From Pyropia yezoensis (Eukaryota; Rhodophyta; Bangiophyceae; Bangiales; Bangiaceae), in the NCBI GenBank assembly GCA_009829735.1, contig CM020619.1, positions 31,207,751 to 31,271,750 on the forward strand: a stretch of 64,000 nucleotides of DNA. The letters are read 5' to 3'. How positions within the stretch are numbered: position 1 is the stretch's first letter; every line of letters starts with the position of its first letter. The position numbers and the translations under genes were made by a program. The notes under the pieces were generated by a model. That model did no database searches, had not been told where the DNA came from, and was given only the letters and a program-made list of their open reading frames with translations. Shown here piece by piece: positions 1 through 64,000 of the stretch.

Positions 1-1143
1 GCCCGAGCCCGCCACCGTCGCCAGGTCCACCCCGCCCTCCTTGGCCATCTTCTTGGCCAGCGGTGACGCAACGATGCGGCCCGTGTTGACCACCGGCGCC
101 GTCGCGGCCGCCACCGCGGGCGCCGCCGCCACCACCGCGGGCGCCGCCGCCACCGCCGCGGGCGCGGCGTCGGTCGTCGCGGACGGGGCGGGCGGCGCCG
201 CGGCGGACACCCCAGCGGCGGCCGCCGCGCCCTTCTGCCGCACGCGCTCAATGTCGGCCTCCGACTCAGCAAGCAGGGCGACAGTAGAGCCCACCGCCGC
301 AGAGCCGCCCTCCTCCACCAGCACCGACGCGAGGAAACCCGACTCAAACGCCTCCACGTCCATATCAGCCTTGTCACTCTGGACGACCATGACCATGTCA
401 CCCGCCTCGACATAATCACCCGGCTTCTTCAGCCATTCGACAATGACGCCCTCTGTCATGGTCGAGCTCAGAGCGGGCATGAACAGCTCATTTGCCGACA
501 CGTCATCCTCGACAGCAGGCGCCGCGGGCGTCGCCGCCGGTGCCTGGCCCGAAGAGGCCGCCACGGCCGCCACGGCTGCCTCATCCAGGGCCGGCTCCAC
601 CGCCGTCGTGCCGTCATGGCGCGAGTTGGACCCCGACACCATGCAGTCCAACCCGCACTCGCGTACAGCCTCCAGATCCTCTTCCTTCTCCGCCAAAAGC
701 GCCACAGTGGCGCCCACCGCAGCGGTGCCGCCCTCCTCCACCAGCACCGACGCGAGGTAGCCCGTCTCAAACGACTCCACATCCATGTCCGCCTTGTCAC
801 TCTGGACGACCATGACCATGTCGCCCGCCTCGACAAAATCACCCGGCTTCTTCAGCCATTCAACAATGACACCCTCTGTCATGGTCGAGCTCAGCGCGGG
901 CATAAAGAGCTCGTGGGTGCGCGTCTTGAGTAGCTCCTCCTCGTCCACGATCTGCATGGTCATTCCGCGACCGCCGGCAGGCGCCGCATCGGGCGCACCC
1001 GCCACCCGCGGCGACGCCTGCCGCAGCGCGCTCGACGCGGCCGCGGGGGCGACAAAAGCCGAGCCGCCCCGCGCAGCCGACAGCACCCTGCGGCGGGGAG
1101 CGGCGGCGGCCAGCGAAAAGGCAGACGGAACAAAGGCCGCCAT
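1..1143 (-). CDS. Plastid-type pyruvate dehydrogenase E2 (dihydrolipoamide acetyltransferase), N-terminal 381 residues
   Basis: An open frame runs from ATG at 1143 off the window edge, so the C-terminal catalytic domain is not visible. Residues 1-60 are rich in Ala, Ser and Arg and begin MAAFVPSAF, like a plastid transit peptide. Two lipoyl domains follow (about 78-155 and 219-296). Each has the plastid-E2 motif MPALSSTMTEG and a lipoyl-lysine motif SDKADMDVE (Lys117 and Lys258). An Ala/Pro-rich linker leads to the start of an E3-binding domain (from ~354, RIVASPLAKKMAKEGGVDL). In the family, E2 carries acetyl groups from E1 to CoA in the plastid complex that feeds fatty-acid synthesis. Red algal plastid genomes encode the E1 subunits, so a nuclear E2 fits. 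The two lipoyl domains are nearly identical, suggesting recent internal duplication. No intron is seen. Confidence 0.93.
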   Translation of the reverse strand, partial: MAAFVPSAFSLAAAAPRRRVLSAARGGSAFVAPAAASSALRQASPRVAGAPDAAPAGGRGMTMQIVDEEELLKTRTHELFMPALSSTMTEGVIVEWLKKPGDFVEAGDMVMVVQSDKADMDVESFETGYLASVLVEEGGTAAVGATVALLAEKEEDLEAVRECGLDCMVSGSNSRHDGTTAVEPALDEAAVAAVAASSGQAPAATPAAPAVEDDVSANELFMPALSSTMTEGVIVEWLKKPGDYVEAGDMVMVVQSDKADMDVEAFESGFLASVLVEEGGSAAVGSTVALLAESEADIERVRQKGAAAAAGVSAAAPPAPSATTDAAPAAVAAAPAVVAAAPAVAAATAPVVNTGRIVASPLAKKMAKEGGVDLATVAGSG

Positions 1144-1517
1144 GACGATAAACGCGGCTGGGGCGTGCACGAGAGCGAGGGGTGGGGCGGGCGGGAGGGA
1201 GAGAAAGGATGGGCTGACGTGACAGGTATTACGTGCCCGCAGGAGAATCCACTGTACAGTACAGGAGTCAGGGGCAACAAGCGCGTGGGCGGCGGCACCG
1301 TCGGGGCGGAAGGGCGGGCGGCAGCGGGGGGCAGTGCGCTACAGACGCGACGCGGTCGCGGTGGGGGCGCCGAGGCGATCCCGCCGCGCCGGTGATGGGA
1401 GCGGCCCGACCACCGCCCCGCGGATCAATTGGCCCGGACATGGGGGCGAGGAGATAGCGGCGAGATGGCGTCGAGCTCAATTTGACCAGCGTTCCCAGAA
1501 ACAGACCCCCACAGAAA

Positions 1518-1659
1518 GAAAATACAGACAGGTCGCCAGTCGATGCAGGCACGTCCGAGATACGAACACGCGAAGAAAAAAAGACGTGCTGCCCATCGAT
1601 ACGTCGGCCAGGCGTCCCATAACCACAAGTGAAGAAAAAAAATACATAGACAGGTCGCC
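1518..1659. repeat. Imperfect direct repeat in the interval between the first two genes
   Basis: The motif GAAAATACAGACAGGTCGCC at 1518-1537 recurs as AAAATACATAGACAGGTCGCC at about 1638-1659, each after a purine-rich stretch. The whole interval 1144-1733 holds no gene I can support. It should contain the promoter of the E2 gene and the 3' untranslated region of the upstream minus-strand gene. No TATA box is seen before the E2 start. Confidence 0.4.
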
Positions 1660-1733
1660 TCAGAGACGGCCACGCCCCCCTTCTCGCCCCTGCCCCCAGC
1701 CCCTGCCCCGGAAACGCCCCCTCCACACGACAC

Positions 1734-4109
1734 CTACCGCCGCAGCGTCGACTGGGCAACGCGCAGCGCCCGCCGCCGTGCCTCGACCCCCGACAGGCTG
1801 ACGCGCACCCAGCCCAGCCGATCAGCTACCGCCTTTAGCCCGCCATACCGGGCCATGCCGCGGACGAGGTCCCGCCGGCCTGCGGCGGCGAGCTCCGCCG
1901 CCGTTGGCATCACCCCCGGAGACCCATTGTCGTAGCAAAACGCGGCGAGCTCGGTCCGGACGGCGGAAAAGTCGCTCCAGTGGTGTGCCGGCCGCCGTCG
2001 GCCGCCGTGGCGGGCCAGCAGGGCGCCCCCACCGCCGCCGCGGCCGGCCTCCCAGTCAGGGGGGGAGGCGCGGGGGAGGGGGGGCTGAGGCGAGGGAGGG
2101 AAGGGCAGAGGCTCAGCGGGCCGTGGGGGGGAGGTGGTGGTGGCCATGGCCGCTGACCCTCGCGAAGCGACGCGCAGGTTGTCGGCGCCCGCAGGGGCAG
2201 CGGCACAGCCCGCGGCGGGGACGGCCGACGGGATCCCCGCCACGGCGAGGGCCGCGCGGCCCGCGGCGGCGGTGGCGGTGGCGGCCAACGGCAGCGCGTC
2301 GCCCAGCCGCCCCGCGTTGAGCGCGTTCCCCCCATTGTACGCGAGCGCCTCGGCCGAAGCCACCACATCCGCGCCCGCCCACTCCTCCACCAGCACCGAT
2401 CGGTCCAGGTGGGGAATGCCCAGCGCCTTTGCCACCGCCGCCCGCCCGCCCGCCGCCGAGATAGCACGCAGAACATCCACGCGGCCCGACCGGAGGAGCG
2501 CTGTCGACGAAGGCATCACCGCACACACGGGCGCCGCCACGCAAGGTGCAGTTGCTGATCGCGCCGCTGCCGCCTCCTCCACCACCGCCCTCGTCGTTGG
2601 CGCCGTCCATGCCGGTCGCAGGACGCCACCCAAGCCGTCGTCGTCAGCTGCGGCGGCAATGGCCGCCAGCTGGCGGCCGAGCCACGCCAGCTTGGCATCC
2701 GACCCGCCGTCGCCACTGCCGCCGCACTGCCCGGCGACCGCGGCGGGGGTGGCGGCAGCGGCAGAGTCAGCTGCTGGAGCGGGCACCCGCACCGCTGCCG
2801 CCACCGCCGCCGATCCTGATCGCCGGCGGCCAACCTGGAGCTTGAGGCCGAGCAGTGACGCGACTACCACCACCCCCCCGTGAGCCTTGATGCCCGCGAC
2901 CAGGTCCAGCCGCCCCGCCGCCCGCAGTTGGGCGGTCGTTGGGAAGCGACCGTGGGCGGCGGCGGCCGCGCCGCTGTCACCACCAGCGCCGCCGCTGGTG
3001 GGGATGGTTCCCCTGCCACCGCTTCCCCCCCTCTCCTCCGCGGGCACCCCGTCGCGGTCGGCAATGAACCGCCATACCTCTTCCACGAGCACCCCCCAGG
3101 CCCCCCGGTAGTGGGTGACGGCGTGGTAGTGGAGGTGGAGGCCCAGCCGCCGTGCGACCACGTGCTGCCCCCCGTGGGCGGCGATGGCGTGCGCCAGGTC
3201 CGACCGGCCCGCATCGAGGAGGTCCACCACCCGGGGCATGTGGCGGGCAGCGAGCGCCGCGTGGCGGGTGTCGGCCACGCCCGCCGCGCGGGCGTCGATA
3301 AACGCGCGGAGGTCGGCGGCGAGGGCGGAAAAGTGAGCGTACCGCCCCGCCGCGGCGGCGCCCGTGTAGCGCAGCGCCGCCGCCGACGCGGCGGCGCGGT
3401 AGCCCCCGTGGTGTGCCCGGATGGCGTAGCGGAGGTCCCCGCGGCGGTGGCGGAGGAGGTCCGCTTCGCGGGGCATCGCGCCAGGGTCGGCGCCGATGGA
3501 GGCGGAGAAGCGGCGAAGCTCGGCGGCGAGGGCGGTAGGGGACCGGAGGACCAGCTGCCGGTCCCCCCGACCAGACAGGGAGGGGGGGGGGAGGGAGGGG
3601 TCGTCCTCCACCCTCGACGGGGGTGATGAGACCGCGTCGAGGTTGGCAGCGGGTGGCGAGGCGGCCACAAATGAGGGGGGGGGAGGCGCTCCCGCCCCGC
3701 CCTCCCCCGGCGCAGCAGCCCCCGCCGCACGGCCGGATGGTGGGCCGTTAGCAGTGGGCGCAGGCTGGGGCGGCCACCGCCCCGGCCCACCGCCGCCGTT
3801 GCCGACGTGCCACCGCGACGAGCCAGCACGGGCGCCCGTGGGGCGGGCGCCTGCCCGGCCCCCATTTGTCTCAGCACCCACCGCCGGGGGCGCCGTCCAA
3901 GTCGGCCGCGGCGGGGCAGCAATCGCCACCCACCCCGCCCGGGCGGGGACGGCGGCGGCGGCGGCAGAGCGGGCGGTGCCACTGGCGGCGCGGCGGCGGC
4001 CAGCGGCGGCCGCCAATGGCCGGTCGCGGCGGCAGGGCAGCGCGGCGGGGGGAATCCACGCCGCCGCCGCCGCCGCCGTGCTCGTCGCGGCGGCGGCGGG
4101 CGCCATCAT
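1734..4109 (-). CDS. Five-repeat protein of unknown function, probably organelle-targeted (791 aa)
   Basis: The frame is open from 4649, but I place the start at ATG 4109. A TATA box lies at 4536-4541 and no ATG occurs on this strand between it and 4109. From 4109 the protein opens with an Ala/Arg-rich stretch (MMAPAAAATS...) typical of a transit peptide. After a low-complexity Gly/Ala/Pro region, five copies of a ~38-residue unit appear with consensus MPt..L...GR.DL..AI..hGG...VA..LGl. They begin MPREADLLRHRRGDL, MPRVVDLLDAGRSDL, FPTTAQLRAAGRLDL, MPSSTALLRSGRVDV and MPTAAELAAAGRRDL, the last ~30 residues from the end. Several are preceded by a helical stretch such as FSALAADLRAFI. I recall similar units in plastid proteins of plants and algae but cannot name the family securely, and I assign no function. 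Confidence 0.72.
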   Translation of the reverse strand: MMAPAAAATSTAAAAAAWIPPAALPCRRDRPLAAAAGRRRAASGTARSAAAAAVPARAGWVAIAAPPRPTWTAPPAVGAETNGGRAGARPTGARAGSSRWHVGNGGGGPGRWPPQPAPTANGPPSGRAAGAAAPGEGGAGAPPPPSFVAASPPAANLDAVSSPPSRVEDDPSLPPPSLSGRGDRQLVLRSPTALAAELRRFSASIGADPGAMPREADLLRHRRGDLRYAIRAHHGGYRAAASAAALRYTGAAAAGRYAHFSALAADLRAFIDARAAGVADTRHAALAARHMPRVVDLLDAGRSDLAHAIAAHGGQHVVARRLGLHLHYHAVTHYRGAWGVLVEEVWRFIADRDGVPAEERGGSGGRGTIPTSGGAGGDSGAAAAAHGRFPTTAQLRAAGRLDLVAGIKAHGGVVVVASLLGLKLQVGRRRSGSAAVAAAVRVPAPAADSAAAATPAAVAGQCGGSGDGGSDAKLAWLGRQLAAIAAAADDDGLGGVLRPAWTAPTTRAVVEEAAAARSATAPCVAAPVCAVMPSSTALLRSGRVDVLRAISAAGGRAAVAKALGIPHLDRSVLVEEWAGADVVASAEALAYNGGNALNAGRLGDALPLAATATAAAGRAALAVAGIPSAVPAAGCAAAPAGADNLRVASRGSAAMATTTSPPRPAEPLPFPPSPQPPLPRASPPDWEAGRGGGGGALLARHGGRRRPAHHWSDFSAVRTELAAFCYDNGSPGVMPTAAELAAAGRRDLVRGMARYGGLKAVADRLGWVRVSLSGVEARRRALRVAQSTLRR

Positions 4110-4535
4110 GGGCCCCGGCGGTGGGCCAGTGGGGCGCCGCCCCACCCCTGCCACCGCACTCTGCCTCTTCCAAACAAGAAAGCGGGCAGCGTTCCAATGG
4201 TGGCGTTGGCAGCAGTGAGCAGAGGGGAGGAAGAAGACGCGGCTGACCACCGTGAGCAGGGCGCGGAAGGTCGGGGGACTAAGCAAGAAGGGGACTGGGT
4301 GATGGGGGAGGGGGAGCGGACAGAGTCGAGGAATGGGGTGCGAGGTTGGGAAAGGCACTGGCAAAGCCAAGCAACCAACGTGAAGGTGGCAACGGGCAAG
4401 GGGCGGTGGAGGATGAAAAAGTATCGGATGGGAGGGACAAGGACGATAAGGCCTGTCCGAGAGGACGACGAGTGCGGCGGGCGGCTGCGGGTCCTCCACC
4501 AGGACAGGCACGGACGCAGCCTTCAGCCACGGGAG

Positions 4536-4541
4536 TATATA
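4536..4541 (-). promoter_or_regulatory. TATA box for the five-repeat gene
   Basis: TATATA on the minus strand (context GCTATATACTCC) lies 427 bases before the first downstream ATG at 4109. The implied leader of about 400 bases is pyrimidine-rich and free of ATG. The position supports choosing 4109 as the start codon. Confidence 0.5.
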
Positions 4542-4649
4542 GCAGCGCCGGTTGCGCATGCTGCGGGTGCCGTGGCCGGCGGGGAGGCGTCCCCCCCCCC
4601 CCCCGTGGCGAAAGCGGGATGGGCCCCCGACCCCTCCCGAGGATGCCAC

Positions 4650-6621
4650 ACCGCGAGCGCCGCCGCGGGCGGCGTAGACCGCGAGGGTCCAAATGGCAGC
4701 CCGGTCTGTGGGGCGCTCCTCGGGGACACGCGCGTGGGGGGGTCTTTTTGGTATGGTGGCGGGCTCGAGATCGCCCCCCCCACCAAGCTACCTCCCGCCC
4801 AGCGCCTGATTGGCCATCCCTGCGGGGCCCACACGCGGGAGGCATCCACCTGCTGAATCTGTAGGCCGCAGCAATATCTGCGCCACGATGAGTGCACGAG
4901 CGACTCGATCGACCGGGTCAAGCGTTTTGCGCAGGCGTACACCATCTGGCAAGAGATTCCAGCTCCCATCACTTTGCATCTTGAATGGTTTGATTCGGGC
5001 GAGAATGGTCTGATTAGGGAGGGATCTCCACCAAGGTTAGAGCATAATCAACAATGCGCTCCCGATCCGGGAATATGTACACGTTGCAGAAAATTGCTTA
5101 AATTAGCAAGAATTGGTCCCCAACCAGCCCGTTGGGGGCCCAGAATAGCGTGCATCAATGCCGAACGACCTCAAATCACATCGAATCACGTCATTCAAGA
5201 ACTCTCGGACGAGCGAATAGCAATGTAGTTACATGAATCACGTATATGCGAAACAGGCGGACATATCCATGCGTTGGGGATCTGGTCCGGGCTCGCCCCA
5301 TTTTCTGGCCACATGGGGAGGACCGGGAGGACAACCCCAAGCGTGCAGCGCTGTGATTGGTTGACAAGGATTCTCTTGCATTCAGCAGCCGGGCAGAAAA
5401 TTTGTGCCACGTGCACCACACGATCGCAACACGATCGCAGTGAACAAATGACAATTGCTACCGTGCCATGCTTAATTGAGGGCGCTGGAGCCCTCCAGGC
5501 CGCGTGGCCCCTCCCCTCCCGTCGTACCACGCCGTCTCGGGGGAGGCGGCTGTTCTTGGTGGACCGCGGCTTTGTCAGCTGGCCGACCCCCACCTGCATG
5601 AATCACAAATAGCGCGGGCCGTCGGGCCGGCGCGAGAGGGCCTGCTTGAGAGAGCTCGTCGTCGAACGCCCGCCTCCCCCCCGTTCCGAGTAGCCACACG
5701 ATTCCAGGGTGCAGGCGGAGCGCCTACGTCGACGTCGGCCGATCGGCGCCCCCACTGGTCCGCTGTATGCTGGGCTGTCGGCCCCGCGCGGGCCGCCGTC
5801 ACAGAGGTCGTGGCGCTACCGCCGCCCTCCCTGGCCAGAGCCGGTGGGCTCAAGCGCGCCCCAGTCCTCCCCTCGTGTCCCCACGTGAGCCCTGGACGTC
5901 TGGCGTGGCTCGCCGGGCCCCCACCGCCTCGACGCGCCCGCGCCAAAGCGGGCGGGCAGGTGAGGGCGCTGCTGTCGTGGCATCGCCCCTCTCTGCCATG
6001 CGGCGGGAACTCGCGCGGGGCAGCGCCCCCCCCTCCCCAATCGTTCTCCCAGAGGGGGCGTGGCTCACATCATGGGCTGACGCAGTGGGGGGGGGGCCTG
6101 TGGGCACGTGGAGTGGGGTGTCGGCCGCCTGAAGGTTTTCCGTGGTAAGATTTTTCTCGGGGGGGGGGGGAGAGCAATCGCGCGGGGCGTTGGGCGGGAC
6201 GGGGATGGGACGTGGTGATGCTCCCCGTGCCACCCCCCCCTACGCGGACGCCGTCGCAGGCTGGTGTGTGGAGGGGGCGGCCCCTCGGGCGAGGGATACG
6301 CCTCTGCTGTGGTGGGGGCACAACCCACGCCCAGGTGGGATACGCTCTCGCGGCCGCGCGCCCCCCTGCCAGGCCAGTGCGCTCGGGCGCCATCCCTCCC
6401 ATTCTCACAGCGCTGGGGGGAGAGGGCGCACACACGGCGCGGTTTTCGTCGTCGGGCGGCCGCCTGCGGTCAGATGACCCCCCCCCCCCTGTGCTCGCAC
6501 CCTCCTGTGGGGGTGTACCGCCTGCGGATGGCACCCCCCCCTCTGCATTTGCCATCTATCGGGGTGTGCTGCCTGCGGACCCCCCCCCCACCCCTCTCTC
6601 CACGGACCATGTGGGGGGTTG
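4650..6621. other. Intergenic DNA without a supportable gene
   Basis: The segment is GC-rich apart from an AT-richer island at about 4860-5470. From about 6030 to 6600 it carries long C and G homopolymers and three loose repeats of a GCCTGCGG...CCCCCCC unit (6461-6590). Open frames here look like GC-driven chance frames: they overlap on both strands and have low-complexity composition. It ends at the family A insertion at 6622. Confidence 0.6.
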
Positions 6622-6983
6622 TGTAGCACAATAGGTATCCGCTGCACGTCCACTCTCAGGGAACACTCACCAAGGAGGATCGGCACCAACGTCACCGGGA
6701 GGCCAAGGTTGCTGTCCTTGGAGCGCAAGCCACGGGACCAAGATGGGAGCCCAAATGGGAGGGGTTTGTTGTTCTACCTTGGCCGGCGGTGGATTCGCTG
6801 CCGGCCCCCTCGTTATAATCCCTCGGAGACACTACTAACTACCCTCCACCCCAAGATGCAAGTCCCTCTGGTCATACGTAACTTATAGATACCGTGACCA
6901 GTACGGACTCCCAAATTGAAAGTTAAGGGTTTGAAGTAGCCCCCTAATATTAGGATCACAATACGGCCAACGATATTGCTACA
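6622..6983 (-). repeat. 3' LTR of A1
   Basis: 362 bp, TG...CA, matching the LTRs at 16968, 20563, 30584, 44548 and 53163. It contains the CCAAGG...CCTTGG and GGCCGGCGG...CCGGCC inverted repeats and a TATAAT/TTATAA element at 6813-6819. Confidence 0.95.
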
Positions 6984-6996
6984 TATCCCCCCCTTA
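6984..6996 (-). promoter_or_regulatory. Polypurine tract of A1
   Basis: On the minus strand this reads TAAGGGGGGGATA directly before the LTR start TGTAGC, as expected of the primer for plus-strand DNA synthesis in LTR elements. The same tract sits at 20926-20938 (A2) and 63757-63769 (A4). Confidence 0.85.
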
Positions 6997-7571
6997 GATT
7001 CGGCCCGTCCTCGGGTCGAGTTGCATTCGGGTTTCCGAATGTAAGTGGGTCGCGTGACCGTTTACCAGTCGGGTGGGGCTTTGCGCCCTGTCGCGACAGA
7101 CACCCCTTTTCGAGGTTGTCTGAGGGGGGTGCCCCCCTTTGTGTGGTACACACACGATCCGTTTTCCGGACCGTTGAATTCCCGATGCGGGTTTCTGTTC
7201 ACGGCCCCCCTTTCCGAGGGGTGGTGCAAGTGGATCCGCCACCAGGCATCTGGTGGTAGGGGGGCCCCTCTCGCGGGACGATTGAGTGGGTGGCGGGGGC
7301 TGCCCGCGTTGCGTGGGGGCGGTTGGTGGTGACCCCCCTTGATTACCCCGTGTGGGGGGGGCGTGGCCCCGATCCAGGTGCCTGGGTGGAGCGCCCTCGT
7401 AGCTCGTCTGGCGCGGGTCGTCCCGCGCTGCCGTATCGCTCGTGCTGAGCTGTGTGGTTATAAGCGCGGGTGCCCGCGCTTCCCTGGCTCGTCCGCGCGA
7501 GCGTTCCTTGTACCGGGTCGAGCCGGCTGCGGCTTTTTGGCACGGGGCGCCCCTGCTACCCCGGCTCCACC

Positions 7572-9938
7572 ATGTCGGACCCCCAGGTACCCGAAGGCGA
7601 GGACGACCTCCTGCTTGAGGAGGAGGAGGAGGTGATGCAAGACGACGTTCCCGTCTCTGCCACCGCTGCCGAGTGCTTCTTCGCGAGCTCGTCGGAGGAC
7701 GAAGGCGACCGGGTGACCGTCCGTGTGGCCCCGGAAGGCGCGCCGGGCGGATTGTCGTCCGTGTGCAGCGGCACGACGGCTCCGTCGGGTGGCGGTCAAC
7801 CGCATGTAGCGGCTGCCCCTACTCCTACTCGTCCGGCGACCCGGATGGCTCCTGCCGCCTGTGCCGGCGCGGCTCTACCTCAAGACGGCACAGCCGGTGT
7901 GTCGGGCGGTCGTGGCGGCACCGCGGCCGGGACGGCGGGTCAAGACGGCGCGGGTGCCCGCCCGGTTGGTGGCGTGCCCGGGGGGGCGGGTAACGGGTCT
8001 GCCCCCTCCGTTCCCATGGTGCCCACGTCGGGCCCGGGTGGCGGCGATGCTCTGCCCGCGGTGCCGCGGGCGATTGGTGGTCAAGACGTGTATTCCCCGA
8101 TGGCGGTGGACTCCGGGGGCTACTCCGGGCGGGCGCCCGCCCTTCTTCTTCCTCCTCGGCCCCGTGCGCCTACGGCATCGGCCCATCTGCCGGTGGTGCG
8201 TCCCCCGGCGCCCCCGATTCTTCCTGGTCCTGCCCGGGTTGCCCCGTTGGGTGGCGGCGTCGCCTTGGCGGCGGGTCAACCCGCCATGTCGATGTCTGAC
8301 TTGGTGGCTCGGGTTCGAGGCCTAACTGTGCAGGAGTCTTTGGACTCCGCTGGGCGGATGCGGGTGGACTTCCACAAGCCGCGTCACCGTGGAGAGTCCT
8401 CCCAGCGCGTCAAGGTGGACCTGAGTTGGGAGCGGAAGTTGGTGCGGCTGGTCAACCAGCCGAACGCGGTTCGGGTGGAGCATCATTGGGTCCTGAGTCA
8501 GCCGGACGACCGGCATGCGCAGCTCTGGCGCACCCGGGTGGGGCGCGGGGAAGTCTTCCTGGACTCCGCCTTTGGGGTATGCGACTTGGTTGCCCCCGCG
8601 TTGCCGCGGGAGGTTGACTACCCGGCTAGTGCTCGGGGGATTGCGGCGGCGGCGGAGCCGGTGGCGTTTGGGGAGACGGTGGGCGATACCGGCTGGTATC
8701 CCGGGTTTGAGTACTTCCCGGGGGTATCCCCGTATCTGACGTTGACGGCTCCGTACCCGCCTATGGCGGGGTTGAAGTCGGCGTCTAGCTTGCGACGCAA
8801 CCATGGTGTCATGGCGGATGCGTTCCGCACCGATATAACGTGTGCGTTGCAGACCGGTATCGGTCGCGCGCCGGTGTACACTCCCGTGCGCCGGCCTCAG
8901 TGGCAGGAGGGGTGGGAACCCGCCCCTGCTTTCCGGTTTGACACCGGCTCCTGTCTCCGATACTTATATGTTGGCGTCTCGGCCGGTCCACCCGTTGCAG
9001 GGGACCTTCACCCTTGAGGTTACCCCCGGGCAGGCCTCCTCCTTCTTGCTGTCCGTCCGCTGGCAGGGGCGCCTGTTTCATCTTCCGACGGGTGTCCGTC
9101 GGCATATCCGGCAGCTTGGCGTAGACATGATAGCTGCCAAGACCGGGTCGGCCCGAGCGTTCGAGGCCCTGCTGGCCGTTCACGACGCCGTGAACTGGGC
9201 TGGGGTGTTGGCCCTTCCCCCGTACCGGGACCCGCAGGCTGGGGCTGCCCCCTTGCCTCGTCACTCGTTGCGTATCTGGCGTACTCAGCCGAGTGAGCCC
9301 AATTGCCGTGGGTGGGCTTCCACCGAGGCTGTTCCTGACCTGGGTATTCCCATGGTTATCCATGACCCTCTTCAGATCCTCGCCCCGTGGTTCGGTAACC
9401 CGATACCGATGGCGGTTGGCCGTCGTCCCCGAAAGTGGGATTTTGCGGGTGGGGAGCGTAGGGTGTCCCGTCGTCGGGCGGAGCCCGTTGGGTTTACGGT
9501 GGAGCCCCTTCAGTGGGGTCATACCGGGCCTCGTATCAGGCGCCACCGGATCCGGTGGTAGCCGTGTCGGCTCCGGTGGCTCGTCTGGCTGCGCCAGTGT
9601 CACCTCCCGCCCCTGTCATGCGTGACGGGGGTCCCCGTCTATGGTATGAGAGCGTTGACGCCCTCATTGCCCGCGAGATGCGGGAGGGTCTCTCTGTTAG
9701 CTGGGGGGATATCCCCCCAGGTGCTGCGCTGGTTGGGTCCGCGCGTTGCTTCGGTGGCGTGCTGGACCGCCTCCAGACAGCTCTGGAGGACGTGGAGGCT
9801 GGCCACAGCACCCTCGTCCAGCTATGCACCGAGGTAACTCGGGCGATTGACCGTCGCGAGATTGCCGACCGGTGGAGCATGGAGGTGTACGCGTGTACGC
9901 GTGAGTGGCCTCCCTCGGGCAGCGGGTCTACCCACTGA
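7572..9938 (+). pseudogene. Family A ORF3 (convergent third gene), copy A1, broken by frameshifts
   Basis: ATG at 7572 opens a protein starting MSDPQVPEGEDDLL. The first ~250 residues are acidic then Pro/Gly/Ala-rich and probably disordered. They lead to a conserved RAPALLLPPRPR motif and a globular part with WVLSQPDDRHAQ, RLFHLPTGVRRHI and LLAVHDAVNWAGVLALP. A 4-base deletion near 8970 and another indel near 9490 break the frame. The last segment ends at the TGA at 9936-9938. Comparison with A4 gives an undamaged length of about 789 residues. It is coded on the strand opposite to gag-pol, so it would need its own transcript from the 3' LTR side. Related frames occur in families B and C. I recognise no known domain; a structural or accessory role is only a guess. 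Confidence 0.75.
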
Positions 9939-10267
9939 GGAGTGCTATTGTTTGTGAGGGAGAGAGACCCGGTGACCCTTATGGTGGCCGGGTAGTAGTG
10001 TGTATAAACTCATCCCCCGCTGGAGCGTTTGCATGATACCAATGCCTGCCTTTGGAGAGTACCCCGTCTGACTTAGCCGTGGCCTGCCTCGGTTCTTCCT
10101 CGCGCCCCCCAACCCATCCTGGTTGGTTAATACTCATGAAGGTCAACCTTCCTTGGTCCGTCACTTGCCCCATGGATGACGGTTTACATCGGTGTAAGCC
10201 TCAGGTTACTTTGAAATTATCGGAGTTAGTCATCTCCTTCAAGTAAACTTGTAAAAGTCAGTAGCTT

Positions 10268-10316
10268 ACTTAGTTTGCCTAAGTCCGCTCCAACTTGGTG
10301 AACCTAAGTCGTGCCG
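10268..10316. repeat. Degenerate hairpin units between pol and ORF3 of A1
   Basis: Two decayed copies of the 24-base unit that forms five copies in A2 and four in A4 (ACTTAGTTTGCCTAAGTC and ACTTGGTGAACCTAAGTC). They lie in the gap between the convergent 3' ends of ORF3 and pol. Confidence 0.6.
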
Positions 10317-10335
10317 AATCCATGTGACACCCTAC

Positions 10336-13300
10336 TTAGTAGGTATAAGCCTCACCCCCCAACAGCCGAAGTCGGTGTCGGTTGGGTTGTTTCAGTAGGC
10401 GTCGTCGCCTCATGTAAGGCATGAGAAGTTGGCGGGGTATATTCGCCGCCTGTTCCCAGGTGGGTGAGTCGTATCCGACCCACATAACCTTGACGTACCA
10501 GGGTCCTGGTAGGTCCGGGTCGGTGTGTCCGACCACGCTCTCTACTTGGTATGGAATCCCATCCGGCCCCACCGGGTCATCTGACCGGTGGGTTGTAAGA
10601 GCTTCATGTAGCAACCCAGCCGGTACCGGCTGAGGCTGTTCCGGCTTCGGAGCAGGTGTCACATCATTGAGATTGATGCGTTGTATCTCCGTATCGGAGT
10701 GCAGGATGACAGAGTGATCATCTCTGTGTAAGATCTGATACGGTCCCTTGACCGGTTGCATGAGCTTATTGCCCCGGAACTTCTGGTGTCTGATGTAGAC
10801 CCAGTCACCTGTTACCAGGGTTGCGTCGCGCACCCGTAGTCGGGCGTCGAAGTTCTTCTTATATCGAAGTTGTGTTCTGTCAAGGGCACCCTTGAGCTTA
10901 GGAATCATCCACGATAGCTTGGCCAACCAAGCTAGGCGGATGCGTTCGGCCGGTCGGCCTTTCGGTGTATCATACCGAGTGCACCTGCCTGGCGGCAGCG
11001 TCAGGTTACCGACGCCTAAGGGCATGACCCACTCCAGTGGGGCGATGTTTGTGCTCCGATGTGGCCTGGCATTGTATGCCAGGGTGAGTACGGACAGAAG
11101 CCTGTCCCAAGTGTTTGTGTGCTCGGCCACGTAGCACTGTAGCATCTTGACGATGGTGCGGTTGAACCGCTCCACCTGCCCGTTGGATTGTGGGTGGTAA
11201 TCGGATGCCCGACGGGGTTCGATACCGAACATGCCCAGGACATTACTGCAGAATGCTGACGTCAGGTTTGCTCCGTTATCGGAGAGGAGTTGCTTCATGA
11301 CTCCGTCAGCACTGATCCAGTGGTCAACCACTGCGTTCATGATCGTGTAGGCCGTATCGTTCGGGATTGCTACTGCCCGTGACAGCTTAGTAAATCGGTC
11401 CGACATGACCAGGATGTACCTGTTCCCTTCTTCCGTTACCGGAAGCGGCCCGAGTATGTCGATAGCGACTTGCTCGTTGGGTCCATCCGGGGGGAACAGT
11501 TTCATAGCGGATGCCCGCCTATGAAGACTCATACGATTCCGTGCACACGGGTGGCATCCCCGCACGTGGTCGATTACGTCAACGGCCATTGCTGGCCAGT
11601 AGAAGAGCCTTCGCATTGCTGCGAACATGCGAGAGCCCCCCGGGTGTCCGGCTGTGGGGTTCTCGTGTTCTCGTTCCATGACGGCTTGTCGTAGGGACAC
11701 GGTAACTACGACTTGATGCCGTCCATCGGCGGGTGCCCGCCGGTATATGAGTCCGTCCTCGTTTTCGGAAAAGATGCCGGCCGTGCCGGCTAGGAGGTTA
11801 GCACGATGGCGTTTACAGTCATCGTCATTGGCCTGTGCCTCGCGGAAGTCCGCGAGGGTCAATGGGCTCGCAAGGTGTGCCATGGTATGGTCAACCATAC
11901 CTTGGGTAGCATTACCCACCATGCAAACCGGTACAACCGGGATGTCCTCGTCCACCTGTAGGGTATCCCCGCTCGGTGTATCGAGTCGCGACAGCGCGTC
12001 TCCCAGATGATGGGTAGAGCCGGCCTTATATATGGTCCGGTAGTCGTGCTCGGCCATCTTCAGCCTCCACCGGGCTAGCCGACCGTGGCTGTCGGAATCT
12101 TTGTAACCAAGGTTGAGAAGCCATCGTAAAGGTTCGTTGTCGGACCTCACGATGAACCTGGAACCTTCCAGGTATGGCCGGAGCAGTTGCACTGCCCACA
12201 TGACTCCGAGGCACTCGCGCTCGGTGGCACTATAGTTACGCTCAGCCGGGTTGAGTGTCCGGCTGAAGTACCCTACCGGATGTAGGTCCGGGATAGCATG
12301 ATAGGTACCGATGATGGTCTCTCCCTGTAACAGGGTGCATCCCACTTGGATATCGCAGGCATCGACGTCGATGACGAAGGTCCCGCGTCTATGCGGCAAC
12401 GCAAGCACGGGTGGGGCTAGCAGAGCTTGCTTGAGCAGCTCTTATGCCTCTCCCTCGGTAAGCGAGGGAGGTAGGAGTACCTTTGGCAAGGCGCTGCTCG
12501 TCAGAACCGTTAACGGTTTGGCTATACGAGCGAAGAACTTGACGAACCGTCGGTATACGTTGCACATCCCCAGGAAGCTTTTCAGCTGTGTCTGGGTGGT
12601 TGGGTATCGCGCATCCCGGAGTGCCCGGGTATTAGCTTCGAGCACTCCAAGTTTACCTGGTGTGATCTGGTGACCCAGATACTCGACGGTCTGCTGAAAG
12701 AACACGCACTTCTTGAGGCGCAGGGTTACCCCGGCGTTCCGCAAGAGGGTGAGTACCTCGTCGACATGCTGCACATGGTCATCCATGTTACGCGAGAATA
12801 CGATGACATCGTCCAAGTACACTATGCAGTTACACCACTTGACTCCCGACAGTATAATGTCGATGGCCCGCTGGAATGTGGCGGGGGCGTTGGATATTCC
12901 GAAGGGCATCCTTAGGAACTCGTACACGCCACTGTGACAGACGAACGCTGTCTTGGGGATATCCTCCTCTGCCACTGGCATCTGCCAGTAGCCGGCATTG
13001 CAGTCGATAGTGGTAAACACTGTGGCCTCCGGCAGCGAGTCGATGCGCTCGTCCATCCTTGGTAAAGGGTATGAGTCTTTCTTGGTAACCAAGTTGAGGC
13101 GTCGATAATCGATGCAAAACCGAGGGATTTGATCCTTCTTCGGTACGATCACGACTGGGGCGCCCCACTCCGACATCGAAGGTCGGATCACCTTAGCTTC
13201 GCTCATCCTCTTCACTTCTCCATCAACGATCTCTCGTTGCATTGGTCCCGCGCGATGCGGTTGCGACCGCGCTGGTCGAGCACCTGGTACCAGGTGTATA

Positions 13301-14481
13301 CGGTGTTGGGTTGCCCCAATGGTACCCAGTGCCCCGCCGGTCCACATGACGTCATGCTTTCTTAGCATCCGTCGTACCCCTTCAGCTACCGAAGGGGGAA
13401 GGTGGTCGAGGTCAGCCTCGGCCAGAGCCTTCAAGGCTTCTTGGTCCTTTGGCGGAGTGTCCGCCGGAGCTGTGAATGGGTTAGGCTTCCCGTCATCGGG
13501 TTGCTGCCGCTCGGTGGTCTCGGCGACCGCCAGTACCTCAAGTGGTTCCACTTGCTCTTCCTTGTCAGTGGTAAGGATGTCTCCTTCGTAGAGCTCGGCA
13601 ATCTCGAGGATAGTTCCTTTCGGAATGGTGCGTGCCTTACGGCGATAGTTCGCCATCACGAGCAGTGATGACCCCCCCGCTGGGAGGTCTACGATACCGT
13701 TGGACTTGGTCAACGCATGGCGCTTGTAGGTTCGCAGGTTGGACTGGACTCTGCAGATGCCTGCGAGGTCACAGTTAACCGGGAGGACGGTCTCCGATAA
13801 CGGCTCAAAGCGAGTCCGCTTGGCCAGCCGGAGTGTCTTTGGTTCTACGCTGGCGTATACCTCAGCCACGTTAAAGTGGCTCCCTTGTAGCGTCAGGTCC
13901 CTGACGGTAGCTGTCTGTCCTCTCTTCGTCCCGTCGGCCTCTTGCAGCTCGACGGTCCTCCGGCCCGGACGGATTGCACCAACGTGAACGTTGATGAAAG
14001 TGCACCCCAGTATGCAGGGCACAGATAGAGTCTCACACACCAGGAAGTCAACTTCCGTAGTGAGCTCCCCGATGGTGACCCGCAGCGACATCGCTGCGGT
14101 CGTACGAATGAGACGACCATTCGCATCCTTGATCGTGGGTCTCCGAGCAAATCTGACTCGCGGGAGCCACTTGTCCGGGAGGGTATCCTTCCGGATCCGG
14201 ATATGTCCAGCCCCTGTATCCAGTACAGGGTACTACGATCGGTTCGACTGGGGGTCAACCCCCAGTGTGGCTGATACCTTGAAGTTCTCCAAGGTGAACA
14301 GTACGTGGCCTACACCGATATCCGGTGTAGCTCGGGCATCCTGAACAGGACCCTTGTCTGGTTCCATGTGACGGGGCTTCCCGTCCTCTCCTCCCAACCT
14401 TAGTGGTTGGTCATCAATCCCCTGACGCCGTGTCGTCGGGGCCGGAAGGTGTACCCGGGGGTTGATGCGGCGTCGGCTCAA
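10336..14481 (-). pseudogene. pol: pol of A1 (protease, RT, RNase H, integrase, chromodomain), broken
   Basis: The frame is homologous throughout to the intact A2 pol. An indel cluster around 14190-14230 shifts the frame at the protease motif DTGAG. A TAA at 12442-12444 interrupts the RT-RNase H connection; the same frame then resumes to the stop at 10336. RT (YLDD), RNase H (FVIDVDACD), the integrase HHCC finger and catalytic Asp and Glu residues, and a C-terminal chromodomain (WYVKVMWVGYDSPTWE) are all recognisable. In the family this polyprotein copies the RNA and inserts the cDNA. The chromodomain usually steers insertion to marked chromatin. This copy reads 16 residues past the stop used in A2, ending RHRLRLLGGEAYTY. 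Confidence 0.9.
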
Positions 14482-14564
14482 CCGCGCTCTCCGTGGGGCT
14501 TTCCCCGCGGCAGTCCGGGGTGGCTTGCTAGGGTTACCCCAGCGACCCCGTGTCGTCCTTCCTC

Positions 14565-16742
14565 TTACTCGCTTCCCGTACTTGGCCCGGTACTATCTTC
14601 CGGGATATCCGGGAGAGGAGGTGCCTCCTCGACTGCCAGTACTCCTCCTGGAGCTTGCTGCCTACCCGGTGCCGGGCCTCTGGCGGAATACCCCCCAATG
14701 GATGCCTTGCGATGCGCCGCTGCCCTTCGAGACTCCTCTGGGATGAGCGCGCATGCGGACACCCAGTGTTGGAGGTCTCCGCAAAGCATGCATCCGGACG
14801 TGCCGGCCGTCCCGGGCGTCCGCGTCGGGTTGGCTGCATAGGTCTGGTTGCCTGCCTCGTGCGCCCGAGTGCCTGCCCCTAGGTAGGCCTTGGGTCCCGG
14901 TGCCAACCGGAACATGGACTCCCCCAGCCGGTTGGTTCTACCCGCGATGTGCGGAGGTGCCTCCGTACGCACTGCCCATGTCAGCAGGGGTTGGTGGGGG
15001 CTACCCGTAACCGGGGCATACCCCGTAGTCCGCACATACGGGACGCGCCGTCCCGCTCCCTCGTTGACCTGGAACTGGGTCCCAGCCGGAGCGATGTACG
15101 CTACCGTACCATGCTCATCGATCACTGGCGTCGCCGGTAGCAACAGGTGGCCCTGTTGGTCGACTAGAGGTTCATCCTCACCCGTAGGGGTATGTTCGGT
15201 CGCCACCAGTACTGGTGCGGCCGTACGCTCCACCTTCTCTTGCCTCGTTACCGGGATAAGATTGGGCTTGCCTCCCTCACCCTTGGGCTTCGGGGCCAAG
15301 GCACATTCCGGGTGTAGCACCCGGTAGGCGTCCCCTAGGGACTTGCACATGTGCATCAGTTGACTGAAGTTCGTCCGAGCCGTATTGGCTCCCCGTGCGG
15401 ATATCCGCACGTAGTTGGGTACTCCTGCGAGCAAGATGGCCCGTAGTTCCCCTTCGACGAGGAGCTTCCCCAGCTCGTAGTCGAGCTCTTGGATCCGGCG
15501 TCCAAACATCTCCTCATCCTCCCAAGACTGGGCGGTGCCGGTGCGAAGGGCCCGATAGTGGTCTTCGCACTTGTCCTCACTGAGGTAGCTGCTAAGCAGC
15601 TCCTTCAGTATACCACGGTAATCCATGGGGGTGGCTGCGACCCTCATTCCCGGCATCGGGGATGCCTGGAGGAGGATGCCTCGGACCCGTTCGTCTACAG
15701 AGAACGGGAGGATCTCCAGTGCCAGCCCCTCGTTGACAAGTGCCTTGTCCGCGGCCGCCTTCAAGCTAGTCAAGAAGCCAATGACTGCCAACGGGCGTCC
15801 GTTCGGGTCCCCGAACATAGGGGCTCCCTTCATAAGGGTCTGCATAGAACGGATCGCTCGGTGCGAGGTCGTACGCATCGATTCCGATACGGTAGTGGAT
15901 CGGTCCTCCAAACGATAACGTTCAGGAGTCAGTACCGACCTGAAGACTTCGTTGACAATCTCCGTGTTCGCGCCCTGGATGTCCAGTCGCTTGGCTAATT
16001 GATGAGTAAACGTGTCGAACTCCATCCGCTTCAGTAAGCTCGCAGTAACCTGCGCTGTCATCGCTTGCAACAATGACGCTGAGACTTTAGGCGTCGGCGC
16101 CTCGGGTACCCGAGTTGCCTGGCTTCCGTCGTCGAGGGGTTAATGGGAGACGGTACCGTCTCCCCCCATCGCCGACTCTGTTCCGGCGTAAGTGTCCGCC
16201 GGACCCTGTCCGCGGAGCCCGCTCTGGGTACTCCGAGCGTAGCGCTCCGTATGGCTACGTTCTAACTCGGCTGACGAGTCGGATCCATTACCCGCCGTGT
16301 CCAGGGGTTGTCCAGGAGTAGCAACACCGGGGTCGACCCTGGTGGACTCCGAAAGTAGTCCGGCCGATTCGAACCGTACCGGTGTGGGAGGAACACGACG
16401 GGGTACCGTCGCATGGCGTGCTGACATCAGCACAGCCATTGCGTCCTCCGTACGTTCTTGACGGGCGTCGAGCCCGGTGAACCGGGCCTCGATGCGAGCC
16501 AATGATGCCATCAGGGAGTCCCCTGGTGAAGGTGGCGGCGGCGTGAGGTCGGCAGAGGACAGTTGGGGCGGTCTGCCGCCCCCGGCCGTCCGAGCCCTAC
16601 CAAACGTCGATCCGGCACCTGAGAGCATCGGCGTCTCAATGTTGTCGATCGGGATACCGATCCCGGTTCCCGGGTTCAGCTCCGGGGTCGGCGTCGACGC
16701 CGATCCGTCATCTTGAAAGTTCCCCGTCTCTTGGGTAGACAT
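14565..16742 (-). pseudogene. gag: gag of A1, one premature stop
   Basis: ATG at 16742 (MSTQETGN...). The reading frame is interrupted once, by TAA at 16140-16142, then continues in the same frame to 14565. A Pro/Gly/Thr-rich N-terminal region leads to a helical capsid-like part (MTAQVTASLLKRMEF... to ...RGANTARTNFSQLMHM). Near the C-terminus is a CCHC zinc knuckle, CMLCGDLQHWVSAC. Gag packages the element RNA into the particle. Family length is about 727 residues. Pol follows in the -1 frame. Confidence 0.88.
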
Positions 16743-16949
16743 AGTCACAATCAGTCAACCGACGTAACACTCACCACGAATAAGAGAGCGAGGGGGTAGT
16801 TGGGGGAAAGTAACCGTAGATCGCAGTCAAACGCAACCACTCAAAACAATCAAACAGATCGCAGCACCACGAGTACAAGAAAAGGACTGGATCCCTATCC
16901 GTAGGCCAGGGCCGAAGACGGCGTCACCACAAGGGTGACGTAAACCCGT

Positions 16950-16966
16950 CCCCTGCTGCTCCACCA
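16950..16966 (-). promoter_or_regulatory. Candidate primer-binding site of A1
   Basis: One base after the 5' LTR the minus strand reads TGGTGGAGCAGCAGGGG; the other family A copies read TGGAGGAGCAGCAGGGG. It begins with TGG, the complement of a tRNA CCA end, and sits where minus-strand synthesis is primed. I cannot name the tRNA; it is not the usual initiator-Met site. Confidence 0.6.
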
Positions 16967-16967
16967 A

Positions 16968-17331
16968 TGTAGCACAATAGGGTATCCGCTCCACGTCCAC
17001 TCTCAGGGAACACTTGCCAGGGGGGATCGGCACCAACGTCACCGGGAGGCCATGGTTGCTGTCCTTGGAGCGCAAGCCACGGGACCAAGATGGGAGCCCA
17101 AATGGGAGGGGTTTGTTGTTCTACCTTGGCCGGCGGTGGATTCGCCGCCGGCCCCCTCGTTATAAACCCTCGGAGACACTACTAACTACCCTCCACCCCA
17201 AGATGCAAGTCCCTCTGGTCACACGTAACTTATAGATACCGTGACCAGTACGGACTCCCAAATTGAGAGTTAAGGGTTAGAAGTAGCTCCCCTAATAGTA
17301 GGGTTACAATACGGCCAACCATATTGCTACA
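16968..17331 (-). repeat. 5' LTR of A1
   Basis: 364 bp, TGTAGCA...TGCTACA, the partner of 6622-6983. Confidence 0.95.
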
Positions 17332-17900
17332 GCTTGCTTGGTTGGTCGGCACGAGGAAGCTCCCCCCCCCCCTCCGCACGACCGCTCTGGGGCGGGGGGC
17401 GCCCCACCGTGCCCTACTGGGGGGGTCGGGCGGCCATGCGTCGTCCCGGAAACGCCCCCCACCCTCGGCATGTGCATCCTATCGGGGGGGGTGCCTTAAT
17501 GGATGTCCGGATGCAGCCACATGCGTGCCCTGCCCCTCGCCGACGTTCTCCTCCGACGGCGCCACGAGCATGACCGTCTAGCTGTCGTGACCGTCTTTGC
17601 CGCCCCGTACGCCCTCCTTGCCGTCCCGCTGTACAGTGCCTTGCGCTCGTGATCCTCCGCGTCATTGCGCTAGTCCTGCGGACTGTACGAGGGTGAGTTG
17701 GTCGACTTCTGTGGGTTGCGCGTGGGGGGGGGGTCGCCGGTGGCGTGCATGGATCGCTTGGGAGTGGTGGCGAGCCGAAAGGTTGGTGCTGACTCTCCTT
17801 TGGTCGTGCGTGCTGTGCTCCAGTGGTGCAACTGCGTGCTTGGCTGTGCCTCTCTGGACTCTTTATCACCTTTGGTTTCCCTTGAATGTAGCTGCGCGGC
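17332..17900. other. Host DNA before the transposase, no gene seen
   Basis: GC-rich with C/G homopolymers. It begins with the possible target duplication GCTTG and ends at the transposase start. I looked for PIF/Harbinger terminal inverted repeats and found none that I can support. Confidence 0.4.
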
Positions 17901-19588
17901 ATGGACAACCTGAACGGGCTTCGGGACGGGCGCACGGACGATGACGTCCAGGACGAGATAGAGCTGGCTGCCGTTTTGGCGGTGTGGCGCGCCGCAGCGC
18001 GGCGGCGCCGTCTGGCGTCCGTTGGCGCGGCTGGGCGACGCCGCTGGGCCAGGTACCGGAGGTCGGTCCCAGGGCGCACGCCAAGCAAGCGCCGTTACTT
18101 TGAGATTGGCTACAAGAGCATCATGCGGGACTATTCTGGCATTGACGGCGCGCCGCCCATGTACGACGAGGCGGACTTTGAGCGGCGGTTCCGCGTGCCG
18201 AAGGCCATTCTTTTGCGCGTGTACGAGGCGGTTCGTGACCAGCCTCGCTTCAAGCAGTCAGTCAACGCCACTGGTCGCAAGCAGGCGCGCCCCATGCAAA
18301 AGGTGGTCGCTGCCTTCCGGGTGATGGCCTACGGGAAGGCCTATGATCGCGCCGACGAGTCCGTGCGTCTGTCCCGCTCAACAACTTCTGCAGCAACCAA
18401 GAGGCAGATGTCGTTTATTGTGCGGCGGTTCTCACCACAGTATCTGCGTCAGCCCACCGTAGCCGAGGTCTCTGCCATTATGGAGCGGAACGCGGAGCGC
18501 GGGCTGCCGGGGTGTATTGGATATATTGAAGGCAGCCACTGGCAATAGACGGCGTGCCCGAAAGGCTTTCAGAGGATGTACCAGTCGGGGGACAAGGGAA
18601 AGCGCTCCATTGTCCTTGAGGCGGCGTGCGATAAAGACCTTTGGATTTAGCACTGGTACGTTGGCGCACCTGGCAGTTTAAATGACATCAACGTCCTGCA
18701 CGATCCCCTCTCTACCAGGCGGTCACAAGTGGGGAGTGGCCTCCGGAGCTGAGTTATACCGTGAATGACAGAGCGCGCACCCTGCCATACTACCTCGCCG
18801 ACGGTATCTACCCACGGTACCCTTTTATGGTGACGCCCTACCCGCAGCCAACGAAGACGATGAAGCAGCGTACTTTGAACCGCTTGCAGGAGGCGGTGCG
18901 CAAAGACGAGGAGCGCCTGTACGGCGTAATCACTGCACGCTTTCACATCGCGTTACATCCCGCGCGGTATGGGACTGCCCAGCAGCTGACCACCACCGCC
19001 GAAGCCATTGCTATTCTGCACAATATGGTAGTTGAGGCGCGCCCGGATGGGTTCACTGGTCGTCGGCGTTCTACGGCTGCAGCTCTGGCAAGGGCGGTTG
19101 ATCCAGAGTGTGATGTTTTGGTCGCGCCGGCTGCCGAGGCAGCCGATGGCGAGGCTGCGCTTGGCGCGGCGGACGAAGCCAGCAGTGAGGGACCTGTTGC
19201 TGAGTGGGCCGGCGCAGCTAGTGGCGATGCTGCGCTTGTGGCGGCGGACGCAGGGAGTGACAAGCAGCAGCCTGTAGGCAGCGCCGAGGGAGACCCTGAG
19301 TCGGCCGGCGCAGCCGATGGGCAGGATGCGCCGGGCACGCCACCGGTTGAGTCAGAAGACGCTGCCACTGGGCAGGCTGCGCCGGCTGCGGAACTGATGG
19401 CCGCTCCGGGCCACCCGCTCCCTCGTATCGATCCAGCTGAAGTTGCCGCCGAGGGTACATTCTGTCACGGTCTTCTGGCATGGGCGCGCGCGACCGACAC
19501 TGGAGAGCATCTTGAACTGCGACACGACTTGTCTGAACATGTGTGCGCTGACAGGGGCCCTCTTCTTGAGCCCTACTTCCAGGGGTAG
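17901..19588 (+). pseudogene. PIF/Harbinger-type DDE transposase, degenerate
   Basis: The ATG at 17901 gives a basic N-terminal region, then MQKVVAAFRVMAYGKAYDRADES and GCIGYIEGSHW, as in the plant transposon protein (PIF/Harbinger) family. TAG at 18549-18551 replaces the expected Trp. The same frame continues CPKGFQRMYQSGDKGK and LEAACDKDLW, meets a second TAG in LWI*HWYVGAPGSLNDINVL, and is lost near 18740. Another frame resumes with YYLADGIYPRYPF and RKDEERLYGVITARF, then a ~200-residue acidic Ala-rich tail ending at 19588. The second catalytic Asp (SLND) and the Glu (KDEERLYG) survive. The first Asp of the usual GxIDxxHW motif is Glu here. These transposases cut and paste DNA with a partner Myb-like protein, which is not seen here. 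Confidence 0.85.
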
Positions 19589-20557
19589 CTGCAGCAGAAA
19601 GAAAGGTTTTTTTTTTTGGCCTCGAGCCTTTTTTTTTTTCCTCGACATGCTTTCGTCTATTTCTTACTGCCATCATGAGCAGTGCACCGCGCTGTGCCTG
19701 CCTGCGTAGGGGGCAAAGGGTGAAACACGCCACGGCGCCGACAGCTTGTGGGGGGATGAAGAGGAGCGCTACAGTGCCGACATCCTGAAGAGGGGGGGGG
19801 GGAGCGTGCACAGCAGCCTGCGGAGCGAGGTGGCGAAAAGCGACAGCGCCGGCGGCCAGCATGGCTGGGGCGAGGAACTCACACTGCTGATTGCGGGGGG
19901 AGGGAAAGGAGGAAGGGCGCGTGGCTGCCGCTGAGCGGACGACGGCCTCACGGAAGCTGCCCGTGCTGCGACGGCGGCAGCGCCCAAGACAGTGTCGGCG
20001 GTGGCCGCATCAGGCGTCTTCTCGATGACCGTCGACGGACGCGCCGCAGCTAAGCCTGCGAGGCCGACCTCCTGCGCCAGGCGCTTTCCCCGCCTGAGGT
20101 GGCGTCCGCCACGGCCGCAGCTCAGGGGCTTTCGGCGGCGAGGATGCGGCTGTCGGTCTTGCTGCGGTGGCGACGGCCGTATCGACCATGAGGGTGTCGA
20201 GCCTTCCGGGAGGGGGGGGAAGGCGAGGACTGTGCGCTACGAGGGGGGGAAGGCGGAAAGCGTCCACAGCACCGGCTGCCTGAGGAGGGGGGAGGGAGTT
20301 GTGCCCGTCTGCCAAGATTGAGGGGAGGGCTGACTGAGTGTGAGCGCTGCGGGTGGGCGGCGGCCGCTCCCCGGCGACGCGGCGGCCGCCGCTGAACAGG
20401 TGGCTTGCCTCTGTGTTGGGGAGGGGGGGACGTACGGAGTCAGCAAGAGCTCAGTAGGGGGAGCTGCTGTACCAAGAAGCCACGGACGGAGGGACACTGT
20501 CGACGCGTGTGTCATGGAAAAAAAAAAAACCTGCCCAACGGGGAAAAAAGAACCTTT
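19589..20557. other. Host DNA after the transposase, no gene seen
   Basis: Contains T-tracts at 19606-19639 and an A-tract at 20518-20530. The last ~30 bases (from 20531) can be read as a poorly preserved start of the family B1 fragment that continues after A2, but this match is weak. Confidence 0.4.
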
Positions 20558-20562
20558 ACGGC
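20558..20562. repeat. Left target-site duplication of A2 (ACGGC)
   Basis: ACGGC directly precedes the left LTR. The same five bases directly follow the right LTR at 30944-30948. A 5-bp duplication is normal for Ty3/gypsy integrases and defines A2 as one intact insertion. Confidence 0.85.
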
Positions 20563-20925
20563 TGTAGCACAATAGAAATCCGTCGCACGTCCACTCTCAG
20601 GGAACACTCACCAAGGGGGATCGGCACCAACGTCACCGGGAGGCCAAGGTTGCTGTCCTTGGAGCGCAAGCCACGGGACCAAGATGGGAGCCCAAATGGG
20701 AGGGGTTTGTTGTTCTACCTTGGCCGGCGGTGGATTCGCCACCGGCCCCCTCGTTATAAACCCTCGGAGACACTACTAACTACCCTCCACCCCAAGATGC
20801 AAGTCCCTCTGGTCATACGTAACTTATAGATACCGTGACCAGCTCGGACTCTCAAATTGAAAGTTAAGGATTAGAAGTAGCCCCCCTAATATTAGGGTCA
20901 CAATACGGACAACCATATTGCTACA
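20563..20925 (-). repeat. 3' LTR of A2
   Basis: 363 bp with TGTAGCA...TGCTACA ends. Followed by the PPT complement at 20926-20938. Confidence 0.95.
20755..20760 (+). promoter_or_regulatory. Candidate TATA box in the LTR facing ORF3
   Basis: TATAAA on the plus strand within a TTATAA palindrome. Read on the plus strand it points towards ORF3 (start 21510); the palindromic core can also serve the gag-pol direction from the other LTR. It is conserved in the other LTR copies. Confidence 0.4.
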
Positions 20926-20938
20926 TATCCCCCCCTTA
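20926..20938 (-). promoter_or_regulatory. Polypurine tract of A2
   Basis: Minus strand TAAGGGGGGGATA abutting the LTR. Confidence 0.85.
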
Positions 20939-21509
20939 GATTCGGCCCGTCCTCGGGTCGAGTTGCATTCGGGTTACCGAATGTAAGTGGGTCGCGTGAC
21001 TGTTTACCCGTCGGGTGGGGCTTTGCGCCCCGTCGCGACAGACACCCCTTTTCGAGGTTGTCCGAGGGGGGTGCCCCCCTTTGTGTGGTACACACACGAT
21101 CCGTTTTCCGGACCGTTAATTTCCCGATGCGGGTTTTTGTTCACGACCCCCCTTTCCGAGGGGTGGTGCAAGCGGATCCGCCACCAGGTGCCTGGTGGTA
21201 GGGGGTCCCTCTCGTGTGGACGATTGAGTGGGGGGCGGGGGCTGCCCGCGTTGCGTGGGGGCGGTTGGGGGTGACCCCCCTTGCTTACCCCGTGTGTGGG
21301 GGTGGCCCCGTCCCGCCCAGGTGCCTGGGTGGGGCGCGTTCGTAGCCCCGTGCGGCGTGGGTCGACCCGCGTGTTTGTGGCGCTGCTCGTGGCCGTTTGT
21401 GGTCATAAGCGCGGGTGCCTGCGCTTCCCTGGCTCGTCTCGGTTATCCCACCGTACCGGGTCGTAGCCGTCGACGGCTTGTGGGCGCGGGGGACTCTGCA
21501 CCCGTTATC

Positions 21510-23497
21510 ATGTCCTATTCCCAGGTGCTTGGAGAGGAGGAAGACCTCCTGATCGGGGAGGAGATGGAGGACGACGCGCCTGTCGGTCCCGACGCCGCGC
21601 GTTACGGGGTGAGCTCGTCTGACGACGACGGGCCTGCGGTGTCCGTCCGTCTGTCGGCCGGAGGACTGTCGTCCGTGTGCAGCGGCACGACGGTGCCGTC
21701 GGCCGGAGGTCAACCCGGCGGTCAACCGCGCGTGGCGGCTTCTACCCCCTCTCTGCCGGCTGCCCGGATGGAGCCTGGTGCCGGTGCCGGCTCACCGCAG
21801 CTACCTCAAGATGGTCCGCCCTGCGGCGGAGGTGGCGACCCGCAGCCGACTCCGGCTGGTCAAGGTGGTCCGGGTGTCCGGGCGGTGACTCCTCGAGGCG
21901 GTCCCGACGTTGACGCGGGTGGTGGTGGCGGTGCGACACCCGGTGCGGCGGGTCAAGACGGTGCGGGTGTCCGCACGGCCGGGGCTCCGGCTCCGGAGGC
22001 TGTCCAAGTGCCTTCCACTTCCGAGGCGGGGGCTACGCCGACGGGTGGTGCCGGCGCCGGTACCGTACCTGCGGTGCCGCGGGTGTCGAGCGGTCAAGAC
22101 GCTCCTTCTCCCATGGCGGTTGACACCGGGAGTTACTCCGGGCGGGCGCCCGCCCTTCTTCTTCCTCCTCGGCCTCGTCCATCTTCGACGTCGGCCCCTC
22201 TGCCGGTGGTGCGTCCCCCGGCGCCCCCGATTCTTCCTGGTCCTGCCCGGGTTGCCCCGTTGGGTGGCGGCGTCGCCGTGGCGGCGGGTCAACCCGCCAT
22301 GTCGATGTCCGACCTGGTGGCTCGGGTTCGAGGCCTAACTGTGCAGGAGTCCATGGACTCCGCTGGGCGGATGCGTTCCGCACCGATATAACGTGTGCGT
22401 TGCAGACCGGCAACGGTCGTGCGCCGGTATACACTCCCGTGCGCCCGCCTCTGTGGCAGGAGGGGTGGGAACCCGCCCCTGCTTTCCGGTTTGACACCGG
22501 CTCCTGTCTCCGCTACTTCAAGAGTGTGTTGGCCTCCCGTCCGGTCCACCCGTTGCAGGGTACCTTCACCCTTGAGGTTACCCTCGGGCAGGCTTCATCC
22601 TTCTTGCTGTCCGTCTGCCGGCAGGGTCGTCTGTTTCATCTTCCGACGGGTGTCCGTCGGCACATCGCGCAGTTGGGCGTGGATCTGATAGCCGCCAAGA
22701 CCGGGTTGGCCCGGGAGTTCGAAGCCCTGCTGGCTGTTCACGATGCCGTGAACTGGGCTGGGGTGTTGGCCCTTCCCCCGTACCGGGACCCGCAGGCTGG
22801 GGCTGCCCCCTTGCCTCGTCACTCGTTGCGTGTCCGGCGTACTCAGCCGGGTGAGCCCAGTTGCCATGGGTGGGCATCCACCGAGGCTGTTGCTGACCTG
22901 GGTATTCCCATGGTCATCCATGACCCTCTTCAGGTCCTTGCTCCGTGGTTCGGTAACCCGATGCCGGCGGCGGTTGGCCGTCGTCCCCGAGAGTGGGGTT
23001 CTGTGGGTGGGGAGCGTGAGGTGTCCCGTCGTCGGGCGGAGTACCGCCGTGGTTACGGTGGGGCCCCTTCGGTAGGGTCCTACCGGGCCTCGTATCAGGT
23101 GCCACCGGCTCCGGTGGTAGCCGTGTCGGCTCCTGTGGCTCCTCTGGCTGCGCCAGTGTCACCTCCCGCCCCTGTCCTACATGACGGGGGTCCCCGTCTC
23201 TGGTATGAGGGCGTTGACGCCCTTGTTACCCGCGCAATGCGTGGGGGTCTCTCTGTTAGCTGGGGGGATATCCCCCCAGGTGCTGCTCTGGTTGGGTCAG
23301 CGCGTTGCTTCGGTGGCGTGCTGGACCGCCTCCAGAAAGCTCCGGAGGACGTGGAGGCTGGCCGCAGCACCCTCGTCCAGCTATGCACCGAGGTAACTCG
23401 GGTGGTCGACCGTCGTGACGTTGCCGACCGGTGGAGCACGGAGGTCTACGCGCTTACGCGTGAGTGGCCTCCCTCGGGCAGTGGGTCTACCCACTGA
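21510..23497 (+). pseudogene. Family A ORF3, copy A2, internal deletion
   Basis: ATG at 21510 (MSYSQVLGEEEDLL). Open to 22391, where it shifts frame. Compared with A1, about 460 bases are missing between two copies of GGCGGATGCG (A1 positions 8353-8362 and 8813-8822), joining GRMR to the segment that normally starts AFRTDITC. The rest is open from 22400 to the stop at 23495-23497. The N-terminal low-complexity part differs a lot from A1 and A4, while RAPALLLPPRPR, the HLPTGVRRHI block and the C-terminal block (GDIPPGAALVGSARCFGGVL) are kept. Unknown function. Confidence 0.72.
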
Positions 23498-23808
23498 GGA
23501 GTGCTATTGTTTGTGCGGGAGAGGGCCCCGGCAACCCTTATGGTAGCCGGGTAGTAGTGAGTATAAACTCATCCCCTTTGGGGGCATTGCTTGCCTCTGT
23601 TTGCTGCCCTGGGGAGTACCCCTTCTGGCTCAGTGGTGCCTTGCCTCCCGTCCAACTTCTTCCGGTAGGTTCGTGCTTGGGGAGGTCATCCTCCCTCACT
23701 TGGTGTCTTGGCTTGGGGAGGTCATCCTCCCGTGTAAGCTCCCTAGTTACTTCGATATTATCGGAGTTAGCCTTTACCTTTAAGTTAACTTATTAAGGTT
23801 CAGGTTTT

Positions 23809-23928
23809 ACTTAGTTACCTAAGCTTAGCTCTACTTAGTTACCTAAGCTTGGTTCGACTTAGAAGCCTAAGTCTGATTTGACTTAGAAACCTAAGTCTGA
23901 CTTGACTTAGAAACCTAAGTCTGCCGTA
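23809..23928. repeat. Five tandem 24-bp hairpin units between ORF3 and pol of A2
   Basis: Units start at 23809, 23833, 23857, 23881 and 23905. Each is a near palindrome, for example ACTTAGAAACCTAAGT. The array sits in the 500-base gap where ORF3 (plus) and pol (minus) converge. A4 has four units (60186-60281) and A1 two decayed ones, so copy number varies. Possible roles are transcript ending for both strands or a structural RNA element. Confidence 0.85.
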
Positions 23929-23999
23929 ACCATGTCACACCCTACTTAGTAGGTATGAGCCTCACCCCCCAACAGCCGAAGTCGGTGTCGGTTGGGTTG

Positions 24000-26900
24000 T
24001 TACAGTAGGCGTCGTCGCCTCATGTACGGCATGAGGAGTTGGCGGGGTATATTTGCCGCCTGTTCCCAGGTGGGTGAGTCGTATCCGACCCACATAACCT
24101 TGACGTACCAGGGTCCTGGTAGGTCCGGGTCGGTGTGTCCGACCACGCTCTCTACTTGGTATGGAATCCCATCCGGTCCCACCGGGTCATCTGACCGGTG
24201 GGTTGTAAGAGCTTCATGTAGCAACCCAGCCGGTACCGGCTGAGGCTGTTCCGGCATCGGAGCAGGTGTGACATCATTCATGCTGATGCGTTGAATCTCC
24301 GTATCGGAGTGTAAGATAACAGAGTGGTCATCTCTGTGGAGGATCTGATACGGTCCCTTGACCGGTTGCATGAGCTTATTGCCCCGGAACTTCTGGTGTC
24401 TGATGTAGACCCAGTCACCTGTTACCAGGGTTGCGTTGCGCACCCGTAGTCGGGCGTCGAAGTTCTTCTTATATCGAAGTTGTGTTCTGTCAAGGGCACC
24501 CTTGAGCTTAGGAATCATCCACGATAGCTTGGCCAACCAAGCTAGGTGGATGCGTTCGGCGGGTCGGCCCTTCGGTGTATCATACCGCGTGCACCTGCCG
24601 GGTGGCAGCGTCAAGTTACCGACGCCTAGTGGCATGACCCATTCCAGTGGGGCGATGTTTGTGCTCCGATGTGGCCTGGCATTGTATGCCAGGGTGAGTA
24701 CGGACAGAAGCCTGTCCCAAGTGTTCGTGTGCTCGGCCACGTAGCACTGTAGCATCTTTACGATGGTGCGGTTGAACCGCTCCACCTGCCCGTTGGACTG
24801 CGGGTGGTAGTCGGATGCCCGACGTGGTTCGATACCGAACATGCCCAGGACCTTAGTGCAGAATGCCGACGTAAGGTTTGCTCCGTTATCGGAGAGGAGT
24901 TGCTTCATGACTCCGTATGCACTGATCCAGTGGTCAACCACTGCGTTCATAATCGTGTATGCCGTATCATTCGGGATGGCTGCTGCTCGTGACAGCTTGG
25001 TGAAGCGGTCAGACATGACCAGGATGTACCTGTTCGTTTCTTCCGTTATCGGAAGTGGCCCGAGTATGTCGATAGCGACTTGCTCGTTGGGCCCATCAGG
25101 TGGGAATAGCTTCATGGCAGACGCCCGCCTATGTAGACTCATGCGATTACGTGCACAGGGGTGGCATCCCCTTACGTGGTCGACCACGTCGACGGCCATT
25201 GCTGGCCAGTAGAAGGACCTTCGCATTGCTGCGAACATACGTGAACCCCCCGGGTGTCCGGCTGTAGGGTTCTCATGTTCTCGTTTCATGACGGCTTGCC
25301 GTAAGGACACGGGAACCACGACTTGATGTCGTCCATCGGCGGGTGCCCGCCGGTATATGAGTCCGTCTTCGTTCTCGGAGAAGATGCCGGCCGTACCGGC
25401 CAGGAGGTTAGCACGATGACGCCTACAGTCATCGTCGTTGGCCTGTGCCTCGCGGAAGTCCGCGAGGGTCAATGGGCACGCCAGGTGTGCCATGGTATGG
25501 TCAGCCATACCCTGGGTAGCATTACCCACCATGCACACCGGTACTACCGGGATGTCCTCGTCCACCGGGCGGGTATCCCCGCTCGGGGTGTCGAGTCGAG
25601 ACAATGCGTCTCCGAGGTGGTGGGTTGACCCAGCCTTATACACCGTGCGGTAGTCGTGCTCGGCCATCTTCAGCCTCCATCGGGCTAGCCTCCCATGGCT
25701 ATCGGAATCCTTGTCACCAAGGTTGAGGAGCCATCGTAGGGGTTCGTGGTCGGACCTCACGATGAACCTGGAGCCCTCCAGGTATGGACGGAGCAGTTGC
25801 ACTGCCCATATAACTCCGAGGCATTCACGCTCGGTGGCACTATAGTTCCGCTCAGCCGGGTTGAGTGTCCGGCTGAAGTACCCTACCGGACGTAGGTCCG
25901 GGATAACGTTATCGGAACCGATCAACGTCTCTCCCTGTAACAGGGTGCATCCCACTTGTGTATCACACGCATCGACATCGATGACGAAGGTACCCCGTCT
26001 ATGCGGTAACGCAAGGACGGGTGGGGCTAGTAGGGCTCGCTTCAGCGACTCGAATGCCTCCTCTTCGCTAGGCGAAGGGGGTTGGAGTACCTTGGGTAAG
26101 GTACTGCTCGTAAGAACCGTTAACGGTTTAGCTATCCGAGCGAAGTCCTTGACGAACCGTCGGTATACATTGCACATTCCCAGGAAGCTCTTGAGCTGCG
26201 TCTGGGTGTTATGGAACCGGGCATCCCGGAGTGCCCGGGTATTGGCTTCGAGTACCCCTAGTTTACCAGGGGTTATCTGGTGGCCCAGATACTCGACCGT
26301 CTGTTGGAAGAAGGCGCACTTCTTCAGACGCAGGGTTACCCCGGCGTTCCTCAAGAGGGTGAGTACCTCGTCAACATGTTGTACATGGTCATCCATGTTA
26401 CGCGAGAAGACGATGACGTCATCGAGGTACACTAGGCAGTTACGCCACTTCACCCCCGACAGTATAATGTCGATAGCCCGCTGGAAGGTAGCGGGGGCGT
26501 TGGACAACCCGAAGGGCATCCTTAGGAACTCGTACACGCCACTGTGACAGACGAACGCTGTCTTGGGGATATCCTCGTCCGCCACCGGGATCTGCCAGTA
26601 TCCGGCGTTGCAGTCGATGGTGGTAAACACCGTAGCTTCCCCCAGGGAGTCGATGCATTCATCCATCCTTGGTAAAGGGTATGAGTCCTTCTTGGTAACC
26701 AAGTTGAGGCGTCGATAATCGATGCAAAACCGAGGGGTTTGATCCTTCTTCGGCACAATAACGACTGGGGCACCCCATTCCGACATCGAAGGTCGGATCA
26801 CCTTAGCTTCACTCATCCTCTTCACTTCTCCATCAACGATCTCTCGTTGCATAGGTCCCGCTCGGTGCGGTTGTGAGCGGGCGGGTCGTGCGCCTGGTAC

Positions 26901-28091
26901 CAGGTCTATACGATGTTGGGTTGCCCCAATGGTCCCCAAGGCCCCGCCTGTCCACATAACGTCATGCTTTCTTAGCATCCGTCGTACCCCTTCGGCTACC
27001 GAAGGGGGAAGGTGGTCGAGGTCAGCCTCGGCCAGTGCCTTCAAGGCCTCTTGGTCCTTTGGCGGCAGGTCCGCCGGAGCCGCCGATGGGTTAGGCTTCC
27101 CGTCATCGGGTTGCTGTCGCTCGGTGGTCTCGGCGACCGCCAGTACTTCAAGTGGTTCCACTTGACCTTCCTTATCAGGGGTAAGGATTTCTCCTTCGTA
27201 GAGTTCGGCAATCCCGAGGATAGTTCCCTTCGGGAGGGTGACTGCCTTACGGCGATAGTTCGCCATCACTAAGAGGGACGACCCTCCTGCTGGGAGGTCT
27301 ATGAGACCGTTGGCCATGGTCAACCCATGGCGCTTGTACGTCCGTAGGTTGGACTGGACTCTGCAGATGCCTGCGAGGTCGCAGTTAACCGGGAGGACTG
27401 TCTCTGACAACGGCTCAAAGCGAGTTCGCTTGGCCAATCGAAGTGTCTTCGGCTCGACGCTTGCGTACACCTCAGCCACGTTAACGTGGCTTCCTTGTAG
27501 CGTCAGATCCCTGACGATGGCCGTGTGTCCTCGCTTCGTCCCGTCGGCTTCTTGAAGCTCGACGGTCCTCCAGCCTGGCCGGATTGCATCAACGTGAACG
27601 TTGATGAAGGTGCACCCCAGTATGCAGGGCACCGATAGTGTTTCACATACCAGGAAGTCAACTTCCGTGGTGAGATCCCCGATGGTAACCTGCAGCGACA
27701 TCGCTGCGGTCGTACGAATGAGTCGACCATTCGCGTCCTTGATGGTGGGTCCCCGAGTCACTCTGACTCGTGGAAGCCACTTGCCCGGGAGGGTATCCTT
27801 CCGGATAAGGTTGGGTCCAGCCCCTGTATCCAGTACAGGGTAGTACGATCGTGTCGACTGGGGGTCAACCCCCAGTGTGGCTGATACCTTGAAGTTCTCC
27901 AAGGTGAACAGTACGTGGCCTACACCGATATCCGGGGTAGCTAGGGCATCCTGGACAGGGCCCTTGGCTGTTTCAACGTGAAGGGGCTTCCCGTCCTCAC
28001 CTCCCAACCTTGGTGGTTGGTCATCAATCCCCTGACGCCGTGTCGTCGGGGCCGGAAGGTGTACCCGGGGGTTGATGCGGCGTCGGCTCAA
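24000..28091 (-). CDS. pol: pol of A2 (protease, RT, RNase H, integrase, chromodomain), intact
   Basis: An uninterrupted frame of 1363 codons; the fused product probably begins upstream through a -1 shift from gag. Aspartic protease motif DTGAG is at residue 88. RT has FCIDYRRLN and YLDD (555-558); RNase H begins about 700 (FVIDVDACD). The integrase has an HHCC finger (...HENPTAGHPGG... CHPCARN) and a D-D35-E core (AIDILG, LSDNGAN, GQVERFN), with 35 residues between the second Asp and Glu. The C-terminal ~50 residues are a chromodomain (VVGH...WYVKVMWVGYDSPTWEQAANI). This makes the element a chromovirus. The enzymes process the polyprotein, copy RNA to DNA and integrate it, with the chromodomain likely guiding site choice. 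The coding DNA is packed with short palindromes. Confidence 0.95.
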   Translation of the reverse strand: MSRRRINPRVHLPAPTTRRQGIDDQPPRLGGEDGKPLHVETAKGPVQDALATPDIGVGHVLFTLENFKVSATLGVDPQSTRSYYPVLDTGAGPNLIRKDTLPGKWLPRVRVTRGPTIKDANGRLIRTTAAMSLQVTIGDLTTEVDFLVCETLSVPCILGCTFINVHVDAIRPGWRTVELQEADGTKRGHTAIVRDLTLQGSHVNVAEVYASVEPKTLRLAKRTRFEPLSETVLPVNCDLAGICRVQSNLRTYKRHGLTMANGLIDLPAGGSSLLVMANYRRKAVTLPKGTILGIAELYEGEILTPDKEGQVEPLEVLAVAETTERQQPDDGKPNPSAAPADLPPKDQEALKALAEADLDHLPPSVAEGVRRMLRKHDVMWTGGALGTIGATQHRIDLVPGARPARSQPHRAGPMQREIVDGEVKRMSEAKVIRPSMSEWGAPVVIVPKKDQTPRFCIDYRRLNLVTKKDSYPLPRMDECIDSLGEATVFTTIDCNAGYWQIPVADEDIPKTAFVCHSGVYEFLRMPFGLSNAPATFQRAIDIILSGVKWRNCLVYLDDVIVFSRNMDDHVQHVDEVLTLLRNAGVTLRLKKCAFFQQTVEYLGHQITPGKLGVLEANTRALRDARFHNTQTQLKSFLGMCNVYRRFVKDFARIAKPLTVLTSSTLPKVLQPPSPSEEEAFESLKRALLAPPVLALPHRRGTFVIDVDACDTQVGCTLLQGETLIGSDNVIPDLRPVGYFSRTLNPAERNYSATERECLGVIWAVQLLRPYLEGSRFIVRSDHEPLRWLLNLGDKDSDSHGRLARWRLKMAEHDYRTVYKAGSTHHLGDALSRLDTPSGDTRPVDEDIPVVPVCMVGNATQGMADHTMAHLACPLTLADFREAQANDDDCRRHRANLLAGTAGIFSENEDGLIYRRAPADGRHQVVVPVSLRQAVMKREHENPTAGHPGGSRMFAAMRRSFYWPAMAVDVVDHVRGCHPCARNRMSLHRRASAMKLFPPDGPNEQVAIDILGPLPITEETNRYILVMSDRFTKLSRAAAIPNDTAYTIMNAVVDHWISAYGVMKQLLSDNGANLTSAFCTKVLGMFGIEPRRASDYHPQSNGQVERFNRTIVKMLQCYVAEHTNTWDRLLSVLTLAYNARPHRSTNIAPLEWVMPLGVGNLTLPPGRCTRYDTPKGRPAERIHLAWLAKLSWMIPKLKGALDRTQLRYKKNFDARLRVRNATLVTGDWVYIRHQKFRGNKLMQPVKGPYQILHRDDHSVILHSDTEIQRISMNDVTPAPMPEQPQPVPAGLLHEALTTHRSDDPVGPDGIPYQVESVVGHTDPDLPGPWYVKVMWVGYDSPTWEQAANIPRQLLMPYMRRRRLL

Positions 28092-28174
28092 CCGCGCTCT
28101 CCGTGGGGCTTTCCCCGCGGTACTCCGGGGTGGCTTGCTAGGGTTACCCCAGCGCCCCCCGGTGGTCCTTCCTC

Positions 28175-30357
28175 TTACTCGTTTCCCGCCCTTGGTAGGG
28201 TGCTGTCCGTCGGGACATCCGGCTGAGGGGGTGCCTCCTCGATGGCCAGTACTCCACCTGGAGCTGGCTGCCTACCCGGTGCGGGTCCGGGTGCTCTGGC
28301 GGGATACCCCCGGTGGATGCCTTGCGTTGCGCCGCTGCCCGACGAGACTCCTCGGGGATGAGTGGGCAGGAAGACACCCAGTGCTGGGGATCCCCACACA
28401 GCATACATCCGGACGTGCCGGTCCCCCCTTGAGTTCGCATCGGGGTAGCCCCGTAGCTGCGGTTGCCTCCCTCGGGCGCCCGAGCGCCTGCTCCCTGGTA
28501 GGCCTTGGGTCCTTGGGTCAACCGGAACATGGACTCCCCCAACCGGTTGGGTCGGCTCGCAATCTGCGGAGGTGCCTCCGTACGCACTGCCCATGTCAGC
28601 AGGGGTTGGTGGGGGCTACCCGTAACCGGGGCATACCCCGTAGTCCGCACATACGGGACGCGACGTCCCGTGCCCTCGCTGACCTGGAACTGGGTTCCAG
28701 CCGGGGCGATGTACGCTACCGTACCGTGCTCATCAATCACCGGCGTCGCCGGTAGCAACAGGTGGCCCTGTTGGTCGACTAGAGGTTCATCCTCACCGGT
28801 AGGGGGATGTTCGGTCGCCACCAGTACTGGTGCGGCCTTACGTTCCACCTTCTCTTGCCTCGGTACCGGGGTAAGACTGGGCTTGCCTCCCTCACCCTTG
28901 GGCTTCGGGGCCAAGGCACATTCCGGGTGTAGAACCCGGTAGGCGTCCCCTAGGGACTTGCACATATGCATCAGTCGACTGAAGTTCGTCCGTGCCGTGT
29001 TGGCGCCCCGTGCGGATATCCGCACGTAGTTGGGTACTCCTGCGAACAGGATGGCCCGTAGCTCCCCTTCTCCGAGGAGCTTCCCCAGCTCGTAGTCGAG
29101 CTCTTGGATCCGGCGTCCAAACATCTCCTCATCCTCCCAGGACTGGGCGGTGGCAGTGCGAAGGGCCCGATAGTGGTCCTCGCACTTGTCCTCACTGAGG
29201 TAGCTGCTCAGCAGCTCCTTCAATATCCCACAGTAATCCATGGGGGTGGCCGCGACCCTCATTCCCGGCATCGGGGATGCCTGGGCGAAGAATGCCTCGC
29301 ACCCGTTCATCAACAAAGAACGGGAGGATCTCCAGGGCCAGCCCCTCGTTAACGAGCGCCTTGTCTGCGGCTGCCTTGAAGCTAGTCAGAAGCCGATGAC
29401 TGCCAACGGGCGTCCGTTCGGCCCCCCGAACATAGGGACTCCCTTCATAAGGGTCTGCATAGAGCGGATCGCCCGATGCGACGTATTACGCATCGATTCC
29501 GATACGGTGGTAGAGCGGTCCTCCAAACGATAACGTTTCGGAGTAGGAACCGACCGGAAGACCTCGTTGACGATCTCCGTGTCAGCGTCCTGGATATCCA
29601 GTCGCTTAGCCAGTTGATGAGCGAACTCATCGGACTCCATCCGCTTCAGTAGGCTCGCAGTTACCTGCGCGGTCATAGCTTCCACCACTGAAGATGGTAC
29701 TTCAGGCGTCGGCACCTCGGGAACCCGAGTTGCCTGGCCTCCTTCGTCGTGGGGGTACTGCGAGAGGGTACCTCCTCCCCCAATAACCGACTCTCCCCCG
29801 GCGTACGTATCCGCCGGGTCGTGTCCGCGGAGTCCGCTTCGGGTGCTCCGAGCGTATCGCTCCGTGTGACTCCGTTCCAACTCTGCCGACGAGTCGGACC
29901 CATACCCCATTGTGTCCGGGGGTTGTCCAGGAGTAGCAACACCGGGGTTGACCCTGGTGGACTCCGAAAGTAGTCCGGCCGGTTCGAACCGTACCGGTGT
30001 GGGAGGAACACGACGGGGTCCCGTCGTGTGCCGTGTTGACATCAACACTGCCATTGCGTCCTCCGTCCGATCTTGACGGGCGTCGAGCCCGGAAAACCGG
30101 GCCTCGATGCGGGCCAATGATGCCATCAGGGAATCCCCTGGTGAAGGAGGCGGCGGAGTGAGGTCGGTCGACGACAGTTGAGGCGGGCCCCCGCCTCCTG
30201 CCGTCCGAGCCGTGCCAAACGTCGATCCGGCACCGGAAAGCATTGGCGTCTCAATGTTGTCGATCGGGTTCCCGATCCCGGTTCCCGTAGTCACCTCCGG
30301 AGTCGGCGTCGACGCCGATCCGTCATCTTGAACGTTCCCCGTCTCTTGGGTAGACAT
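28175..30357 (-). pseudogene. gag: gag of A2, with single-base indels
   Basis: ATG at 30357 (MSTQETGNVQ...), ending ...TLPRAGNE at 28175. Relative to A3, one A is missing near 29388 and one G is extra near 29285, so the frame is lost and regained. A C-run near 28310 is one base short. These are homopolymer differences and could be sequencing errors. Content as in A1: Pro/Thr-rich start, helical capsid-like middle, CCHC knuckle CMLCGDPQHWVSSC near the end. Undamaged length about 727 residues. Confidence 0.88.
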
Positions 30358-30583
30358 AGTCACAATCAGTCAACCGACGTAACGATCACCACGAATAAGA
30401 GAGCGAGGGGGTAGTTGGGGGAGAGTAACAGTAGATCACAGTCAGAGGTAAAAACTCAACACAATCGATCAGGTCGCAACACCACGAGTACAAGAAAAGG
30501 ACCGGATCCCTATCCGTGTGCCAGGGCCGAAGACGGCGTTCACCACAAGGGTGACGGAAACCCGTCCCCTGCTGCTCCTCCAA

Positions 30584-30943
30584 TGTAGCACAATAGGAAT
30601 CAGTCGCACGTCCACTCTCAGGGAACACTCACCAAGGGGGATCGGCACCAACGTCACCGGGAGGCCAAGGTTGCTGTCCTTGGAGCGCAAGCCACGGGAC
30701 CAAGATGGGAGCCCAAATGGGAGGGGTTTGTTGTTCTACCTTGGCCGGCGGTGGATTCGCCGCCGGCCCCCTCGTTATAAACCCTCGGAGACACTACTAC
30801 TACCCTCCACCCAAGATGCAAGTCCCTCTGGTCATACGTAACTTATAGATAACCGTGACCAGCTCGACTCTCAAATTGAAAGTTAAGGATTAGAAGTAGC
30901 CCCCTGATATTAGGGTCGCAATACGGACAACCATATTGCTAGA
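30584..30943 (-). repeat. 5' LTR of A2
   Basis: 360 bp; the terminal CTACA reads CTAGA here. Several single-base deletions against the other LTR. Followed by target duplication ACGGC at 30944-30948. The PBS lies on its left side (TGGAGGAGCAGCAGGGG on the minus strand, 30566-30582). Confidence 0.93.
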
Positions 30944-32035
30944 ACGGCGGCAAACTACGGTCATGTTGCTGTTCCCGGCTAAGGAGCCCTTCGCCGCGTT
31001 GGCAATGGACATCCTTGGGCCCCTGCCAGTGACCGAGGAGGGCAACCAGTACCTCCTGGTCATCTGCAATCGCTTCACGAAACTTACGCGAGCGATCCCA
31101 CTGGCAGAGATCACGGCCATGTCGGTCGTGTCCGCCTTCCTAGATCACTAGGTTGCCGCGTATCGCATCCCAGATAGTACGCTATCAGACAACGGACCGC
31201 AATTTGCGTCCGGTCTGTTTCAGGGAGTGCTGGACATGTTGGGTCCGGGCAGACTATGCCAAACCCTACCACCACAAACTAATGGGCAGGTGAAGCGCTT
31301 CAACAAAAATATTGTTAGGCAACTGCGCCACCATGCGAGTGAGCACGGGAACAAGTGGTACCAATACATTTTTATCTTGCCTACGGCCTACCACTCGCAG
31401 GTTCAGTCTCATACGGGGGAAGCACCCCTTCTTTTGTGAATCCACGCCGCTCGCGGTCTATTGCTGTACGGCGGTCACTCCCAACTGGGGAGGCCGGTGG
31501 CAGGACACCTACTCCTACTGAGAGCAAGACGGAGTTTGCTTCAAGGCTCGAGAGGCTCATCCATAAAGTCAGGGCTGAGGTGGAGAGGGCGCAGAAGCGC
31601 TACAAGCGTGCTTTCAACAAGAAATTGCGTAACGCCAAGCACGTCCCCAAGCCGGGTGACTGGGTGCTGCCACATTCGCATACCCTGACTGGGGGTAAGC
31701 TGGTGTTTCAGACGAAGGGACGATACCATGTCCTTCGTACTGATGGGCGGCGGTTCACCATCGAAAGTGACGATGGGATCCGTACCGTAAACGGACAGGA
31801 CGTTGTGAAAGTTGCATCACCCCCTGCAGGCGACCCGGCTTGAGTGCGTGCACTGAAAGCGTGGCGTTTGCCTTTGCTGCCTGCGGCCAACCAGGGCCCG
31901 CAGGAGTACGTGTTCGACAAGTTCGTCGACCACGGCTGGGATGAGGATCCTGACCGCCTCATGTTGAGGGTGCGTTGTTTATGGATTTCGTGCCATGGAC
32001 GATACTTGAGAGTAGGTAGAGGTCCTCCCAGCTGA
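30944..32035 (+). pseudogene. pol: pol fragment of B1 (integrase to chromodomain), degenerate
   Basis: Starts at RRQTTVMLLFPAKEPF and carries AMDILGPLPVTEEGNQYLLVICNRFTKLTRAIPL, matching the B3 integrase. Frame breaks and stops follow (for example TAG at 31150 and a TGA at 31438). The integrase C-terminal region reappears at 31541-31843 (KTEFASRLERLIHKV...), then QEYVFDKFVDHGWDEDPD, the start of the chromodomain. Clearly an old dead copy. Confidence 0.85.
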
Positions 32036-32271
32036 GAGAGTCCGGGCGTACTGCGCCGGATCAATACCAACCCGGACTGTCCTCCCTCAACGTAAGGGAA
32101 GGTCAAGTGGCTGTGCCAAGAGTGTGCTTCAAGTCGAAGTTGTACGTAAAGTGGCTTTAACTGGAGCCTTAACCCTCTCGCTCTCACAACAAAGGCAGCT
32201 GCCTACGAGTCATGCATGCTAGACTCCTCACCCTGACAACCCCCAACCTCATGTAGAGGGAACGGCGAGAA

Positions 32272-32964
32272 TCACGTCGGTGAGGCCGGCGGTTTCAAGT
32301 CGGAACCGTCGTGACCAACATGGTCGAGAGGGTGACGACGACTACGGCTACCAACCTGCTTTGTCTTGCGCGCTAGTTGGCGACGCAGACGCATGACGGA
32401 CTCGGTGCTGGACGGGGTGGATGAGTCCGACACGGAACAAGACAGCTCGCCTTCCGATACGGAGGGAGAGCGCCGCCAGTGGCGGCGATGACGGCGAGGA
32501 GGTGAGTATGCCCGGCTCGTTCGACACTTGCCGCGCCCAACTGGGGCCGACAAAGGCATGCTCGAGCCGATACGAGACAACTCGGCCGTCATGAACCCCG
32601 CTACCGAGTCGCAACTCACGGTCGAGATGACTGTTCGAGAGCACTCCTCCAGTTGAGTAGCCTCCAACGCTTGGAGGGTGGCGGCCGACGCGGACATCCA
32701 CGACATCGTATGCACCGATGTGGTGATCATCACCTCCGACGTCAAAGGCGCCGTCGGCAACACCAACTGGGGGTAGATCGTAAGTAGACTGGCCCCCACG
32801 TTGGGGGACACGGGCCTGAACGACTCGACTGCAACGCCGATCGGGATGTCCCCGTGCCGCTGGTACGGAACTGGAGGAAGAGAAGGGAGACGCCGAGTCG
32901 GCGGAGCCCGAGGGTAGCCGCGACCTCTAGTTGGGGGCAGCGGCCGCGCCTTGCGCCAGGTACA
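32272..32964 (-). pseudogene. Family B ORF3 fragment, C-terminal part (B1)
   Basis: The minus-strand frame reads RGRGYPRAPPTRR, then LPPVPYQRHGDIPIGVAVES, then MTAELSRIGSSMP, then an Arg/Ser-rich region (SPPRRHRRHW, RLRRQLARKTK) and a short tail ending at 32272. It matches the C-terminal third of the plus-strand ORF3 of B3 (48620-49311) along its length. It is convergent to pol, as in the other elements. The N-terminal part is missing because B2 has inserted at 32965. Confidence 0.75.
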
Positions 32965-33433
32965 TGTGGCAAAAACCACTTGCACACACGACACCCAAGT
33001 TGGGGCGGTGTACAAGGGCTGCCTCCCGTGTCGGGGGAACCGGAAGAAGTGCAAGTCGCACACACGCTATCCCTGTTGCGGGGCAATCCCCCCACGACGA
33101 AACGAGAGGATGGTGTGTGGGCCAACAGTTTCTTGGTCGGGACGGGGAAGCGAGGCCAAGCCCCGCTGTCCCTCCCCTTATCCCCCCAGGGTCCCCTCAG
33201 AGTCTCGCCACTCAGAATCTCCCACCCCAGCACCTGCCCACCGGGCCACACGAAGATTCAAGACGATAAATGCAGAAAACCCTCAAATCCAAGTTGGATT
33301 TACTACTAAGCTAACTATCCCAAACTTAGGGAATATGGACCCAAATGCAGGGGGAGGAACGGGTCAGGCTAGTGGCCTGCCGCCCCTTGCATGGCACGTG
33401 TTGCCCCCCTACCTGGGGGTCAATACTGCCACA
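32965..33433 (-). repeat. Family B LTR (B2)
   Basis: 469 bp, perfect terminal inverted repeat TGTGGCA...TGCCACA, same length as the LTR at 45358-45826. Followed on the right by a pyrimidine tract CTCCCCTCTCCTC, the complement of a PPT (33434-33446). Confidence 0.88.
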
Positions 33434-33769
33434 CTCCCCTCTCCTCAGTTCCGACCCACCCGGTCGGCCCTGTGAGGGGGTGCGTAAACGCACGTCTCGG
33501 CGTTGGGGGCGCGACTTGCTGTCCCCCCTCGAGTACGTAACGTGGACGTGGAGGCGGTCACGTTGACCGCCGCTCTCCTCAAGCTTGCCCACTCGGCAGC
33601 TTGCTCTCCTCGGTTCACACTTCACCATCGCCACCACCTCCCCTTCACCTTCCACGGGGCCGCCCCACGCTGGGAGGCCACCCGTCTACCCACGATCCGA
33701 GTCCCCTCAACTCGAGGCGGGTCTCGTGCTGCGATGGCCAGAGCGTCTCTCCCCAGCTTGGGGAGAGCC

Positions 33770-34449
33770 ATGGCGACCCCGGGAGTGGAGACGGACTCTC
33801 TCGACGAGCGTATGGAGGACACCTCCTACGGTGCAGCGCCCGCCGGGACTTCCGGCGGGGGCTCCGCGATCGCTCCGGGGGATGGGACTCCCGCGTCACC
33901 CGGCTTTGGGTTGACGGCGGGATCTCCCCCGGAGGCGGGACATGTTGTCCCGCGTGAGGCCTTGGGGCGCTGGTTTTACCCCGCTTGGCCTCTCTTTTTG
34001 AGGAGGGGTTGACTGTTCTTCGCTGTGGCCGACTTGGCGCAGCGATGGGCCGGGTATGGGACCGCCTACGGGAGAAGTATCCCCGTAGGGTCGGGTTCCC
34101 TACCGGCCTCAGGACGGACCAGTTTGCCTTCCTGGACGACGAGGAGGTCGAAGACGTACAGCGGGCCAAGGCCATGGTGGACCGCGGGGAACTATCCCGG
34201 GTCCCGGCGACTTGCCGACCTTTACTTGGGACGCGGTGGCAACTCGCCCCCGTACCTTCACGAGGCCGATCCGCACACTCATCACTTTGATGTGCGGATG
34301 GAGAAGACTTTCGGCGAGGTCCCTACTTGGTGACCTCGGCTCAACTTGAGTTCCCTCAGCAGTCTGCTGCCAGTAAGGAGCAATACTATCCGAAGAAGCC
34401 CGAGTGGTGGCCTCAAGTTGAGGTCCCCTACTGGTTCCCGGCGTTGTAG
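33770..34449 (+). pseudogene. Family B ORF3, N-terminal fragment (B2)
   Basis: ATG at 33770 (MATPGVETDSLDERMED...). The frame breaks near 34005, where a T-run is expanded against B3, and resumes in other frames to ...EWWPQVEVPYW near 34440. Same Gly/Pro/Thr-rich start and FRTDQFAFLDD-type block as B3. Dead copy of the convergent third gene. Confidence 0.7.
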
Positions 34450-35982
34450 CAGTACTCCCAACCACCAACCCCGAGTCAGGGAAGGAAGAGGAGTATTGCC
34501 GATATCCCAACTTGGGACACCGGAAGCAAGCACCTCCACACAGCCGAACACGGAACTTGCGTGTGGTGAACGGGTCAGCTCACCAAGGCACGAACAAGAT
34601 GTGTCGGAGCCAGACGGTGTTTACTTGCTTGGCCAGCCAAGGTGGGCCCTCCCCGCCTTGCTGTCCCGCCTTATCAACCCTCCTCACACGCTCACGCAAC
34701 CTCTCAAAACACTCAGGAAATGAACCCTCAAACAAACCAATCATATCACTCCACATGCAAAGCACTCAAAGCGTAGAAATCCGTCTGGCTCCCGTGCAAA
34801 AATCCCAAGAAACAAATACCAGCAGCATTACCCTGCTCTAGTATGTCGGAAGTCCTAGTCGAATTTCCGTCCAGAAGTCAGAAGTTTCACCATCGTGGGT
34901 CGGGTGAATTTCGACTTCCGGTCAGGTCCACTTGACCCGAATTTCCAAAGTATTGGTACCGAATTCCGGCCCAATCTCCCACATTTCCCCCATCTCAAAA
35001 GTCCAGCCGTCCCGGTGGACGTCCAATCAGCTGCGAGTCGCAGTGACCGGGAGAGGAGGATGCAATTCCCGAGTCGGGATGCAAAGTACGGTGCATCGCT
35101 GGCGTCTAGCGTGCACCAGGGTTACGCCGGGGTTGCACTCGCGTCCGGCGGGGCCCTCCGGAGAGGCAGTCCCTCTCCGTGGGGAGCGCTCTCTGCCCTA
35201 ACACTGGGTAGAGGAGCCCCCCACGCGAAACAGGTGTGGGGGAAAGTCGTCCCCCACCTGGTCAGGGTGCTCCACGGGTGGACTCCCGTGTGGGTGGGCC
35301 CCCTAACCTGGGTGTCGGCGTTCCTCCGCCACACCCCCCCCTCAACTGGAGGAGTAGGGCGTCGACGTTCTCACTCGGAACGTCGACCTGCACCTGCCCC
35401 TTCAGTTGGGGTACGGTTGCTCTCGGGGGTCGGGTTGTGTCCCCCCTTAGAGCTCGATCCACCCCCAGCTGGCTCTCTGCGGGGTGTTCCTCACTCCTTT
35501 CCCTCTCCCTTCTAGTCAGGGTTGAGGGGTGTGCGCACCCCGAGTTGGGGTGTTGCACTCGGTCGCCGGCGGTGGTACTCGGCCGCCGGTGCGGGGTCTT
35601 CTCTCCCCTTCGTATGTGTGGGCGGGTGTGTGTCCTCCCGCCGCTGCTCCCTCGCGTCGGCGGGTCTGTCTCTTCCCGCCGTGCGGTTTGTGTCGCAGCT
35701 TGGGGTGGTGTCTTCCCCCTCCCTGCCCCTGTGTCGGGCGTCTTCGTTGTCGGTGGGGGCGTGGGTTGCGTCCCCCCTTGTTGCTCTTCGTCGGCGGGGT
35801 TGTGTTTTCCCCGCGCTGCCCCTTGTGTCGGGCTTCTTTGTTGTCGTTGGGGGGTGTGGGTCGTGTCCCCCTCCTGTCGTTCAAGGCCCCAGGTTGAGAT
35901 AACCTGGTGGCGGTCAAGGAGGGGGAGCGGGTCGTATCCCCCCCCGTGCTCAACCTCACCGAGTTGGTCAAGGATATTCAAG
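34450..35982. other. Probable family C LTR and leader
   Basis: By position and layout this matches the LTR-PPT-leader that precedes ORF3 in families A and B. A candidate LTR runs from TGTGGTGAAC (34562) to CCGCCACA (about 35336). It is followed by a pyrimidine run (CCCCCCCCTC) like a PPT complement, then a GC-rich leader to the ORF3 start at 35983. There is no second copy in the window to confirm the ends. The part at 34690-35000 is clearly AT-richer than its surroundings. Confidence 0.4.
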
Positions 35983-37440
35983 ATGGCGGGTGAGCCGAGT
36001 CGGCCTTTGTCCCCGTCCCCGACGTCTCTATCGGACAAGCGACGGGCGGGAGAGGAGGCCCTCGGGACTGAGGCGTCTCTCAGCCGGGGGTCGGCCATGG
36101 AGACGACTCGTCCCGGGCGAGGGTCGGAGGCGGCCGCCTCAACCGTCCCCGCTCCATCACCTCCTACTGCCCCCTCGGCTGTGGTCCCACCGGGGGATGG
36201 GTCTTCCAACCCGGTGGCGGAAGGGGATGTGACTCCCATCCCCCGCCTTCCTGAGTCGCGGCTGCTACTCCCGCCGCGGCCCCGTCCTCCTATGGGGTCC
36301 CGAGCCTGGGCGCCTCCCAAGTCAGTCGGGGAGCTTCCCGACTGCAAGCTTAAGGATGTCTACTTGATCATCCCCGAGCCACGGCGGACCGACGTATGGT
36401 ACCGCCGGACTCGTCGGTACCCCAACCAGGTGACTCTACCTGATGGGGTGGTCTGCGACCTACCAGCGCTACTCTGCCTGGCGGACGCGCCTGAAGTCCA
36501 GGCGTTGTCAACCTCCCTCGCCATGGGGTCGGGCGACGTGGAGATCGACGACACCCACGCGGTGGTGTCTACCGAGTGGTGTGTCCTTCCTCGTCCCTAC
36601 CTGGGCGGAGAGGACGCCCACGCCCAACACGGTGTGGTGCGAGAGGAGTTCCGACTCCGGGGCTCCTCGGGCTTCCTCATCCACGGGTCGCGGGTGGAGT
36701 TCACCCACGTACCTCTGGAGGAGCGTGAGCACCAGTACCCTCTTCTCCCAGGGTGGTGGGAGACAGTGGAGGTACCTTGTGGTTTCCGGCTCGGATCCCC
36801 CTCCTCGTTGCCTACTTTGGCTCCGTGCTACGCTCCAGCTCGGAGGGCAACCGGGTCTTCGCCTACCTCGCCACGCACTGGGTGGTCGTGGTGGCTCGGG
36901 GCTGGTACTCCGATGTAGTCCATCGGGTTACCTGTGGCACCTCCACCGGCTGTGGTGGAGGGTATGGAAACCCTTGGCTTCCACTGGTTAGCCTTGGGCG
37001 CGGGGGACCTGGCTCCGTTCCTCCTCAAGGGTATGGTCACCCTGCACAATCGACTCGATTGGGCGCAGCTGGACCCCTTCCTCCGCCGCAACAAGCGTTC
37101 AGAGCCGGGTTGGAGAGTGAGCCACCCGGGAGTTCGTCCATGTCACCCATACTCTGGTGCAGGGGCAGCTGCTCCTGCGTGAGGGGTTGGGGGACCCTTC
37201 CCTTCCCTACGCGGAGGGAGTTACTCCCTCTACGTCGCCCCCTGGCTCTGGGTGGGCGACGTCATCGGCGACGACTCGTCGTGGTGCTCATCGAGGAGCC
37301 CCTCGAAGCCGCGGGCGAGCTGTGCCGACGTCCTCCCCGCGGGTCGCGACTCCGACCTCGGGGGTGTGGAGCCGACTCAGGCTCCACCCTTCCAGTTCCT
37401 CGAACCCTTCCCGACGTGGCGTTGGGCTCGCTACGGGTCC
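35983..37440 (+). pseudogene. Family C ORF3, N-terminal part, running into the gap
   Basis: ATG at 35983 (MAGEPSRPLSPSPTSL...). A low-complexity start leads to RLLLPPRPRPP, very like the family A motif, then WCVLPRPYLGGEDAHAQHG, VREEFRLRGSSG and WWETVEVPCGF, which align with both A and B ORF3. Frame breaks occur near 36800 and 36910. Later pieces (LLKGMVTLHNRLDWAQL; GQLLLREGLG) match B3 blocks LLEEMLRLHKFIEW and GRVVLREGLG. The sequence is lost in Ns at 37441. It links the ORF3 genes of all three families. Confidence 0.65.
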
Positions 37441-37940
37441 NNNNNNNNNNNNNNNNNNNNNNNNNNNNNNNNNNNNNNNNNNNNNNNNNNNNNNNNNNNN
37501 NNNNNNNNNNNNNNNNNNNNNNNNNNNNNNNNNNNNNNNNNNNNNNNNNNNNNNNNNNNNNNNNNNNNNNNNNNNNNNNNNNNNNNNNNNNNNNNNNNNN
37601 NNNNNNNNNNNNNNNNNNNNNNNNNNNNNNNNNNNNNNNNNNNNNNNNNNNNNNNNNNNNNNNNNNNNNNNNNNNNNNNNNNNNNNNNNNNNNNNNNNNN
37701 NNNNNNNNNNNNNNNNNNNNNNNNNNNNNNNNNNNNNNNNNNNNNNNNNNNNNNNNNNNNNNNNNNNNNNNNNNNNNNNNNNNNNNNNNNNNNNNNNNNN
37801 NNNNNNNNNNNNNNNNNNNNNNNNNNNNNNNNNNNNNNNNNNNNNNNNNNNNNNNNNNNNNNNNNNNNNNNNNNNNNNNNNNNNNNNNNNNNNNNNNNNN
37901 NNNNNNNNNNNNNNNNNNNNNNNNNNNNNNNNNNNNNNNN
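37441..37940. other. Assembly gap, 500 N
   Basis: Exactly 500 unknown bases, a standard placeholder size. The left part of A3 (3' LTR, ORF3, hairpin array) and the rest of the family C element are missing here. Confidence 1.
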
Positions 37941-37968
37941 AACAGCCGAAGTCGGTGTCGTTGGGTTG

Positions 37969-40900
37969 TTACAGTAGGCGTCGTCGCCTCATGTACGGCA
38001 TGAGGAGTTGGCGGGGTATATTTGCCGCCTGTTCCCAGGTGGGTGAGTCGTATCCGACCCACATAACCTTGACGTACCAGGGTCCTGGTAGGTCCGGGTC
38101 GGTGTGTCCGACCACGCTCTCTACTTGGTATGGAATCCCATCCGGTCCCACCGGGTCATCTGACCGGTGGGTTGTAAGAGCTTCATGTAGCAACCCAGCC
38201 GGTACCGGCTGAGGCTGTTCCGGCATCGGAGCAGGTGTGACATCATTCATGCTGATGCGTTGAATCTCCGTATCGGAGTGTAAGATAACAGAGTGGTCAT
38301 CTCTGTGGAGGATCTGATACGGTCCCTTGACCGGTTGCATGAGCTTATTGCCCCGGAACTTCTGGTGTCTGATGTAGACCCAGTCACCTGTTACCAGGGT
38401 TGCGTTGCGCACCCGTAGTCGGGCGTCGAAGTTCTTCTTATATCGAAGTTGTGTTCTGTCAAGGGCACCCTTGAGCTTAGGAATCATCCACGATAGCTTG
38501 GCCAACCAAGCTAGGTGGATGCGTTCGGCGGGTCGGCCCTTCGGTGTATCATACCGCGTGCACCTGCCGGGTGGCAGCGTCAAGTTACCGACGCCTAGTG
38601 GCATGACCCATTCCAGTGGGGCGATGTTTGTGCTCCGATGTGGCCTGGCATTGTATGCCAGGGTGAGTACGGACAGAAGCCTGTCCCAAGTGTTCGTGTG
38701 CTCGGCCACGTAGCACTGTAGCATCTTTACGATGGTGCGGTTGAACCGCTCCACCTGCCCGTTGGACTGCGGGTGGTAGTCGGATGCCCGACGTGGTTCG
38801 ATACCGAACATGCCCAGGACCTTAGTGCAGAATGCCGACGTAAGGTTTGCTCCGTTATCGGAGAGGAGTTGCTTCATGACTCCGTATGCACTGATCCAGT
38901 GGTCAACCACTGCGTTCATAATCGTGTATGCCGTATCATTCGGGATGGCTGCTGCTCGTGACAGCTTGGTGAAGCGGTCAGACATGACCAGGATGTACCT
39001 GTTCGTTTCTTCCGTTATCGGAAGTGGCCCGAGTATGTCGATAGCGACTTGCTCGTTGGGCCCATCAGGTGGGAATAGCTTCATGGCAGACGCCCGCCTA
39101 TGTAGACTCATGCGATTACGTGCACAGGGGTGGCATCCCCTTACGTGGTCGACCACGTCGACGGCCATTGCTGGCCAGTAGAAGGACCTTCGCATTGCTG
39201 CGAACATACGTGAACCCCCCGGGTGTCCGGCTGTAGGGTTCTCATGTTCTCGTTTCATGACGGCTTGCCGTAAGGACACGGGAACCACGACTTGATGTCG
39301 TCCATCGGCGGGTGCCCGCCGGTATATGAGTCCGTCTTCGTTCTCGGAGAAGATGCCGGCCGTACCGGCCAGGAGGTTAGCACGATGACGCCTACAGTCA
39401 TCGTCGTTGGCCTGTGCCTCGCGGAAGTCCGCGAGGGTCAATGGGCACGCCAGGTGTGCCATGGTATGGTCAGCCATACCCTGGGTAGCATTACCCACCA
39501 TGCACACCGGTACTACCGGGATGTCCTCGTCCACCGGGCGGGTATCCCCGCTCGGGGTGTCGAGTCGAGACAACGCGTCTCCGAGGTGGTGGGTTGACCC
39601 AGCCTTATACACCGTGCGGTAGTCGTGCTCGGCCATCTTCAGCCTCCATCGGGCTAGCCTCCATGGCTATCGAATCCTTGTCACCAGGTTGAGGAGCCAT
39701 CGTAGGGGTTCGTGGTCGGACCTCACGATGAACCTGGAGCCCTCCAGGTATGGACGGAGCAGTTGCACTGCCCATATAACTCCGAGGCATTCACGCTCGG
39801 TGGCACTATAGTTCCGCTCAGCCGGGTTGAGTGTCCGGCTGAAGTACCCTACCGGACGTAGGTCCGGGATAACGTTATCGGAACCGATCAACGTCTCTCC
39901 CTGTAACAGGGTGCATCCCACTTGTGTATCACACGCATCGACATCGATGACGAAGGTACCCCGTCTATGCGGTAACGCAAGGACGGGTGGGGCTAGTAGG
40001 GCTCGCTTCAGCGACTCGAATGCCTCCTCTTCGCTAGGCGAAGGGGGTTGGAGTACCTTGGGTAAGGTACTGCTCGTAAGAACCGTTAACGGTTTAGCTA
40101 TCCGAGCGAAGTCCTTGACGAACCGTCGGTATACATTGCACATTCCCAGGAAGCTCTTGAGCTGCGTCTGGGTGTTATGGAACCGGGCATCCCGGAGTGC
40201 CCGGGTATTGGCTTCGAGTACCCCTAGTTTACCAGGGGTTATCTGGTGGCCCAGATACTCGACCGTCTGTTGGAAGAAGGCGCACTTCTTCAGACGCAGG
40301 GTTACCCCGGCGTTCCTCAAGAGGGTGAGTACCTCGTCAACATGTTGTACATGGTCATCCATGTTACGCGAGAAGACGATGACGTCATCGAGGTACACTA
40401 GGCAGTTACGCCACTTCACCCCGACAGTATAATGTCGATAGCCCGCTGGAAGGTAGCGGGGGCGTTGGACAACCCGAAGGGCATCCTTAGGAACTCGTAC
40501 ACGCCACTGTGACAGACGAACGCTGTCTTGGGGATATCCTCGTCCGCCACCGGGATCTGCCAGTATCCGGCGTTGCAGTCGATGGTGGTAAACACCGTAG
40601 CTTCCCCCAGGGAGTCGATGCATTCATCCATCCTTGGTAAAGGGTATGAGTCCTTCTTGGTAACCAAGTTGAGGCGTCGATAATCGATGCAAAACCGAGG
40701 GGTTTGATCCTTCTTCGGCACAATAACGACTGGGGCACCCCATTCCGACATCGAAGGTCGGATCACCTTAGCTTCACTCATCCTCTTCACTTCTCCATCA
40801 ACGATCTCTCGTTGCATAGGTCCCGCTCGGTGCGGTTGTGAGCGGGCGGGTCGTGCGCCTGGTACCAGGTCTATACGATGTTGGGTTGCCCCAATGGTCC

Positions 40901-42055
40901 CCAAGGCCCCGCCTGTCCACATAACGTCATGCTTTCTTAGCATCCGTCGTACCCCTTCGGCTACCGAAGGGGGAAGGTGGTCGAGGTCAGCCTCGGCCAG
41001 TGCCTTCAAGGCCTCTTGGTCCTTTGGCGGCAGGTCCGCCGGAGCCGCCGATGGGTTAGGCTTCCCGTCATCGGGTTGCTGTCGCTCGGTGGTCTCGGCG
41101 ACCGCCAGTACTTCAAGTGGTTCCACTTGACCTTCCTTATCAGGGGTAAGGATTTCTCCTTCGTAGAGTTCGGCAATCCCGAGGATAGTTCCCTTCGGGA
41201 GGGTGACTGCCTTACGGCGATAGTTCGCCATCACTAAGAGGGACGACCCTCCTGCTGGGAGGTCTATGAGACCGTTGGCCATGGTCAACCCATGGCGCTT
41301 GTACGTCCGTAGGTTGGACTGGACTCTGCAGATGCCTGCGAGGTCGCAGTTAACCGGGAGGACTGTCTCTGACAACGGCTCAAAGCGAGTTCGCTTGGCC
41401 AATCGAAGTGTCTTCGGCTCGACGCTTGCGTACACCTCAGCCACGTTAACGTGGCTTCCTTGTAGCGTCAGATCCCTGACGATGGCCGTGTGTCCTCGCT
41501 TCGTCCCGTCGGCTTCTTGAAGCTCGACGGTCCTCCAGCCTGGCCGGATTGCATCAACGTGAACGTTGATGAAGGTGCACCCCAGTATGCAGGGCACCGA
41601 TAGTGTTTCACATACCAGGAAGTCAACTTCCGTGGTGAGATCCCCGATGGTAACCTGCAGCGACATCGCTGCGGTCGTACGAATGAGTCGACCATTCGCG
41701 TCCTTGATGGTGGGTCCCCGAGTCACTCTGACTCGTGGAAGCCACTTGCCCGGGAGGGTATCCTTCCGGATAAGGTTGGGTCCAGCCCCTGTATCCAGTA
41801 CAGGGTAGTACGATCGTGTCGACTGGGGTCAACCCCCAGTGTGGCTGATACCTTGAAGTTCTCCAAGGTGAACAGTACGTGGCCTACACCGATATCCGGG
41901 GTAGCTAGGGCATCCTGGACAGGGCCCTTGGCTGTTTCAACGTGAAGGGGCTTCCCGTCCTCACCTCCCAACCTTGGTGGTTGGTCATCAATCCCCTGAC
42001 GCCGTGTCGTCGGGGCCGGAAGGTGTACCCGGGGGTTGATGCGGCGTCGGCTCAA
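37969..42055 (-). pseudogene. pol: pol of A3, split by single-base indels
   Basis: Same protein as A2 pol. Frame breaks come from one-base losses: three within 39660-39690 (CCC to CC, GG to G, AA to A), one near 40420 in a C-run, and one near 41826 in a G-run. The pieces cover protease, RT, RNase H, integrase and chromodomain. Given their homopolymer nature the breaks may be consensus errors rather than true mutations. Confidence 0.88.
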
Positions 42056-42138
42056 CCGCGCTCTCCGTGGGGCTTTCCCCGCGGTACTCCGGGGTGGCTT
42101 GCTAGGGTTACCCCAGCGCCCCCCGGTGGTCCTTCCTC

Positions 42139-44322
42139 TTACTCGTTTCCCGCCCTTGGTAGGGTGCTGTCCGTCGGGACATCCGGCTGAGGGGGTGCCT
42201 CCTCGATGGCCAGTACTCCACCTGGAGCTGGCTGCCTACCCGGTGCGGGTCCGGGTGCTCTGGCGGGATACCCCCCGGTGGATGCCTTGCGTTGCGCCGC
42301 TGCCCGACGAGACTCCTCGGGGATGAGTGGGCAGGAAGACACCCAGTGCTGGGGATCCCCACACAGCATACATCCGGACGTGCCGGTCCCCCCTTGAGTT
42401 CGCATCGGGGTAGCCCCGTAGCTGCGGTTGCCTCCCTCGGGCGCCCGAGCGCCTGCTCCCTGGTAGGCCTTGGGTCCTTGGGTCAACCGGAACATGGACT
42501 CCCCCAACCGGTTGGGTCGGCTCGCAATCTGCGGAGGTGCCTCCGTACGCACTGCCCATGTCAGCAGGGGTTGGTGGGGGCTACCCGTAACCGGGGCATA
42601 CCCCGTAGTCCGCACATACGGGACGCGACGTCCCGTGCCCTCGCTGACCTGGAACTGGGTTCCAGCCGGGGCGATGTACGCTACCGTACCGTGCTCATCA
42701 ATCACCGGCGTCGCCGGTAGCAACAGGTGGCCCTGTTGGTCGACTAGAGGTTCATCCTCACCGGTAGGGGGATGTTCGGTCGCCACCAGTACTGGTGCGG
42801 CCTTACGTTCCACCTTCTCTTGCCTCGGTACCGGGGTAAGACTGGGCTTGCCTCCCTCACCCTTGGGCTTCGGGGCCAAGGCACATTCCGGGTGTAGAAC
42901 CCGGTAGGCGTCCCCTAGGGACTTGCACATATGCATCAGTCGACTGAAGTTCGTCCGTGCCGTGTTGGCGCCCCGTGCGGATATCCGCACGTAGTTGGGT
43001 ACTCCTGCGAACAGGATGGCCCGTAGCTCCCCTTCTCCGAGGAGCTTCCCCAGCTCGTAGTCGAGCTCTTGGATCCGGCGTCCAAACATCTCCTCATCCT
43101 CCCAGGACTGGGCGGTGGCAGTGCGAAGGGCCCGATAGTGGTCCTCGCACTTGTCCTCACTGAGGTAGCTGCTCAGCAGCTCCTTCAATATCCCACAGTA
43201 ATCCATGGGGGTGGCCGCGACCCTCATTCCCGGCATCGGGGATGCCTGGCGAAGAATGCCTCGCACCCGTTCATCAACAAAGAACGGGAGGATCTCCAGG
43301 GCCAGCCCCTCGTTAACGAGCGCCTTGTCTGCGGCTGCCTTGAAGCTAGTCAAGAAGCCGATGACTGCCAACGGGCGTCCGTTCGGCCCCCCGAACATAG
43401 GGACTCCCTTCATAAGGGTCTGCATAGAGCGGATCGCCCGATGCGACGTATTACGCATCGATTCCGATACGGTGGTAGAGCGGTCCTCCAAACGATAACG
43501 TTTCGGAGTAGGAACCGACCGGAAGACCTCGTTGACGATCTCCGTGTCAGCGTCCTGGATATCCAGTCGCTTAGCCAGTTGATGAGCGAACTCATCGGAC
43601 TCCATCCGCTTCAGTAGGCTCGCAGTTACCTGCGCGGTCATAGCTTCCACCACTGAAGATGGTACTTCAGGCGTCGGCACCTCGGGAACCCGAGTTGCCT
43701 GGCCTCCTTCGTCGTGGGGGTACTGCGAGAGGGTACCCCCTCCCCCATTAACCGACTCTCCCCCGGCGTACGTATCCGCCGGGTCGTGTCCGCGGAGTCC
43801 GCTTCGGGTGCTCCGAGCGTATCGCTCCGTGTGACTCCGTTCCAACTCTGCCGACGAGTCGGACCCATACCCCATTGTGTCCGGGGGTTAGCCAGGAGTA
43901 GCAACCCCGGGATTGACCCTGGTGGACTCCGAAAGTAGTCCGGCCGGTTCGAACCGTACCGGTGTGGGAGGAACACGACGGAGCCCCGTCGTGTGCCGTG
44001 TTGACATCAACACTGCCATTGCGTCCTCCGTCCGATCTTGACGGGCGTCGAGCCCGGAAAACCGTGCCTCGATGCGGGCCAATGATGCCATCAGGGAATC
44101 CCCTGGTGAAGGAGGCGGCGGAGTGAGGTCGGTCGACGACAGTTGAGGCGGGCCCCCGCCTCCTGCCGTCCGAGCCGTGCCAAACGTCGATCCGGCACCG
44201 GAAAGCATTGGCGTCTCAATGTTGTTGATCGGGTTCCCGATCCCGGTTCCCGTAGTCACCTCCGGAGTCGGCGTCGACGCCGATCCGTAATCTTGAACGT
44301 TCCCCGTCTCTTGGGTAGACAT
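42139..44322 (-). pseudogene. gag: gag of A3, one premature stop
   Basis: ATG at 44322. A 728-codon frame to 42139, interrupted only by TAA at 43888-43890, where A2 reads a Gln codon. Contains the capsid-like region and CMLCGDPQHWVSSC. This copy gives the clearest view of the normal gag length (727 aa) and of the -1 relation to pol. Confidence 0.9.
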
Positions 44323-44547
44323 AGTCACAATCAGTCAACCGACGTAACAATCACCACGAATAAGAGAGCGAGGGGGTAGGTTGGGGAGAGTAACAGTAGA
44401 TCACAGTCAGAGGTAAAAACTCAACACAATCGATCAGGTCGCAACACCACGAGTACAAGAAAAGGACCGGATCCCTATCCGTGTGCCAGGGCCGAAGACG
44501 GCGTCACCACAAGGGTGACGGAAACCCGTCCCCTGCTGCTCCTCCAA

Positions 44548-44910
44548 TGTAGCACAATAGGAATCAGTCGCACGTCCACTCTCAGGGAACACTCACCAAG
44601 GGGGATCGGCACCAACGTCACCGGGAGGCCAAGGTTGCTGTCCTTGGAGCGCAAGCCACGGGACCAAGATGGGAGCCCAAATGGGAGGGGTTTGTTGTTC
44701 TACCTTGGCCGGCGGTGGATTCGCCGCCGGCCCCCTCGTTATAAACCCTCGGAGACACTACTAACTACCCTCCACCCCAAGATGCAAGTCCCTCTGGTCA
44801 TACGTAACTTATAGATACCGTGACCAGCTCGGACTCTCAAATTGAAAGTTAAGGATTAGAAGTAGCCCCCCTGATATTAGGGTCGCAATACGGACAATCA
44901 TATTGCTACA
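44548..44910 (-). repeat. 5' LTR of A3
   Basis: 363 bp, TGTAGCA...TGCTACA. PBS TGGAGGAGCAGCAGGGG (minus strand) one base to its left. Confidence 0.95.
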
Positions 44911-44946
44911 ATGGCGCGCAAACACATCAAGCACAAGGGCTGAAGC

Positions 44947-45165
44947 AAGCCACAGGTACATCGCAAACAACATGCAGGATGAAGACGCAAAGGGTGCACA
45001 GGTACATGGCCAACAACATGCACGTGAAAGGCACAATAGGTGCCACTGGTCCATCGTCAAGCAAATGCAGGTCAAGGCGCATCAAGTGCCACAGGTCCAT
45101 TGTCAAAAGCAAGCAGGCAAAAGGCTCGACAAGCGCCATCGGGTCTATGGTAAAAAGTGCATTAT
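44947..45165. repeat. Degenerate minisatellite, ~46-48 bp unit
   Basis: Four to five imperfect units such as GTGCCACAGGTCCATTGTCA. On the minus strand they spell repeated LLTMDLWHLMR-like peptides, a by-product of the repeat. It lies between A3 and a host-like ORF tail. Confidence 0.65.
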
Positions 45166-45208
45166 CACGAGGGAAACAGTACATGCGGGCAGGACAGCGT
45201 GACGTGGG

Positions 45209-45357
45209 CTAGTCGGAATCGTTCAGGATGTAGGGCTTCATGTCTTCGTTGTCACTCTCGTCGTACTCGCCGTCATTGTCGCTGGGGTGGGCAGCAAGGG
45301 CACGGTAGTGCGCGAGGTCTTCGGGAACCTTCTTCGGCAGGGGCAGGTAGCGGATGC
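45209..45357 (-). pseudogene. C-terminal tail of a host-like protein, cut by element B3
   Basis: The minus-strand frame reads SIRYLPLPKKVPEDLAHYRA then an acidic end DNDGEYDESDNEDMKPYILNDSD and a stop at 45209. Its composition is protein-like and it is interrupted upstream exactly at the B3 LTR boundary (45358). The frame continues into the LTR, but that part is not related. The protein is not recognised. The remainder should lie beyond the far end of B3, outside the window. Confidence 0.45.
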
Positions 45358-45826
45358 TGTGGCAAAAACCTCTCGCACACGCGACACCCAAGTTGGGGCG
45401 GTGTGCTAGGGCTGCCTCCCGTGTCGGGGGAACCGGAAGAAGTGCAAGTCGCACACACTCTATCCCTATTGTGGGGCAATCCCCCCACTGACCAACAAGA
45501 AGATGGTGTGTGGTCCATCAGTTTCTTGGTCGGGACGGGTAAGCAGGGCCAAGCCCCGCTGTCCCTCCCCTTATCCCCCGAGGGTCCCATCAGAATCGCG
45601 CCACTCAGAATCTCCCACCCCAGCACCTGCCCACCGGGCCACACGAAAATTCAAGACGATAAATGCAGAAAACCCTCAAATCCAAGTTGGATTTACTACT
45701 AAGCTAACTATCCCAAACTTAGGGAATATGGACCCAAATGCAGGGGGAGGAACGGGTCAGGCTAGTGGCCTGCCGCCCCTTGCATGGCACGTGTTGCCCC
45801 CCTACCTGGGGGTCAATACTGCCACA
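45358..45826 (-). repeat. 3' LTR of B3
   Basis: 469 bp, TGTGGCA...TGCCACA. Very similar to the LTR at 32965-33433. Confidence 0.92.
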
Positions 45827-45839
45827 CTCCCCTCTCCTC
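45827..45839 (-). promoter_or_regulatory. Polypurine tract of B3
   Basis: Minus strand GAGGAGAGGGGAG directly before the LTR. The same tract follows the B2 LTR. Confidence 0.75.
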
Positions 45840-46164
45840 AGTTCCGACCGATCCGGTCGGCCCTGTGAGGGGGTGCGTAAACGCACGTCTCGGCGTTGGG
45901 GGCGCGACTTGCTGTCCCCCCTCGAGGACGTAACGTGGACGTGGAGGCGGTCACGTTGACCGCCCCTGTCCTCAAGCTTGCCTACTCGGCAGCTGGCTCT
46001 CCCCGGTTCTCACTTCACCATCACCAACACATCCCCTTCACCTTCCCCTTGGCCGCCCCACGCTGGGGAGGCCACCCATCTACCCACGATCCGAGCCCCC
46101 CTCAACTCGAGGCGGGTCTCGTGCCGCTGCACCCGAGTCGTCTCTCCCTAACTTGGGGATAGCC

Positions 46165-49100
46165 ATGGCGACCCCGGGGGTGGAGACCGACTCTCTGGAT
46201 GAACGTATGGAGGACACCTCCTACGGTGCAGCGCCCGCCGGGACTTCCGGCGGGGGCTCCACGATCGCTCCGGGGGATGGGACTCCCGCGACACCCGGCT
46301 TTGGGTTGACGGCGGGATCTCCCCAGGAGGCGGGCCAAGTCGTCCCACGTGAGGCCTTGGGGCGGTGGTTCTACCCCGCTTGGCCTCTGTATGAGGAGGG
46401 GTTGACTGTTCTTCGCTGTGGTCGACTTGGCACAGCGATGGGTCGGGTATGGGACCGCCTACGGGAGAAGTGTCTCCGTAGGGTCGGGTTCCCTGCCAGC
46501 TTCAGGACGGACCAGTTTGCCTTCCTGGACGATGACGAAGTCGAAGAGGTACAGCGGGCCTAGGCCATAGTGGACCGCGGGGGAACTATCCCGGGTCCCG
46601 GCGACTTGCCGACCTTTACGTGGGACGCGGTCGCAACTCGCCCCCCGTACCTTCACGAGGCCGATCCGCACAATCATCACTTTGATGTGCGGATGGAGAA
46701 GGACTTCCGGCGAGGTCCCTACTTGGTGACCTCGGCTCAACTTGAGTTTCCGCAGCAGTCCGCTGCCAGTAAGGAGCAGTACTACCCGAAGAAGCCCGAG
46801 TGGTGGCCTCAAGTTGAGGTCCCCTACGGGTTCCCTCCGTTGCTACCACGGTTGCTCGACCACTTCGGCTCCGTCATGTTCACGGCTAGCCCAGATCACC
46901 TGGTGTGGGCCATGTTGGCCACCCAGTGGCTCCTCGAGGTCATGTCGACCTGGGTGTCCTGTGTCCAGCGGCGGGGGATGCTTTGGCATCTCCCCCTTCG
47001 GCTTATCCAAGGCTTGGAACAGCTCACCCCTCAGCTAGTTGCTGAAAGGTCCTCATCAGGACAACTCACTCTTCTTGAGGAGATGCTCCGCCTCCACAAG
47101 TTTATCGAGTGGGAGAGCATCGAGCACAAGTTGCGCCGCCCCACTCGTGGGCCCAAGGACGATGGCGCACTTCGCCAGTTCGTATGGGTCGCTCGTGAAC
47201 TTCACGACGGTCGTGTGGTCCTACGAGAGGGGTTGGGCATCGGGGACTACCCGTATGCCCCGGGGGTGGATCGCCACACTGCGCCACCCCGGGACAAGGC
47301 CATAGTTATGGCCGTGCCCTCACATGATGACCATATGACTCAACCCACTGCGGGGGCCCCAAGTCGGGGTCGCAGTTACACCCGGGTCCCGCCACCTCGG
47401 CATGCCCCTCCGCTTCATCCTGTCCCCTACCGGAAGACGACCCAGCTGGTCTTCAATCATGCCAACGTCATACTGGTCGCACGTCGGGCCACCATGGTTC
47501 AGGTACGAGTCAGGCACCCGGAAGCGGGTAAGGCGCAGAGTCGGCGCCGGGATCTCGAACCACCCCGAGGATGTCACTACCGGACCGTCCACAATAGCCC
47601 CAGAAACCGGAGTCCCCAACTCGAGAGGAGGCACAGGGCCGCCGACAGTTGAAGAAGGCGCCCGAGGCAGGACGGCCGGAGTAGTCGGCGACCGAACGGC
47701 CACGCCAAGACTCGCTCCAGACAAGCGCGGTGCCGGAGGAGCTTGAAGCACCGGCACAGCAGGAGAAGAACGCGACCACCCGAGTTCTTCTCCGCAACAC
47801 TCCCCGCCGGAACCACGGGCCCAGCTTGGATCTCGGAACTGAACATGACGTCCAGAATCCGGGGGAACGAGAGGGCCAAGGTGAAGGAGAAGGGGGGGGG
47901 GGGGCAGGATCGAAGCAGGTGATCGTGACGGGGGTGAAGACGCTCGACCTCGGCAACTGTGTGGACGTGCTCGAGGCTGTGCACGGTGGCACCTGGTTCG
48001 GCCCGAGGACGTGCCGGACTAGGGAGGGAGCTATGAAGCATCCCTGGCCCCGACTTGGCGTCGACCCGGGACTGCAACCAGAGGGCACCAGGTGCCAGAA
48101 CACGCCCGCCGTGTGGTGATGGTTGGCGGCCGTGGCCCGTGCCCGGCACTGGGATGCGGTGGACTACGCTATCCACACGTGAGAGAGGGATTTCCGATGG
48201 GTTTTTGCATACTTGTGAGGGACTTGATTTGAGAGAAATTGAGTGTGAGATTAGTGAGTGGGAATAGAATTAGTAGTGATAGTGGCCCCCGACCTGACGA
48301 GATTAGACTCGGGTCGGGGCCTCCCGGGGGTATGGGGGGGGCTACCTGGCCAGCGTGCCGAGGCTCCCCCATATGCACGTTAAGAGGGACAGCGAGGCGC
48401 CTTTGGCCCGCGCCCTCAGGAAAAAGACAACTGCGCGTTTGCTTTCCTCTTCCCCGTGTGCACTACCGTGCGTATCTGTTTGCTCTGCGAGCAGGCACGT
48501 GAGGCAACAGGCATACCACTCTCGTAGTTCCCCTTTCTGTGTTACCTGTCCCTTTCCTCCGAGGGATATTGACACGTGTCTGAGAGGATCGAGTTTTGTA
48601 CCACATCCCCCTCCGCTCCCTCCTGTCCCCTACCAGCCGCACGCGGACATCCCGATAAGCGTGGCCGTTGAGTCTTCCACCCCGGTGTCCCCCAACTTGG
48701 GGGCCACCCTTCTGACGGTATACCCCAAGTTGGCTTTACCGGCCACGCCTCTGACCTCAGAGATGATGATCACCACGTTGGTGCGCACCATTTCCTGGTT
48801 GGCCGCGTCGACCGCAACCCTTCAAGTTTCCGAGACTCCTCAACTTGAGGAGCGCGTTCGTGATGCGGTGGCGATCGCGAGTTGCGAGTCGGTCGCGGAG
48901 CTTATGACGGCCGAGTTGGCTCGCATCGGGGCAAGTATGCCCCAGCCCGCCCCACTTGGGCGTGGCACACGTCGGGCGAGCCGGGCATACTCGCCTCCTC
49001 GCCGTCGTCGCCGACGCTCACGGCGCTCTCTCTCCGTGTCGGAAGTCGAGTTGTCTTACTCCGTCTCGGAGTCCTCTACTCCGTCAGTGTCGGAGTCGGT

Positions 49101-49311
49101 CCGGCGTCTGCGTCGCCAACTTGCGCGCAAGACTAAGCATAAGAGTAGCCGCGGTCGTCGCCACTTGCGCGACCGTGAGGGGCGCGACGGTTCAGACATG
49201 GAACCGCCGGCCCCGCCGACTGGTGGGGAGCGTTATCGGCGTGAGTCTGGCCGCTCGCCTCCACGTGAGGGCGAGGGCCGTGGGGTTGGAGAGTCTAGCA
49301 TGCATGCCTAG
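46165..49311 (+). pseudogene. Family B ORF3 (convergent third gene), B3, with a stop and an insertion
   Basis: ATG at 46165 (MATPGVETDSLDERMED...). TAG at 46561-46563 stands where B2 has a Lys codon; the frame then runs on through YLHEADPHNHHFDVRM, WWPQVEVPYGF, WHLPLRLIQGLEQL, LLEEMLRLHKFIEWESIE and VVLREGLGIGDYPYAPGV to PPRHAPPLHPVPYR (47432). About 1.2 kb of unrelated DNA follows. The gene resumes near 48620 at PPPLPPVPYQPHADIPISV and ends with an Arg/Ser-rich tail (SPPRRRRRRSRRSLSVSE, RLRRQLARKTK) at 49311. The HLP and LLxxHxxxxW blocks align with family A ORF3. The basic RS-like tail is specific to family B and suggests nucleic-acid binding. Function unknown. Confidence 0.72.
47433..48619. 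other. Insertion or rearranged segment inside B3 ORF3
   Basis: The homologous B1 fragment is continuous across this point, so the segment is extra. Both edges carry a similar ~30-base stretch (GCCCCTCCGCTTCATCCTGT on the left, CCCCCTCCGCTCCCTCCTGT on the right). A possible solo or terminal LTR lies inside at 48111-48605 (TGTGGTGA...TACCACA) with an AT-richer core near 48190-48300. I see no supportable gene. Confidence 0.5.
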
Positions 49312-49422
49312 TTGGCAGCCGCCTTTGTTGTGAGAGTGTGAGGGTTAGGGCTGTAGTCAAAAGCCACTCTGCGTACCACTTCGACTTGAAGCACTCTATT
49401 GGCACTGTTACTCGGCCTTCCC

Positions 49423-52400
49423 TCACCTTGAGGGGGGGCTGTTAGGGTCTATCTCATTTCGGGCACAGTATACCCGGACCTTCTCAGCGGGAAGGTCCTC
49501 CACATATTCCCACGTATCATTCTTGGCTTTGTAGCCGAACCAACGCACCCTCAACATGAGGTGGTTAGTGTCCTCATCCCAGCCGTGGTCGATGAACTTA
49601 TCGAACACGTACTCCTGCGGACCGTGTTCGGCCGCAGGCAGTGAGGGCAGGCACCACGCTTCCAACGCACGCGCCCAAGCTGGGTCGCCTGCAGGCGGTG
49701 GCGCAACATTGACCACGTCCTGTCCGTTTACTGTGCGGACCCCATCGTCACTTTCGATGGTGAAGCGCCGCCTATCAGTACGAAGGACCTTGTACGGCCC
49801 CTTCATCTGGAATACCAACTTAACCCCAGTTGGGGTGTGTGAGTGAACCAGTACCCAGTCACCCTGCTCGGGGACATGCTTAGCATTGCGCACCTTCTTG
49901 TCAAAGGTACGCTTGTAGCGCTTTTGTGCTTTGTCCATCTCAGCCCTGACTTTAGGGATGAGTCTTTTAAGCCAAGCAGCGAACTCCGCCTTACTCTCAG
50001 TAGGAGTAGGCGTGCTGCCACCATCCTCCCTAGTTGGGAGCGGCAGCCGCACGGCGATAGACCGCACGCGACGGGGGGTCACAAAAGCGAGGGGTACTTC
50101 CCCTGTAGATGAGTGAACCTGCGAATTGTAGGCAGTAGTAAGGATAGAAATGTATTGGTCCCACGTCTTCACGTGCTCACTCACATAGTGGCGCAGCTGC
50201 CTAACAGTAGTTTTGTTGAAGCGCTCCACCTGCCCATTAGTTTGTGGGTGGTAGGGGGTGGCATAGTTTGCCTTAACCCCCAACATATCCAGCACTCCCT
50301 GAAACAGTACAGACGCAAATTGCGGTCCATCGTCCGATAGTGTACTATCCGGGATGCCATACGCGGCAACCCAGTGATCTAGGAAGGCTGACACGACCGA
50401 CATGGCCGTGATCTCTGCCAGTGGGATCGCTCGCGTAAGTTTCGTGAAGCGGTCACAGATGACCAGGAGGTACTGGTTGCCCTCCTCGGTCACTGGCAGT
50501 GGCCCAAGGATGTCCATTGCCGACGCGGCAAAGGGCTCCTTGGCCGGGAACAGAAGCATAGCCGCAGTAGGCCGCCGTTCCATCGGACGGTTCTGCGCAC
50601 AACTGGTGCAGGCAGCCACCCAACTATAGATGTCCACCACCATGGACAGCCAGTAGTACCTGGTCCTCAGGGTCTGGTACAGTTTACTAGACCCCAGGTG
50701 TCCACCTGTGGGAGCGTCATGCTCCCTCTCAAGGATACTGTCCTTGAGGGATGCGGGGACGACAAGTTGTTCGGTCTCCTGGAATACCCCCCTCCTCAAG
50801 AGGAGGCCATCGTCTCCGATAAAGAACCGCGTCTTCTCCACCGTATCCAGTGTATCCCTCTGCGACTTGCAGAAGGGGTCCTCGGCCTGGGCCTTCACCA
50901 CCTCGTCCAGGGACAGGGGCAAGTACTGCTTGTTCCCTGGCGCCTCGGGGTACAGCGCCTGACCCGAGCGCATGACTACCCCCACGATGGGGATGTCCTC
51001 ATCGACTGAGTTAGCTTCGAGCCCCTCGGTAGGCACCCGAAAAAGGCCGTCGGCAAGGGCATGTTGCCTGCCAGGTCGGTACTCAATATCAAAGTTGAAG
51101 GGTGCCAGTCGCACCCTCCACCGGTTGACACGAGTGTTCGTACAATCCGTCTTGAAGATGAACTGCAACGCGCGGTGGTCACAGCGGAAAAGGAACTTCT
51201 CACCCTCTAGGTAGTGACGAAGTGACGTCACCGCCCACACCACTGCGAGTCCTTCCAACTCGGTGACTCCGTAGTTCTTCTCGGCCGAGTTCAGCCCCTT
51301 GCTGAAGTATCCCACCGGCAAGTACTCCTTGTCCGGCTGCTGCTGAAGCAACACACAACCAAGTTGGTCGTAGCTAGCGTCCACATCCAGGGTGTAGTGG
51401 CATCCCAACCTGGGAATAGCCAAGATGGGGGGCTTCAACAGAAGGTCCCGAAGAGACTCAAAGGATTCCTGCTCCACCCGACTTGGGGGAGGCAGGTTCT
51501 TCGGTAGCGTTGAGCTCACTAGCTCATTCAACGGCTTCGCCACCTTGGCGTAGCCTTTGGTGAAACGTCGGTACACGTTGCACATCCCGAGGAAGCTCCT
51601 CATCTTGGTCTGGGTCCGGGGGTACTGAGCCTTACGAATGGCCCTCAGGTTCTTCTCGTTGACACTGAGGCGCCCCGGTCGGACAACATGTCCCAAGTAT
51701 TCCACCTCCTGAGTGAAGAGGTGGCACTTACTCGCCTTCAGTGACACATCGGCGTCAGCAAGACGCTTGAACACCTGGCCAGGATGGCCAATGAGTTCCT
51801 CCGGACTTCGGGAGAACACAAAGATATCGTCTAGGTACACGAGACAGATCTGCCACCGTACTCCGGCCAGAATTTTGTCCAGAGCGCGGTGGAAAGTTGC
51901 CGGCGCGTTGCACAGTCCAAACGGTAGTCGCTTGCACTGGTTGGTACCACAGTGACAAGTAAATGTAGTTTTTTGCCTGTCTTCCGGGGCAATGGGAATC
52001 TGTCGGTACCCCGCGTTACACTCCAGGGTAGAGAACACGTTCGTCTCCCTCAGAGAGTCCAGACAGTCATCCATCCTAGGTACGGGGTAACTGTCCTTCA
52101 CCGTGCTCTCTTTGAGCTTACGGTAGTTGATACAGAACCGTGGGGTCCCATCAACTTTGGGGACAATAACCACCGGGCTCGCCCACTCGGCGTTGCTGGC
52201 CTCGATCACATCGAGGGCCTCCATGCGAGCGACTTGCTCCTTAACGAGGTCCCTTGAACCGGGCCCTCCCCTATACGGTTGTTGGCGTATAGGGGGTGCA
52301 CCGGGTTTCAACTCGATCCCATGTTGGGTGGCTCTCATGAGTCCCAATTGACCATCCCACAACTTGTGATATTGGTTCAAGAGGCGTTCAACTTTAACCC

Positions 52401-53162
52401 TCAACCTGGGTGGAACACTCTCCATGTTCACTTGGGGCCGAGGAGAGGCGGCCGGCTTGGCTTGGTGCTTCTCCTTTCCGGGCTTCGGGCCGCTACTCGC
52501 GCCCGCGTTGAGGGTGACCGCTACTACCGGTCCACCATGTTGGTCGATATAGCCGAACTTGGCTCCCGACTTGAAGAACTTGGGCGACAAGCTCAGGTTC
52601 ATAACCTGGATCCTCCACGGGACCTCGGCTTTGGAGTCCATCGTGCCAAGGGCAACATGCACTTGGTGCTTGCGAGCAAGACGGGGGTGAGGGTGCACCA
52701 ACCCGTTCCCCATATAATCAGTTACAACGTCAACGTGCGCCACCGAGTTGGGGGGCAACGTGACTTTACGGGCTAAACGCAGAGTAGCAGTAAACCCTTC
52801 CCTCACAGAACGAACAGGCTTCGACTGTGAGACTGTCACAGGAGCCACAGACTCTCCCTTACCAAGGATGGGGATGGTCTCCCCATTCATCAACTTGACC
52901 CAATACTCAGGGCCACAAATCAAAGGCACTTGTGTTACAACATAAGGGGTACCCAGAAGCAGGGGTACCGATATATTCTCGACTACTCCATAGGTCACGT
53001 CGACCTCATGGGTTCCCAACCTAGTTGGTAGGGTCACGGCACCAACGTTGGGAAGTACCCCACCATTGATGTCGATCAGATGGTCAGCTTTAGACTTCCA
53101 TCGTTGGAGCTTCATCTCCTTTGGTAATAGCGACTTGCGTATCAAGGAGGCTCCTGACCCGG
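49423..53162 (-). CDS. pol: pol of B3 (RT, RNase H, integrase, chromodomain), intact body, severed at the protease
   Basis: About 1246 codons stay open from the protease motif TGSGASLIRKSLLP to the stop at 49423. The frame continues a further ~30 codons into the A4 LTR by chance. RT has FCINYRKLKESTVKDSYPVP and YLDDIFVFSR; RNase H has YTLDVDASYDQLGC. The integrase has a finger (CTSCAQN) and a core AMDILG, LSDDGPQF, GQVERFN. The end is a chromodomain (QEYVFDKFIDHGWDED...LMLRVRWFGYKAKNDTWEYVEDLP). Lack of stops shows B3 was young when A4 landed. The insertion removes the catalytic Asp codon of the protease. Confidence 0.92.
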
Positions 53163-53525
53163 TGTAGCAATATGGTTGTCCGTATTGTGACCCTAATATT
53201 AGGGGGGCTACTTCTAATCCTTGGCTTTCAATTTGAGAGTCCGTACTGGTCACGGTATCTATAAGTTACGTATGACCAGGGGGACTTGCATCTTGGGGTG
53301 GAGGGTAGTTAGTAGTATCTCCGTGGGTTTATAACGAGGGGGCCGGCGGCGAATCCACCGCCGGCCAAGGTAGAACAACAAACCCCTCCCATTTGGGCTC
53401 CCATCTTGGTCCCGTGGCTTGCGCTCCAAGGACAGCAACCTTGGCCTCCCGGTGACGTTGGTGCCGATCCCCCTTGGTGAATGTTCCCTGAGAGTGGACG
53501 TGCGACGGATACCTATTGTGCTACA
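53163..53525 (+). repeat. 5' LTR of A4
   Basis: 363 bp, TGTAGCA...TGCTACA. A TTTATAA element is at 53328-53334, followed by the GGCCGGCGG...CCGCCGGCC inverted repeat. Confidence 0.95.
53328..53334 (+). promoter_or_regulatory. Candidate TATA element of the A4 LTR
   Basis: TTTATAA (context GGTTTATAACG) facing gag. The core is palindromic, so it could also act in the ORF3 direction in the other LTR. Confidence 0.4.
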
Positions 53526-53526
53526 T

Positions 53527-53543
53527 TGGAGGAGCAGCAGGGG
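53527..53543 (+). promoter_or_regulatory. Primer-binding site of A4
   Basis: TGGAGGAGCAGCAGGGG, one base after the LTR end. Shared by A2 and A3. Confidence 0.65.
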
Positions 53544-53749
53544 ACGGGTTTCCGTCACCCTTGTGGTGACGCCGTCTTCGGCCCTGGCACACGGATAGGG
53601 ATCCGGTCCTTTTCTTGTACTCGTGGTGTTGCGACCTGATCGATTGTGTTGAGTTCTTACCTTGACGGTGATCTACTGCTACTCTCCCCAATCTACCCCC
53701 TCGCTCTCTTATTCGTGGTGATTGTTACGTCGGTTGACTGATTGTGACC

Positions 53750-55934
53750 ATGTCTACCCAAGAGACGGGGAACGTTCAAGATGACGGATCGGCGTCTACG
53801 CTGACCCCGGAGGTGACTACGGGAACCGGGATCGGGAACCCGATCGACAACTTTGAGACGCCAATGCTTTCCGGTGCCGGTTCGACGTTTGGCACGGCTC
53901 GGACGGCAGGAGGCGGGGGCCCGCCTCAACTGTCATCGACCGACCTCACTCCGCCGCCTCCTTCACCAGGGGATTCCCTGATGGCATCATTGGCCCGCAT
54001 CGAGGCCCGGTTTTCCGGGCTCGACGCCCGTCAAGATCGGACTGAGGACGCAATGGCCGTGTTGATGTCAACACGGCACACGACGGGGCTCCGTCGTGTT
54101 CCTCCCACACCGGTACGGTTCGAACCGGCCGGACTACTTTCGGAGTCCACCAGGGTCAACCCCGGTGTTGCTACTCCTGGGCAACACCCGGACACGGCGG
54201 GGTAAGGATCCGACTCCTCGGCTGAGTTGGAACGTAGCCATACGGAGCGCTACGCTCGGAGCACCCAGAGCGGGCTCCGCGGGCATGGTCCGGCTGACAC
54301 TTACGCCGGAACAGAGTCGGCGATGGGGGGGGATGGTACCGTCTTCCATTACCCCCTCGACGACGGAAGCCAGGCAACTCGGGTTCCCGAGGTGCCGACG
54401 CCTGAAGTACCATCTTCAGTGGTGGAAGCTATGACCGCGCAGGTAACTGCGAGCCTACTGAAGCGGATGGAGTCCGATGAGTTTGCTCATCAACTGGCTA
54501 AGCGACTGGATATCCAGGACGCTGACACGGAGATCGTCAACGAGGTCTTCCGGTCGGTTCCTACTCCGGAACGTTATCGTTTGGAGGAACGCTCGACCAC
54601 CGTGTCGGAATCGATGCGTAATACGTCGCATCGGGCGATTCGCTCTATGCAGACCCTTATGAAGGGAGTCCCTATGTTCGGCGGCCCCAACGGACGCCCG
54701 TTGGCAGTCATCGGCTTCTTGACTAGCTTCAAGGCAGCCGCAGACAAGGCCCTCGTCAACGAGGGGCTGGCCCTGGAGATCCTCCCGTTCTTTGTCGATG
54801 AACGGGTGCGAGGCATCCTCCTCCAGGCATCCCCGATGCCTGGAATGAGGGTCGCAGCCACCCCCATGGATTACCGTGGTATACTGAAGGAGCTGCTTAG
54901 CAGCTACCTCAGTGAGGACAAGTGCGAAGACCACTATCGGGCCCTGCGCACTGCCGCCGCCCAGTCCTGGGAGGATGAAGAGATGTTTGGACGCCGGATC
55001 CAAGAGCTCGACTACGAGCTGGGGAAGCTCCTCGGAGAAGGGGAGCTACGGGCCATCCTGTTCGCAGGAGTACCCAACTACGTGCGGATATCCGCACGGG
55101 GCGCCAACACGGCACGGACGAACTTCAGTCGACTGATGCATATGTTGCAAGTCCCTGGGGGACGCCTACCGGGTGCTTCACCCCGAATGTGCCTTGGCCC
55201 CGAAGGCCAAGGGTGAGGGAGCCAATCCCGGTCTTACCCCGGTACCGAGGCAAGAGAAGATGAAACGTAAGGCCGCACCAGTACTGGTGGCGACCGAACA
55301 TCCCCCTACCGGTGAGGATGAACCTCTAGTCGACCAACAGGGCCACCTGTTGCTACCGGCGACGCCGGTGATTGATGAGCATGGTACGGTAGCGTACATC
55401 GCCCCGGCTGGAACCCAGTTCCAGGTCAACGAAGGGACGGGACGGCGCGTCCCGTATGTGCGGACTACGGGGTATGCCCCGGTTACGGGTAACCCCCACC
55501 AGCCCCTGCCTACATGGGCAGTACGTACGGAGGCACCTCTGCAGATTGCGGGCCGACCCAACCGGTTGGGGGAGTCCATGTTCCGGTTGACCCAAGGACC
55601 CAAGGCCTACCAGGGAGCAGGCCTCCGGACACCCGAGGGAGGCAACAGCAGCTACGGGGCTACCCCGATGCGAACTCAAGGGGGGACCGGCACGTCCGGA
55701 TGTATGTTGTGTGGGGACCCCCAGCACTGGGTGTCTTCCTGCCCACTCATCCCCGAGGAGTCCCGGCGGGCAGCGGCGCAACGCAAGGCATCCACCGGGG
55801 GGTATCCCGCCAGAGCACCCGGACCCGCACCGGGCAGGCAAACAGCCCCAGGCGGAGTACTGGCCGTCGAGGAAGTACCTCCTCAGCCGGATATCCCGGC
55901 GGACAACACCCTACCAAGGGCGGGAAACGAGTAA
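53750..55934 (+). pseudogene. gag: gag of A4, one stop and one frameshift
   Basis: ATG at 53750. TAA at 54203-54205 interrupts the Pro/Thr-rich part, and a one-base insertion near 55146 (GTTG for GTG) shifts the frame. The end is read from 55173 to 55934 with knuckle CMLCGDPQHWVSSC and ...TLPRAGNE. Same domain plan as the other copies. Confidence 0.88.
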
Positions 55935-58900
55935 GAGGAAGGACGACCGGGGGGCGCTGGGGTCACCCAAGCAAGCCACCCCGGAGTACCGCGGGGAAAG
56001 CCCCACGGAGAGCGCGGTTGAGCCGACGCCGCATCAACCCCCGGGTACACCTTCCGGCCCCGACGACACGGCGTCAGGGGATTGATGACCAACCTCCAAG
56101 GTTGGGAGGAGAGGACGGGAAGCCCCGTCACATGGAACCAAACAAGGGCCCTGTTCAGGATGCCCGAGTAACACCGGATATCGGTGTAGGACATGTGCTG
56201 TTTACCTTGGAGAACTTCAAGGTATCAGCCACACTGGGGGTTGACCCCCAGTCGACACGATCGTACTACCCTGTACTGGATACAGGGGCTGGACCCAACC
56301 TTATCCGGAAGGATACCCTCCCGGGCAAGTGGCTTCTACGAGTCAGAGTGACTCGGGGACCCACCATCAAGGACGCGAATGGTCGCCTCGTTCGTACGAC
56401 CGCAGCGATGTCGCTGCGGATTACCATCGGGGAACTCACCACGGAAGTTGACTTCCTGGTATGTGAGACGCTATCGGTGCCCTGCATACTGGGGTGCACC
56501 TTCATCAACGTTCACGTTGATGCAATCCGGCCAGGACGGAGGACCGTCGAGCTTCAAGAAGCCGGCGGGACGAAGCGAGGACATACGGCTATCGTCAGGG
56601 ACCTGACGCTACAAGGGAGCCACGTTAACGTGGCTGAGGTGTACGCAAGCGTCGAGCCGAAGACACTTCGGTTGGCCAAGCGAACTCGCTTTGAGCCGTT
56701 GTCGGGGACCGTCCTCCCGGTTAACTGTGACCTCGCAGGCATCTGCAGAGTCCAGTCCAACCTGCGGACATACAAGCGCCATGGGTTGACCATGGCGAAC
56801 GGTCTCATAGACCTCCCAGCAGGAGGGTCGTCCCTCCTAGTGATGGCGAACTATCGCCGTAAGGCAGTCACCCTCCCGAAGGGAACTATCCTCGGGATTG
56901 CCGCGCTCTACGAAGGAGATATCTTTACCCCTGATAAGGAAGGTCAAGTGGAACCACTTGAGGTGCTGGCGGTCGCCGAGACCACCGAGCGACAGCAACC
57001 CGATGACGGGAAGCCTAACCCATCGGCGGCCCCGGCGGACCTGCCGCCAAAGGACCAAGAGGCCTTGAAGGCACTGGCCGAGGCTGACCTCGACCACCTT
57101 CCCCCTTCGGTAGCCGAAGGGGTACGACGGATGCTAAGAAAGCATGACGTTATGTGGACAGGCGGGGCCTTGGGTACCATTGGGGCAACCCAACATCGTA
57201 TAGACCTGGTACCAGGCGCCCGACCCGCCCGGTCACAACCGCACCGAGCGGGACCTATGCAACGAGAGATCGTTAATGGAGAAGTGAAGAGGATGAGCGA
57301 AGCGAAGGTGATACGACCTTCGATGTCGGAGTGGGGTGCCCCAGTCGTTATCGTACCGAAGAAGGATCAGACCCCTCGGTTTTGCATCGATTACCGACGC
57401 CTCAACTTGGTTAACAAGAAGGACTCATACCCTTTACCAAGGATGGATGAATGCATCGACTCCCTGGGGGAAGCTACGGTGTTTACCACCATCGACTGCA
57501 ATGCCGGATACTGGCAGATCCCGGTGGCGGACGAGGATATCCCCAAGACGGCATTCGTCTGTCACAGTGGAGTGTACGAGTTCCTAAGGATGCCCTTCGG
57601 GTTGTCCAACGCCCCCGCTACCTTCCAGCGGGCTATCGACATTATACTGTCGGGGGTGAAGTGGCGTAACTGCCTAGTGTACCTCGATGACGTCATCGTC
57701 TTCTCGCGTAACATGGATGACCATGTACAACATGTTGACGAGGTACTCACCCTCTTGAGGAACGCCGGGGTAACCCTGCGTCTGAAGAAGTGCGCCTTCT
57801 TCCAACAGACGGTCGAGTATCTGGGCCACCAGATAACCCCTGGTAAACTAGGGGTACTCGAAGCCAATACCCGGGCACTCCGGGATGCCCGGTTCCCTAA
57901 CACCCAGACACAGCTCAAGAGCTTCCTGGGGATGTGCAATGTATACCGATGGTTCGTCAAGGACTTCGCTCGGATAGCCAAACCGTTAACGGTTCTCACG
58001 AGCAGTACCTTACCCAAGGTACTCCAACCCCCTTCGCCTAGCGAAGAGGAGGCATTCGAGTCGCTGAAGCGAGCCCTACTATCCCCACCCGTCCTTGCGT
58101 TACCGCATAGACGGGGGACCTTCGTCATCGATGTCGATGCGTGTGATACACAAGTGGGATGCACCCTGTTACAGGGAGAGACGTTGATCGGTTCCGATAA
58201 CGTTATCCCGGACCTACGTCCGGTAGGGTACTTCAGCCGGACACTCAACCCGGCTGAGCGGAACTATAGTGCCACCGAGCGGGAATGCCTCGGAGTTATA
58301 TGGGCAGTGCAACTGCTCCGCCCATACCTGGAGGGCTCCAGGTTCATCGTGAGGTCCGACCACGAACCCCTACGATGGCTCCTCAGCCTTGGTGACAAGG
58401 ATTCCGATAGCCATGGGAGGCTAGCCCGATGGAGGCTGAAGATGGCCGAGCACGACTACCGTACCGTGTATAAGGCTGGGTCAACCCACCATCTCGGAGA
58501 CGCATTGTCTCGACTCGACACCCCGAGCGGGGATACCCGCCCGGTGGACGAAGACATCCCGGTGGTACCGGTCTGCATGGTAGGTAACGCTACCCAAGGT
58601 ATGGTTGACCATATCATGGCACACCTTGCGAGCCCACTGACCCTCGCGGACTTCCGCGAGGCACAGGCCAACGACGATGACTGTAGGCGTCATCGTGCTA
58701 ACCTCCTGGCCGGTACGGCCGGCATCTTCTCCGAGAACGAAGACGGACTCATATACCGGCGGGCACCCGCCGATGGACGACATCAAGTCGTGGTTCCCGT
58801 GTCCTTACGGCAAGCCGTCATGAAACGAGAACATGAGAACCCTACAGCCGGACACCCGGGGGGTTCACGTATGTTCGCAGCAATGCGAAGGTTCTTCTAC

Positions 58901-60163
58901 TGGCCAGAAATGGCCGTCGACGTGGTCGACCACGTGAGGGGATGCCACCCCTGTGCACGTAACCGCATGAGTCTACATAGGCAGGCGTCTGCCATGAAGC
59001 TATTCCCACCCGATGGACCCAACGAGCAAGTCGCAATCGACATACTCGGGCCACTTCCGGTAACGGAAGAAGGGAACAGGTACATCCTGGTCATGTCTGA
59101 CCGCTTCACCAAGCTGTCACGAGCAGCAGCCATCCCGAATGATACGGCATACACGATTATGAACGCAGTGGTTGAGCACTGGATCAGTGCATACGGAGTC
59201 ATGAAGCAACTCCTCTCCGACAACAGAGCAAACCTGACGTCAGCATTCTGCACTAAGTTCCTGGGCATGATCGGTATCGAACCACGTCGGGCATCCGACT
59301 ACCACCCGCAGTCCAACGGGCAGGTGGAGCGGTTCAACCGCACCATCGTAAAGATGCTACAGTGCTACGTGGCCGAGCACACGAACACTTGGGACAGGCT
59401 TCTGTCCGTACTCACCCTGGCATACAATGCCAGGCCACATCGGAGCACAAACATCGCCCCACTGGAGTGGGTCATGCCCTTAGGCGTCGGTAACCTGACG
59501 CTGCCGCCAGGCAGGTGCACTCGGTATGATACACCGAAAGGCCGACCGGCCGAACGTATCCACCTAGCTTGGTTGGGCAAGCTATCGTGGATGATTCCTA
59601 AGCTCAAGGGTGCCCTTGACAGAACACAACTTCGATATAAGGAGAACTTCGACGCCCGACTACGGGTGCGCAACGCAACCCTGGTAACAGGTGACTGGGT
59701 CTACATCAGACACCAGAAGTTCCGGGGCAATAAGCTCATGCAACCGGTCAAGGGACCGTATCAGATCTTACACAGAGATGATCACTCTGTCATCCTGCAC
59801 TCCGATACGGAGATACAGCGCATCAACCTCAATGATGTGACACCAGCTCCGAAGCCGGAACAGCCTCAGCCGGTACCGGCTGGGTTGCTACACGAAGCTC
59901 TTACAACCCACCGGTGAGATGACCCGGTGGGACCGGATGGGATTCCATATCAAGTAGAGAGCGTAGTCTGACACACCGACCCGAACCTACCAGGACCCTG
60001 GTACGTCAAGGTTATGTGGGTCGGATACGACTCACCCACCTGGGAACAGGCGGCGAATATACCCCGCCAACTCCTCATGCCTTACATGAGGCGACGACGC
60101 CTACTGAAGCATCACAACCGACACCGACTTCGGCTGTTGGGGGGTGAGGCTTATACCTACTAA
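55935..60163 (+). pseudogene. pol: pol of A4, two late nonsense codons
   Basis: The -1 frame relative to gag is open from 55514, inside gag, to TGA at 59915-59917. It resumes in frame, meets a second TGA at 59969-59971, and continues through the chromodomain to TAA at 60161-60163. DTGAG, YLDD, DVDACD, HHCC and integrase Asp/Glu positions are all present, though the second Asp context reads LSDNRAN instead of LSDNGAN. Only the chromodomain end is lost by the stops. The extended end RHRLRLLGGEAYTY is shared with A1. Confidence 0.92.
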
Positions 60164-60185
60164 GTAGGGTGTGACATGGCTACAG

Positions 60186-60281
60186 CAGACTTAGGTTTCT
60201 AAGTCAAATCAGACTTAGGCTTCTAAGTCGAACCAAGCTTAGGTAACTAAGTAGAGTCAAGCTTAGGTAACTAAGCAAAAC
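60186..60281. repeat. Four tandem 24-bp hairpin units of A4
   Basis: Units start at 60186, 60210, 60234 and 60258, for example GACTTAGGTTTCTAAGTC. They lie between the pol end (60163) and the ORF3 end (60588), as in A2. Confidence 0.85.
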
Positions 60282-60587
60282 CCGAACCTTAATAAGTTAA
60301 CTTAAAGGTAAAGGCTAACTCCGATAATATCGAAGTAACTAGGGGGCTTACACGGGAGGATGACCTCCCCAAGCCAAGACACAAGGTGAGGGAGGATGAC
60401 CTCCGCAAGCATGAACCAACCGGAAGAAGTTGGGCGGGAGGCAAAAGACCACTCAGCCAGAAGGGGTACTCCCCAGGGCAGCAAACAGAGGCAAGCAATG
60501 CCCCCGAAGGGGATGAGTTTATACTCACTACTACCTGGCTACCATAAGGGTTACCGGGGCCCTCTCCCGCACAAACAATAGCACTCC

Positions 60588-62957
60588 TCAGTGGGTAGAC
60601 CCACTGCCCGAGGGAGGCCACTCACGCGTAAGCGCGTATACCTCCGTGCTCCACCGGCCGGCAATCTCACGACGGTCAATCACCCGAGTTACCTCGGTGC
60701 ACAGCTGGACGAGGGTGCTGCGGCCAGCCTCCACGTCCTCCAGAGCTTTCTGGAGGCGGTCCAGCACGCCACCGAAGCAACGCGCTTACCCAACCAGCGC
60801 AGCACCTGGGGGGATATCCCCCCAGCTAACAGAGAGACCCTCCCGCATTGCACGGGCAACAAGGGCGTCAACGCCCTTATACCAGAGACGGGGACCCCCG
60901 TCATGCACGACAGGGGCGGGAGGCGACACTGGCGCAGCCAGAGGAGCCACAGGGGCCGACACGGCCACCACCGGAGCCGGTGACGCCTGATATGAGGCCC
61001 GGTAGGACCCCACCGAAGGGGCTCCACCGTAACCACGGCGGGGCTCCGCCCGACGACGGGACACCTCACGCTCCCCACCCGCAGAGCCCCACTCTCGGGG
61101 ACGACGGCCAACCGCCGCCGGTATCGGGTTACCGAACCACGGGGCAAGGACCTGAAGAGGGTCATGGATAACCATGTGAATACCCAGGTCAGCAACAGCC
61201 TCGGTGGACGCCCACCCATGGCAAGTGGGCTCACCCGGCTGAGTACGCCGGATACGCAACGAGTGACGTGGCAAGGGGGTAGCCCCAGCCTGCGGATCCC
61301 GGTACGGGGGAAGGGCCAACACCCCAGCCCAGTTCACGGCATCGTGAACAGCCAGCAGGGCCTCAAACTCCCGGGCCAACCCGGTCTTGGCAGCTATGAG
61401 GTCCACGCCCAACTGCGCGATGTGCCGACGGACACCCGTCGGAAGATGAAACAGGCGCCCCTGCCGGCAGACGGACAGCAAGAAGGAGGAAGCCTGCCCG
61501 AGGGTAACCTCAAGGGTGAAGGTACCCTGCAACGGGTGGACCGGACGGGAGGCCAACACACTCTTGAAGTAGCGGAGACAGGAGCCGGTGTCAAACCGGA
61601 AAGCAGGGGCGGGTTCCCACCCCTCCTGCCACAGAGGCGGGCGCACGGGAGTGTATACCGGCGCACGACCGTTGCCGGTCTGCAACGCACACGTTATATC
61701 GGTGCGGAACGCATCCGCCATGACACCATGGTTACGTCGCCAGCTCGACGCCGACTTCAACCCCGCCATAGGCATGTAGGGAGCCGTCAACGACAGATAC
61801 GGGGGTACCCCCGGGTAGTAGTCAAAGTCGGGATACCGACCGGTGCTGCCCACCGTCTCCCCAAACGCTACCGGCTCCGCCGCCGCCGCAATCCCCCGAG
61901 CACTAGCCGGGTAGTCAATCTCCCGCGGCAACGCGGGGGCAATCAGGTCGCATACCCCGAAGTTGGGGTCGAGGTAGACCTCACCCCGTCCCACCCGAGT
62001 GCGTCAGAGCTGCGCATGCCGGTCGTCCGGCTGACTCAGGACCCAATGGTGTTCCACCCGCACCGCGTTCGGCTGGTTGACCAGCCGCATCAACTCCCGC
62101 TCCCAACTCGGGTCCACCTTGACACGCCGGGAGGACTCTCCACGGGGATGCACCAGGTGGAAGTCCACCCGCATACGCCCATCGGACTCCATCGACTCTT
62201 GCACCGTGAGGCCTCGAACCCGAGCCACCAAGTCGGACATCGACATGGCGGGTTGACCCGCCGCCACGGCGACGCCGCCACCCAACGGGGCAACCCGGGC
62301 AGGACCAGGAAGAATCGGGGGCGCCGGGGGACGCCCCACCGGCAGAGGGGCCGGCGCCGGAGGCGCGCGCGGCCGAGCAGGAAGAAGAAGGGCGGGCGCC
62401 CGCCCGGAGTAACTCCCGGAGTCCACTGCCATCGGGGTAGACGCCTCTTGACCTTCACGCGCCCGCGGCACCGCGGGCAGAGGATCGCCGCCGCCCGGAC
62501 CCGAAGTGGGTACCACGGGGGCAGCACGGGTAGACCCGCTACCCGCCGCAGCGGACACACCAACCGGGCGGGCACCCGCGCCATCTTGACCCGCCGTACC
62601 GGAAGGGGTGCCGCCACCACCATCCGCTACGCCAGCGACACCGTCTTGGGGTAGAGCCACGCCGGCACCGGCGGCAGAAGCCATCCGGGCCGCCGGAGGA
62701 GTAGTGGTAGAGCCCATCGCTGCACGCGGTTGTCCGCCACCCGACGGAGCCGTCCAACCGCTACACACGGACGACAACCCGCCCGGCGCGCCTTCCGGGG
62801 CCACACGAACGGTCACCCGGTCGTCCTCGTCCTCCGACGAGCTCGCCAAGAAGCACTCGGCGGCGGTGGCAGAGACGGGAACGTCGTCGACCATCACCTC
62901 TTCCCCCTCCTCAGGCAGGAGGTCGTCCTCGCCCCCGGGTACCTGGGGGTCCGACAT
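60588..62957 (-). pseudogene. Family A ORF3, copy A4, two nonsense codons
   Basis: ATG at 62957 (MSDPQVPGGEDDLLPEE) or, because of a 219-base in-frame duplication, at 63176. The frame of 790 codons keeps register to the stop at 60588, with TGA at 62004-62006 (a Trp codon in A1) and TAA near 60783 (a Ser codon in A1 and A2). It is the best-preserved ORF3 here. Order: acidic start, Gly/Ala/Pro-rich region, RAPALLLPARPR, LVARVRGLTVQES, WVLSQPDDRHAQL, GWYPD/RYPDF-like Tyr-rich part, FRFDTGSCLRYF, RLFHLPTGVRRHIAQLGVDLI, LLAVHDAVNWAGVLALP, GDIPPGAALVG, ending WPPSGSGSTH. No membrane segment, protease or enzyme motif was recognised. Confidence 0.78.
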
Positions 62958-63307
62958 GGTGCAACCGGGGTAGCAGGGGCGCCCCGTGCAGAAAAAGCCG
63001 AGGCCGGCTCGACCCGGTACGAGGAACGCTCGCGCAGGACGAGCCAGGGAAGCGCGGGCACCCGCGCTTATGACCACAAACGGCCACGCAGAGACGGGAA
63101 CGTCGTCGACCATCACCTCTTCCCCCTCCTCAGGCAGGAGGTCGTCCTCGCCCCCGGGTACCTGGGGGTCCGACATGGTGCAACCGGGGTAGCAGGGGCG
63201 CCCCGTGCAGAAAAAGCCGAGGCCGGCTCGACCCGGTACGAGGAACGCTCGCGCAGGACGAGCCAGGGAAGCGCGGGCACCCGCGCTTATGACCACAAAC
63301 GGCCACG
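62870..63307. repeat. 219-bp tandem direct duplication at the ORF3 start of A4
   Basis: 62870-63088 is repeated at 63089-63307 with no visible difference. The unit covers the leader end and the first codons of ORF3, so the start ATG exists twice (62957 and 63176). 219 is divisible by three, so the long frame stays open through both. Confidence 0.93.
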
Positions 63308-63756
63308 AGAAGCGCCGCAGGCACGCGGGTCGACCCGCGCCCGACGGGGCTACGAACGCGCTCCACCCAGGCACCTGGACCGGAGCCACGCCCCCCCCAC
63401 ACGGAGTAATCAAAGGGGGTCGCCCCCAACCGCCCCCACGCAACGCGGGCAGCCCCCGCCCCCCACTCAATCGTCAACACGAGAGGGGCCCCCCTACCAC
63501 CAGGCACCTGGTGGCGGATCCGCTTGCACCACCCCTCGGAAAGGGGGGTCGTGAACAAAAACCCGCATCGGGAAATTAACGGTCCGGAAAACGGATCGTG
63601 TGTGTACCACACAAAGGGGGGCACCCCCCTCGGACAACCTCGAAAAGGGGTGTCTGTCGCGACGGGGCGCAAAGCCCCACCCGACAGGTAAACGGTCACG
63701 CGACCCACTTACATTCGGTAACCCGAATGCAACTCGACCCGAGGACGGGCCGAATC

Positions 63757-63769
63757 TAAGGGGGGGATA
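63757..63769 (+). promoter_or_regulatory. Polypurine tract of A4
   Basis: TAAGGGGGGGATA directly before the 3' LTR. Confidence 0.85.
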
Positions 63770-64000
63770 TGTAGCAATATGGTTGTCCGTATTGTGACCC
63801 TAATATTAGGGGGGCTACTTCTAATCCTTGGCTTTCAATTTGAGAGTCCGTACTGGTCACGGTATCTATAAGTTACGTATGACCAGGGGGACTTGCATCT
63901 TGGGGTGGAGGGTAGGTAGTAGTATCTCCGAGGGTTTATAACGAGGGGGCCGGCGGCGAATCCACCGCCGGCCAAGGTAGAACAACAAACCCCTCCCATT
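63770..64000 (+). repeat. 3' LTR of A4, first 231 bp
   Basis: TGTAGCAATATGG..., the same sequence as 53163 onward with few changes. Cut by the window end. Confidence 0.95.

What the first reader, a model, noticed from the sequence alone, without database searches (positions are those of the whole stretch)
12157..16582. Paired (compensatory) substitutions between copies A1 and A2 preserve the palindromes
Five inverted repeats in A1 have changed both arms relative to A2. (1) 16418-16433 GTGCTGA-CA-TCAGCAC against 30033-30048 GTGTTGA-CA-TCAACAC. (2) 12450-12470 CTCCCTCG..CGAGGGAG against about 26060-26080 CCTCTTCG..CGAAGGGG, where one pair is C-G to T-A and another T-A to C-G. (3) 12157-12172 CCTGGAA-CC-TTCCAGG against 25767-25782 CCTGGAG-CC-CTCCAGG. 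(4) 14771-14780 GGAGGTCTCC against 28386-28395 GGGGATCCCC. (5) 16565-16582 GGGGCGG..CCGCCCC against 30180-30197 GAGGCGGG..CCCGCCTC. Cases 1, 2 and 5 also change amino acids, so protein conservation does not explain them. Paired changes are the classic sign of maintained base pairing, or of template-switch correction of quasi-palindromes during DNA synthesis. Counter-examples exist (CCACGTTAACGTGG in A2 reads CCACGTTAAAGTGG in A1), so decay also occurs.
Basis: seen in the sequence. Interest (0 to 1): 0.9.

Follow-up and report, generated by a model that had tools for sequence, protein, structure and literature searches.

The report
Hairpin-studded retrotransposons of red seaweed
Some jumping genes in the nori seaweed genome carry a short self-pairing hairpin roughly every 70 to 90 letters, through their genes as well as outside them, and the young copies seem to keep these hairpins by natural selection, which suggests that the folded shape has a job.

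Summary
The window lies in Pyropia yezoensis (nori; scaffold sizes match). A1 and A2 are Ty3/gypsy LTR elements. The excess of paired changes over controls is small and mostly not significant.

The larger finding is hairpin density: A2 pol has 59 hairpins against 15.0 +- 3.2 after codon-preserving shuffling. They run through gag, pol and the 3' region. The excess is small or absent in host samples and in a second set of Ty3 families. Family A has its own apex: a 4-base loop closed by 5'G-C3' (90 of 124; C-G 11).

On two young, polarised branches, stem sites change at about half the rate of other sites (40/2702 against 333/12253, p 1e-4); loops do not (27/1007). Hairpin losses are reduced (34 against 54.2), births match point mutation (16 against 16.2). 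Older copies show weak or no constraint. Template-switch correction predicts about 16 paired changes; 2 were seen.

Best reading: a selected array of structures, most likely read as RNA, perhaps by Gag.

The parts
6622..17331 (-). Element A1, Ty3/gypsy LTR retrotransposon (LTRs 6622-6983 and 16968-17331)
   Evidence: self-comparison; domains
10336..14091 (-). A1 pol in two open frames: RT (12442-14091), RNase H and integrase (10336-12408)
14565..16748 (-). A1 gag region in two open frames (14565-16073, 16140-16748)
   Evidence: CCHC pattern; no Pfam family over cut-off
14751..14792 (-). CCHC zinc-knuckle pattern of Gag; case 4 (14771-14780) lies inside it
   Evidence: pattern match; coordinates worked out by hand from its frame offset
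16418..16433 (.). Case 1 hairpin: paired change C-G to T-A between subfamilies
12450..12470 (.). Case 2 hairpin: two paired changes, one broken pair in A2
12156..12173 (.). Case 3 hairpin: paired change at the innermost pair (2-base loop)
14771..14780 (.). Case 4: stepwise through G.T (32 of 36 A1-like rows)
16565..16582 (.). Case 5: private to A1; pair unformed in 28 of 35 A1-like rows
20563..30941 (-). Element A2, young copy; hairpin array over gag, pol and 3' region
   Evidence: listed hairpins
24000..28091 (-). A2 pol, one open frame of 1363 aa: 59 hairpins against 15.0 after synonymous shuffling
37941..44910 (-). A3, matching part 99.5% identical to A2
53163..64000 (+). Element A4 (runs off the window end), sister lineage of A2 used to polarise changes
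20563..23960 (-). 3' region of A2 outside gag-pol (LTR included): 44 four-base-loop stems, 36 closed by G-C
49423..53253 (-). Element B, another Ty3 family: hairpin excess (27 against 9.4) without the G-C apex

Best explanation
A group of related Ty3/gypsy families in this genome (A, B, L065, L066) carries short hairpins scattered along the element. In family A there is one hairpin every 70-90 bases: stems of 5-10 perfect pairs, usually a 4-base loop closed by 5'G-C3', through gag, pol and the 3' region. Shown here: the excess, its independence of codon and amino-acid content, its weakness or absence in other sequence sampled, and reduced stem change in two young lineages with loops left free overall. 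Inferred: hairpins arise by ordinary point mutation, are kept by selection while the element is replicating, and decay once a copy is dead in the chromosome. Most likely (inferred) the selected object is the folded genomic RNA, which the element's own zinc-knuckle Gag may compact or package through many dispersed, weak, interchangeable hairpin sites. That would fit selection on density rather than on site, and an apex that differs between families.
For: Excess: A2 pol 59 hairpins against 15.0 +- 3.2 after synonymous shuffles; stems around 4-base loops 65, 73 and 64 against 6.6, 8.3 and 7.2 in A1, A2 and A4 gag-pol. Codon-preserving folding-energy difference: A2 pol 18.5%, A4 pol 15.6%, B 14.8%, L066 13.7%, L065 9.5%; host-like frame -0.6%, L064 2.5%, L068 1.3%. 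Restriction: L065, L066 and B z 6.1, 8.8 and 5.6; L064, L067 and L068 z 1.2, 0.3 and 1.1. Apex G-C 90 of 124, C-G 11 (A1 and A2 pooled, so partly related), against 66:66 in random host stretches. Constraint on the A2 and A4 branches: stem 19/1591 against other 141/6192; third codon positions 10/431 against 77/1590, p 0.022; with the second piece 40/2702 against 333/12253, OR 0.54, p 1e-4; loops 18/639 and 9/368, the overall rate of other sites. Hairpins lost 34 against 54.2, p 0.002. Older copies: singletons at A2 stems 316/825 against 1393/3420 columns, p 0.14. Hairpin sites of A are not shared with L065, L066 or B (3, 0 and 1 against about 3 expected). Gag has a CCHC pattern. L066 structure is sense-biased (z -3.4).
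Against: Strand tests in family A do not favour sense RNA. Changes in stems give G.U 10, A.C 12; sense minus antisense energy is z -0.1 in A2 and +1.8 in A4; near-perfect hairpins of family A have more A.C than G.U mismatches; the apex is its own reverse complement. Spacing is close to random (CV 0.76), not lattice-like. Loops are not constrained overall, so no loop letters are shown to be read; in the 3' region alone loops change little too (3/194 against 141/3692), so there the contrast of stem and loop is not seen. The stem effect is uneven: the A4 branch in the 3' part of pol shows none (6/269 against 20/1163). L063, of the other set, has a moderate excess (z 3.5; 7.9%). Constraint is not cleanly absent in older copies: singletons at the group's own stems are 242 in 701 columns against 1619 in 3899 (p 0.002), and private changes break 198 hairpins against 247 or 232 expected. 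Variants shared by three or more A1-like copies are reduced at the group's own stems (30/701 against 273/3899) but not at A2's stems (50/825 against 228/3420). On the young branches hairpins decline on balance (34 lost, 16 born). No Gag binding was measured.
Confidence: 0.42

Rival explanations
1. Template switching during reverse transcription or DNA repair prints and corrects the hairpins (quasi-palindrome correction); no function is needed.
For: Template switching is a documented source of perfect stems and multiple compensatory changes in RNA genes (PMC8794818, abstract and first part of Results). In the copy L027 births are 7 against 3.4 expected (p 0.04). Some births among private changes have two or more changes in the arms (10 of 63; no expectation computed), and 9 of 70 A2 hairpins differ from the A1-like state at 2-3 pairs.
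Against: Births equal point-mutation expectation on the young branches: 16 against 16.2, and among private changes 63 against 73.1. Private paired changes 2, non-pairing doubles 2, one-sided 234. A correction model predicts about 16 paired changes where 2 are seen (p 1.4e-5). Other Ty3 families in the same genome have little or no excess.
Confidence: 0.12
2. The hairpins are kept at DNA level (cDNA hairpins of either strand, or double-stranded palindromes bound by a dimeric protein such as integrase or a host factor), not as RNA.
For: Family A is strand-symmetric: apex motif self-reverse-complementary, no wobble preference, similar excess folding on both strands. Palindromic DNA is weakly preferred at LTR retrotransposon insertion sites (PMC6911290, passages).
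Against: Stem sequences are nearly all different, so a sequence-reading dimer has little constant beyond G....C. L066 is sense-biased. Loops change freely overall.
Confidence: 0.25
3. Genome-scale RNA structure that shields the transcript from host sensing or small-RNA silencing (as proposed for GORS in RNA viruses), without Gag. Not exclusive of the Gag reading.
For: Folding-energy difference of 9.5-18.5% in A, B, L065 and L066 lies above the 3% used to call GORS in viruses (PMC3950689, passages; methods differ). Hairpin sites of A are not conserved in the other families, as expected if only overall structure matters.
Against: Does not explain the G-C apex peculiar to family A. Hairpins can also feed silencing: in maize, miRNA-like structured regions map a higher diversity of small RNAs (PMC10760457, abstract).
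Confidence: 0.25
4. Compositional or coding artefact: codon usage, amino-acid repeats or base composition create palindromes.
For: A mild preference for centres on codon boundaries in family A.
Against: Survives dinucleotide, codon and synonymous shuffles; present in the 3' region outside gag-pol; absent in a host-like frame of 76% GC (31 against 29.3).
Confidence: 0.03

Closest known systems
[quoted passage not shown]
   Same: Structure spread along the genome, detectable as folding energy beyond codon-preserving shuffles, above the 3% threshold (PMC3950689 passages)
   Different: LTR retrotransposon rather than an RNA virus; many discrete, short, perfect hairpins; in family A equal on both strands and with a shared apex
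Dispersed packaging signals (packaging-signal-mediated assembly)
   Same: Many short stem-loops along a packaged RNA with a partly shared apex; review PMC6281560 (abstract and highlights)
   Different: No binding shown; loops not conserved overall; spacing near random; more than 100 sites
Packaging of Ty1/Ty3 genomic RNA
   Same: Ty3-type element with zinc-knuckle Gag; a review says scattered RNA sites outside the main region may contribute (PMC4974528 passages)
   Different: No hairpin array described there in the passages seen
Template-switch-made RNA hairpins
   Same: Perfect short stems and paired changes (PMC8794818, abstract and first part of Results)
   Different: Births and paired changes on the young branches here do not exceed point mutation

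Membership tests
Ty3/gypsy LTR retrotransposon | RT, RNase H, then integrase in pol | tested here: met
   (A1, A4, B)
Ty3/gypsy LTR retrotransposon | Flanking LTRs | tested here: met
   6622-6983 and 16968-17331, 95.3% identical
Ty3/gypsy LTR retrotransposon | Gag with CCHC knuckle, aspartic protease motif | tested here: inconclusive
   patterns, recalled and not from a call, match (CCHC in A1, A2; D-T-G-A in A4 pol); Pfam matches are below their cut-offs
Ty3/gypsy LTR retrotransposon | Primer binding site | not tested
   -
GORS | Folding-energy difference above 3% against codon-preserving shuffles | tested here: met
   9.5-18.5% in A, B, L065, L066 pol; my shuffle differs from the CDLR method of the paper
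GORS | Extends along the genome | tested here: met
   gag, pol and 3' region of family A
GORS | Genome of a positive-strand RNA virus | tested here: not met
   LTR retrotransposon
GORS | Lower recognition by host RNA sensors | not testable with these tools
   no expression or sensing data
Dispersed packaging signals | Many stem-loops with a shared apex motif | tested here: inconclusive
   G-C closing pair shared, loops vary freely overall
Dispersed packaging signals | Binding by the coat or Gag protein | not testable with these tools
   -
Template-switch hairpins | Births or paired changes beyond point mutation | tested here: not met
   exception L027, births 7 against 3.4

The most novel reading that the evidence does not exclude
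Each family of this retrotransposon group writes its own structural signature, a hairpin type with its own apex, many times across its genes (more than a hundred in family A). It lets the element's proteins tell its own nucleic acid from that of rival families and from decayed copies. In family A the signature is strand-symmetric, so it could be read on RNA and cDNA alike.
Probability: 0.2. Interest if true: 0.9.

Novelty: new variant of a known kind. Interest (0 to 1): 0.7.

Why it matters
Scattered RNA structure along the genome is well known in RNA viruses. I found no report of it as a hairpin array in LTR retrotransposons in nine searches of one open-access full-text library, judged from their listings (subscription journals are mostly missing and preprints are not held). 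With more than a hundred hairpins in the A2 element, three further families whose hairpins do not sit at the same sites as those of A, and old copies as a near-neutral comparison, it is an unusually clean natural experiment on whether structure inside coding sequence is selected, and for what.

Tried and rejected
Template switching: rejected as the main cause, with L027 as an exception (births 7 against 3.4). Composition or codon artefact: rejected. Host-wide mutational process: unlikely; 13 readable random stretches of 14 fetched show 0.5-1.9 times the shuffled number, the highest being L052 with 37 against 20.0 +- 3.1. Sense-RNA wobble test: no support in family A. Regular spacing: no. Shared hairpin sites between families: no for A; L065-L066 5 against 1.9, p 0.04. 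RNA versus DNA by apex asymmetry: GNRA-like loops 10 against 2 in reverse complement among 117 in A2, 6 against 1 among 98 in A1; suggestive only. An early contrast (stems at half the control rate between subfamilies) was set aside because choosing perfect hairpins in one sequence by itself can halve the apparent rate; the polarised tests with hairpins taken from the sister copy replace it. The regression of hairpins on private changes had a positive slope (r 0.53), which I do not use.
Full report
Where this is. The window is contig C2, 31,207,751-31,271,750, of a genome whose three large contigs have 43,592,136, 34,331,705 and 29,385,039 bases. Published Pyropia yezoensis scaffolds are 43.6, 34.3 and 29.4 Mb, with LTR retrotransposons predominant among repeats (PMC7423979, passages seen), so the host is the nori seaweed. 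A1 (6622-17331, minus strand) has two LTRs 95.3% identical. Its frames give RT, then RNase H, H2C2 and integrase core, and a CCHC pattern in Gag: a Ty3/gypsy element. A2, A3 and A4 are copies of the same family; A2 and A3 are 99.5% identical where they match.

The observation. All letters quoted are present. I fetched 40 further stretches of 4.7 kb and laid them on the A1 piece 12100-16700 with A1-A4, giving 44 rows. Of these, 40 are A1-like; A2, A3, A4 and L027 were kept apart; 23 of the 40 are full length. Cases 1, 2 and 3 are real paired differences between subfamilies (4 pairs in 3 hairpins). In case 4 most A1-like rows hold the G.T intermediate. In case 5 most A1-like rows are unpaired and A1 regained a pair by itself. 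Paired changes exceed controls only modestly: 6 of 415 against 104 of 19,668; joint commonest states 3 of 415 and 4 of 351 against 15 of 6000 (p 0.11 and 0.018); over the element 10 of 829 against 5.7 of 852 and 8 of 739 against 5.0 of 724. Within the A1-like group, five pairwise comparisons gave 0 paired changes.

What is really unusual. Perfect hairpins (arms of 6 or more, loop 0-10) are 3.9-7.1 times the shuffled number in the twelve 2-kb bins that lie mainly in gag-pol of A1-A4, and about 2.5 times in the three bins at the gag ends of A1-A3. They exceed codon-preserving shuffles about fourfold in A2 pol (59 against 15.0 +- 3.2) and less in some smaller frames, for example A1 gag 16 against 6.2. 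All three codon phases are used, with some preference for codon boundaries. Loops of 0, 2 and 4 bases make up more than half (54 of 94 in A2 gag-pol), which is one class: a 4-base loop whose inner bases may also match. The closing pair is 5'G-C3' in 90 of 124 and C-G in 11; the loop centre is pyrimidine-purine in 66 of 124 (A1 and A2 pooled). The same apex occurs outside gag-pol (36 of 44 in the A2 3' region). In 13 readable random stretches the closing pairs are 66 G-C and 66 C-G and the hairpin excess is none to 1.9-fold.

Other families. Six other Ty3 elements were sampled as 3-kb stretches, plus B in the window. L065, L066 (44% protein identity to A2 pol) and B (41-42% to those two) have an excess (z 6.1, 8.8, 5.6) but different loops and no G-C apex. 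The set at 31-36% identity to A2 pol, L063, L064, L067 and L068, has z 3.5, 1.2, 0.3 and 1.1. No tree was built. Hairpin sites of A are not at the protein-aligned sites of the others, so sites turn over. Folding energy against codon-preserving shuffles: A2 pol 18.5%, A4 pol 15.6%, B 14.8%, L066 13.7%, L065 9.5%, L063 7.9% (40 shuffles); L064 2.5%, L068 1.3%, host-like frame -0.6% (12 shuffles).

Selection or mutation. I polarised changes on the A2 and A4 branches, with the A1-like group (or A1, in the second piece) as outgroup and hairpins taken from the sister copy, so that choosing perfect hairpins does not bias the branch tested. In the first piece stem sites changed 19 of 1591, other sites 141 of 6192, loop sites 18 of 639. 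At third codon positions it was 10 of 431 against 77 of 1590, p 0.022. In the second piece, the pol 3' part gave 7 of 507 against 51 of 2369 and the 3' region 14 of 604 against 141 of 3692, neither significant alone; one of the four branch-by-part tests there (A4, pol 3' part: 6 of 269 against 20 of 1163) shows no constraint. Together stems are 40 of 2702 against 333 of 12,253, OR 0.54, p 1e-4 (the pieces do not overlap). Loops in the second piece changed 6 of 174 in the pol part and 3 of 194 in the 3' region. Hairpins lost 34 against 54.2 expected, born 16 against 16.2. In older copies the same sites are weakly or not constrained: A1-like singletons 316 in 825 stem columns against 1393 in 3420, and L027 18 of 783 against 61 of 3112, neither significant. 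L027 lost 15 against 12.7 and gained 7 against 3.4 (p 0.04). With the group's own hairpins, singletons are down 17% and variants shared by three or more copies 39%, and private changes break 198 hairpins against 247 or 232 expected; with A2's hairpins shared variants are not reduced (50 of 825 against 228 of 3420). So the case for selection rests on the two young branches, and the older copies are an imperfect neutral comparison. If arm-to-arm correction had removed the missing stem changes, about 16 paired changes should remain; 2 do.

Mechanism. I commit to selection on the folded element, most likely as RNA, with Gag packaging or condensation as the most plausible use; the last step is inference. 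For it: a zinc-knuckle pattern in Gag, hairpins along the element, an apex that differs by family, turnover of sites, sense-biased folding in L066 (z -3.4), and a review that leaves room for scattered packaging sites in Ty elements (PMC4974528 passages). Against it: family A is strand-symmetric, which leaves a DNA-level reader open, and spacing is close to random. A weak sense bias (about -0.3 to -0.4 z in several pieces, -0.01 in A2 gag-pol) was not upheld for A2 and A4 pol with codon-preserving shuffles.

Limits. A2, A3 and A4 share history, so counts on them are not fully independent. Private changes include some that arose before insertion. The hairpin number still falls on the young branches, so the array is constrained, not proven to be in balance.

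Noticed in passing
21228-23497 (+) in A2; 60786-63470 (-) in A4; 7470-9017 (+) in A1: The 3' region carries long open frames antisense to gag-pol. One (22400-23497 against 60786-61994) differs between A2 and A4 mostly at third positions (25 against 7 and 6), as for a real antisense gene; the other shows a weaker third-position excess. No Pfam family over cut-off.
   Followed up: partly
L066 (3 kb, Ty3 family): 31 hairpins against 7.7 after synonymous shuffles, mostly loops of 0-3 bases and arms of exactly 6, and folding biased to the sense strand (13.7% against 5.0%), unlike family A.
   Followed up: partly
23817-23913 and 23688-23724 in A2: Tandem-like repeats of one hairpin unit (24 and 36 bases apart) just after pol.
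   Followed up: no
A1 10336-14091: A1 pol is open in two frames while A2 and A4 pol are each one long frame.
   Followed up: no
28366-28407 in A2, 14751-14792 in A1: Case 4 of the finding falls inside the Gag zinc-knuckle codons (coordinates worked out by hand).
   Followed up: partly
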